Source of the DNA: Prevotella sp.
GTDB taxonomy: Bacteria > Bacteroidota > Bacteroidia > Bacteroidales > Bacteroidaceae
Direction of reading: 5' to 3'
Assembly (NCBI GenBank): GCA_017474485.1
Contig: JAFVHO010000218.1
Span: 1 to 40,584, forward strand
Length of the DNA: 40,584 nucleotides
In this document: positions 1-40,584 of the stretch, piece by piece
Position numbering within the stretch: position 1 is the first letter of the stretch
Layout of the letters: each line of letters starts with the position of its first letter
Translations under genes and position numbers: made by a program
The notes under the pieces: generated by a model
Database searches by the model: none
What the model was told of the DNA's origin: nothing
What the model saw: only the letters and a program-made list of their open reading frames with translations

Positions 1-288
1 GATAAAAGCCATACGACTGCTGATTCTCGATGCCGCCAGTTTCCCTTCGTTCACCAGTTTATACACATACTGACGAGAGCATCCCATCAGTATTGCAGCC
101 TTGGCAAACGTGAGGTACTCCTGATTCTGTAACCCAATGACAGGCTCCACAGCATTCATGAAGTCCTGCTGCCGTTTCTTCCGCGCCTCCTTTGCCTTCG
201 TTTGGCATTCCTCGCAGCAATACTTCTGCATTCCGTTCCTTGCCACGAACTCCTTTCCACAATACTTGCACTTTCTGACTTGTTTCAT
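1..288 (-). CDS. Zinc-ribbon plus helix-turn-helix DNA-binding protein (partial)
   Basis: The frame is open for 96 codons from an ATG at 288 and runs off the left edge of the window. The N-terminus has a zinc-ribbon pattern, with C7 and C10 (KCKYCGK) and C24/C25 and C28 (KYCCEEC), followed by a basic linker. From about residue 58 there is an excisionase/MerR-like helix-turn-helix (LTFAKAAILMGCSRQYVYKLV). Small proteins of this kind in Bacteroidetes often accompany integrases or other mobile-element genes, but no integrase is visible next to it here. The role is probably DNA binding or directionality control; this is inference. The C-terminus is not in the window. Confidence 0.75.
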   Translation of the reverse strand, partial: MKQVRKCKYCGKEFVARNGMQKYCCEECQTKAKEARKKRQQDFMNAVEPVIGLQNQEYLTFAKAAILMGCSRQYVYKLVNEGKLAASRISSRMAFI

Positions 289-639
289 TTTCTTGTTTCT
301 TTTGATGGTTCAACGTTCATTTTATCATCCCTACCGTTAAGTCAACCATACTCCACGTTCGTCAACCTATGCCAACTCCGTCCGCTTCGTGACTCTAACT
401 GAATCCGTCCGTCCCTTTTTGTCACCCTTTGCATCCCGTCGTAACCCTTTGTCAACTGAGTCCGCAGAATGACGATTTTCAGGCCTCGTAAATTCCTCGC
501 GGTAGAAATACGTTGCAAAAATATACTGAAATTCGGTTACTACCAAATTCCAGTCATCAAGTGTTAAAAATTAAAAGTTATTGAAAATGAGTGTTTTACA
601 AATAGATAGTATTAGATATTCATGGTTGTTTATACCCGT
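289..639. other. Intergenic region, long leader of the zinc-ribbon/HTH gene
   Basis: No gene is seen here. On the minus strand it forms a leader of roughly 220 nt between a good promoter (516-547) and the start at 288. The plus strand is pyrimidine-rich and has loosely repeated words: GTCAACC at 341 and 361, and GTMACCCTTTG at 421 and 441. Each pair is spaced exactly 20 bp, and there is another GTCAAC at 451. No rho-independent terminator was seen. Confidence 0.5.
516..547 (-). promoter_or_regulatory. Bacteroidetes-type promoter of the zinc-ribbon/HTH gene
   Basis: On the minus strand a -33 TTTG (544-547) is followed after 20 bp by a -7 TATTTTTG (516-523), which matches TAnnTTTG. It lies about 230 bp upstream of the start codon, so the transcript would have a long 5' leader. 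Confidence 0.5.
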
Positions 640-1395
640 TTAGATACATTTAGCGAAAGCATTTTTGCCTATGCTTTTCACACTATTGGGGATGATGACA
701 GAAGTAAGGTTATAGCAATAAAAGAAAGCATTATCTCCTATACTTGTCACGCTGTTGCCTATGGTGATTGTTTTGAGGCCAAAGCAGCAATTAAATGCAC
801 TTTCTCCAATACTCTTCACACTATTGGGGATGATGACCGAGGTGAGACCGCGACAAAAATAGAAAGCTCCATCACCAATACTTGTTACACTACTGAGTAT
901 ACGCGTATTTTTACAACCGTATAGTAATGTGTTACTTGCCGTTTCTATAATAGCATTGCAGTTATCGCGAGAATCGTATATAGCATTACCAGCTTCAACC
1001 TTTATAGAATAAAGTCCAAAGCATTCATTGAAAGCTGCATCGCCAATACTCGTCACACTGTTGGGGATCTTGATGGAGGTAAGCTTAGAGTAGCCGTCGA
1101 AAGCCTGATTGCCAATGCTCGTCACACTACTACCAATAGTGATAGAGGTAAGATCAGAACAATTATCGAATGCTTCATTACCTATACTCATAACGCTATA
1201 AGTAACATTATTATAATTAACAGACTCCGGAATAACTATACTCCCCGTATATTTATTAGGATTACTCGTTACTTCTGCAACATTAAAATCAGTATATAGA
1301 TTGTAATAGATGCCATTGATTTCAACAGCATCTGCACTTGCTATCAATGGTAATATCAATACAACAAGTAAAAGCAGTTGTTTCTTCATAATCAT
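640..1395 (-). CDS. BspA-like leucine-rich repeat surface protein
   Basis: This is a 251-residue secreted protein. It has a signal peptide (hydrophobic residues 6-20, ending IASADA) and then about six LRR_5/BspA repeats of 23 residues with the pattern AF-x2-C-x2-LTSI-x-IPNSVTSIG. The repeats are interrupted around residues 130-165 by a non-repeat segment (AGNAIYDSRDNCNAIIETASNTLLYGC) that is typical of these proteins. It stops abruptly inside a repeat (AFAKCI) and has no C-terminal sorting domain, so it is short for the family and may be truncated. BspA-type proteins are linked to adhesion and binding of host or bacterial ligands. A second in-frame ATG two codons downstream is an equally good start. 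Confidence 0.85.
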   Translation of the reverse strand: MIMKKQLLLLVVLILPLIASADAVEINGIYYNLYTDFNVAEVTSNPNKYTGSIVIPESVNYNNVTYSVMSIGNEAFDNCSDLTSITIGSSVTSIGNQAFDGYSKLTSIKIPNSVTSIGDAAFNECFGLYSIKVEAGNAIYDSRDNCNAIIETASNTLLYGCKNTRILSSVTSIGDGAFYFCRGLTSVIIPNSVKSIGESAFNCCFGLKTITIGNSVTSIGDNAFFYCYNLTSVIIPNSVKSIGKNAFAKCI

Positions 1396-1454
1396 ATAGT
1401 TTTAGGTTATTTCAATACACACAAAAAGAAAACGTGGACAATTTCTTCGTCTCC

Positions 1455-1575
1455 GTTCTATCTGGTATCGCCAAACACCTAATGTACTTAAACGAGTAAT
1501 GCCCACGCCTTTCAGCGTGAACTCCTACTTCTGTTCTTGTACATTGTTCTTGAAATTTGGCGATTTCGATAGAAC
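1455..1575. repeat. Imperfect inverted repeat, arms of about 20 bp and loop of about 80 bp
   Basis: The left arm (1455-1475) starts GTTCTATC and ends ATCGCCAAA. The right arm (1556-1575) is TTTGGCGAT...GATAGAAC. The arms differ only in a 3-4 base centre. The loop holds a small CACGC/GCGTG hairpin and a direct repeat of TGTTCTTG. It may be a MITE-like remnant or a structured transcript. No target-site duplication was evident. Confidence 0.55.
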
Positions 1576-1797
1576 AAGAATCTAAAAGTGGATATTCATC
1601 CTTATGTCCGTATCTCTATTTCCTAGCCCATAGGCACTAATCATTTTTAGGGTTCAACATGATTTTCATTTATCGTAGGCAGAGATACAGAGTTTTTCTG
1701 AGATTTCCAACTATTCGCACAACTTTTTTACTTCGATGGTTATTATTCCGAAACAAGAAAATTGGGATACGGTTCCGATGACTCATTGAAACACAAG

Positions 1798-1848
1798 GGA
1801 CTGGTACCTGTTTCACATAACAATAGCAGGCTCCTGATGTGGGAGTCT
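1798..1848 (+). repeat. Dispersed repeat, copy A, with stem-loop
   Basis: It contains GGACTGGTACCTGT, then CATAACAATAGCAG and GCTCCTGATGTGGGAG. An extended stem (AGCAG-g-CTCC paired with GGAG-t-CTGCT) runs to about 1853 and is followed by a short T-run. A near-identical copy lies in inverted orientation at 2431-2488, on the other side of the small secreted protein gene. Confidence 0.6.
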
Positions 1849-1904
1849 GCTGTTGCTTTTCCTTGATCCGTTTTGCCTGTTGTCTTATGAGCAGATGCTG
1901 GTCA

Positions 1905-2240
1905 CTATACTCGTACGCCAAAAACAGTTTGGAACATTTGGACTATAAAATCTGTAAATTCTTCCAGTCCATTTTGCTTATTCTCATTAGAAGTAGTCTT
2001 GACGCGGATTCCCAAATTGTTCTTTTGATTATTCTTATTAGAAGGCGTCTTGACGCGGATTCCCAGATTGTTCTTTTGCTTATTCTCATTAGAAGTCGTT
2101 TTGACTCGGACTTCCAAATTGTCCTTTTGTCTGTTCTCTACTGATTGTGCGTTAGCATTGGTGGTGAACACGAATGAGAAAACTACTGCTGCAACTGCGC
2201 TCATGAGCACCTTCTTTGCATTGAAATTCTTTGTTGTCAT
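1905..2240 (-). CDS. Small secreted protein with 17-residue tandem repeats
   Basis: This is a 111-residue protein of unknown function. It has a clear signal peptide (AAVVFSFVFTTNANA, cleavage near residue 31). Residues 36-86 are three tandem 17-residue repeats of the form NKQKNNLGIRVKTTSNE, rich in N, K and Q. A short C-terminal segment (EEFTDFIVQMF) follows, and the protein ends VFGVRV, which echoes the GIRV of the repeats. It has its own promoter (2302-2332). The gene sits between two inverted copies of a dispersed repeat. Low-complexity composition and secretion suggest a surface or extracellular role, but no family is recognised. Confidence 0.65.
   Translation of the reverse strand: MTTKNFNAKKVLMSAVAAVVFSFVFTTNANAQSVENRQKDNLEVRVKTTSNENKQKNNLGIRVKTPSNKNNQKNNLGIRVKTTSNENKQNGLEEFTDFIVQMFQTVFGVRV
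1983..2135 (-). repeat. 51-bp tandem repeat, three copies, coding
   Basis: Three in-frame 51-bp units encode residues 36-86 of the small secreted protein. The second and third units are nearly identical, which suggests recent duplication and possible copy-number change that preserves the frame. Confidence 0.8.
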
Positions 2241-2301
2241 AGTCTTAAAATTTAATGTTTATACTTTGTTATTATTTTGTCGTTGTTTCTTTTTGACATT
2301 G

Positions 2302-2332
2302 CAAAGTTACGGCGATTTTTTTCTGATTCCAA
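2302..2332 (-). promoter_or_regulatory. Promoter of the small secreted protein
   Basis: On the minus strand TTGG (2329-2332) is followed after exactly 19 bp by TAACTTTG (2302-2309), a good TAnnTTTG -7 box about 60 bp before the ATG. Confidence 0.65.
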
Positions 2333-2430
2333 GAAAAATCCCGAATTCTTCTCCAACTTGTATGGACAGACGTCCCATTTTCGGACAAATAGCGGAAACA
2401 GACCAAAAAGTTGTCCGAAAGGTTACTTGT

Positions 2431-2488
2431 AGCTCCCACATTCAGGAGCCTGCTGTTGTTATGGAAACATTAGGGACTGGTACCTGTC
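2431..2488 (-). repeat. Dispersed repeat, copy B, inverted relative to copy A
   Basis: Read on the minus strand it runs GGACAGGTACCAGTCC, a short insertion, CATAACAACAGCAG, then GCTCCTGAATGTGGGAG. It matches copy A at 1798-1848 except for a 6-base insertion and scattered differences. It lies just downstream of the Fic gene stop and upstream of the small-protein promoter. Confidence 0.6.
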
Positions 2489-2521
2489 CAACTGTCTGAC
2501 AGAACGGAGAATTAAAAATGA

Positions 2522-3409
2522 TTAATGCTTTATTCTAAAATACTTCAGCAGTTCCTTGTACATGTCCTGAGCTGTTAGGCAAGTATCTATCAGATAACCA
2601 TTAATGTGTCCCCATTCTCGCAGGCCTCTATAGTAGAACATTTTCAGATTGTCTGTGATGATAAAAGGAACGATATTGTTAGCCAAGCAGTCCTTAAACA
2701 TCAGCAAGCGACCTACTCGGCCATTACCATCTTGGAAAGGATGAATCTGTTCGAAGCGTACGTGAAAGTCAAGAATATCCTCGAAAGATTTCTTACCTTT
2801 ATGATTATATTCATCTATTAGAGCCTTCAGTTGCTTATGTACATCCTCAGGTGCACAGGTGTCCTGACCACCTACCTCATTGGGTAATCGCTTATAATCG
2901 CCCACGGCAAACCAATCCTTACGGCTATCAGATGTTCCTGATTTTAGCAACAGATGAAGATGCTTTATAAAAGTCTCTGCAAGTTTTTCTTCTGCATGGT
3001 CAATGATATAGTCAATACAACGGAAGTGGTTCACTGTTTCTACTACGTCGTCTACATTTATAGCTGCATCAGTAACTCCAATTGTATTGGTTTCAAAGAT
3101 ATATCGCGTCTGATCGTGGGTCAGTTTACTACCTTCTATATGATTAGAGTTGTAAGTAAGGTCTATCTGGGTGCGATGATAAATACCGCCCTTTAGTTTC
3201 GATGCCTTTTGCTCTCTTAATGCCTTTAGTAGTGGTGATGGCTTTTTCTTGTTCTCACCACGTTTGGGCAAAACAGCATCTGAAGGAATATTCCATGTTT
3301 TTCCTGTCAGGAAAGCTCCTTCGATCTTCCCCTGAGCACAGTAATTTCGAGCCGTACGCTCAGAAATACCATACTTTTCTGCAAACTTGCTAACTGATAT
3401 ATACTCCAT
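2522..3409 (-). CDS. Fic domain protein with N-terminal helix-turn-helix
   Basis: This 295-residue protein is a probable AMP- or nucleotide-transferase. Residues 1-50 form an excisionase-like HTH (ISVSKFAEKYGISERTARNYCAQGKIEGAF). An N-terminal inhibitory motif of the (S/T)xxxE(G/N) type is visible as S88-N-H-I-E92-G93, as in self-inhibited Fic proteins with the inhibitory helix at the N-terminus. The Fic core carries the full catalytic motif HPFQDGNGRVGR at residues 223-234, with catalytic H223. The protein should therefore be catalytically competent but self-restrained. The promoter (3451-3481) overlaps palindromes that the HTH could bind, which suggests autoregulation. A toxin or regulatory role is possible; no separate antitoxin gene is seen. 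Confidence 0.9.
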   Translation of the reverse strand: MEYISVSKFAEKYGISERTARNYCAQGKIEGAFLTGKTWNIPSDAVLPKRGENKKKPSPLLKALREQKASKLKGGIYHRTQIDLTYNSNHIEGSKLTHDQTRYIFETNTIGVTDAAINVDDVVETVNHFRCIDYIIDHAEEKLAETFIKHLHLLLKSGTSDSRKDWFAVGDYKRLPNEVGGQDTCAPEDVHKQLKALIDEYNHKGKKSFEDILDFHVRFEQIHPFQDGNGRVGRLLMFKDCLANNIVPFIITDNLKMFYYRGLREWGHINGYLIDTCLTAQDMYKELLKYFRIKH

Positions 3410-3420
3410 AATTCACCTCT

Positions 3421-3481
3421 ATCGGCAAGTTTATATGCCAATTGACGCTGCAAATATACAACATTTTGCCGATACCGGCAA
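3421..3481 (-). promoter_or_regulatory. Fic gene promoter with two operator-like dyads
   Basis: On the minus strand a -33 TTG (3479-3481) and a -7 TATATTTG (3451-3458) form a promoter with a spacer of about 20 bp. A perfect dyad TTGCCG-ATAC-CGGCAA (3466-3481) covers the -33 region. A second, ATCGGCA-N8-TGCCAAT (3421-3442), lies between the -7 box and the start codon. Together they look like repressor sites. Confidence 0.6.
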
Positions 3482-3608
3482 GAAAAGAGGGGAAAACTTA
3501 ACTGACTTATTATAGAAAAGACTTCGCTTAGAGAAGTCCATGAGCAAACATAGAGCAAGGTTTGAGGAATTATTTCGTAATTTACACGCTAAATTAATAA
3601 AAAATGTG

Positions 3609-3616
3609 TATCTTTG
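3609..3616 (+). promoter_or_regulatory. -7 box of the GH67 gene
   Basis: TATCTTTG matches TAnnTTTG and lies 22 bp before the ATG at 3639. No clear -33 element is found at the usual distance, which fits an activated promoter. Confidence 0.5.
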
Positions 3617-3638
3617 CGCCATAGAACTTATAAACGTT

Positions 3639-5534
3639 ATGAAGAAACTGATTTTATCATTGTTTGTTGCCTGCCTCGCACTGACAGCCAATGCAGAGGA
3701 CGGACACCAGTTGTGGCTGCGTTTTCAGCCAGTGAACAAAGCTAAAGTTATTACACCCAAGCAGACGCCTGTCATCAATACGGCTCAAAAGGAGTTGGAG
3801 ACATACTATCAAGGCGAGAGTGTTACTTTGAAGTTGGATGCCTCGCTACCTGACGGTGACGGTTTCAGCATTGAAACCAAAGGGGGCAATACCACCATAA
3901 CGGCCTACCAGGAGAGTGGTTTGCTGTATGGTGCATACACCCTGTTGCGCCAACAAGCCATTGACCCTGTGGCTAACTATAAAGTCCATAGCGATCCTGC
4001 CTTTACACTGCGCCTGCTGAACCACTGGGACAACCCCGATGGCAGCATTGAGCGAGGCTATGCTGGAGAAAGCATCTTTGAATGGTTCATACTGGACGAA
4101 CAGCTGATTAAGGAATATGCTCGTGCCAATGCGTCGATAGGTATCAACGGTTCCGTGCTGAACAACGTGAATGCGTCGCCCAAGATGCTGACGACGGAAT
4201 ACCTGAAGGAGGTAAAGAAGATTGCCGACATTCTGCGCCCATATAATATCAAGGTGTACCTGAGTATCAACTTCGCCTCGCCAATGGCTCTTAAAGAGAC
4301 GAAGACTGCCGACCCGCTGGATAAGAGCGTCGTGAAATGGTGGCAGAAAAAGGCTAAGGAAATCTATAAGCTCATCCCTGACTTTGGCGGATTCCTGGTT
4401 AAGGCTAACAGTGAAGGACAGCCTGGTCCCGGCGACTATCATCGTACCCATGCTGAAGGTGCCAATATGCTGGCTGATGCCTTAAAGCCCTACAAGGGCA
4501 TTGTTATGTGGCGCTGCTTTGTATATGGTGCCAACCACAAGGGCGAAGACCGTGTGAAGCAGGCTGTATCGGAATTCAAGCCTCTTGACGGACAGTTCCG
4601 CGACAATGTCATCCTGCAAACCAAGAATGGCCCACTGGACTTCCAGCCTCGCGAGCCATACAGTCCTGTGTTCGACCAGATTAAGCAGACACCCAATATG
4701 GTGGAGTTGCAGATTACGCAGGAGTATCTGGGCCAGAGCCGCCACCTTGTCTATCTCGCCCCTATGTGGAAAGAGTTCTTCCAGTATGTGTCACCTTATT
4801 CGATGAAGGGTATTGCGGGTGTGGCTAATATCGGCAAGGACCGCAACTGGTGTGGTCATCATTTCTCGCAGGCCAACTGGTATGCTTACGGACGACTGGC
4901 ATGGAACCCCACGCTGACATCGAAGGATATTGCCAACGAATGGTTGCAACTGACGTTTACCAAGGAGCCTGGCTTCTTGGCTGTCATGTCGAAAATCATG
5001 CTCGACAGTCGCGAGGCTTGCGTCAACTACATGATGCCATTAGGTCTGCACCACATCTTCAAGTTCGATCACCATTACGGTCCTGAGCCCAATGGCTTCA
5101 TTGCCCGTTATCCGTTGGAGTGGTGCCCAGTCTATTATCATAAGGCCAATCAGGATAGTGTAGGCTTCAACCGCAGCAGCACAGGCACAAATGCTACAAG
5201 CCAGTATCGCCCAGAGATTGGCAAAATCTATGACGATATCAACACCTGTCCTGAGAACCTCTTGTTGTGGTTCCACCGTGTACCCTGGAACTATCGCATG
5301 AAGGACGGCTCAACCCTGTGGGAGTCGCTGCAGTATCACTATAACAAGGGTGTGACGTGGACGGAAGATGCCTACAATGTCTGGCACAACAAGATGCGCC
5401 ACTACGTTGACCAGCAGCGTTGGCAGGAGGTTGACCAGCGCATGGAGCACCAAGTACAGAACGCCCGCGAATGGCGCGACGTCTGCCTGAAATATTTCGG
5501 AGGGTTTGCCGAGAAGAGCACAACGACCAAATAA
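3639..5534 (+). CDS. aguA: GH67 alpha-glucuronidase
   Basis: This 631-residue enzyme releases (4-O-methyl)glucuronic acid from the non-reducing end of xylo-oligosaccharides. The start chosen is the ATG at 3639, because it gives a clean signal peptide (MKKLILSLFVACLALTANA) and follows the -7 box; an earlier in-frame ATG at 3540 would precede the promoter. Family hallmarks are VKANSEGQPGPGDY with the general acid E259, and the inverting base pair D334 (NGPLDFQPREP) and E362 (LQITQEYLGQ). The 75- and 28-residue spacings match those I recall for characterised GH67 enzymes. The length is normal for the family. It is followed 5 nt later by a transporter gene and is convergent with the PUL operon. 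Confidence 0.96.
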   Translation: MKKLILSLFVACLALTANAEDGHQLWLRFQPVNKAKVITPKQTPVINTAQKELETYYQGESVTLKLDASLPDGDGFSIETKGGNTTITAYQESGLLYGAYTLLRQQAIDPVANYKVHSDPAFTLRLLNHWDNPDGSIERGYAGESIFEWFILDEQLIKEYARANASIGINGSVLNNVNASPKMLTTEYLKEVKKIADILRPYNIKVYLSINFASPMALKETKTADPLDKSVVKWWQKKAKEIYKLIPDFGGFLVKANSEGQPGPGDYHRTHAEGANMLADALKPYKGIVMWRCFVYGANHKGEDRVKQAVSEFKPLDGQFRDNVILQTKNGPLDFQPREPYSPVFDQIKQTPNMVELQITQEYLGQSRHLVYLAPMWKEFFQYVSPYSMKGIAGVANIGKDRNWCGHHFSQANWYAYGRLAWNPTLTSKDIANEWLQLTFTKEPGFLAVMSKIMLDSREACVNYMMPLGLHHIFKFDHHYGPEPNGFIARYPLEWCPVYYHKANQDSVGFNRSSTGTNATSQYRPEIGKIYDDINTCPENLLLWFHRVPWNYRMKDGSTLWESLQYHYNKGVTWTEDAYNVWHNKMRHYVDQQRWQEVDQRMEHQVQNAREWRDVCLKYFGGFAEKSTTTK

Positions 5535-5539
5535 GGCTA

Positions 5540-6433
5540 ATGGAAAAGACATTTCTTGGTCATTTCCTTGCTTTTCTAACTGTGGCCATATGGGGCAGCA
5601 CGTTTGTGTTTACCAAAATGCTGCTGCTCCATGGTTTGTCACCTGCACAGATTTTTACACTGCGTTTCATCGTAGCCTACTTGTTGCTGCTGGCTTTCGA
5701 ATTGGTCACCAGATGGCAGTCGTTCCGACTGTTCAGTGCATCGTGGCGTGACGAGTTGGTGATGTTTTTGTTGGGCATAACAGGAGGGTCGATATACTTC
5801 CTGACCGAGAATGCCGCTATGCTCTATACGACAGCCACCAACACGTCGCTCATCGTTTGCTCATGCCCACTCTTTGCCATGCTGCTGGTAGCTGTGGCTT
5901 ATCGCCAGAGTGAACGGTTTACGCGTGTACAGGTTGTTGGGTCGCTGCTGGCTTGTCTGGGAATGGCTGTAGTCGTACTGAACGGACGATTTGTGCTCCA
6001 CCTCTCACCTATTGGTGACATGCTGGCCTTTGGCGCCTGTCTATGCTGGGCCGTCTATTCACTGCTGATGAAGTCGGTGACTGAACGCTATTCTGTCTTT
6101 TTCATTACACGCAAGGTGTTCTTCTACGGACTGCTGACCATCCTGCCCTACTACATCGTGTTCCCTGGCTTCCCTACGATGGAAGTCATTTTCAGTAGTG
6201 AAGTGCTCTGGAACCTGCTGTTCCTGAGTGTTGTCGCTTCTATGATTTGTTTCCTTGTCTGGAGTTGGGTCATCCATCAGCTGGGTGCTGTCGTAGCCAC
6301 CAACTGGGTCTATTTCAATCCCATCACTACCATTATCTTTGCCTGGTGGCTGCTGCACGAGCAAATCACCCTTTGGTTTCTGCTCGGCAGCCTGCTCATC
6401 ATTGTTGGTATGATACTTTCCGACAAGAAATAA
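5540..6433 (+). CDS. EamA/DMT-family transporter
   Basis: This 297-residue inner-membrane protein has about ten hydrophobic segments arranged as two EamA repeats; the first begins LAFLTVAIWGSTFVFTKML and the second MLAFGACLCWAVYSLLMKSV. The family exports or exchanges metabolites, and the substrate cannot be told from the sequence. The start at 5540 lies 5 nt after the GH67 stop, so the two genes are probably co-transcribed. The gene converges on the last PUL gene with only 4 bp between the two stop codons and no terminator between them. Its linkage to GH67 suggests a role in sugar-derived metabolite efflux, but this is inference. Confidence 0.92.
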   Translation: MEKTFLGHFLAFLTVAIWGSTFVFTKMLLLHGLSPAQIFTLRFIVAYLLLLAFELVTRWQSFRLFSASWRDELVMFLLGITGGSIYFLTENAAMLYTTATNTSLIVCSCPLFAMLLVAVAYRQSERFTRVQVVGSLLACLGMAVVVLNGRFVLHLSPIGDMLAFGACLCWAVYSLLMKSVTERYSVFFITRKVFFYGLLTILPYYIVFPGFPTMEVIFSSEVLWNLLFLSVVASMICFLVWSWVIHQLGAVVATNWVYFNPITTIIFAWWLLHEQITLWFLLGSLLIIVGMILSDKK

Positions 6434-6437
6434 TAAA

Positions 6438-9014
6438 CTACTTCTGGATACCAAAGTCTGCCTGCTGAGCCTCTACCTCTTGTAGCAGCTTGGCTTTTTC
6501 TTCGTCAGAAAGGGTAGGACTAGACAGTCTAGACTCTCTAGATGGTCTAGATTCTCTAGAAATACTTGATTCTGAATAACACATGGGCATATCGTAGGGA
6601 ATGCTCTCTATCTCCAATTCAGCTGGCGTGGGAGCATGAGTGCCTGGGAACTGCACCTGAGCCATAATATTGATTTTACCTGCCTGACGAGTGCTACGAA
6701 CGAGTATGGGGGCACTACCCCACTCGACGGCACGAGGATTGGCATTGATGTTAGCATCACCTATGATTTCGCCCTCACCCTCAACAGTAAAGCGGATGTT
6801 TTCTTTGGCCAAACGACGGACATGTCCTAGGTCGTCAGTCACCTCACAGACAACGACAACGAAGTCAGAACCATCAGCCACAAGCGGGTGACCCATGTCG
6901 TCGACATAAAGGCGAAGCTTGGTACTACGACGGGAGGGCATCTTTTCTTCCTTGCAAACCACTTTGCCATTGATGATGCCCTCTGCCACCATCTTGACAC
7001 TTTGCCATGACTTCTGCGTATAACTATGGTTACGAGCCTCGAAGAAGTCCCAAGCATCCTTGAAGATGACAAGACCCTTTTCTACTGGCTGTACCCAACA
7101 ATGCTCACCATCATAGAGCGAGAGACGTACGCTGTCGCAATTCGAGAAAATAGTGACATCCTTCTCTGAGAATTGCGTCATTTCGTGGGCAATAGCCACA
7201 ATAGGCTGTTGAGTAGGTGGCTGGAGCACAGCAGCAAACATGTCGAAGGCCGTCTTTTTCTGACGGAAGGCATCATAAACGCCACCCCAATAGGGGTCAG
7301 GATGATAGCCACGCTGGTGGTCGAAGGGGTGCCACTGACAACCTCCAATAAACTGACCTGTCGTATGGAATAACTCTTGCGTAGAACGACAAAGACTCAT
7401 AGCCTGCGTCAGCAGGGGACGTTCACCCCATGAACGCGAAGCACGGTTCAAATTGTTATGAGCATACCAGTCGTCAACCAATTCGCCAAACTCGCGTGTG
7501 AAAATGCACTGCTTAGGCTTATCATCCTTGAAGTCGTCGCCTGGCCAACCATAGACAACGTCGTAATGATCTGCCACACCAGCACTATGCACATCAGCAG
7601 CAGCGACAGGACGATAGGGATAAGGATATTCGTCCTTCGTAATTTGTAGCGCCTGCAAGGCAAACTCTTCAGGATAGCGTGTCTCGTTCAAAATGGGTTC
7701 CCACATCAGCACGCAGGGATGATTTCTGTCTCGATGAATGATATTGCGCGTGTTCTCGTGTACCTTCTCATCCCAGCCTTTTTCTTTGTTCCAATACTGC
7801 CAACCAGGCGTAGCCACAATGATAAACAGACCCAATTGATCGCAGGCATCCATGAACGAGGGATCTTGCGGATAATGGGCCGTACGGATAATGGTAAAGC
7901 CTGCATCACGCAGGCGTTTGGCATCGCGCCACTGCTGACTATTAGGCAAGGCATTACCTACGTATGCAAAGTCCTGATGACGATTAGCACCAACGAGTTG
8001 ATGATACTTCTTACCATTGAGGTAGAAGCCTGGCTGACGACCTTGGGCATCATCCGTGCGAACAAATTCAAAGCTACGGATGCCAATTTTCGTGATACCT
8101 CCATCGAGCAATTGCTTAGCGTCCTTAATGCGAGTGGCTACATTGTATAAATAAGGTGTTTCTGGGCTCCAGAGTTTAGGGTTCTTGACGAGGAAGCGCT
8201 GGGTGATGGTGCGCGCCTCGCCAGGCTGGAGCTTCAATTTGGTTTTTAGGCCCGCTGGAGAACCAGCGGGAACGCTGGCTGAAAGGGCGTTTTCAACGGT
8301 AATGGTGTGAGGGTGGGTGTCGTTGTTGCGCACTTCGGTGTTGACAAAGACCTCAGCACTTTTCTCGCTGATATTGGCAAAATGTATAAAGATGCCGCCA
8401 CCAGCTACTTTGTTTTCTTCGAGGGCATCGGTGATGGCCACCTTGTTTTTAGCGATGAGCCACACGTCGCGATAGATACCACCATGATAGGCAAAGTCGA
8501 GCTGTGCCTGCTTTTTGCCTGGGGGGTAGGTCTTGTCATCACTGTTGTCAGCCTTGATGGCGACGACGAAATCGTCGCCCACACTATTAGGAAGGGGGAT
8601 GGTGATGGGCAGATAGCCGCCCTCGTGCTCTTTTACCTTCTGACCATTGACATAGATGGTCTGCTTACCCATGATGGCCTCGAAATGTAGGGTAACGTCA
8701 CGACCTGCACACTCCTTGGGCAACTTAAAATGCTTACGATACCAAGCCACACCTTGATAGTTGCGGCAACCGCTAGCCTCAGCAGGCACCAGTTGAACAG
8801 TATGAGGCGTTGAGATCACTTCCCACGACTTATCATTGTAATCCTTGACCTCAGCACCTGCCACATCGCCCAAATAGAAGCGCCAGCCAGCGTTGAAGTT
8901 CCATACCAAGCGACCACTCTTTTCCAAAGGAAAGAGACCTGCAACTGAGGTTTGCGCGTTTAAAGGTAAAAAGGTAAAAAGGTAAAAAGGTAAAAGAGTC
9001 AGAAGGCATCGCAT
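6438..9014 (-). CDS. GH2 family glycoside hydrolase (last gene of the PUL)
   Basis: This 858-residue secreted retaining glycosidase is of the beta-galactosidase/beta-glucuronidase type. The order is signal peptide (1-20), GH2 sugar-binding jelly roll (about 40-190), immunoglobulin-like domain (about 195-315), TIM barrel (about 320-600) and C-terminal domains. The likely acid/base is E444 in WEPILNETRYP and the likely nucleophile is E508 in FTREFGE. The substrate cannot be fixed from sequence. Oddities are that the signal peptide is encoded by an 8-bp tandem repeat, a perfect hairpin lies in the Ig-domain coding region (8251-8270), and the C-terminal linker SESSISRESRPSRESRLSS comes from a 9-bp repeat. 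It starts 10 nt after the esterase gene. Confidence 0.93.
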   Translation of the reverse strand: MRCLLTLLPFYLFTFLPLNAQTSVAGLFPLEKSGRLVWNFNAGWRFYLGDVAGAEVKDYNDKSWEVISTPHTVQLVPAEASGCRNYQGVAWYRKHFKLPKECAGRDVTLHFEAIMGKQTIYVNGQKVKEHEGGYLPITIPLPNSVGDDFVVAIKADNSDDKTYPPGKKQAQLDFAYHGGIYRDVWLIAKNKVAITDALEENKVAGGGIFIHFANISEKSAEVFVNTEVRNNDTHPHTITVENALSASVPAGSPAGLKTKLKLQPGEARTITQRFLVKNPKLWSPETPYLYNVATRIKDAKQLLDGGITKIGIRSFEFVRTDDAQGRQPGFYLNGKKYHQLVGANRHQDFAYVGNALPNSQQWRDAKRLRDAGFTIIRTAHYPQDPSFMDACDQLGLFIIVATPGWQYWNKEKGWDEKVHENTRNIIHRDRNHPCVLMWEPILNETRYPEEFALQALQITKDEYPYPYRPVAAADVHSAGVADHYDVVYGWPGDDFKDDKPKQCIFTREFGELVDDWYAHNNLNRASRSWGERPLLTQAMSLCRSTQELFHTTGQFIGGCQWHPFDHQRGYHPDPYWGGVYDAFRQKKTAFDMFAAVLQPPTQQPIVAIAHEMTQFSEKDVTIFSNCDSVRLSLYDGEHCWVQPVEKGLVIFKDAWDFFEARNHSYTQKSWQSVKMVAEGIINGKVVCKEEKMPSRRSTKLRLYVDDMGHPLVADGSDFVVVVCEVTDDLGHVRRLAKENIRFTVEGEGEIIGDANINANPRAVEWGSAPILVRSTRQAGKINIMAQVQFPGTHAPTPAELEIESIPYDMPMCYSESSISRESRPSRESRLSSPTLSDEEKAKLLQEVEAQQADFGIQK
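6528..6560 (-). repeat. 9-bp tandem repeat of TCTAGA palindromes
   Basis: Four TCTAGA hexamers start at 6528, 6537, 6546 and 6555, each separated by 3 bp. They encode the SRx-SRx-SRx-SRx linker near the C-terminus of the GH2 enzyme and keep the reading frame. Confidence 0.85.
8251..8270. repeat. Perfect 8-bp hairpin inside the GH2 coding region
   Basis: CCCGCTGG, a 4-base loop AGAA and CCAGCGGG form a perfect GC-rich stem. It encodes part of SVPAGSPAGL, between strands of the Ig-like domain. Confidence 0.7.
8962..8996 (-). repeat. 8-bp tandem repeat encoding a signal peptide core
   Basis: GGTAAAAA recurs with GGT at 8965, 8973, 8981 and 8989. Read on the minus strand as ACCTTTTT it encodes LPFYLFTFLPL of the GH2 signal peptide. 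Because 8 is not a multiple of 3, a one-unit change would shift the frame. Confidence 0.85.
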
Positions 9015-9024
9015 AGACTATCAC

Positions 9025-10518
9025 TCATTTAGGGTTATTATAATCTCCCGTTGCTTTGTTCACTGCGTTCATCGTAGGTACCCAGTCGTCAGTACGGAAG
9101 GAACTGACAGGCAATCCATCGTGCATCAGGTCGCCAACCGCCCAATCCTTAAAGGCATAACGGACAGCATAGGGCTGCTTGACGTCGTCGCAAATGGCAT
9201 AGACACGATTGCGATTGACCCACACCTTCGTGGCAGGATGGAACACACGGTCAGAACCTGCAACCTCGAAATTGCGGCTGACGGTTTTCCCATCAGCGTC
9301 TGTTGTCGTGAGACTGTTGACTTGCTCAAAGTACACCCACTCCTTCGAGCGGTCGAAACTGATAACAGCCGTATCGTTCTGGAAGGTCACCTCCTTATAT
9401 TTGGCAAAGTCAGGCAGATTCTTGACACCATAAGTGTTGGTGAGTGCCAAAAGTGCCAAACGCTCGCCAGCCAAATATTTCTTACGAGGATGGATGCAGT
9501 CCTTGAGACCAGAATCCATCAGTACCGCCATACGACAGTTGGGAACTATCGACTCCACCTTCTCCTGCTGTTCACGAAGCAGGGCACTATTATAGAGCGC
9601 CCAATCTGTCTCGTCGTATGCAAAGGGAGCTATCTGACAGTAGTAGAAGGGGAAGTCGCCCTGATGCCACTCCTCGCGCCACCCCTGAATCATACGAGCA
9701 AACAAGGGCGCATAGAAATCATAGCGTGGCACATTATCTTCACCCTGATACCAGATGGTACCACGTATGCCATAACCAATAAGGGGCTTCAACTGTCCGT
9801 TATAGAGAGCTGTAGGACAACGCTGCTCCAGTTTCTTGACATCTGCTTCCGTAATCGTCTGCTGTACCTTGGGGAAGGCTTTCAACCAGTCAGCCTTCAT
9901 CCAAGCCTCACAGGCAGATCCGCCATAGGCCGTACATATCAATCCCACTGGCACACCCAGCATTTTCCGCAGTGCCTTGCCAAAATAATAGGCAGTAGCA
10001 GAGAACTCGCGAACACTGCCCAAATTCGCAGGTTGCCAAGAACCTGCAAGGTCTTGCTGGGGCTCCAAGGATGCGAATCGCTTGCCATAGAACAATCGCA
10101 ATCCGTCATCGTTACAGGAGAGCAATTCATTAGTTGCCACTTCTACAGGCTGTGCCTTATAGCCCTTCATGGGCATCTCCATGTTCGACTGACCAGAGCA
10201 TATCCATACCTCGCCAATCATTACATTGTTAAGAATGACGGGTTCGCCATCCCTAAAGGTAATAGAGTAAGGCCCCCCAGCTTGGGGCGTTTTTACCATC
10301 ACGCCAAAGCGTCCATCCTTGCGGGCTGTCACAATGTGAGACTTCTTTTCCCACGAGGTTATCACTTGAACCTTTTTGCCTGGCTCCGTCCATCCCCAGA
10401 GATAACACTCCGTCTGTTGTTGCAGCACCATGTTGTCGCTGAAGAACTGAGGCAACCTGACCTTAGCACTGGCAGTGATACCAATCAGCGCAACGATGAC
10501 ACAAATTAGTTTTCTCAT
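9025..10518 (-). CDS. Sialate O-acetylesterase-like SGNH esterase
   Basis: This 497-residue secreted carbohydrate esterase (SASA domain) has a signal peptide in residues 1-18. The nucleophile S111 lies in ICSGQSNMEMP, E260 in GTIWYQGEDN belongs to a conserved block, and the catalytic DxxH is D340-C-I-H343. An N-terminal beta-rich domain (RLPQFFSDNMVLQQ) is typical of bacterial homologues. Although the family is named for sialic acid, plant-polysaccharide PULs use such enzymes to remove acetyl groups from xylan or pectin. That role is inferred from the neighbouring glycosidases. Its start is 1 nt from the stop of the upstream GH106-like gene, which indicates tight coupling. Confidence 0.92.
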   Translation of the reverse strand: MRKLICVIVALIGITASAKVRLPQFFSDNMVLQQQTECYLWGWTEPGKKVQVITSWEKKSHIVTARKDGRFGVMVKTPQAGGPYSITFRDGEPVILNNVMIGEVWICSGQSNMEMPMKGYKAQPVEVATNELLSCNDDGLRLFYGKRFASLEPQQDLAGSWQPANLGSVREFSATAYYFGKALRKMLGVPVGLICTAYGGSACEAWMKADWLKAFPKVQQTITEADVKKLEQRCPTALYNGQLKPLIGYGIRGTIWYQGEDNVPRYDFYAPLFARMIQGWREEWHQGDFPFYYCQIAPFAYDETDWALYNSALLREQQEKVESIVPNCRMAVLMDSGLKDCIHPRKKYLAGERLALLALTNTYGVKNLPDFAKYKEVTFQNDTAVISFDRSKEWVYFEQVNSLTTTDADGKTVSRNFEVAGSDRVFHPATKVWVNRNRVYAICDDVKQPYAVRYAFKDWAVGDLMHDGLPVSSFRTDDWVPTMNAVNKATGDYNNPK

Positions 10519-10519
10519 A

Positions 10520-13500
10520 TTATTGTTCTATTTTAAGTACTGGCGCTTCTATCAGGCCTGCAGGCAACAAGCCATCGCCTGTGGTGCGATACTTGGCATT
10601 GGTCCAGATGCCATTGTAAGGCGCTTTGCCTTGGTCTGCCCCACGCAACGCATTGTGCCACGTGTTCACCACCTCGATTTCTATTGTGTTCTTACCTTTC
10701 TTCAAAGCACCTGTTATCTCCACTTCGTAGGGTGCCGTCCAGGCAATACCACAATCCTTACTATTAATCCACACATGAGCAATGTCCTTTACGTTGGGGA
10801 ACGAGAGCCATACACGACCTGTAGGTACCTCCTTTTTCTTCAGTTTCCACATCGTTGAATAGCGGGCATGACCACTGAAATATCGAATCTTATCGTCAGC
10901 ATGCTTGCTCCAGTCGAATGGCTGCTGCCCCTTCAGTGTCATGCCTGTCTCACGGAAAGAGATATCCCAGACTACGTTGTTAGTCTGAGCCGTTCGGACT
11001 GTTCGTCCGACGCCTGCGGACTGGCAGTCCGACGCCTGCGGACTACCGGCTTCCCCGAAGCATACGAATAGCGAGCCGTAAGCTGGCAACGAGACTGTGC
11101 CATCGAAAGGTATGCTCTTGTCTGTGACAGCATTGTAGAGCACGGCCTTATCGCGCTTCTGACGGAAAGTGGGTGTGAAAGTAAGCTCCTTGTCCGTCTG
11201 GTTTGAGAGGAAATAGATGTCGAAGTCGTCGCCAGTACGATGGGTAAAGTCGATACCTTCTGGCAGGACGGCATCAGGCTCAACCGTGTTGAAAACGGTT
11301 CCAGTATAGGGTTTCTCTATAACCTGCACGCCTTGGCTACGCAACTGGTCTATGCGTTGTATGGCTGTTGAGTAAGGCAATTCCGGATCGTCAGGAACCA
11401 CTAATACCTTATAATTTAAAGACTGAGTTAGCAAGGCATCCTTGTTCATCGAGTCGTAGTGATAACCATGCAGGGGATTTATCCAGTCTTTCAGGTCGAT
11501 GATGCCTGCAGAATGGTTCACGCCAACGGGCGATTCAATCATAGGTAAACCCTGATTTGCAAGGCGTTTCTGCTCTGAAGCCACACGCTCGGACCCAAAG
11601 AGGCCTGGCAGCCATTTTACCATTTTATCAGGCGTCAAGGCTCGACGTGGCAGATCCTCGCCAGTATACACAGCGATATCCACTACAGGACGTCCCTTTT
11701 GCAGAAGTTTCTGACAACATGTGATATAGTCGACGAACCCCTTTGCTTCAGGGAACCATGTCTGGTCGCGCTGGAAGAAAAGACCAATTCCATCGAGCGT
11801 CATGCCTGGCTTCTTGTCGAGCCAAGGGTTGTGGGTATTCACGTGGAAGAAGAGACGATTCATGCCCAAGGCAAAGTTACGGTCCAAAAGAGGCTTGATG
11901 CTGGCGGGTGTCTCGTCCCATACGCCACGAACCTCTGTGAATCCCTCAGCCTGAACGATATTCTTGCCATATACGTGAGCAGCACTGATGGCATCCAGCA
12001 TGTCGTTGGGCTTATCGTGGGTGGGTGAGTTCAACCAGAATTCTCCCATCGGCATGTCGACATATTTATAATGTCCCATGCCATCGGAAGTCATCGTAGG
12101 TGCTACGCTCTCTGCCGACACCTGTATGCCACAATCCTTGGCACACTGGCTGACAGTACGGAAGAACACCTCGTTTTTCAGTTCCTCGATAGTCTGGCGA
12201 ACATCCTTCAGCACTTGTTCACTCTTATCAAGACTTCTCATGGGAACGCCTGCCATAATGGGCAACCAAGGCAGGAGGTCGTAGCCCCTGCGCCTTTGGA
12301 ACTCTGCAGGGAAGTTCTTAGTCCAGTTCTGTGAGCCACACTCCCACGAGTCTACATGCAGATACTTCACCACATTGGAATGTGGGCGCTTCAGGAATTG
12401 GCCAAACCAGTTATTGACCTGCTTGGCCACAGCAGCCTCTGAGAACTTGTCACATTCCAAGCCCTTGCCTCCGCCTGCTGTAGCGTTGGTTTGGCCTGTT
12501 GACGTATATCCCATACGCAGAATACAATAGGTGCCACCAATCAGGTCAAGATTCACCATATCACCCTTCATCGTGCTTTGCACCATCTCTGGGACGTAGG
12601 CACAATTTTCCTTGCCCAGGTCTTCAACAGGAGTGCTGGGAGAGTAGCGCCAGACATAGCCAGCCTTGCCTTCCCAATTGTCAAGAGCAGGCAAAGTGCG
12701 GATTCGCAGGTCTTTCATTCGGAACACGGGCTTCCATTTGGCGGCATCAAGGTCTTCTGCACCAGGCTCAGAACCTTCTGGCGTCCACTCGAAACGGAAA
12801 AACTTGGCTTTTGTCGGTGGGAAACTGAAAGTGGTGTTGAAGCCCGCATTCTGCCACCCCTGACGTGGTGGTGTCAGTTGCTTCAACGTTTTAAAGGTAA
12901 CCCCATCGTCAGAAGCCTTTACAAGCAGTCGCTGACACTGGATATTGGTGCCAGACGGCTCTATCTCAATATTGAACACCAATGTTGGCTCCTTGAATTC
13001 GTACTGGAACCAACAGGGACTGTCTGCACAATAAACCCCTTTGTCATTAATTGTTATCCCAGACGAAAGAGTTGTCGCGTTCCCGTCTTTTATAGAGTAT
13101 GACTCCTTAAGATCTGCATGTCTATATCCAAATTTCTCCACATTCAGGTCACCTACGGAAATGGCATAAACGGCAATATCCTCATAATAGTCGCCATAGT
13201 GCTTGGGCTTAGGCATCTGGAACTCGTGATGACCTCCACGGACGATGGTGTCACAGAAGACTATCTTCTTCATCGACTCCTCTGGCGTAATCCAAGGACC
13301 GCCAGCCAGTGCGAAACCATCACAGAGATGAATACCCATCTCCAAGCCAAGAGAGTCGGCCTGTTGGAAAGAGTAATCCACCATCTTCCAGAAATTATCA
13401 CTCAGGGCATTGGCATTCCCATGATAATCAGGTTGTTCTTGTGAACCACGAATAGGCATCAAGTAACAACCGCCAAGACCCACATCCTTCATGGCTTTAA

Positions 13501-13633
13501 GATCAGCCTTGATACCTTCCTCAGAAACGGTACCATACATCCAGTACCAGAAGGTCCAAGGCTTTGTGGTGTCAGCAAAACTGACACTCATCGAAAAACA
13601 AGCAATAAGTAATGAACAATAAATTCTCTTCAT
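10520..13633 (-). CDS. GH106-like (alpha-L-rhamnosidase family) glycoside hydrolase
   Basis: This secreted protein has about 1037 residues. The start at 13633 gives the cleaner signal peptide (MKRIYCSLLIACFSMSVSFA); an ATG four codons upstream (13645) is possible. The N-terminal block PWTFWYWMYGTVSEEGIKADLKAMKDVGLGG and later blocks (LCDGFALAGGPWITPEESMKK, VSAESVAPTMTSDGMGHYKYVDMPMGEFW, NIVQAEGFTEVRGVW) have the character of GH106 enzymes. A C-terminal galactose-binding-like beta domain follows (VWLSFPNVKDIAHVWINSKDCG). Family members cleave terminal alpha-L-rhamnose, as in rhamnogalacturonans or arabinogalactan caps. I did not map the catalytic glutamates. A palindromic DNA repeat is inserted in the coding region (11005-11044). 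Confidence 0.85.
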   Translation of the reverse strand: MKRIYCSLLIACFSMSVSFADTTKPWTFWYWMYGTVSEEGIKADLKAMKDVGLGGCYLMPIRGSQEQPDYHGNANALSDNFWKMVDYSFQQADSLGLEMGIHLCDGFALAGGPWITPEESMKKIVFCDTIVRGGHHEFQMPKPKHYGDYYEDIAVYAISVGDLNVEKFGYRHADLKESYSIKDGNATTLSSGITINDKGVYCADSPCWFQYEFKEPTLVFNIEIEPSGTNIQCQRLLVKASDDGVTFKTLKQLTPPRQGWQNAGFNTTFSFPPTKAKFFRFEWTPEGSEPGAEDLDAAKWKPVFRMKDLRIRTLPALDNWEGKAGYVWRYSPSTPVEDLGKENCAYVPEMVQSTMKGDMVNLDLIGGTYCILRMGYTSTGQTNATAGGGKGLECDKFSEAAVAKQVNNWFGQFLKRPHSNVVKYLHVDSWECGSQNWTKNFPAEFQRRRGYDLLPWLPIMAGVPMRSLDKSEQVLKDVRQTIEELKNEVFFRTVSQCAKDCGIQVSAESVAPTMTSDGMGHYKYVDMPMGEFWLNSPTHDKPNDMLDAISAAHVYGKNIVQAEGFTEVRGVWDETPASIKPLLDRNFALGMNRLFFHVNTHNPWLDKKPGMTLDGIGLFFQRDQTWFPEAKGFVDYITCCQKLLQKGRPVVDIAVYTGEDLPRRALTPDKMVKWLPGLFGSERVASEQKRLANQGLPMIESPVGVNHSAGIIDLKDWINPLHGYHYDSMNKDALLTQSLNYKVLVVPDDPELPYSTAIQRIDQLRSQGVQVIEKPYTGTVFNTVEPDAVLPEGIDFTHRTGDDFDIYFLSNQTDKELTFTPTFRQKRDKAVLYNAVTDKSIPFDGTVSLPAYGSLFVCFGEAGSPQASDCQSAGVGRTVRTAQTNNVVWDISFRETGMTLKGQQPFDWSKHADDKIRYFSGHARYSTMWKLKKKEVPTGRVWLSFPNVKDIAHVWINSKDCGIAWTAPYEVEITGALKKGKNTIEIEVVNTWHNALRGADQGKAPYNGIWTNAKYRTTGDGLLPAGLIEAPVLKIEQ
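11005..11044. repeat. Intragenic palindromic direct repeat in the GH106-like gene
   Basis: The 18-mer GTCCGACGCCTGCGGACT occurs at 11005-11022 and 11027-11044, a 22-bp period. Each copy is itself a stem (GTCCG/CGGAC), and a partial third copy precedes them. On the coding strand one copy reads SPQASDC and the other QSAGVGR, because they lie in different frames. Confidence 0.85.
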
Positions 13634-13668
13634 AATAATCGTCATTATTTAATTAGTTATATTTATCA

Positions 13669-16494
13669 TTATTCAAAATGTAGGATAGCATTGATACTAC
13701 CTTGCCCCTTTGACCAATAAGGCTGAGCAGAAGGACCATTGAGGTCCGTTGTGTTCACCTTGTTGCGAACAGCAGGAATGGTTTTGAGGATAGAGATGCC
13801 AGTTTCTGGGAGGGTGTACAAAATATGGTCGCGTCCGTCACGAGGGGTATAGACACCCACTTTGCCGCTGAGTAGTTCTATACCGAACTTACCTTCCGTC
13901 GTCTGCAACTTCATCCACGAGACATTAGCGAAATAGCCCTTGAACTCTGGATACTCGAATGTCTCGCCAGGAATGGGGTCGTTATAGTCGTTCTGCCACA
14001 ATCCATACTGCGGACCTTCCATACGGTTCTGCCAAACACGATAAGGCCCCTTGCCTACCCATTGCTTGCTCTTGACCATCGTCTCAGGATAGTCGAAGCA
14101 GATGCCCATGAGGTCGACGACGCCATTGAAGTAATAATTGACGTTCATATACACGCCGCCATCAGCGAGGAAGCGCCACGTCACCTTTTCAATGGAGCCA
14201 TGCTGGTAGTTGGCCACCAGCGTGCTGTCGCCAAGGGTAAAGCCTGCGAAGGCACCTTGGTCGGCATACTCAGTATATTCCGTCTTCTTCTGGAAGGCTT
14301 CCTTGTCGTCGTGATTGTAAAAGCCGTCCTGCGAACGGTCGGCACGCTTGGCAGCCACAAAGCGAGGCCCATTGCTAAACGACAGCTTTTTGCCATTCAC
14401 GCTGACACCCATCAGCAGCCCCGTCTTCTTGCTGAAGGTGTATTGGCGAAGTCCATGCTGAACCAACAGCTGGTCGCCGTCCTCTGTATACAAGTACTGT
14501 TGCGTGTTCTTACGCAGTGTGGGTTTGTGGAAGTTGCCAGCCCTTGTCATATGCTTACGGCTCCACGTGAATATCTCCTTTCCATACGGGTCGATAGCTT
14601 TCAGCTCTATCACATCAGCATCTGTTCTTTCGATTTTCAGTTGGGCGCGCTCACCTGGTGCAGCATCTGGCGAAGGGAGTTTCACCTCCTTGATGACCTT
14701 GACCTCCGATTCTCCATAAGTAGGCATCTTGAGCAGTCTGTAGCTGAACTGGCAGTCCTTCAGGTTGATGAAGTTGTAGCAGTTCTGAATGGTGAAAGCA
14801 CCACTATCAAAATATAAAACCTGTACAGGGCTCCATACCTCGCGAATGGTATAGTAACTTCCTTCCTTCTCCATGTGAGGCCCCACTATACCGTCAGAGC
14901 CGAAGTTGCCCACTGGGTCAAGAATGCCATTCATGTCTGTACGAACCACTGCCTGATCCATCAGGTCCCACAGGAAGCCGCCAGCACAACGAGGATTGCT
15001 CATCATTAACTTCCAGTAGTCCTTCAGGCCTGCTCCATGTCCGCCATCATACAATCCGTGCAGGAACTCCGTAGGCATGAAGATTTCCTTCTGGCGCATA
15101 TACTCTGCTGTCTCGCCCCACGAACGATAGTGCTTGGTCTCGAAACCATTGCGGTTAGCCCAAGGGTAAAGTACGACACGCTGTTGTGGGTCGAGTTTCG
15201 TAAACATAGACTCTAACTCATAGTTAAACCCGCCCTCATTGCCATTACTCCAGAAGATGATGCTGGGATGGTTCACGTCGCGCGTCACCATTTCCTCTAC
15301 AATCTGTGAACCCACGATGGTCTCATGGGCATTGTGCCAACCAGGCTGTTCACATTCTACATAAAGGCCTAAAGAGTCACAGGCATCCAAAAACTCTGGG
15401 TCGGCAGGATAGTGACTCAAGCGGACTGCATTCATATTCATGCTCTTGATGAGCAACACATCCTCAATATTCTTCTGCTTTGACAGCGTGCGACCAGTTT
15501 CAGGACGGAAAGAATGACGATTCACGCCCTTGAAGATGACCTTCTGACCATTAATGAACACACCATCTTCCTTGTCACCAGCGTATGTGTGACGATACTC
15601 AATGGTACGGAAACCAAACTTCTGACGCTCTACGTGGACTATCTTGCCCTGCTGATCTTTCAGCGTGAATACGGCAGTATAGAGGTTAGGCTGTTCTGCA
15701 TTCCACAGTTTGGGATTGTTGAAAACGAATTTGACCTGTGCATTGTCGCTTTTTACAGGGAAGGCCGGGAGTTTGCCTCCGCTTTTTCCATTTGCGTCAA
15801 GGATATCAATACCTATCCAATAGCCGGGCATAGCCTTATTCAGGAAGACATCGGCATTAAACCACCCGTCAGCCTTAGCATTAATGGCTACACGCTGAAT
15901 ATTATGAACAGGCTTGGCGATGATAAATACAGGACGCCAGATGCCTCCAAAGTTCCAATAGTCAGCACGACGTTCAGCAAGGTTCACCTGCGGATTGGTA
16001 CTCTCTTTCAGCACCTCAACCTCCAAGCGGTTCTTCTTTGATCCAAAGAAGACACGATCGCTAACGTCAATGGTATGACGGGTAAAACCACCCTGATACG
16101 TGCCATTGCCTGCCTTACGTCCATTAATTTGGACATGAATCTCTGTAAATGCAGCTTCGAACACCAGCTGTATTTGACGTCCTGCCCATTCCTTAGGCAA
16201 TGTAAACTCCGTCTTGTACTTGCCAGTCTCGTCAGCAATACCCTCTGGCGTAGCCTTACCATAGAAGCGCATACCATACTGGTACGTGCCAAAGCCCTGT
16301 AATTCCCAACAAGAAGGAACGCCAATCTTCGCCCACTTCCCACTATTTCGGCCATCAGTGCAGAAGAAGTCCCACTGCACCATATCGTCGCATCCATGTC
16401 CACTCAGATATTGCCGTTGCGTTTCTACCAACGACTGAGCCTGCATTGATGAGAAAGCAAATCCCAATAATGCCAAAAGAAAAGTTCGTCTCAT
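13669..16494 (-). CDS. GH2 family beta-galactosidase-like enzyme
   Basis: This 941-residue secreted GH2 enzyme has a signal peptide (MRRTFLLALLGFAFSSMQA), then a jelly roll (about 45-195), an Ig-like domain (about 195-300) and a TIM barrel from about 305. The acid/base E420 is in FWSNGNEGGFN, and E476 in PTEFLHGLYDGG is the likely nucleophile. A C-terminal Bgal small-chain-like domain follows (KQWVGKGPYRVWQNRMEG). It is the first enzyme gene after susD. Its start codon sits in the loop of a perfect 13-bp stem (16479-16526) whose 3' arm is codons 2-5. Beta-galactosidase is the default guess, and other beta-glycosidase specificities are possible. Confidence 0.93.
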   Translation of the reverse strand: MRRTFLLALLGFAFSSMQAQSLVETQRQYLSGHGCDDMVQWDFFCTDGRNSGKWAKIGVPSCWELQGFGTYQYGMRFYGKATPEGIADETGKYKTEFTLPKEWAGRQIQLVFEAAFTEIHVQINGRKAGNGTYQGGFTRHTIDVSDRVFFGSKKNRLEVEVLKESTNPQVNLAERRADYWNFGGIWRPVFIIAKPVHNIQRVAINAKADGWFNADVFLNKAMPGYWIGIDILDANGKSGGKLPAFPVKSDNAQVKFVFNNPKLWNAEQPNLYTAVFTLKDQQGKIVHVERQKFGFRTIEYRHTYAGDKEDGVFINGQKVIFKGVNRHSFRPETGRTLSKQKNIEDVLLIKSMNMNAVRLSHYPADPEFLDACDSLGLYVECEQPGWHNAHETIVGSQIVEEMVTRDVNHPSIIFWSNGNEGGFNYELESMFTKLDPQQRVVLYPWANRNGFETKHYRSWGETAEYMRQKEIFMPTEFLHGLYDGGHGAGLKDYWKLMMSNPRCAGGFLWDLMDQAVVRTDMNGILDPVGNFGSDGIVGPHMEKEGSYYTIREVWSPVQVLYFDSGAFTIQNCYNFINLKDCQFSYRLLKMPTYGESEVKVIKEVKLPSPDAAPGERAQLKIERTDADVIELKAIDPYGKEIFTWSRKHMTRAGNFHKPTLRKNTQQYLYTEDGDQLLVQHGLRQYTFSKKTGLLMGVSVNGKKLSFSNGPRFVAAKRADRSQDGFYNHDDKEAFQKKTEYTEYADQGAFAGFTLGDSTLVANYQHGSIEKVTWRFLADGGVYMNVNYYFNGVVDLMGICFDYPETMVKSKQWVGKGPYRVWQNRMEGPQYGLWQNDYNDPIPGETFEYPEFKGYFANVSWMKLQTTEGKFGIELLSGKVGVYTPRDGRDHILYTLPETGISILKTIPAVRNKVNTTDLNGPSAQPYWSKGQGSINAILHFE

Positions 16495-16526
16495 ATACGT
16501 ATATTTATATATAAGACGAACTTTTC
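16479..16526 (-). promoter_or_regulatory. Perfect 13-bp stem-loop enclosing the GH2 start codon
   Basis: The arms GAAAAGTTCGTCT (16514-16526, read on minus) and AGACGAACTTTTC (16479-16491) flank a 22-nt A/T-rich loop that ends with the ATG (16492-16494). On the mRNA the 3' arm is followed by TTTTGG. It could limit translation, act as a partial attenuator, or be a processing site between susD and the enzyme genes. Confidence 0.75.
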
Positions 16527-16551
16527 AACAATTTGTCACTACATTGCCATA

Positions 16552-18762
16552 TTACTCGGCCAACGGGTCAAAGGTGCCATTTGCATTGCCACGTGTGTTG
16601 TCTTCCCAACCAATTGTCTGGTAAATACCTTTGTTACGAGACATGGCTGAACCGTTGAGGCCTAACAGATAGTACTTGGCAAGGAACGTGATGTATTCTA
16701 GATTATGGCTCGAGTCATAACCGTCACCACGACTCTCTCTGCGTACCAAGTTGTCTGCATACCAAGCCTTGAGCGTTGTCAACTGGGGAGCCAGTTCTTT
16801 TCGTAAATCTACGCCTTCAGGGCGTTCAACACCACCTTTGACCAGTGGGTCGCCATTGACATTGTTCTCACCAACGCCCCACTTGTCTGCTGTACGGAAC
16901 AGCATGTTCTCACGACGCTGGCCATTCAGAGGCTTAAAGCCAAGCCATTTGCAAGTATTACCATCCCAACCTGTCAGCGTCCAAGAAGAAGGAGCGCCTA
17001 CTATGCTGGAAACACCTGTACCACCATCAAAGAGCATCCAACGGCGCAAGTCATCAAAGCGCTTACCCTCATAAGCTAACTCTATCTGGCGTTCATATAA
17101 AATAGCGCTCATGCAAGCCTTTTGATCGTTACTCAGATTTGCTTGCAATCCATAGTTATTTTCTGCCGTATAGCCTACGCGTGCACGAATCTTCTGAAGC
17201 TGTTCCACTGCTTCCTCCATGTGTCCAGCCATACAAGCGGCCTCAGCATAGTTGAGCAATACTTCCGCATATCGAATTTCAATATAAGGAGCTGCAGAGT
17301 TTACAAAGCCACTGACATTGGCTGCCGCTGCCCAGTTTGCATAAAGCGGACTGACATTGACATCAAGATCATCAGAACGCTTGCGAACATAAATACCCTT
17401 GGTATTGCTCAGCAGGTTATCTGCACCATAAGACGTACCACTTTCTACATTACCTTGGTCATTCTTGTCAAGATACCAAACATAGTTCCAAAGAACATAG
17501 TTACTACCCGCATTGTATGAGGGGTTATCAGGATTGGCCGTTGTGGGATCACCATTATATGCCCAACGGAAACCTGGCATGGCGAAAGTACGATAGAAAC
17601 GAGGATCACGATTCATGAATGGATAATCATGTGTATTATTCGTCTGCTCAGTGTACGAGCTCGTCTCTAACAATGTATAGGTGTCTGCACTGGCAGGAAT
17701 CTTACCATCAGCCATCGGGAACATATCAACCATCATAGCAGATGCGTTTATGCCACCACCGCCAGAGGTATTCTTAGGACGGATATTGCTTTCCCATCCA
17801 TTGTTTCTCGCCATGTCCGTTCCATTCTGAACGGTATTGTAAAGCGATACAAATACTGCCTCAGAACTCTTGATTTCAGTAAACATCTTGGCGAAGTCAG
17901 AAGCATTGATATTCGAACCTGTCTGGTAAAGGCCATGGCCACAAGCATCAATCGTCGCCATGTCTGCCTGGATTTCATCATAAGCTGTCGTCCAACGTTT
18001 GGGGTCGTTGGTACGATTGAACAACGGACTGGCCCATAATAGCAGCAAACGACCCTTTAAAGCCAGTGCTGTTGCTGAGGTCACACGTCCCCAATCGTCG
18101 CTCTTCACCCAACCGCCATTAGCCGTAAAGGGCTTCAACAGTTTGGCAGACGTGTTGAGGTCGTCAAGAATAAACTCCATGGTCTCCTTCGAAGACGAAC
18201 GCTGTACAAACACGTCCTTGGTAGGATTCAGAACAGTCTTGACAATAGGCAGTCCACCATACCACTTAAACATATTATAATAACGCCACGCACGAAGGAA
18301 CAGTGCCTGACCAATCAGCTGGTCCTTTTGCTCCTGAGAAAGCGTAGAGCCTTCAAAACCAGCTATCATTTCGTTAATATTACGGATGTGTCCCCAAGGG
18401 GTCTCCTGAATATTCTGGTTAGAATTCTGGAAGTAATCAGGAACAGCATTATCGCCAGAAGTCATCAACTCCACTTCTGGATTGACAAAGAAACCAAAAC
18501 TACTGTATTCCTCTGTACACTTTGACTGGTCATCGCTCTTACCCGTACTGTTGAAACGCCAACTCGGGTCTGCTGTTGCATTAGGAAGGACAAAGGAGTA
18601 AGCGTCTGCCAAACGACCACAACATCCTTCAAAATCGTTATAGACATCAACGCTGACATACTCATAATTCTTCTTGTCTTGTAAGAACTGGTCACTGCAA
18701 GCAGTCAACGACAACGCTACTGTCATTCCAAAAGCTATAATATGATAATAATTCTTTTTCAT
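16552..18762 (-). CDS. SusD/RagB-family outer-membrane lipoprotein
   Basis: This 736-residue starch-binding-like (RagB/SusD) lipoprotein has a lipobox ending at C22 (VALSLTACSDQ). Helical TPR-like segments are recognisable (LIGQALFLRAWRYYNMFKWYGGLPIV; RYAEVLLNYAEAACM), as is the C-terminal RagB/SusD signature (AILYERQIELAYEGKRFDDLRRWMLF). It forms the lid of the SusC transporter and captures oligosaccharides at the cell surface. It is long for the family. It is translated 24 nt after the SusC gene, the usual order, and 57 nt separate it from the first enzyme gene. Confidence 0.96.
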   Translation of the reverse strand: MKKNYYHIIAFGMTVALSLTACSDQFLQDKKNYEYVSVDVYNDFEGCCGRLADAYSFVLPNATADPSWRFNSTGKSDDQSKCTEEYSSFGFFVNPEVELMTSGDNAVPDYFQNSNQNIQETPWGHIRNINEMIAGFEGSTLSQEQKDQLIGQALFLRAWRYYNMFKWYGGLPIVKTVLNPTKDVFVQRSSSKETMEFILDDLNTSAKLLKPFTANGGWVKSDDWGRVTSATALALKGRLLLLWASPLFNRTNDPKRWTTAYDEIQADMATIDACGHGLYQTGSNINASDFAKMFTEIKSSEAVFVSLYNTVQNGTDMARNNGWESNIRPKNTSGGGGINASAMMVDMFPMADGKIPASADTYTLLETSSYTEQTNNTHDYPFMNRDPRFYRTFAMPGFRWAYNGDPTTANPDNPSYNAGSNYVLWNYVWYLDKNDQGNVESGTSYGADNLLSNTKGIYVRKRSDDLDVNVSPLYANWAAAANVSGFVNSAAPYIEIRYAEVLLNYAEAACMAGHMEEAVEQLQKIRARVGYTAENNYGLQANLSNDQKACMSAILYERQIELAYEGKRFDDLRRWMLFDGGTGVSSIVGAPSSWTLTGWDGNTCKWLGFKPLNGQRRENMLFRTADKWGVGENNVNGDPLVKGGVERPEGVDLRKELAPQLTTLKAWYADNLVRRESRGDGYDSSHNLEYITFLAKYYLLGLNGSAMSRNKGIYQTIGWEDNTRGNANGTFDPLAE

Positions 18763-18786
18763 AATCAGTATACTTTATAATTATCG

Positions 18787-21700
18787 TTAGAATGAAACGT
18801 TTAAACCTACAGTAAACTTACGCAACATGGGATATTTGCCATAAGTACACATGGGGTCGATAAATTTGTCGGGGTACGGGTTGTAAAGGCTCAGCAAATT
18901 GAGTCCCGTTACGTTGACACGTACATTCTTCAAACCAATCACCTTCACCCAGTCGGTAGGAAGTGTATATGCCAGGGTTATGCGATTCAGACGAATGCGG
19001 GTTCCGCTGACACGCCAGAATGACGACTCCACACGGTTGATGTCAAAACCTGGGTTAGGATAAGCTGCGTCAGGATTAGCCTTTTGGATAAGATTGCCAC
19101 TACCGTCATAGATGTCTTTGTAAACAAACACGTTGTCAGGATTCCAGAACGAAGGCATGCTACCATATTCAATACTCTTCGACTCATTGTTAGGACTCAA
19201 AGCGGCAGTGGGCACCTGGCTGTATCCACCCCAACTGGCATTAAACTGTGCTGTCAGCGAAAGGCCCTTCCAAGAAGCATTCAGATTGCAAGTAAATGAG
19301 TAAGGATTCGAACGGTTAGACAGGCGAACCTGGTCGTACAACTGACTCACTTCATGGTCAGGACCTTCATAAGTGCCGTCTTCCTTCTTATGTCCACGTA
19401 CGTCCTTATATATCAGCATACCAGGATATACTCTATCCTTAGTCAGACTCATGTAAGTACCATACGATCCATCATCTTTCTTCAAATAAGTATCGAAATA
19501 TTCCTCAATATCCTGGAACGAACGGAACATGCCGATACACTGCATACCCCAGCCAGAAGTGAAGTCTGTACGAGAACCATAGACATACTGCTTATACTGG
19601 TCGTCACCTTTTTGCCAGTCCATCTCCAATATCTTATTGTCACTATAGCCAGTGTTGAGATTTACAGAATATTTGAAGTTCTTACCAATCTTATCACGCC
19701 ATGTGGCACCAATTTCAACACCCCAACTGTTCATCTCACCATAGTTTGTCTGAGCTGTTTGAGTACCAATAATACCCTCAATTTCCTGAGTGAGGCTTAA
19801 CAACATCTCACGATTGCGCTCACTCCAGTAGTCAATATTGAATGACAGACGTTTATTGAGGACTGAGGCATCGAGACCAAAGTTAAACTTATACGACTTG
19901 TCCCAATGAGCATCGGCATTAACAGCAGACATCGTCTTGCTGATAGATATACGAGCTTGTGTGTCACCATTCATATTGGTTCCAAACATCGGGCCACGAT
20001 AGGCATCTGCACCATAGTGCTGCATCCACTGCCAAGGAATCGTGTTATCACGACCTGTGATACCCCAACTGGCACGAACCTTCAAGAAGTCCACCCAGTT
20101 GACAGCTTTCTGGAACCATTCTTCTTCACTGATAATCCAACCTGCCGAGAACGATGGGAAGGTTCCCCAGTAATTGTCTGGTGAGAACTTGGTCGATGCA
20201 TCCGAACGCAACAGGAACTCAAAGAGATACTTGTCAGCATAAGCATAGTTCAAACGTCCGATATATGACAATGAGCCAGACTCAGCACGTGTAAAGTCAC
20301 CACTGCGCTCACCAATGGCCGTATTCGACTGGAAATTGGTAAATGAATATGGACTCTGCTTGGCCTGACGCGAAAATTCACTTTCCGCTTCCGACTTCTC
20401 GATAGAGAACAAGGCGTTGACATGGTGCTTGCCAAAGTCACGGGCATAGTTCATTGTAAAGTTTATCTGATAATTGTCCGTACGAACCATATCGCGCTGC
20501 AGATATCCATGAGCATCACCGCCATTAGCTATCTCAAGTGCCATAAAGTTATCTGGAGTCAGGTAATCTGCATAGTTGTCACCAACTGCCGTATAAAGGT
20601 GATTACCACTTCCCGTACGATTGCGCATCTGGTATAATGTAAACTTGCTACCAAACTCGTTGGTCTTATCAGTATTGATACTCTTTGCGTAGGTGAAATT
20701 GGCTGTCAGACCCTTCAATGGCTCCCACCAGCCAAAGTCAAATTTCAGCGAGCCATTTATCGTCATGCTCTGCGACATGCTCCTACTGAAGTCCTGATTG
20801 TTCTGCAACACAGAGAAATTATAGTATTGTTCATCTTTTTGGCGTCCATTGGTGATACCATAATTTGGCAAATAATAGCCGTCACCCACGTATTCAGGAA
20901 TGTAGCGAGGACGAGTCAACAACTGACGATAGTCATTTTCCTCATTAGACGAGCCAATCTTCACTAATGGCTTGTTCTTTTTGCCATAGTCACCACTTAA
21001 GGTCATATTTGCTGATACCCATTTGCTAATCTTGACATCCACACCGACACGGGCATTCCATCGGCTATAATCCAGATTACCAAGATTACCGTCTTGTGTA
21101 AAGTATGATAGATTGGCAAAATAGCTGGCGCTTTCTGTTGCACCACTCACGTTAACACCATGTTTCTGGGTGATAGCAGTCTCCCAATACTTGTCGAGAA
21201 GATCATAATTCAAACCTTTCATAGCCTCCAGTTCATCAGCCTGATACAAGCCAATAGTCTTATTCAGTGACGTGTTTGTAGGATTCGCAGTGGCCATGAT
21301 ATTATATAAGCGTCCATAGTTGTATGCATTTAACATCTTTGTACGACTTACTTCATCATTGAAACCAAAGGTTCCACTATATGAAATCTGAGGTGCTCCA
21401 AGTTTACCTTTCTTAGTAGTTACCAAGATTACGCCATTAGCAGCACGTGAACCATAGACGGCAGCAGCAGCATCCTTCAGCACAGAGATGCTTTCCACCT
21501 CATTCGGGTCAAGGTTGTTGAAAGCTTCAGCACCCAGATTCTGATTACTATTACCCACCTTCACATCATTCGGATAGATATAGCCGTCAATAACGTAGAG
21601 GGGCTCCTGGGCAGTAGAACCGATATCTGCTAACGAGCCTGAGCCACGAATCGACATAGTGGCACGCACGCCAGGACGAGCTTCACCATCGTCACTGACG

Positions 21701-22137
21701 CTCAGTCCAGGAACCAGACCACGAAGTGTGGAAGCTAAGTCACCAGAAGCAATATCGCGAATGTCGTCCATAGGAACAGTCACCACGGCACCCGTCAAGT
21801 GAGCTTTCTTCTGTGAGCCATAACCCACGACGACAACTTCCTGTAGATTCTGCTTGTCTTCTTGCAGTTGTACTTTACCGCCAGGCTTTACCGTCATAGG
21901 CAAATAGCCAATATAGCTGATGACGACCTTAGCCCCTGCAGGAGCTGATATCTTGTAATTACCATCCAAATCGGTAACAGTTGCCGTCTTCGTACCAGCC
22001 ACCGTCACTGTTGCTCCAATCACAGGTTCGCCGAGTTCATCGACAACAGTACCCGTCACGGTTTGGTTCTGTGCCAAAGCCGATGTAGAAAACATCAGCA
22101 TCATACCAAGGCATAAAGCTTTAATATATCTTTTCAT
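18787..22137 (-). CDS. SusC/RagA-family TonB-dependent receptor
   Basis: This outer-membrane importer of oligosaccharides has about 1116 residues. The start at 22137 gives a proper signal peptide (MKRYIKALCLGMMLMFSTSALA); a frame start 30 bp upstream would overlap the preceding gene. A carboxypeptidase-D-like domain (TVTGTVVDELGEPVIGATV) is followed by a TonB-box-like segment (LQEVVVVGYGSQKK). The plug (IRGSGSLADIGSTAQEPLYVIDGYIYPNDV) and a long barrel follow, ending in an aromatic C-terminus (FTVGLNVSF). It pairs with the SusD gene downstream. It would be energised by TonB/ExbBD, which are not encoded here. Confidence 0.97.
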   Translation of the reverse strand: MKRYIKALCLGMMLMFSTSALAQNQTVTGTVVDELGEPVIGATVTVAGTKTATVTDLDGNYKISAPAGAKVVISYIGYLPMTVKPGGKVQLQEDKQNLQEVVVVGYGSQKKAHLTGAVVTVPMDDIRDIASGDLASTLRGLVPGLSVSDDGEARPGVRATMSIRGSGSLADIGSTAQEPLYVIDGYIYPNDVKVGNSNQNLGAEAFNNLDPNEVESISVLKDAAAAVYGSRAANGVILVTTKKGKLGAPQISYSGTFGFNDEVSRTKMLNAYNYGRLYNIMATANPTNTSLNKTIGLYQADELEAMKGLNYDLLDKYWETAITQKHGVNVSGATESASYFANLSYFTQDGNLGNLDYSRWNARVGVDVKISKWVSANMTLSGDYGKKNKPLVKIGSSNEENDYRQLLTRPRYIPEYVGDGYYLPNYGITNGRQKDEQYYNFSVLQNNQDFSRSMSQSMTINGSLKFDFGWWEPLKGLTANFTYAKSINTDKTNEFGSKFTLYQMRNRTGSGNHLYTAVGDNYADYLTPDNFMALEIANGGDAHGYLQRDMVRTDNYQINFTMNYARDFGKHHVNALFSIEKSEAESEFSRQAKQSPYSFTNFQSNTAIGERSGDFTRAESGSLSYIGRLNYAYADKYLFEFLLRSDASTKFSPDNYWGTFPSFSAGWIISEEEWFQKAVNWVDFLKVRASWGITGRDNTIPWQWMQHYGADAYRGPMFGTNMNGDTQARISISKTMSAVNADAHWDKSYKFNFGLDASVLNKRLSFNIDYWSERNREMLLSLTQEIEGIIGTQTAQTNYGEMNSWGVEIGATWRDKIGKNFKYSVNLNTGYSDNKILEMDWQKGDDQYKQYVYGSRTDFTSGWGMQCIGMFRSFQDIEEYFDTYLKKDDGSYGTYMSLTKDRVYPGMLIYKDVRGHKKEDGTYEGPDHEVSQLYDQVRLSNRSNPYSFTCNLNASWKGLSLTAQFNASWGGYSQVPTAALSPNNESKSIEYGSMPSFWNPDNVFVYKDIYDGSGNLIQKANPDAAYPNPGFDINRVESSFWRVSGTRIRLNRITLAYTLPTDWVKVIGLKNVRVNVTGLNLLSLYNPYPDKFIDPMCTYGKYPMLRKFTVGLNVSF

Positions 22138-22154
22138 AGTTTTACCTTTTTTTA

Positions 22155-23648
22155 TTAGGGCAGCCAACGTGGGTCACCTGTTCCAAAAGCCACCTGCTTT
22201 GCACCACTGATATGGAAGTCGCCTGCAGCAGGATTGGCGAATTGAGGGTCTTCCTCTATCTGAGTTCCTGAGGTGTCGTAGTTGCCTACAGAATCGAATG
22301 TGCCATTAGCCTGCATATAAGTGTTATATCTAAAAGTCACATTACTGCTACCAACAGCATAGGTCTTACCATGCAGGAAACGACGGGGAACGCCCCCCTT
22401 TGCACTACATGCGTAGAAAATGCAGTTGGTCATCGTCCAGTATGATTCAGCCTTTCCGTTCATACCATTGTAGTTACCCCATTCGCCTTCATTATTAAGA
22501 TAACCGATGCGATAGAAAGTGCTATTCTTGTAGTTCACGCTGTTAGAAGCCATACCAATATCTTTGGCACGATACATACCTGCCTGATAGAAATAATAGA
22601 TGTCGCCTTCCTCAGTGAGATTATAGAAGGTAGAATTGCTAATCGTTAAATCATTAATATGTCCACCTTTATTTGTCCAAATAACGCCTACCTTTGAAAA
22701 ACCTGGAGGGGTAAGAGCTACCACACAATTGTCGATGAGAAATTGAATAGCTGCAATTTTCTGATCCTTGCGGCTGTCCCAGAAGAAATAACCATTCACG
22801 TTGTCAAACGTACAACTGAGGATCGCTGTATTACCACCAAAGATTACAAAGCCCGTAGCGTCATCTCGTACTGCCGTTGGAGCTTTAGAGAATCCGAACA
22901 CACCAACATTGGCAGCCATACCAGAACAGTCGAAGTGTAGGTACTTCGCACTAAATGGTGCAGCAAAATTGATGCACGACTTTTCTGTCGTGTAGTTAAT
23001 GTTTGCAGGATTAGTCTTATTATTACTGCGTAATGTTACCCAATGGGCGTCAAAGTCAAGTTCATCGCTCACAATATAAGTGGCGCCACCTTCAAGATCG
23101 TAATTCAGGTTTTTACCAATAGAATCATCGGGAATAGCATTTTCAGGCTTGGCAAACCACTCGCATAGGTCTGTAGGCTGTCCGTCTGTCAATGCTGGAA
23201 TCGTCATGTAAGTTCGCGTAAAAGTCGTAAACTTCTTAGTGGCCACAGTATCAGCATCACCATTGCCCTTCTTTGAATTACCCAATGCCAAAATGGTCAA
23301 TTCGTAGTTTACGTCTTCTTCACGTTTACTCGTAATCGTACAGCCATCCACAACGCTATCGTTGATGATGGGATGGTCAGGGTTGCCAACGTCTATCAGA
23401 CGTACACGATAGCCACCGGCTCCCATGACTACAGGCCAGGTGAATGTCTGACTCTTACCGTCAGTACTTTCCTTAACGGTAATGCCTTTAGCGTCTACAA
23501 CACTTACCTTAGTATTGTTTACTCCTGCATCAAAGCGCTCATCGTCGTCATAGCCGTCTTGAGCACAAGACCCAAAGAAGAGTACACCAGAGGCAATGAT
23601 TGCCAATGAGCACAATTTCCTGGTTGTTAATAAAAAATTCTGTTTCAT
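22155..23648 (-). CDS. Surface lipoprotein, DUF4957/DUF5123-like
   Basis: This 497-residue lipoprotein has a lipobox ending at C28 (GVLFFGSCAQ) followed by acidic residues (DGYDDDERFD), as in surface-exposed Bacteroidetes lipoproteins. Residues about 45-150 resemble a fibronectin-type III domain. The remainder looks like a right-handed beta-helix with repeated short strands and ends with PQFANPAAGDFHIS...GDPRW, typical of DUF4957/DUF5123 proteins in pectin- and xylan-type PULs. It probably binds glycan at the cell surface, taking the place of SusE/SusF. It lies directly upstream of the SusC gene in the same operon (17-nt gap). Confidence 0.8.
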   Translation of the reverse strand: MKQNFLLTTRKLCSLAIIASGVLFFGSCAQDGYDDDERFDAGVNNTKVSVVDAKGITVKESTDGKSQTFTWPVVMGAGGYRVRLIDVGNPDHPIINDSVVDGCTITSKREEDVNYELTILALGNSKKGNGDADTVATKKFTTFTRTYMTIPALTDGQPTDLCEWFAKPENAIPDDSIGKNLNYDLEGGATYIVSDELDFDAHWVTLRSNNKTNPANINYTTEKSCINFAAPFSAKYLHFDCSGMAANVGVFGFSKAPTAVRDDATGFVIFGGNTAILSCTFDNVNGYFFWDSRKDQKIAAIQFLIDNCVVALTPPGFSKVGVIWTNKGGHINDLTISNSTFYNLTEEGDIYYFYQAGMYRAKDIGMASNSVNYKNSTFYRIGYLNNEGEWGNYNGMNGKAESYWTMTNCIFYACSAKGGVPRRFLHGKTYAVGSSNVTFRYNTYMQANGTFDSVGNYDTSGTQIEEDPQFANPAAGDFHISGAKQVAFGTGDPRWLP

Positions 23649-23704
23649 AAGCTATTAGTTTTGTTTGTTTTATATAGTTCCCGTTATTCTCTATTAACTT
23701 TTCA

Positions 23705-24598
23705 CTATTCTCTAGGGCTCTGCCCGCAAAAAATCTTCTTTAGGTAAGCTACATTTCGTCCATAGTTGCCCTTGACGTTTTTGACGTCCTTGGCATTGCG
23801 CGAACGCTCTACCACAAGCCAGCCGCTCCAATTCATATCATCGAGGGCCTTTTTCACGCGATACATGTCTATACGTGGGTCTTCATCGAGGGTAACACTG
23901 TCTGTCAACGAGGCATGTATCTGGGCTACACGCTTCGCTCCCAGCTTTTTCAGTTCCTTAGCCGGGTCGCGTCCGTTATCGACAGCATCTTGGAGATTAT
24001 AGTATATTTTGATGCCTTCACTATCGATTTCCTTCAACAGTTTCTTGTCGCCCTTGGCATCCAACTGCGTACGGATAGCGATGACCTTGCCTGCAAGACG
24101 GGCCATCTCGCCCACCTCATGCAGACGACGTACCAACTCTGTACGAGCTGCACCAACCTCTTTCCATTCGTGTCCGCTACCACCCAAAGGCAGGAAGGCT
24201 ATCTTCGAGCCCATCACATCCATCGACTGTAGACAGTCATCAATCAATTCACGATAGTTGTCGCGCTTCAAAAAGTTCTGTGCAAAGAAGCCTGACATCG
24301 CCAATGAGGGAACTTTAACACCTACGGAGTCGGCTGTATGACGGAATAACTGTTGGAAGTGCTCATCGCGCAGCTTATTGTCAAACAGGATGCGCTGTCC
24401 CAGCGGTCCCATATCCATCTCTACGCCATCGGCACCAATCTCGCGGGCCAACTTGAATTCGCCTATCTTCTGGCGTTTCAACATCATCCAGTCGCAGGCA
24501 GCCACACGATAGCGCTGTGCCACCAGGCCCGTTGGCCACATGGTAAGCATGACGACTGCCCCCGTCAAGAGGCACTTACGAGTTGACTTCCAATTCAT
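23705..24598 (-). CDS. Sugar phosphate isomerase/epimerase-like TIM barrel protein
   Basis: This 297-residue protein belongs to the xylose isomerase-like/AP endonuclease 2 superfamily. Its core blocks are KLAREIGADGVEMDMGPLG, LQSMDVMGSKIAFLPLGG and DDMNWSGWLVVERSRN. An N-terminal hydrophobic segment (residues 11-27, LTGAVVMLTMWPTGLVA) predicts export to the periplasm, as in many Bacteroidetes members of this group. It is the first gene of the PUL operon. The reaction is unknown; related proteins act on sugars or keto-sugars. The array of near-palindromes at 24745-24822 lies upstream of it. Confidence 0.85.
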   Translation of the reverse strand: MNWKSTRKCLLTGAVVMLTMWPTGLVAQRYRVAACDWMMLKRQKIGEFKLAREIGADGVEMDMGPLGQRILFDNKLRDEHFQQLFRHTADSVGVKVPSLAMSGFFAQNFLKRDNYRELIDDCLQSMDVMGSKIAFLPLGGSGHEWKEVGAARTELVRRLHEVGEMARLAGKVIAIRTQLDAKGDKKLLKEIDSEGIKIYYNLQDAVDNGRDPAKELKKLGAKRVAQIHASLTDSVTLDEDPRIDMYRVKKALDDMNWSGWLVVERSRNAKDVKNVKGNYGRNVAYLKKIFCGQSPRE

Positions 24599-24890
24599 TT
24601 TTGTTTTTGTAGACTATATAGTTTCACATCATTTAAGACGTTTTAGCACTCGTCATGTCATCATTTCATCTTTTTTTCTTGCATCCAGCCAAATTACTAC
24701 ACTTCATTCGAGATCACTTTTCTTTTCATTAATACAACTTTTTGTTTCAGGACCTGAAATATATATTCCAAGACCTGAAATATATATTCCAAGGCCTGAA
24801 ATATAAGTTTCAAGCTTTGAAACAGAAAATGTCATTAGGAAATAAAACATTTACTCTTAATCCCAAATAAAAATAAATGAGATACCCACA
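24599..24890. other. PUL upstream region with 21-bp repeat array
   Basis: This gene-free region separates the first PUL gene from the terminator of the upstream lipoprotein gene. It contains the 21-bp array at 24745-24822 and about 145 A/T-rich bases below it. No perfect TAnnTTTG box is found on the minus strand (only TAATTTGG near 24700), which fits a promoter that needs an activator. Confidence 0.5.
24745..24822. repeat. 21-bp tandem array of near-palindromes (iteron-like)
   Basis: Two identical 21-bp units start at 24751 and 24772, with a third diverged unit at 24793 and a fourth partial unit at 24814. At each junction lies a near-palindrome of the form TTYCARG-n-CYTGAAA, starting at about 24745, 24766, 24787 and 24808. 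The spacing of two helical turns would place bound dimers on one face of the DNA. It lies 150-225 bp upstream of the first PUL gene. Confidence 0.85.
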
Positions 24891-24925
24891 AAAAAAGTGA
24901 CCCCGCGAATTGCAAGGTCACTTTT
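24891..24925 (-). terminator. Rho-independent terminator
   Basis: On the minus strand AAAAGTGACC, a 12-13 nt loop and GGGTCACTTTTTTT form a strong stem followed by a T-run, 27 bp after the stop of the lipoprotein gene at 24952. Confidence 0.85.
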
Positions 24926-24951
24926 GTTATTGATTGACTGAACAATGATTA

Positions 24952-26151
24952 TTATTCATCCTTCTGCTCAATGAAGTTGGTGATGACAATCTTCTTGATA
25001 ATCATACCCTTCTTAACCTTAACTACGATGTAGCCAGTACCATTATCAGCAGGAGTTATAGTCTTCACCCTAATATTTGCCTCAGAAGCAATCTCTGTCT
25101 GACCAGGTACAGCCTCAACACCGTCAATTTCGGCAGCAGCGCGAACACCAAGACCTTCTGTTGAACTACCGTCACCAATAGCCCAAAGCAACTTGTTGTC
25201 CAGAGGAGTAACCACTGTCTTTGTGCTGACAAGCGTAATACTACCTATAACAAGATCAGGAGCGCCCCAATTATTTTTAATAGCATTCAAGTGTGCGAAG
25301 CCCTTCTCCTGAACCATCAGAGCCAAATCAACAGTAATTATTACAGCGTTCTCAAGCGTATCAGCCTTAAAATACTTTGCTGACCAGCCACCTTTGGTGT
25401 TGTCAATCAAGTGCGATTCTGCCTCATTTTCATTCCATTGGCCATCTTGAACGTCACGGTTGAAAAGCATACGTGGTGTACCTGCTGTAACAGCAAGTAC
25501 CATTTTTGAATATCCTGAGAGATCAGCATAATTATTTACACTTGGATCACCATAAACCATTCCTCCTGCACCTACTGCAGTACCTAACTCTGCTTTTGTA
25601 CAGTCTGCTGTCTTCTCTTTTTTAGCATCCTTTCCAAATGTTCCTTCACAATCATAGAAAGCAGCATCATACAAATTAATAACCTCATCTTCCTTCTCTT
25701 CTTTCACACCAGGATCATATGTAATCTGGACGAGAGCACCCTCCAACAGGCCATCGATAGCAAACTCTCTGTCATTGGGGCAGAAGAGACCACCATTCTT
25801 GATGTTACCGTTAATACGGTCGCTACGACGCCAAACGTGACATACCTCAGGCAGCACGCTACCCTCAGCCCATTCATAACCCTTGTAGTCATTACGCTTG
25901 CTATCTGTCTTGTCAGCTTTCTCCCAGCCATAGAAACCCTGACCATTGTTCTGGTTACCATTGAAGTTTGTAGGATTCTCACCAGCATTGAATGCTGCTT
26001 CAAAGTCATAGATAAATGTCTCCTCAACAATAACGGGCTCAGGTTCTTGCACGGGCTGCGGAGCAGGATTGTCCTCAACTGTACATGACTGAATACCGAA
26101 TGCACAAGCCATCATAATAACTGATGCATACAAAAAATTCGTTTTCTTCAT
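24952..26151 (-). CDS. Lipoprotein of unknown function
   Basis: This 399-residue lipoprotein has a lipobox ending at C23 (AFGIQSCTVEDN) and a proline/glutamate-rich tether (PAPQPVQEPEPVIVEE). The body has no domain I recognise; it reads as beta-rich, with the motif FIYDFEAAFNAGENPTNFNG near the N-terminus that suggests a carbohydrate-binding-like sandwich. It has its own promoter (26205-26236) and terminator (24891-24925), so it is a single-gene unit separate from the PUL. A cell-surface binding role is plausible but unproven. Confidence 0.75.
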   Translation of the reverse strand: MKKTNFLYASVIMMACAFGIQSCTVEDNPAPQPVQEPEPVIVEETFIYDFEAAFNAGENPTNFNGNQNNGQGFYGWEKADKTDSKRNDYKGYEWAEGSVLPEVCHVWRRSDRINGNIKNGGLFCPNDREFAIDGLLEGALVQITYDPGVKEEKEDEVINLYDAAFYDCEGTFGKDAKKEKTADCTKAELGTAVGAGGMVYGDPSVNNYADLSGYSKMVLAVTAGTPRMLFNRDVQDGQWNENEAESHLIDNTKGGWSAKYFKADTLENAVIITVDLALMVQEKGFAHLNAIKNNWGAPDLVIGSITLVSTKTVVTPLDNKLLWAIGDGSSTEGLGVRAAAEIDGVEAVPGQTEIASEANIRVKTITPADNGTGYIVVKVKKGMIIKKIVITNFIEQKDE

Positions 26152-26204
26152 AAAAATTACGTTTTAGTTAATAATGTTACCAAATAGTTTTTAATTTTTC
26201 GGTG

Positions 26205-26236
26205 CAAATATATTACTTTTTCTTAAAACCACCAAA
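26205..26236 (-). promoter_or_regulatory. Promoter of the lipoprotein gene
   Basis: On the minus strand TTTG (26233-26236) is followed after 20 bp by TATATTTG (26205-26212), about 55 bp before the ATG at 26151. Confidence 0.7.
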
Positions 26237-26261
26237 TATTTCGATAAAAAATAAGCGAAAA

Positions 26262-26304
26262 AGGCTTTATTTTTTGGGCTTTTCAAAAATAAAGCCTACC
26301 TTTG
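26262..26304 (+). promoter_or_regulatory. Promoter with a perfect 13-bp dyad
   Basis: The -33 TTTG (26273-26276) and the -7 TACCTTTG (26297-26304) drive the small lipoprotein at 26310. The dyad AGGCTTTATTTTT (26262-26274) and AAAAATAAAGCCT (26285-26297), with a 10-bp centre, spans the spacer. The transcript start expected about 7 bp after the -7 box falls at the ATG, so the mRNA may be leaderless or nearly so. Confidence 0.6.
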
Positions 26305-26309
26305 CAGGC

Positions 26310-26753
26310 ATGATGAAAAAGATAGGTTACATGTTTCTCCTGTTGTCGATGGTACTGATAGCTGGTACATTGGCAAGTTGTGACAAGTTAAGCGACGACG
26401 ACGATGCTGTGGCAGAATTACTGCCAGGCACCTGGGCTTTCAGCTATGAATTGCAGAGTGCAGAGGATACTGGCCTTAGCTTTAACTACGACCACGTCAT
26501 ATTCCGCACGGATAGTACTGTTACCATAACCTATCCTGGGGGACAAATGGACGGCAAATATCGTGCAGGTAGTGCAGAAATTCGTATTGAGGGTAGGTTG
26601 GCAGATGGTCAGGACCGCATGATGCACTGGGTAATCCAGACTTTCTCCAACAAACAAATCAAGGCAGAATACAAATTCGAATTCAATGAACAGTCCGTCA
26701 TTGCTTTAGTGACACTCGACCGCACGGACGACATGGAAGTGAAAAGTGAATAG
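26310..26753 (+). CDS. Small lipocalin-like lipoprotein
   Basis: This 147-residue lipoprotein has a lipobox ending in LASC followed by an acidic stretch (DKLSDDDD), the pattern associated with surface export of Bacteroidetes lipoproteins. The rest looks like a small beta-barrel of lipocalin type (LLPGTWAFSYELQSAED; YEFKFEF-like strands at the end). The function is unknown. The start is the first of two adjacent ATGs right after the promoter. Its last codons (VKSE) and the following bases come from a degenerate 7-bp repeat (AAGTGAA, AAGTGAA, TAGGGAA, TAGGGAA). The gene is convergent with the DUF4249 gene, 14 bp between stops. Confidence 0.75.
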   Translation: MMKKIGYMFLLLSMVLIAGTLASCDKLSDDDDAVAELLPGTWAFSYELQSAEDTGLSFNYDHVIFRTDSTVTITYPGGQMDGKYRAGSAEIRIEGRLADGQDRMMHWVIQTFSNKQIKAEYKFEFNEQSVIALVTLDRTDDMEVKSE

Positions 26754-26767
26754 GGAATAGGGAAAAG

Positions 26768-27631
26768 TTATTCTGTTTCGATGTCTGCACGACGGAACGT
26801 AGTGTCGTAAGTGATGATATTACAAGCAGAAAAATAACCCAAACAACCACCTGTGAAATTCTGGACAGGATTGGTACCAGAATTCTGCATCACCTGCATG
26901 GAATAGAAATAGTCGTATGTACGACGATCTATTGAACGTATCTCCAGATGTATCTTATCACCATCTTTTATGCCATCGTCATCGTTCTTGTCGAGATTAC
27001 GTTCTGTGGTACAACTGAACAATTGTTGCAGCTCTCCACCAGGATTGTGCGAATCGTCCATCACAGCCCAACGATATCCTATTCCATTGCGATAGATATG
27101 CATGAAGTAATAGTTGTTCTGACCACTGATATCATCAATTTTCAAATCAGCAAACAAGATACGCTCAGAGAGTACATCCTTCCACACAAAACGGAAAGAC
27201 GAGAACTGTGGTTCTGCCGGCATCACTGACGATGACTGGAAATGATTGCCATCAAGATAGATGTCAATGGTATATTTACTACCCTCATATCCCCGACAAT
27301 CTGAAACATAATAGCCGTTACGCCAATAACGCAAGGTATCAAGCACATAGCCGTCTTCAGACAATACAACGGTAGCACCTGTCAGGTTGTGACTGTTCGA
27401 GACATTGTCTGTCATATCCTGTGTGGTAGTCAGACGGACATAGGTGGGCCTGTTGGTACGATTCGTCGAACCAGCCTGTGTCACAAGACCTTCTGCCACA
27501 TAGAGCCGATCCACCTGATGGTAGTCAATATCTATCTCTTTCTCGCAGGATAAAGGTAAAAAGGTAAAAAGGTAAACAAGTAAAGACCATTTTACCATTG
27601 CCTGTATTGTCTTATATATTTTCTGTTCCAT
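26768..27631 (-). CDS. DUF4249 family lipoprotein
   Basis: This 287-residue lipoprotein has a lipobox ending at C29 (LFTFLPLSCEKEID). The body matches the DUF4249 pattern (YVAEGLVTQAG...VRLTTTQDM; GATVVLSEDG...YVSDCRGYEGSKYTIDI). DUF4249 genes characteristically follow a TonB-dependent receptor, as here (15-nt gap), and probably form the lipoprotein partner of that receptor. The hydrophobic core of the signal peptide is encoded by an 8-bp repeat shared with the GH2 gene at 6438. It is the last gene of the envelope operon. Confidence 0.88.
   Translation of the reverse strand: MEQKIYKTIQAMVKWSLLVYLFTFLPLSCEKEIDIDYHQVDRLYVAEGLVTQAGSTNRTNRPTYVRLTTTQDMTDNVSNSHNLTGATVVLSEDGYVLDTLRYWRNGYYVSDCRGYEGSKYTIDIYLDGNHFQSSSVMPAEPQFSSFRFVWKDVLSERILFADLKIDDISGQNNYYFMHIYRNGIGYRWAVMDDSHNPGGELQQLFSCTTERNLDKNDDDGIKDGDKIHLEIRSIDRRTYDYFYSMQVMQNSGTNPVQNFTGGCLGYFSACNIITYDTTFRRADIETE
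27548..27590 (-). repeat. 8-bp tandem repeat encoding the DUF4249 signal peptide core
   Basis: GGTAAAAA units have GGT at 27555, 27563 and 27571, and a degenerate copy follows. Minus-strand translation gives YLFTFLPL, identical to the segment in the GH2 signal peptide near 8980. Another partial copy lies between the TonB receptor stop and this gene's start (27632-27646). Confidence 0.8.
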
Positions 27632-27646
27632 TTAACCTTTTTACCT

Positions 27647-29722
27647 TTAAAATTTAATATTGAATGATACTGAAGGCACTATGCCAAAGAGACTATACTG
27701 CTTGGCTTTTGTACGATTTCCACTCTTCGAGTCCTCGAAATTAATCAAATACGGATTGTAGCGATTATAGAGGTTATAGATGCCAAATACCCATTCACGA
27801 GTCATTCGTCCGTTTTTGATTTTTTTGGTCCATGTGGCACTGATGTCCAAGTGATGATAGTCTGGCGCACGATAACCATTGCGTTCTGCATAATAATAGA
27901 TGTAGTTGTCGATAATCTCGTATTTTGCACTGGGTGCCGTAAAGGCCTGACCAGAATTATACACCCAGACAGCACTCAGCAACCAACGAGGTGACAACTG
28001 ATAGCTGGCCACGATATTGATATCATGACGACGGTCGTTATTGGCATCATACCAACGACCTTGGTTAATGCCTTCTATCTGCGTCTGACTCCACGACAAC
28101 GTATAGCTGAGCCAACCCGTCAGCCGACCTTTATTCTTTCTGGCACAAAACTCAGCACCATAGCCTCGTCCCTTACCTGCCAACACCAGTCGCTCAATCT
28201 CGATAGCAGACGAAAAACTGATACCATCACGATAGTCGAGTACATTGTCTACAAGGCGATAATAGCCCTCTATTGAGAAGTCATAGTCTTGTGAAGGTGT
28301 CATCGCAAAAAAACCTAAACTGACCTGATCAGCTATCTCTGGCTTCACAATATTTGAACTCATCGTATAGCGGTCGAAGGGTGTCGATGTACTCTGATTG
28401 CGCAAGGCATGCAGATTCTGACTGGTACGGCTATAGCCTGCCTTGATGCTGAGAATTGGTGAGGCCTTCCACACCATACTGAGACGGGGCTCCAGCGTGA
28501 CATGTGTCTTGACAGGACGATTCTCCTTACGACGATACATCCACGTAATCTGTCCTGCCTCGTTAATATCATAATAGAATGGACCACCCAAGGCTGAGAA
28601 GGCTGTTAATCTCAGGCCCGCAGAGAAGGCCAGACGTTCTGACGCCTCGTATTGCCAATTGGCCCATAGTGCATTGTCCCAAGCCTTACGCTGTTCCTTC
28701 TCATGATTAGTGACACGTTGCCACTCGGCAGACTTCACGTCTGACAACATCGTCTGCAAACCTGCATTGATTTCGTGATGGCCTTTCAGAATACGAAAAT
28801 TCTGACGCAATCCTACGTGGCGAATATGTCCCAAATAAGCAATATTTGTACCTAATATCCAAATGCCGTTATCCGTATCATACGACGATGCCAATAACGT
28901 CGTCTGACTGGTAGAATGCTGTCCTAAGTAACTCAACCATGACAGCGAACCAGCAATATTTGTCCAACGAATATCCACCATATCCTCGATAGCCGTACGA
29001 TCGTGGCTGGCAAAGAATGAGAAGAACAACTGATTGCGGTCATTAACCTGATAATCAAGTTTCAGGTTGGTATCATAAAAATACAGGGTATTGCCTCTAA
29101 AGTCATCGCTGAATTTCAGGAACACATCGGCATACGAACGACGGACATTAAACAAGACACCTAATTTATCTTTTATGATTGGACCTTCGACAGAAGCCTT
29201 AGCGGCCAACAATCCCACTGTTGCAGAACCATGCCACAGTTGGCGATTGCCTGTACGGGTTGCAATATCGAAGACAGCTGATGAAGCACCACCAAACTGG
29301 GCAGGAATCAAACCCTTATAGAGGGTAGCTGTTGCCAAAGCATCGTCATTGAAAGCAGAAAAGAGACCTGCTAAATGGCCGACATTATAAACAGGAGCGT
29401 CATCGTAAAGAATCGTGTTCTGAGCCGATGTACCGCCTCGCACCTGGAAACTACTGGATGCATCGCTCTCCGCTTTCACACCTGGCAGCAACTGCACAGA
29501 ACGCATAATATCTGCCTCACCAAACAAGACGGGTTTGCTGGTAAGTTCCTTAACCTGAATCTGCTCGGCACCAATCTGTACAGTACTCAGACGACGTTGT
29601 GCATTGTTGGCATTGACAACAATCTCTTCCAGTTGCTCACCTTTCACCGTTGTAGTATCGGTTTGGGCAACAGCAACTATTGTCGTCAGCATAGCCACCA
29701 ATAACATGTTTAGTCTATTCAT
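27647..29722 (-). CDS. TonB-dependent receptor, DUF4249-associated
   Basis: This outer-membrane receptor has about 691 residues. The start at 29722 gives the signal peptide MNRLNMLLVAMLTTIVAVAQ. A TonB-box-like segment (EQLEEIVVNANNAQ), the plug (FQVRGGTSAQNTILYDDAPVYNVGHLAGLF) and a barrel follow, ending FGIVPSVSFNIKF. The usual N-terminal carboxypeptidase-D-like domain of DUF4249-linked receptors is missing; only about 10 residues separate the signal peptide from the TonB-box region. The substrate is unknown. The gene follows lpxH by 37 nt and so appears to be transcribed with lipid and envelope genes. Confidence 0.92.
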   Translation of the reverse strand: MNRLNMLLVAMLTTIVAVAQTDTTTVKGEQLEEIVVNANNAQRRLSTVQIGAEQIQVKELTSKPVLFGEADIMRSVQLLPGVKAESDASSSFQVRGGTSAQNTILYDDAPVYNVGHLAGLFSAFNDDALATATLYKGLIPAQFGGASSAVFDIATRTGNRQLWHGSATVGLLAAKASVEGPIIKDKLGVLFNVRRSYADVFLKFSDDFRGNTLYFYDTNLKLDYQVNDRNQLFFSFFASHDRTAIEDMVDIRWTNIAGSLSWLSYLGQHSTSQTTLLASSYDTDNGIWILGTNIAYLGHIRHVGLRQNFRILKGHHEINAGLQTMLSDVKSAEWQRVTNHEKEQRKAWDNALWANWQYEASERLAFSAGLRLTAFSALGGPFYYDINEAGQITWMYRRKENRPVKTHVTLEPRLSMVWKASPILSIKAGYSRTSQNLHALRNQSTSTPFDRYTMSSNIVKPEIADQVSLGFFAMTPSQDYDFSIEGYYRLVDNVLDYRDGISFSSAIEIERLVLAGKGRGYGAEFCARKNKGRLTGWLSYTLSWSQTQIEGINQGRWYDANNDRRHDINIVASYQLSPRWLLSAVWVYNSGQAFTAPSAKYEIIDNYIYYYAERNGYRAPDYHHLDISATWTKKIKNGRMTREWVFGIYNLYNRYNPYLINFEDSKSGNRTKAKQYSLFGIVPSVSFNIKF

Positions 29723-29759
29723 GCAGAAATACCAAATTAATTTGAGAATTTGTTCTGTG

Positions 29760-30545
29760 TTACGGCTGGCTCTCACCTTCTATATATTCTTCAAGGAACA
29801 TGTGTTCACCATCATAGACAGCATAGGTGAACTGGCTGATCCAGTCACCTAAGATCATCATACGAGCTTTATGGCCAGTGCCCTCAATAGGACGAGCCAG
29901 ATTGATGTCGAGCTCAATATGGCGATGACCGAAGATGAAGTAGTCGATATTGGGATGCTCTTGAATATATTGCTTGGCGAAAAGTACCAGATGTTCTTTG
30001 TCTTCGCCCAAGTAAACGGGCTCGTCTTTCTCCTTATGACTGATATAGCTATGCTTGGCCCAGGTCAGTCCAAAACTGATACCCCAGCGTGGGTGGAGGG
30101 CAGAGAAGAGCCACTGGCAAACCTTATTGTGGAAGATAGCACGAATGACCTTGAACGACTTGTTGGGGTCGCCCATGCCGTCGCCATGAGCCAGGAAGAA
30201 CTCATGACCATATATCTCGGTGGTCTCCGGCTGCTTATGAAGAATGACGCCACACTCCTTAGCCAAATATTCGTAGGCCCAGATATCGTGGTTGCCCGTG
30301 AAGTAATGCACCTCGACACCCATATCCGTCAACTCTGACAATTTACCCAAGAAACGGGTAAAGCCCTTGGGCACCACATACTTGTACTCATACCAGAAGT
30401 CGAACATGTCGCCCAACAGGTAGATAGCTGCTGCTTTCTCCTTAATACTATCAAGAAAGCGCACCAATCTGCGTTCCTGCATACGTTGGTGCGGAACGGC
30501 AAGCGACCCAAGGTGGGCGTCAGAAAGGAAATAGACGTTCTTCAT
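29760..30545 (-). CDS. lpxH: UDP-2,3-diacylglucosamine diphosphatase
   Basis: This 261-residue calcineurin-like phosphoesterase hydrolyses UDP-2,3-diacylglucosamine to lipid X and UMP in lipid A synthesis at the cytoplasmic face of the inner membrane. The metallophosphatase motifs are all present: SDAHLG (D9, H11), GDMFDFW (D46), GNHD (N85, H86), AHGD (H120) and GHRH. The length is close to that of known LpxH proteins. A related phosphoesterase function cannot be fully excluded, but the DFWYEY and HGD blocks favour LpxH. It starts after a 30-bp spacer made of 7-bp repeats. Confidence 0.88.
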   Translation of the reverse strand: MKNVYFLSDAHLGSLAVPHQRMQERRLVRFLDSIKEKAAAIYLLGDMFDFWYEYKYVVPKGFTRFLGKLSELTDMGVEVHYFTGNHDIWAYEYLAKECGVILHKQPETTEIYGHEFFLAHGDGMGDPNKSFKVIRAIFHNKVCQWLFSALHPRWGISFGLTWAKHSYISHKEKDEPVYLGEDKEHLVLFAKQYIQEHPNIDYFIFGHRHIELDINLARPIEGTGHKARMMILGDWISQFTYAVYDGEHMFLEEYIEGESQP

Positions 30546-30575
30546 AACTTTTCACTTTTCACTTTTCACTATTCA
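30546..30575 (-). repeat. 7-bp tandem repeat filling an operon junction
   Basis: The whole gap between the SufT-like stop and the lpxH ATG is AAGTGAA-type heptamers on the coding strand, seen on plus as TTTTCAC, TTTTCAC and TATTCAC. The unit is purine-rich and carries stop codons in every frame. Confidence 0.8.
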
Positions 30576-30896
30576 CTAGTCGAAGCCCAGTTCGACGCGT
30601 GCCTCTTCGCTCATCATCGACTGGTCCCAAGCGGGCTCGAAGACCAGATTGACGTTGGCACTCTTGATACCATCGACGGACTCGACCTTCGTGCGTACAT
30701 CTTCTAATATAAAGTCGGCAGCAGGGCAGTTGGGAGCAGTGAATGTCATATCCAGCTCCACACTGCTGTCCTCCTGGACATCAATCTTGTAGATCATGCC
30801 CAAGTCATAGATATTGACAGGAATCTCAGGATCGTAGACGGTTTTCAGCACGTCAACGATCCTTTCTTCCAATTGTGTCTTCTCCTGTTGAGTCAC
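30576..30896 (-). CDS. MIP18/DUF59 family (SufT-like) iron-sulfur assembly protein
   Basis: This 106-residue protein of the MIP18/PaaD-like family has DPEIPVNIYDLGMIYKI near the N-terminus and the conserved cysteine in TAPNCPAADFI. SufT-type members help mature iron-sulfur proteins; Bacteroidetes commonly have this stand-alone form. The start is a GTG at 30896 (GTG ACT CAA); there is no nearby in-frame ATG, and the GTG itself is part of an AAGTGA repeat. It lies between the aminotransferase and lpxH in the operon, with short gaps made of repeats. Confidence 0.85.
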   Translation of the reverse strand: MTQQEKTQLEERIVDVLKTVYDPEIPVNIYDLGMIYKIDVQEDSSVELDMTFTAPNCPAADFILEDVRTKVESVDGIKSANVNLVFEPAWDQSMMSEEARVELGFD

Positions 30897-30923
30897 TTCT
30901 TATCTTTTTACTTTTTTACCTTT
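30897..30923 (-). repeat. Degenerate 7-8 bp purine repeat at an operon junction
   Basis: The 27-bp gap between the aminotransferase stop and the SufT-like GTG is a run of AAGTAAAA / AAGGTAAA units (coding strand) related to the repeats at 8962, 27548 and 30546. Confidence 0.7.
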
Positions 30924-31991
30924 TTACTTTTTCAAGCAGCGCAGGATGGTATCAACAACTGTCTGTGTCTGTTCCTTACGACCCAGCGTAATACGAAGGC
31001 ACGACTCCAGACCCTTGTCAGACATGAACTTGATTTTGTAGTCCTGAATCTTTAAGGCCTGCATCAGTTCGTCCTTAATCTCAAGAGGATACTTAATCAG
31101 GATGAAGTTGGCTACACTCTTGTATACTTTGAAACCTGGCAGGTTGCCCAATTCCTTTTTATACAACTGGCGTCCCCACTCCATATCGTCAGCCACGTGG
31201 CGATAGTGCTCATCGCTATCAAGTGCAGCCAATGCCACAGTCTCAGAGAAACGGTTGTAGCCTAAGTACTTGTTGACATAGCTCAGGAACTGGTCGTGAC
31301 CCTTGCCAATGAAGCCGAAACCACAACGCAAACCAGGCAGGCCATAGAACTTCGAGAGTGTACGCGAGATAATCAGGTTATTATATTTGTTCACCAGCGG
31401 AGCGATGTAATCGGTATCCGTAGAGATAAAGCTGGCATAGGCTTCATCAATCAGCACCATCGTATCTGAAGGAATATTCTCCATGATACGACCAGTCTCT
31501 TCTGGTGTCAGACCGTTACCCGTAGGATTGTTAGGCGAAGCCAATAGCAGCATACGGGGATGCACACGGTTAGTGTACTCAATCACCTCGTCAACATCGT
31601 AAGCAAAGGTGTCCTCCATCTCATGCAAGGGATACATCTCGAAGGTACCGCCACACTCTGATGCCACACGGTTGTAGTACCACCATGAGAACTCAGGAAT
31701 CAAGATCTTGGTATTTGGCTCCGTGGCCCCTTCCTGGCTGTTGATGCTCAGGAAATAATGGATGGCATTCTTCAACATGTCCTCACCACCGTATGTCAGC
31801 AACACCTGCTCCTCAGGCACATTGTAGATTTCGCTTAAACGCACACTAATCACACTCTTCTTACCCTCATCATAGATACGTGTGTAGAAACACAACGTTT
31901 TGGGGTCAAAATTCTTGATAGCGTCAACCACTTTCTGGCTGGGCTCAAAGTTAAACTCGTTTCTGTCGAGAAAATTCATTTGCTTTTCCAT
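30924..31991 (-). CDS. HisC-like class I/II PLP aminotransferase
   Basis: This 355-residue cytoplasmic enzyme resembles histidinol-phosphate aminotransferase. It contains the aspartate block ASPNNPTGNGL, the DEAYASF block near residue 182 and the PLP lysine K214 in SRTLSKFYGLPGLRCGF. No other his genes are nearby. Instead it sits between a flippase-like protein and a SufT-like protein in a lipid/envelope operon, so its substrate may be an amino-alcohol phosphate or sugar rather than histidinol phosphate; this is inference from context. A second ATG four codons in (MNFLDRN) is an alternative start. Confidence 0.85.
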   Translation of the reverse strand: MEKQMNFLDRNEFNFEPSQKVVDAIKNFDPKTLCFYTRIYDEGKKSVISVRLSEIYNVPEEQVLLTYGGEDMLKNAIHYFLSINSQEGATEPNTKILIPEFSWWYYNRVASECGGTFEMYPLHEMEDTFAYDVDEVIEYTNRVHPRMLLLASPNNPTGNGLTPEETGRIMENIPSDTMVLIDEAYASFISTDTDYIAPLVNKYNNLIISRTLSKFYGLPGLRCGFGFIGKGHDQFLSYVNKYLGYNRFSETVALAALDSDEHYRHVADDMEWGRQLYKKELGNLPGFKVYKSVANFILIKYPLEIKDELMQALKIQDYKIKFMSDKGLESCLRITLGRKEQTQTVVDTILRCLKK

Positions 31992-32034
31992 AAATTATAT
32001 ATTTTTTCGTTTTTTATTTCAACTTCTCATTATC

Positions 32035-33072
32035 TTAATCTCTCAATCTCATCAGCCCGATACCAACGATAATCCAGATGATTTCACGTACACGGCAGAT
32101 GATACTTACAAAGATGCCTAACGCTGCCGATAGTCCTAATGCTGCAATAGAGAGCACAAAACCACCCTCCTGAACACCCAATTGCATAGGCAGGAAGCCT
32201 ATCAAATTGGCAAACAGCGTGGTAAAGGCTACTATCAGGATGGAGTGCAGATAGGTAATCGTAATACCGTCGAAGCCCCCACCGTTGTCAATACCAAAGA
32301 GCAGTAACATAAACAGCACCTCAGAACTCTGCACTACACGCGAAAAGTATTCCAGCACCAGACTCTTATAAAAGGCTTTCTTGTCCTGTCCGTGCAGAGA
32401 GGCTATCTGTTTATCAATATTCTCTATAGCCTCAGCATGACGGCCCCAGAAACGCAGTGTCCATTTCTTCAGTCCTGGGATATGAGCCACTACGCCCAAC
32501 ACATATTTCACCAATCCGTTGCGATAGCCTTTCGAGAACAGGTAGAATGCCAAGAGGCAAAATACCACAATGATGCCCAATACCGTTCCTATAAACGTGT
32601 TGATAGGCAGGTCGTCCGCAAAGACTAATGCCAAATAGATGAAGATACTGATGAACCAGAACCAGAAGTGGGCAAAGAAGTGCATCATGGCATAGAGGAT
32701 AACGCTCGATGTGGCATGCTCCTTATCAATATCCTTCGACAGTTCCATAATGCGATAGGGCTCACCACCCAAGCCACCTACTGGTGTGGCATAGTTCAGC
32801 GCATAACCTGTAATGGTGAGACGGTAGATACGCCAGAACGACACTGGAGCCTTACCACCCAGATTACCTTCTATCGTAGCCTGCCAGGCCAGCGCATTCA
32901 GTCCATAGACTAAGAACCACACGCCAATAATCGGTATCAGCCAGTAACCAGCATGGCACAGGTGCTGCCACAGTTCGACGAAGCTCACGTCGAACGTAAA
33001 CAACATCACCACCACAGCCACTACGCCTATGATGAAGAACAGATTATTGAGTCGTTGCTTAGTCCAAACCAT
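32035..33072 (-). CDS. Lysylphosphatidylglycerol synthase TM-region/UPF0104 flippase-like protein
   Basis: This 345-residue polytopic inner-membrane protein has about eight hydrophobic segments and the family blocks YRLTITGYALNYATPVGGLGGEPYR and FLPMQLGVQEGGFVLSIAALGL. The family corresponds to the N-terminal membrane domain of MprF and to AglD-like proteins and is thought to move or modify lipid-linked substrates. Its start is 3 nt after the stop of the CDP-alcohol phosphatidyltransferase gene, which strongly suggests the two act together on one lipid. Confidence 0.9.
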   Translation of the reverse strand: MVWTKQRLNNLFFIIGVVAVVVMLFTFDVSFVELWQHLCHAGYWLIPIIGVWFLVYGLNALAWQATIEGNLGGKAPVSFWRIYRLTITGYALNYATPVGGLGGEPYRIMELSKDIDKEHATSSVILYAMMHFFAHFWFWFISIFIYLALVFADDLPINTFIGTVLGIIVVFCLLAFYLFSKGYRNGLVKYVLGVVAHIPGLKKWTLRFWGRHAEAIENIDKQIASLHGQDKKAFYKSLVLEYFSRVVQSSEVLFMLLLFGIDNGGGFDGITITYLHSILIVAFTTLFANLIGFLPMQLGVQEGGFVLSIAALGLSAALGIFVSIICRVREIIWIIVGIGLMRLRD

Positions 33073-33075
33073 GCT

Positions 33076-34056
33076 TTACAGTTTATCGGCAATACGTTTG
33101 CAGAATGATTCGTGACGATGATTGACATAACATGCCAACAGGCCCATAGCAACAATTTCCCAGACGAAGTTCATCACAGGCACATCGAGCAGACAGAACA
33201 GGAACAACCAGAACGAACGGAAATTGAAGGTCAGCAGACCATTCCAGAAAATAACCGGTAGCGAAGCATCATGGAACTCCTGACGTACAGACTCAGGCAT
33301 ATTGTCTGTGCTACCGAACTTCTCACGGATTTTCTGCATCAGGCGCTGGAACTGAGGGGTACGTTTCTCCTGTTTCTTTGTGTAGTCGATATATGACTTC
33401 TGGAAATAGCACTCCACGGCAGGGGTGTTCTCGTCCATCTGGTCGTAAATTTCCTGTTGGCGCTTGGAATTGTCCAGCTCAGAACCTTTTTCTCCTTTCA
33501 GGAAGAACAGGTGTACCTGAATATAGTAGTCGGCCAGACGCTGTTGGCCAGCCAGCCCGGCAATACCGGAAATCAACCCCAACACATAGACCACAACGGT
33601 AGCTATCAAAGCATTCTCTGGTGTGTCTTCAATGCCCAACCATCCGAATTCCAAATCGTGATGAATATAGAAGCGATAAACCAACACATGATAGATGGGG
33701 ATAAACCAGGCGAAGCCAGCCACACCATCAAGAATACGACCCAAGCGGCTCTTCTTGCCCGTCATACGAGCCAGCTGTCCGTCCGTACAGTCGAAGATGT
33801 CTGCCAGACAAAGCAAAAGGATAGCAATGATATTCATCACCAGTCCCCATGTTCCTGAATAGTAGAAACTGCCACAGCCAAAGAAAATGGCACTCGCAGC
33901 ACCAATAAACATGGAAAGAATGGTAACCGTATTGGGGTGAATATCAAGCTTCGCAAACAGTACGGCCCAGTAGTAACAGAAGGGACGTACCACATGCAAA
34001 TCGAGCCAGTCTTCTGTCTCAACCGATTTCAAAGTCTTATTTAAATTCTCGTTCAT
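33076..34056 (-). CDS. CDP-alcohol phosphatidyltransferase family protein
   Basis: This 326-residue inner-membrane protein of the CDP-alcohol phosphatidyltransferase family joins an alcohol to a CDP-activated lipid. The PNTVTILS segment (41-48) and most of the signature are visible: D89-C-T-D92-G93, A96-R97, G106 and D110. The fourth aspartate, expected at position 114, is glycine (LDGVAGFAW), unlike canonical members. A long hydrophilic insert lies between about residues 195 and 255. It is the first gene of the operon and has a good promoter (34086-34116). The context recalls Bacteroidetes inositol- or other phospholipid loci, but no inositol-phosphate synthase is present here. Confidence 0.88.
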   Translation of the reverse strand: MNENLNKTLKSVETEDWLDLHVVRPFCYYWAVLFAKLDIHPNTVTILSMFIGAASAIFFGCGSFYYSGTWGLVMNIIAILLLCLADIFDCTDGQLARMTGKKSRLGRILDGVAGFAWFIPIYHVLVYRFYIHHDLEFGWLGIEDTPENALIATVVVYVLGLISGIAGLAGQQRLADYYIQVHLFFLKGEKGSELDNSKRQQEIYDQMDENTPAVECYFQKSYIDYTKKQEKRTPQFQRLMQKIREKFGSTDNMPESVRQEFHDASLPVIFWNGLLTFNFRSFWLFLFCLLDVPVMNFVWEIVAMGLLACYVNHRHESFCKRIADKL

Positions 34057-34085
34057 TTTACGTAATTTATTTGCGATTCAACCTG

Positions 34086-34116
34086 CAAAGGTACTGCAAA
34101 CTGAGTGAAATGCAAA
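34086..34116 (-). promoter_or_regulatory. Promoter of the lipid/envelope operon
   Basis: On the minus strand TTTG (34113-34116) is followed after exactly 19 bp by TACCTTTG (34086-34093), 30 bp before the ATG at 34056. Confidence 0.75.
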
Positions 34117-34136
34117 ATAAATTAGGATTTATTAGG

Positions 34137-34538
34137 CTATTTCTTATAGAAATAATGGAAAAGCAGGCCATAAACCACCGCCAAAGTCACGCCAGTACTG
34201 TTAGCAGCCATGTCGAGCCACTCACCACCACGATAGGTCGTACAATACTCCTGAAGCAGTTCGATAACACCACTCATCACGATGGGCAACAGCCACGCAT
34301 AAAAGAAGAGTTTTTCGCCATCCAGCGTCAGATGCTGACGGATATATTCCGTCCATATCACGCCACACGTACCACCATACATCACGACATGTGTCCATTT
34401 GTCAACAAAAGGCACATCTTCTAAGCCTTCCATCTCTGGGAAGGGCAAGAACGACAATATCCATATCAGCACGATACAGCAAATGCTGAAGGGATATTTC
34501 TTGGCAATTTGCACTGTTTTTTGCAGAATATCTTTCAT
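34137..34538 (-). CDS. VanZ-like membrane protein
   Basis: This 133-residue inner-membrane protein has four predicted membrane segments and VanZ-family features: LSFLPFPEM, DKWTHVVMYGGTCGVIW, and a C-terminal GVIELLQEYCTTYRGGEWLDMAANSTG block. The start at 34538 is preferred over an upstream in-frame start because the promoter lies between them. The function of stand-alone VanZ proteins is poorly known. It is divergent from the first NSS transporter and shares a symmetric promoter region with it. Confidence 0.88.
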   Translation of the reverse strand: MKDILQKTVQIAKKYPFSICCIVLIWILSFLPFPEMEGLEDVPFVDKWTHVVMYGGTCGVIWTEYIRQHLTLDGEKLFFYAWLLPIVMSGVIELLQEYCTTYRGGEWLDMAANSTGVTLAVVYGLLFHYFYKK

Positions 34539-34543
34539 TTCGG

Positions 34544-34577
34544 TTGCAAAAGTAAGAATTTTTTTATACTTTTGCAA
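34544..34577. promoter_or_regulatory. Symmetric overlapping divergent promoters
   Basis: A perfect inverted repeat (TTGCAAAAGTA, 12 bp, TACTTTTGCAA) holds two back-to-back promoters. The minus -7 TACTTTTG is 34547-34554 and the plus -7 TACTTTTG is 34567-34574. The TTG at the outer end of each arm lies 19 bp from the other promoter's -7 box, so each -33 lies at the edge of the opposing -7. Confidence 0.75.
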
Positions 34578-34583
34578 GCGATT

Positions 34584-35963
34584 ATGAAGAATTTTGAAAT
34601 GGCTAAATTAGAAAGAGCGAATTTTGGCAGTAAACTGGGTGTCATTCTGGCTACGGCAGGCAGTGCTGTCGGACTGGGTAATGTATGGCGTTTCCCGTAT
34701 ATGGCAGGCGAGAATGGCGGTGCCGTTTTTATTATCATATATGTGGCATGTGTGCTGTTGTTAGGTATTCCCTGCATGATCAGCGAATTCATCATCGGAC
34801 GCCAGGGTCGTGCCAATACGGCTCGTGCCTATAGAAAATTGGCGGGCAAAAGCCCATGGGCCATCATCGGCTATATGGGTGTGCTGACAGGTTTTTTGAT
34901 TACTGGCTATTATGCCGTTGTGGCTGGCTGGTGCCTGCAGTATATATGGGCGTCCCTAGTTGGGCACATGACTGGTTCACCAGAATACTTCCAACAGTAT
35001 TTTGCCTCGTTGGCTTCCGACCCCGTCAAACCTGTTTTTTGGACGCTTATTATTCTGGGTATCACCTACTTGATTATCGAACATGGTGTCCGTGACGGTA
35101 TTGAACGGGCCTCGAAACTCATGATGCCTACCCTATTCATCCTGCTACTCGTCATCGTGGTCGCAGCATGTATGCTGCCAGGAGCCGAGAAGGGCATCAA
35201 CTTCCTTTTTAAACCAGATTTTACAAAGATCAACGGCGATGTATTCCTAGCGGCTTTGGGACAGTCGTTCTATTCGCTCAGCATTGCGATGGGCTGTCTG
35301 TGTACCTATGCCAGCTATTTTTCCAAACAAACCAATCTCACCCATTCGGCTGTCCAGATTGCCGTCATCGATTGTCTGGTTGCCATCTTGGCAGGACTCA
35401 TGATTTTCCCTGCAGCCTTCTCTGTAGGTGTTAATCCTGACTCAGGACCATCGCTCATCTTCATCACGCTGCCCAACGTATTCCAACAGGCCTTTGGCTC
35501 AATACCTGTCGTGGGCTATCTGGTGTCGTTGTTGTTCTTCGTTCTGCTGTCATTAGCTGCATTGACGTCACTGATGTCGCTTCATGAGGTCTCTACGGCT
35601 TTCTTCCAAGAGGAGATGGTCATTACACGTAAGAAGGCTGCACTCATCGTCACCATATCAACAACGATAATCGGTGCTTTCTGCTCGTTGTCGTTGGGCG
35701 CTGTCGACTGTTTCTCGTTCTTAGGAAAAACGCTGTTCGACTGTTTCGACTTCATCACAGGCCAGATATTCCTGCCTATCGTAGGTTTCTTGACATGTAT
35801 CTTTATTGGCTGGTTCCTGCCACATAAGATTGTCCGTGACGAGTTCACCAATTGGGGCACATTACGTGGACGCTTCTTCCATTTCTACCTGTTCCTGGTC
35901 AAATACATCTGTCCGTTGGCCATACTATTCATTTTCCTACACCAATTAGGCTTATTGAATTAA
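34584..35963 (+). CDS. Neurotransmitter:sodium symporter (NSS/SNF) family transporter, copy 1
   Basis: This 459-residue sodium-coupled transporter of the LeuT/MhsT family has about 11-12 membrane segments. TM1 carries the signature GSAVGLGNVWRFPYMAGENGGA with the unwound glycine region that binds sodium and substrate. TM6 and later blocks are also conserved (FFSLSIAMGCLCTYASYF-like; NPDSGPSLIFITLPNVFQQ). The substrate is probably an amino acid. The ATG at 34584 follows the -7 box by 9 bp, so the leader is very short; a second ATG five codons in is possible. A paralogue follows 7 bp later. Confidence 0.93.
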   Translation: MKNFEMAKLERANFGSKLGVILATAGSAVGLGNVWRFPYMAGENGGAVFIIIYVACVLLLGIPCMISEFIIGRQGRANTARAYRKLAGKSPWAIIGYMGVLTGFLITGYYAVVAGWCLQYIWASLVGHMTGSPEYFQQYFASLASDPVKPVFWTLIILGITYLIIEHGVRDGIERASKLMMPTLFILLLVIVVAACMLPGAEKGINFLFKPDFTKINGDVFLAALGQSFYSLSIAMGCLCTYASYFSKQTNLTHSAVQIAVIDCLVAILAGLMIFPAAFSVGVNPDSGPSLIFITLPNVFQQAFGSIPVVGYLVSLLFFVLLSLAALTSLMSLHEVSTAFFQEEMVITRKKAALIVTISTTIIGAFCSLSLGAVDCFSFLGKTLFDCFDFITGQIFLPIVGFLTCIFIGWFLPHKIVRDEFTNWGTLRGRFFHFYLFLVKYICPLAILFIFLHQLGLLN

Positions 35964-35970
35964 GATCATC

Positions 35971-37326
35971 ATGAGTGAACGCGGTAATTTTAGCAGCAAG
36001 TTAGGCATTGTATTAGCAACAGCAGGCAGTGCTGTCGGACTGGGTAACGTATGGCGATTCCCCTATATGGCTGGCGAGAATGGTGGCGCGGCGTTTATCC
36101 TTATTTATATAGTCTGCATCCTGATATTGGGGGTTCCTGGTATGGTGAGCGAATTCATCGTGGGTCGTCATGCTCAAGCCAACGCTGCGGCTGCCTACGA
36201 CAAGCTTAGCGGTGGACGTCCTTGGCGACTGGTGGGCTACTTAGGTATTCTTACCTCTACCATCATTCTTGGCTTCTATGCGGTGGTAGCCGGCTGGTGC
36301 CTACAGTATCTGTATGCCTCAATAGCTGGTCAAGTGGTTGGCGATGCCGACTACGTCAAGAACTACTTCATCGAGTTTTCAAGTCACCCTTGGCGACCTT
36401 TGCTTTGGGGTGTTGCCTTTGTGCTGTTGACCCATCTGGTTGTCGTTCGTGGCATACGCAAAGGTATTGAACGGGCCTCGAAACTACTGATGCCCATCCT
36501 GCTCATTCTATTATGCATTCTGATGGTGGCATCGTGCATGCTGCCTGGTGCCATAGAAGGTGTGCGGTTCCTATTCCAGCCTGATTTCAGCAAGATCTCC
36601 AGCAGTGTGTTACTCGAAGCCTTGGGACAGGCATTTTTCTCGCTGTCGTTAGGTACTGCTTGTCTCTGTACCTATGCCAGCTATTTTTCTCGTGACACAA
36701 ACCTTTTGAGGTCTGCTGGCCAGATCGCCTTGCTGGATACATTAATAGCCATCCTGTCGGGACTCATGATTTTCCCCGCTGCTGCCTCTGTCGGCATCAG
36801 TCCTGACTCAGGACCCTCGCTCATTTTCATCACGCTGCCCAACGTGTTCCAACAAGCTTTTGCCTCTATGCCTGCTGTTGGCTATGTGGTTAGCGTCATG
36901 TTCTATGCCCTATTGGTATTTGCTGCCTTGACCTCTACTATCTCCATGCACGAGATTGGTACAGCCTTCTTTACTGAAGAGCTGTCATTGCTACGTCGTC
37001 GCTCTGCCTGGGTCATCACATTGATTGCCTCAGCTATCTGCGTCATCTGTTCGCTGTCTGTTGGGGCAGTACCCGACTTGCAACTGATGGGACGCTCTGT
37101 GATGGATTTTTGCGACCAGTTGACAGCCAACTTCATGCTACCTACAGGTGCCATGTTGGCCTGTCTGTTTGTGGGCTGGTATATACCTCGCCAGGTGGCA
37201 CATGACGAGTTTACCAACTGGGGTACACACGGACAGCGCTTCTTCCCCATCTATCTCTTTGCCGTGCGCTACGTCTGTCCGCTGTGCATCATTCTTGTCT
37301 TTCTCCATCAGTTAGGTGTTATATGA
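35971..37326 (+). CDS. Neurotransmitter:sodium symporter (NSS/SNF) family transporter, copy 2
   Basis: This 451-residue paralogue of the preceding gene has the same architecture and nearly the same TM1 (TAGSAVGLGNVWRFPYMAGENGGAAF) and SPDSGPSLIFITLPNVFQQAF block, with divergence elsewhere. The tandem arrangement points to local duplication, perhaps with a split in amino-acid specificity. Its stop overlaps the start of the next gene by ATGA, so translation of the two is probably coupled. Confidence 0.93.
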   Translation: MSERGNFSSKLGIVLATAGSAVGLGNVWRFPYMAGENGGAAFILIYIVCILILGVPGMVSEFIVGRHAQANAAAAYDKLSGGRPWRLVGYLGILTSTIILGFYAVVAGWCLQYLYASIAGQVVGDADYVKNYFIEFSSHPWRPLLWGVAFVLLTHLVVVRGIRKGIERASKLLMPILLILLCILMVASCMLPGAIEGVRFLFQPDFSKISSSVLLEALGQAFFSLSLGTACLCTYASYFSRDTNLLRSAGQIALLDTLIAILSGLMIFPAAASVGISPDSGPSLIFITLPNVFQQAFASMPAVGYVVSVMFYALLVFAALTSTISMHEIGTAFFTEELSLLRRRSAWVITLIASAICVICSLSVGAVPDLQLMGRSVMDFCDQLTANFMLPTGAMLACLFVGWYIPRQVAHDEFTNWGTHGQRFFPIYLFAVRYVCPLCIILVFLHQLGVI

Positions 37327-38183
37327 TTCGCAACGATCGTAAGATAGCTATTGCACTCCTACTGCTGGCTGTGGCTTTCGCAACATTCTTCTGGAAGTTT
37401 GGCGACTACAAGACCGATTCCCAACAGACGGCTGCCGATAGCATCTTTAGTCAGAAGAAAGCCCATCATACCAACCGTCCCGTTCAGTATTATGCTACAG
37501 AGTCTCAAAAGGTGGAACGCTTTCCTTTCGACCCCAATACGGCTGACAGTACCCAGCTGCTACGCCTTGGACTGCAACCCTGGCAAGTACGTAATATATA
37601 TAAGTATCGCGCAAAAGGAGGCATCTATCGTCAGAAAGAGGATTTTGCACGTCTCTATGGCCTGACCGTCAAGCAATATCGTGAGTTGGAGCCATATATC
37701 CGCATCTCTAATGACTACCTGCCCGCCTCAACACTTGTGGGCAAACGCCAACCAATAGAACGCGACACGCTGCGCTATCCTGTCAAGATACAAGCTGACG
37801 AGCACGTCATACTGAATACTGCAGATACCACGCAACTGAAGAAAGTGCCTGGCATCGGCTCCTATTACGCCAGCGAGATTATCCGCCACGGACAGCGATT
37901 GGGCGGCTACGTCAGCATCGACCAGTTAGACGAAATCGAGGACTTCCCCCAAGCATCCAAACAGTATTTTGTGATTGCCGATGCACACCCCAGACGAATG
38001 AACATCAACCGTCTGACACTTCAGCAGCTGCGTCGCCATCCGTATGTCAACTTTTATATGGCTAAAGCTATCATCGACTATCGTCGACTGCATGGCGACA
38101 TCAAGAGCCTCAACGAGTTACGCCTCAGTAAGGACTTTACTGACGAGGTTATTCATCGACTGGAACCCTATATTGAGTATTGA
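37323..38183 (+). CDS. Membrane-anchored helix-hairpin-helix (ComEA-like) protein
   Basis: This 286-residue protein has one N-terminal membrane segment (IAIALLLLAVAFATFFW) and three helix-hairpin-helix regions. These are DPNTADSTQLLRLGLQPWQVRNIYKY, LNTADTTQLKKVPGIGSYYASEIIRH (with the strongest HhH glycine turn) and NINRLTLQQLRRHPYVNFYMAKAIIDY. Such proteins bind DNA nonspecifically; ComEA homologues act in DNA uptake, but a competence role is not shown here. The start ATG at 37323 overlaps the stop of the transporter (ATGA), so it belongs to the same transcript. Confidence 0.88.
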   Translation: MIRNDRKIAIALLLLAVAFATFFWKFGDYKTDSQQTAADSIFSQKKAHHTNRPVQYYATESQKVERFPFDPNTADSTQLLRLGLQPWQVRNIYKYRAKGGIYRQKEDFARLYGLTVKQYRELEPYIRISNDYLPASTLVGKRQPIERDTLRYPVKIQADEHVILNTADTTQLKKVPGIGSYYASEIIRHGQRLGGYVSIDQLDEIEDFPQASKQYFVIADAHPRRMNINRLTLQQLRRHPYVNFYMAKAIIDYRRLHGDIKSLNELRLSKDFTDEVIHRLEPYIEY

Positions 38184-38185
38184 CT

Positions 38186-38719
38186 ATGACGCCCATGAAA
38201 CGATGGCTCGTCTGGTTGAGCCGCATCCACAAGTGCCAGGGATTTGGCATCCAGTCGCCTACCGACTTCGATTTTGTGCGCACGGTGGTCAATGAGCATG
38301 GCGCCTATTATGCCTACGACGAACTACAGGCTGACAACTGGATGCAACGCAAACTGGGGAGACTGTATTTTCGTGTGTCCAACTGGCGCCAGCCTGCCAC
38401 GATACTCACTAATGACTATCAGCCTTGGTTCCTGGCTGGTTGTCGTTCGGCACGTCTCTCACCTGTCAACTGTAAACTGTCAACTGTCAACATTGACCTC
38501 GTTCGTATCGAGATAGAACAATATGCACAACTAGAGCAGATTTATACACACTGCAACCAGCAGTCCGTCATCATCGTCGAAGGCATCTGGCGCGACAGGC
38601 AGACTTGGCACGCCATCGAGCACGACACACGTACAGGCACCACCTTCGACCTCTACTACTGTGGCATCGTTTTCTTCGATACCCAGCGCTATAAACACAA
38701 CTATCGCATCAATTTCTAA
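38186..38719 (+). CDS. Conserved hypothetical protein, possibly methyltransferase-like
   Basis: This 177-residue protein has an N-terminus (WLSRIHKCQGFGIQSPTDFDFVRTVVNEHGAYYAYDEL) and a C-terminus (FDLYYCGIVFFDTQRYKHNYRINF) that I associate with Bacteroidetes proteins having a SAM-methyltransferase-like fold. No intact SAM-binding motif is visible and the middle is short, so it may be a reduced or non-catalytic member. A 7-bp repeat encodes SPVNCKLSTVNID in the middle. The ATG at 38186 is chosen because the 5' extension would need TTG. It follows the HHH gene by 2 bp. Confidence 0.65.
   Translation: MTPMKRWLVWLSRIHKCQGFGIQSPTDFDFVRTVVNEHGAYYAYDELQADNWMQRKLGRLYFRVSNWRQPATILTNDYQPWFLAGCRSARLSPVNCKLSTVNIDLVRIEIEQYAQLEQIYTHCNQQSVIIVEGIWRDRQTWHAIEHDTRTGTTFDLYYCGIVFFDTQRYKHNYRINF
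38463..38497 (+). repeat. 7-bp tandem repeat within a coding region
   Basis: CTGTCAA, CTGTAAA, CTGTCAA, CTGTCAA and CATTGAC follow one another with a strict 7-bp period and encode VNCKLSTVNI. Seven bp is not a multiple of 3, so a one-unit change would shift the frame. Confidence 0.85.
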
Positions 38720-38730
38720 ACATAACCTAT

Positions 38731-39297
38731 ATGAAGATTACAAAAGTTTACACTCGCACAGGCGACAAAGGACTGACCTCACTGGTTGGAGGCCAGCGCG
38801 TATCAAAAGCCAGCACCCGTCTCGAAGCATACGGCACCGTCGATGAACTCAGCTCGCACCTCGGACTCTTGGCATCACTATTGCCTGCCGACAGTCACGA
38901 ATACCAGATGGTCGTTCGCATCCAGAACTGCCTGTTCAACGTCTGCACCAATCTCGCTACCGACCAGTCACAGACACCCCTCTATCCTTCCGCCCATCTG
39001 CCCGAGGGCGAGATAGAGCTCTTGGAAAACGAAGTCGACACCATCATGCACGAACTGCCCGAACGTCAAGGGTTCATTCTGCCTGGTGGTTGTCGTGAGG
39101 CCGCCCAAGCCCATGTCTGTCGTACTGTTTGTCGTCGTGCCGAGCGTTGCATCGTGGCTCTTGCTGAAGATGCTGTTGTATCACCCGAAGTGCAACAATA
39201 CGTCAACAGATTGAGTGATTATTTGTTCGTTTTGGCCAAAAAGTTGAATTTTCTTCAAGGAATACAAGAAAAAATATGGCAGAACGCTTGTAAATAA
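38731..39297 (+). CDS. PduO-type cob(I)alamin adenosyltransferase
   Basis: This 188-residue cytoplasmic enzyme transfers the adenosyl group of ATP to cob(I)alamin to make adenosylcobalamin. The N-terminal ATP-binding signature YTRTGDKGLTSLVGG (residues 7-21), the EAYGTVDELSSHLG block and the arginine-rich helix CRTVCRRAERCIVALAE are all present. The length is normal for PduO-type enzymes. It lies 11 bp after the conserved hypothetical gene on the same strand. No B12-dependent enzyme is in the window. Confidence 0.95.
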   Translation: MKITKVYTRTGDKGLTSLVGGQRVSKASTRLEAYGTVDELSSHLGLLASLLPADSHEYQMVVRIQNCLFNVCTNLATDQSQTPLYPSAHLPEGEIELLENEVDTIMHELPERQGFILPGGCREAAQAHVCRTVCRRAERCIVALAEDAVVSPEVQQYVNRLSDYLFVLAKKLNFLQGIQEKIWQNACK

Positions 39298-39317
39298 GAA
39301 AAAAAATATTACTTTTG
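39288..39317 (+). promoter_or_regulatory. Promoter of the DUF2795 gene
   Basis: TTG (39288-39290) is followed after exactly 19 bp by TACTTTTG (39310-39317), a canonical Bacteroidetes promoter that overlaps the end of the upstream gene and lies 32 bp before the ATG. Confidence 0.75.
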
Positions 39318-39349
39318 CGGGCAAATTCAAAACTTAATATTTAAAGACT

Positions 39350-39571
39350 ATGTATTGGACACTAGAATTAGCTTCAAAATTGGAAGACGCTCCCTGGCCC
39401 GCAACCAAGGACGAACTGATAGATTATGCCATCCGCTCGGGCGCACCGCTCGAAGTATTAGAGAACCTGCAGGAGATAGAAGACGAGGGTGATATCTACG
39501 AGAGTATCGAGGAGATTTGGCCCGACTATCCCACCAAGGAAGACTTCCTGTTCAACGAGGATGAGTATTGA
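39350..39571 (+). CDS. DUF2795 family small acidic protein
   Basis: This 73-residue acidic protein (MYWTLELASKLEDAPWPATKDELIDYAIRSG... ending DEY) matches the small conserved DUF2795 family of Bacteroidetes, whose members are nearly invariant in this order. It is cytoplasmic and of unknown function. It has its own promoter and a strong terminator (39612-39655). Its stop codon is the first three bases of a 13-bp sequence repeated at 39758, which suggests that the 3' end of the gene is an integration target. Confidence 0.85.
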   Translation: MYWTLELASKLEDAPWPATKDELIDYAIRSGAPLEVLENLQEIEDEGDIYESIEEIWPDYPTKEDFLFNEDEY

Positions 39572-39581
39572 TCATTTAATT
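39569..39581. repeat. 13-bp direct repeat, left copy (possible att core)
   Basis: TGATCATTTAATT begins exactly at the TGA stop codon of the DUF2795 gene. The identical 13-mer recurs at 39758-39770, 189 bp away, in a locus rich in integrase remnants. Confidence 0.6.
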
Positions 39582-39611
39582 CGGCTTAAAAAAGCGTAAC
39601 TAATTGAAAAT

Positions 39612-39655
39612 AAGCAGCATGGATAAATTGTTAAGATTTTCCATGTTGCTTTTTT
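39612..39655 (+). terminator. Rho-independent terminator after DUF2795
   Basis: AAGCAGCATGGA, a 16-nt loop and TCCATGTTGCTT with a run of Ts form a strong stem with one G-T pair, 41 bp after the DUF2795 stop. Confidence 0.88.
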
Positions 39656-39741
39656 CGGTCTTTTAAGGCCAAATAAACCGATCAAAAAAGGCATTTTTAG
39701 CCTTAAAATGAAAATAAAATGATCAATAATCTGTATCTTTG
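39640..39741 (+). repeat. Duplicated integrase-upstream segment, copy 1
   Basis: From the terminator arm (TCCATGTTGC) through the words AAGGCCAAATAAACCGATC and TTTTTAGCCTT to the -7-like TATCTTTG (39734-39741), this segment resembles 39904-40006, which leads into the integrase gene. It is a diverged copy, not a recent duplication. Confidence 0.75.
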
Positions 39742-39757
39742 AAAGACTTTCCCTAGG

Positions 39758-39770
39758 TGATCATTTAATT
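39758..39770. repeat. 13-bp direct repeat, right copy (possible att core)
   Basis: TGATCATTTAATT is identical to 39569-39581. The 176 bp between the copies hold a terminator and the first copy of the integrase-upstream segment. Confidence 0.6.
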
Positions 39771-39796
39771 TTCAAAACAAGTATAGACATATCATA

Positions 39797-39882
39797 AAGA
39801 CTAGAATGAAAAGAGCTATGGTGGAATAGGCGAGACACGCACTACTCCAGACATAGACTACTAATACTACAATGCTTTTCTG
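39797..39882 (+). pseudogene. Relic of an integrase gene
   Basis: About 86 bp align with the internal integrase segment 40190-40275; shared words include GGTGGAAT, CTACT-CAGAC and ATACTACAAT. The relic contains in-frame stops and lacks the first 150 bp of the gene. It ends where the second terminator/upstream copy begins. It is the remains of an earlier integrase at this site. Confidence 0.75.
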
Positions 39883-39920
39883 CCTGGAAAAGCTCCATAA
39901 TCTTTCCATGCAGCTTTTTT
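39880..39920 (+). terminator. Rho-independent terminator, copy 2
   Basis: CTGCCTGGAAAAG, a 9-nt loop and CTTTCCATGCAG followed by CTTTTTT form a stem with one mismatch and one bulge. It occupies the same place relative to the integrase-upstream segment as the terminator at 39612. Confidence 0.7.
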
Positions 39921-40006
39921 CTGCCTTATAAGGTCAAATCAACCGATCCCAAAAGTCTTTTTTAGCCTTTAAAAGAAGACAAAATGACCAATATCTTGTA
40001 TATTTG
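39904..40006 (+). repeat. Duplicated integrase-upstream segment, copy 2
   Basis: This copy runs from TTCCATGCAGC through AAGGTCAAATCAACCGATC and TTTTTAGCC to the -7 box TATATTTG (39999-40006) and lies directly upstream of the integrase start. It is the counterpart of 39640-39741. Confidence 0.75.
39999..40006 (+). promoter_or_regulatory. -7 box of the integrase gene
   Basis: TATATTTG matches TAnnTTTG and lies 32 bp before the ATG at 40039. No good -33 element was seen. Confidence 0.5.
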
Positions 40007-40038
40007 CTGATACATTAAAACTAATAAAGTAATTAAAT

Positions 40039-40518
40039 ATGGGAAGAACAGCAAGGAACTATCCAAAAGGCAGACTGAAGTTGCGTACTCCTAAAGAGGT
40101 GCAGCCAGGTAAGAGATACCCCATTTACATCGAATACAACTGGCAAGCAGACTCTATGCGTAAGACTACGGAAGTCTCCGTTTTCCCTAAAGACTGGAAT
40201 GCAAAGGGCTTTGGTGGAATTGGAGAGATACGTGCTACTACAGACTTAGAATACAAATACTACAATACTTTGCTGCATAAACGTCTCGCAGATATAGATG
40301 CCAAGATAGTGCAATACTATGAGAAAAATGGTCATGTCACGGGTGATGTCATTCGTGCTTTTCTTGAAGATAACTATGAACTGTTACGTCCAGATAGTGG
40401 TAAGGACTTTGTGGAGTTTGCCAAAGGATTAGTCACTCATGCACAGCAAATACCTGCTGATGGTGTCGCCAGAGAAATGGACACCAAGCCAGAGAGAACG
40501 TGCAGAAATGCTTTTTGA
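40039..40518 (+). pseudogene. Tyrosine recombinase (integrase), N-terminal part only, broken
   Basis: The first approximately 130 codons are the N-terminal arm-binding domain (LKLRTPKEVQPGKRYPIYIEYNW...RKTTEVSVFPKDWNAKG) and the start of the core-binding SAM-like domain (DFVEFAKGLV) of a Bacteroidetes phage/ICE-type tyrosine recombinase. From about 40435 the frame runs out of phase through transposase DNA and stops at 40518 after a nonsense tail. The catalytic domain with the R-H-R-Y residues is absent, so the protein cannot recombine DNA. It has its own -7 box and a duplicated upstream segment. Confidence 0.8.
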
Positions 40519-40584
40519 ACTGTATCCTGACATAGAGGTGGCATACAGTCTGACACACTCGCTTAGAATGATCTTTGCCCAAAA
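40433..40584 (+). pseudogene. C-terminal remnant of a transposase (ISL3/ISAon1-like)
   Basis: In the +1 frame relative to the integrase, from just after a TAG at 40430, the codons read HSKYLLMVSPEKW then TPSQRERAEMLFELYPDIE and VAYSLTHSLRMIFAQ, open to the window edge. This resembles the C-terminal part of DDE transposases of the ISL3/ISAon1 kind common in Bacteroidetes. No start codon, N-terminal part or IS end is visible at the junction, so it is a fragment fused by deletion or recombination. The family name is from memory and moderate in confidence. Confidence 0.7.

Follow-up and report, generated by a model that had tools for sequence, protein, structure and literature searches.

A dispersed, 21-bp-phased palindrome array in Prevotella sp. 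predicted to bind an HU-type protein that probably ends in a winged helix

Results

We analysed a 40,584-nucleotide stretch of Prevotella sp. DNA (the window) that holds an array of near-palindromes in front of a PUL. The array is likely to be a dispersed binding site of a PF18291 HU protein with a predicted C-terminal winged helix, encoded on contig C132 of the same draft genome; the protein is tied to the dispersed arrays because their units are near-identical to those of its own leader. The system is most likely centred elsewhere in the genome and not on the PUL. A predicted HU-plus-winged-helix family, with several copies in many Prevotella-group genomes, thereby gains candidate binding sites, and 59 leader/protein pairs provide a candidate recognition code for it.

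The array in the window

Four near-palindromes of 15 bp lie at 24745-24822, with start-to-start distances of 21, 21 and 21 bp (Table 1), and Tandem Repeats Finder assigns the array a period of 21 and a score of 103. The first three units match TTYCARGNCYTGAAA exactly. When one mismatch was allowed, 8 motif matches were counted in the window, at 4 sites read on both strands, and every one lies inside the array; dinucleotide shuffles of the window (n=100) gave a mean of 0.19 and a maximum of 3 matches, and 0 of the 100 reached the observed 8. The exact 21-bp spacing of four sites reported in the initial annotation is thus confirmed by coordinates and by a match count that no shuffle equals, and the look of the array agrees with its description there as a helically phased protein-binding array.

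Table 1. Features at and around the array, in window coordinates.
Feature	Position	Strand	Description
Unit 1	24745..24759	+	TTTCAGGACCTGAAA; palindrome perfect about central base
Unit 2	24766..24780	+	TTCCAAGACCTGAAA
Unit 3	24787..24801	+	TTCCAAGGCCTGAAA
Unit 4	24808..24822	+	TTTCAAGCTTTGAAA; weaker, one mismatch to TTYCARGNCYTGAAA
First PUL gene	23705..24598	-	PF01261 xylose-isomerase-like TIM barrel; downstream of array
5' region adjoining first PUL gene	24599..24664	-	Conserved in G007 and G123, without array
Array-holding interval	24665..24892	.	228 bp; equivalent interval 29 bp in G007, 10 bp in G123
Terminator-like hairpin after upstream gene	24890..24928	-	13-nt arms, 92% complementary
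Upstream gene	24952..26151	-	399 aa; ends before array; no Pfam/NCBIfam match

The PUL and its array-free relatives

The PF01261 gene is followed by a gene for a DUF4992/DUF4957/DUF5123 protein and then, at window positions 10520-22167, by SusC, SusD, GH2 and GH106 (alpha-L-rhamnosidase) genes, a content that perhaps indicates a substrate of pectin type. Of the 27 other genomes searched, 5 have relatives of the first PUL gene, and the closest of these are in G123 (89%) and G007 (84%). Both genomes also carry a relative of the 399-aa upstream gene, with a hairpin similar to that of the window at the equivalent place. Intervals were measured from the terminator of the upstream gene to the operon's conserved 5' region, and the window array falls within the extra DNA missing from G007 and G123. 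The conserved 5' region probably contains the operon's own promoter. The whole G007 genome gave no match to the window array, and the G007 regions matching the C6 and C149 array sites have no array either; at the latter, the sequences barely align upstream of the C149 gene's promoter. The array had been annotated as an element of the PUL, a reading that the array-free orthologous upstream regions of G007 and G123 contradict, and the case cautions against assigning an array to a PUL on position alone.

A list of 57 window ORFs of at least 100 aa, many of them spurious, yielded 19 proteins that were scanned with Pfam, and no PUL regulator was found among these 19, which bears out the annotated lack of a regulator gene nearby. 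The sole regulator-like match was a weak, sub-threshold helix-turn-helix at the start of a Fic/DOC-family protein (2522-3409). Nothing was found linking the array to SusR, HTCS or ECF control, to which the initial annotation had likewise been unable to assign it. Elsewhere, the window contains a tandem repeat with a 51-bp unit (1972-2129; 3.1 copies, 86% match), a BspA-type LRR gene (640-1395) some 600 bp away from that repeat, and an adjacent gene pair (34509-37326) of which both members match the sodium:neurotransmitter symporter family, SNF.

Five arrays in the source genome

The draft genome searched comprises 2,976,813 bases in 236 contigs and is 72.7% complete. The exact motif is confined to five arrays, on contigs C6, C79, C91 (the window), C132 and C149, and a reversed-pattern control gave 0 matches in the whole draft genome. 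Relaxing the search to a 21-base pattern with up to 3 mismatches recovered these five arrays again and added two single sites, each with 3 mismatches, on C56 and C184. The window array has four units and the other four arrays have three. Oriented alike, all five begin with a perfect-palindrome unit of the type of unit 1 and end with a TTCCAAG unit; the middle unit on C149 is likewise of the perfect-palindrome type. This common unit order means that the arrays probably arose by copying from one another. In pairwise comparison they are identical at 292/300 half-site positions, 127/150 centre positions and 88/120 inter-unit bases, and their 60-bp flanks are unrelated (28-48% identity, ungapped).

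According to gene calls made with a simple codon-usage script, convergent gene pairs flank two of the four arrays that lie away from the regulator gene described below, which speaks against a plain promoter operator. A genome-wide search for the 21-mer with a listing of downstream genes had been proposed as a check of the PUL connection; that search found the five arrays next to genes that are unrelated, with two arrays lying between convergent genes, and leaves the connection unsupported.

A candidate partner protein

The C132 array is the 5' leader of a 205-aa gene (12528-13142) encoding a PF18291 HU-HIG protein (E 9.1e-17). Its three units lie 63 bp upstream of the gene, directly preceded by a Bacteroidetes-type -7 box, TACCTTTG. 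Because the same array forms its leader, this gene is the likely regulator gene. Genes of the same type adjoin arrays in G176 and G262, and the divergent neighbour of the C132 gene is PF02618 YceG.

Against the PF18291 cut-off of 26.2 bits, the C132 protein scores 61.7, the G262 relative 47.2 and the G176 relative 53.1. Against TIGR01201 HU_rel (cut-off 68.6), the C132 protein scores 69.9 and two subfamily relatives fall short of the cut-off, at 53.4 and 56.1. The HU-HIG family was reportedly described and defined by Burroughs and colleagues in 2017. The C-terminal third of the C132 protein lies outside the Pfam match, and no Pfam model matched this part. The C-terminal region is conserved. 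The best solved match to family profile positions 136-211 is the MarR-family regulator 7dvn, a weak match (E 0.047), and the C-terminal part is a probable winged helix by this prediction. Winged helices are among the HU fusions named in the PF18291 family title and description.

Leader arrays across the gene clade

We searched 398 genomes of the genus at a clade threshold of E<=1e-40 and found at least 69 clade genes in 44 of them, scoring at most seven candidates per genome. The 200 bp upstream of each gene were scanned for periodicity at lags of 10-40, with p from dinucleotide shuffles. The best lag was 21-23 bp in 66/69 leaders (21 in 59, 22 in 4 and 23 in 3), and 61/69 combined such a lag with p<=0.01. 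In the coding DNA of the same 69 genes, used as a control, lags of 21-23 occurred in 4/69, with p<=0.01 in 0/69. Other upstream or random regions gave lags of 21-23 in 12/61, with p<=0.01 in 3/61; 8/61 passed p<=0.01 at whatever lag. The three passing controls are the C132 array itself and two 22-bp arrays, L283 (G006, beside yceG) and L292 (G003).

Eight leaders fail the strict test. Five of these (L213, L221, L240, L269 and L277) have a lag of 21 or 22 with p 0.03-0.18; L247 and L248 have a lag of 11, and L260 has no array. When 247 genomes of the order were searched with a profile, relatives turned up in 5 besides the source genome. These hold 13 genes, one without upstream DNA, and 10 of the 12 leaders gave p<=0.01; of the two misses, L228 has a lag of 21 (p 0.02) and L231 has no array (a lag-23 tie, p 0.98). 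The G508 gene is as close as those of genus members (E 6e-103) and may reflect transfer or misbinning.

Some arrays with other sequences were seen among the control regions. Those in L283 (plus strand, bases 1301-1500) and L292 (minus strand, bases 1301-1500) have a 22-bp period with 35/42 matches and lie near yceG, and that of L283 is palindromic; both may be sites of other HU-type paralogs. Regions L293 and L296 show a strong 16-bp periodicity (42/42 matches in L293, 30 and 32/42 in L296).

Unit sequence and protein subfamily

The subfamily of the C132 protein has the unit TTYCAGG.CCTGRAA. Unit types with TTGCA mostly go with NY/SY...ASREL helices and GTTC...GAAC types with ASNDL helices, and further unit types exist. 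The candidate recognition helix is of the SRTQ-ASREL type for TTYCA units, and SYST-ASREL is one of the types paired with TTGCA. Across the 59 leaders with a 21-bp period, similarity between units correlates with winged-helix identity (0.545) and with HU identity (0.511). The partial correlation is 0.22 for the winged helix given HU, a value that 0 of 2000 permutations reach in a test that ignores phylogeny, and 0.02 for HU given the winged helix. Relatedness lies outside this model, and the covariation is therefore support, not proof, that unit sequence tracks the winged-helix part rather than the HU domain.

One array is common to G159 and G262, where its neighbours, identified by eye, are alaS and a gene for a gyrase-like subunit. 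Its half-sites are kept at 38/40 positions, against 27/38 elsewhere in the array (p 0.006); the adjoining 60 bp are kept at 50/60.

Arrays away from the gene

The window array matches 18 of the 398 genus genomes at E<=0.01, scoring at most two candidates per genome and counting a few matches that are short and weak. The clade gene is present in 10 of these 18 and in 34 of the 380 others (Fisher 2.3e-6), an overlap that is partly circular because some of the matches are the leaders themselves and the source genome is included. The other 8 of the 18 lack a clade gene at E<=1e-40. Three of them, G051, G159 and G295, have strong matches and are 67-81% complete; G142 (99% complete), G201, G227, G378 (93%) and G432 (91%) have weak matches or 22-bp arrays. 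The arrays at L052 and L063 in G432 and at L057 in G378, both genomes lacking a clade gene at that threshold, are in the same style but repeat every 22 bp and have the half-sites TTCCA/TGGAA.

A second unit type, TTGCAGGnCGTGCAA, matches 11 of the 44 gene-bearing genomes searched, occurring in G121 at the leader and three other places and in G114 at the leader and two others. The dispersed array of G171 resembles, by eye, another subtype more than it does G171's own leader.

For gene context, 32 arrays were reduced to 31 rows by removing L160 (cut at the locus end) and L089 (weak, on a Nitrospira contig) and adding L131, which is L035's place. Setting aside three gene leaders, one duplicate and four unclassifiable rows leaves 23, which lie between convergent (9), tandem (11) or divergent (3) genes; one divergent pair represents a single place found in two species. 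An exact 17-base scan of wider contigs matched at least 116 stretches, with arrays in few among the matches listed. Phage carriage received no support: 9 viral contigs had a single motif match each, none forming an array, and protein-profile patterns matched 20 stretches of viral sequence, none encoding a relative.

The dispersed arrays at L343, L344, L346, L339 and L015 lie near a terminator-like T-run, several directly after it, which may hint at an insertion preference.

Discussion

Proposed mechanism

If the window array is a site of the C132 protein, dimers would read the half-sites TTYCA/TGRAA, which alternate in orientation about one helical turn apart, and the HU bodies would bend the DNA at the flexible TATATA steps that separate the units. 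Three or four dimers could in this way wrap the DNA in one complex on one face. At its own gene, where the array stands just downstream of the -7 box, the bound complex would stop transcription, giving autorepression. At the dispersed sites it may act as a local block or as an insulator between transcription units, and any influence on the regulation of this PUL would have been added recently.

In most relatives the array has this design but another sequence, as might be expected if each DNA-packing protein of the family had an address code of its own. A broader proposal is that the paralogs of this HU-type clade are self-addressed, mutually distinct array binders. Each would hold its address in its leader, in the form of a phased palindrome array; address and recognition helix would drift together, the gene-plus-leader unit would move between chromosomal places, and array copies would spread through the genome as additional landing sites. 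We put this forward tentatively, judging it somewhat more likely to be wrong than right. If true, close species would differ in which HU proteins wrap which loci.

Alternative explanations

The dispersed arrays could instead be functionless relics, left where a promoter-leader-gene unit moved in and lost its ORF, in the manner of a solo LTR or MITE. There are signs of such movement. The C132 gene unit is homologous to its G229 and G176 copies over a segment that begins 170 bp ahead of the start and ends just short of the stop codon, between flanks that are unrelated. In G007, YceG and the malQ-like gene (so named by eye) are direct neighbours with no HU gene between them, and the HU gene is absent from 8/8 other genus loci that have both neighbours, G007 included, so the unit is probably a recent arrival at the C132 site. 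A promoter box and array stand without the gene at L035, L044 and L101, and at L048 without a clade gene called beside them; the promoter-box pattern also matches beside L057 and L342. The unit order common to the five source-genome arrays, pointing to copying, fits relics as well. Relics would not be expected to keep half-sites better than spacers, however, as is seen both within the source genome and in the array of G159 and G262, and a regular-expression scan of the source genome's own dispersed arrays found no clear promoter box. We therefore consider relics unlikely.

Chromosome-organising or replication sites for the HU protein (centromere-, matS- or iteron-like) would agree with the few arrays per genome, their frequent location off promoters in the 23 classified contexts, and the autogenous array adjoining the gene. 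The distribution is patchy, with the array in 18/398 genomes and the gene clade in 44/398 under the scoring given above, and its absence from close relatives would be odd for an essential chromosome function; this explanation seems to us rather improbable.

The leaders might also act as RNA, with hairpins that attenuate transcription or bind the HU protein. Prevotella leader arrays lie downstream of the -7 box and should be transcribed. Furthermore, 679/885 half-site cells of leader units pair, and the mismatches include 65 G.T against 39 A.C, a bias that an RNA hairpin would favour. Against this, the array of G082, a member of another family, is upstream of its promoter-like box and not downstream, and dispersed arrays occur outside leaders in both orientations relative to genes. 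A structured leader RNA of the kind catalogued in Rfam, which covers known families only, was rejected, with no window match at the gathering threshold. Overall we regard action as RNA as very improbable. Hardly any credence is left for an operator array that is specific to the PUL and serves a local transcription factor (SusR, HTCS or ECF type), which we rejected: the array does sit in intergenic DNA upstream of the PUL, but it is absent from the orthologous G007 and G123 regions, where the adjacent 5' region is conserved, and it recurs at unrelated loci, two of them convergent.

Comparison with known systems

In the accessible part of the literature searched, which included few subscription papers, we found no description of such arrays, nor of binding sites or autogenous arrays for HU-HIG proteins. 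HU is a textbook nucleoid protein with little sequence preference, and the C132 protein is a member of HU-HIG (PF18291; TIGR01201 HU_rel) by score.

Plasmid iterons are phased repeats beside the gene of an autoregulating Rep protein, and here too several phased repeats of about 21 bp adjoin the gene of their presumed binder. The iteron-like reading offered in the initial annotation holds for this architecture and fails for the protein: the gene led by the array encodes a PF18291 HU-type protein and not Rep, its divergent neighbour being PF02618 YceG, and there are additional, unlinked arrays.

REP elements and BIMEs occur in tens to hundreds of copies per genome, and BIMEs involve an HU/IHF-class protein. 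Arrays of the window type are likewise short, palindromic, extragenic and dispersed. They differ in number, with five in a 2.98 Mb genome that is 73% complete, well short of high copy, and in their strict 21-bp phasing; moreover, the array here doubles as the leader of the presumed regulator gene, and the unit changes with the protein subfamily.

The likeness to parS/ParB and matS/MatP is that of a dedicated protein with few sites, and the half-site GTTTCA...TGAAAC is superficially similar to parS. The spacing and the tandem array set the present system apart from both, as does its patchy presence.
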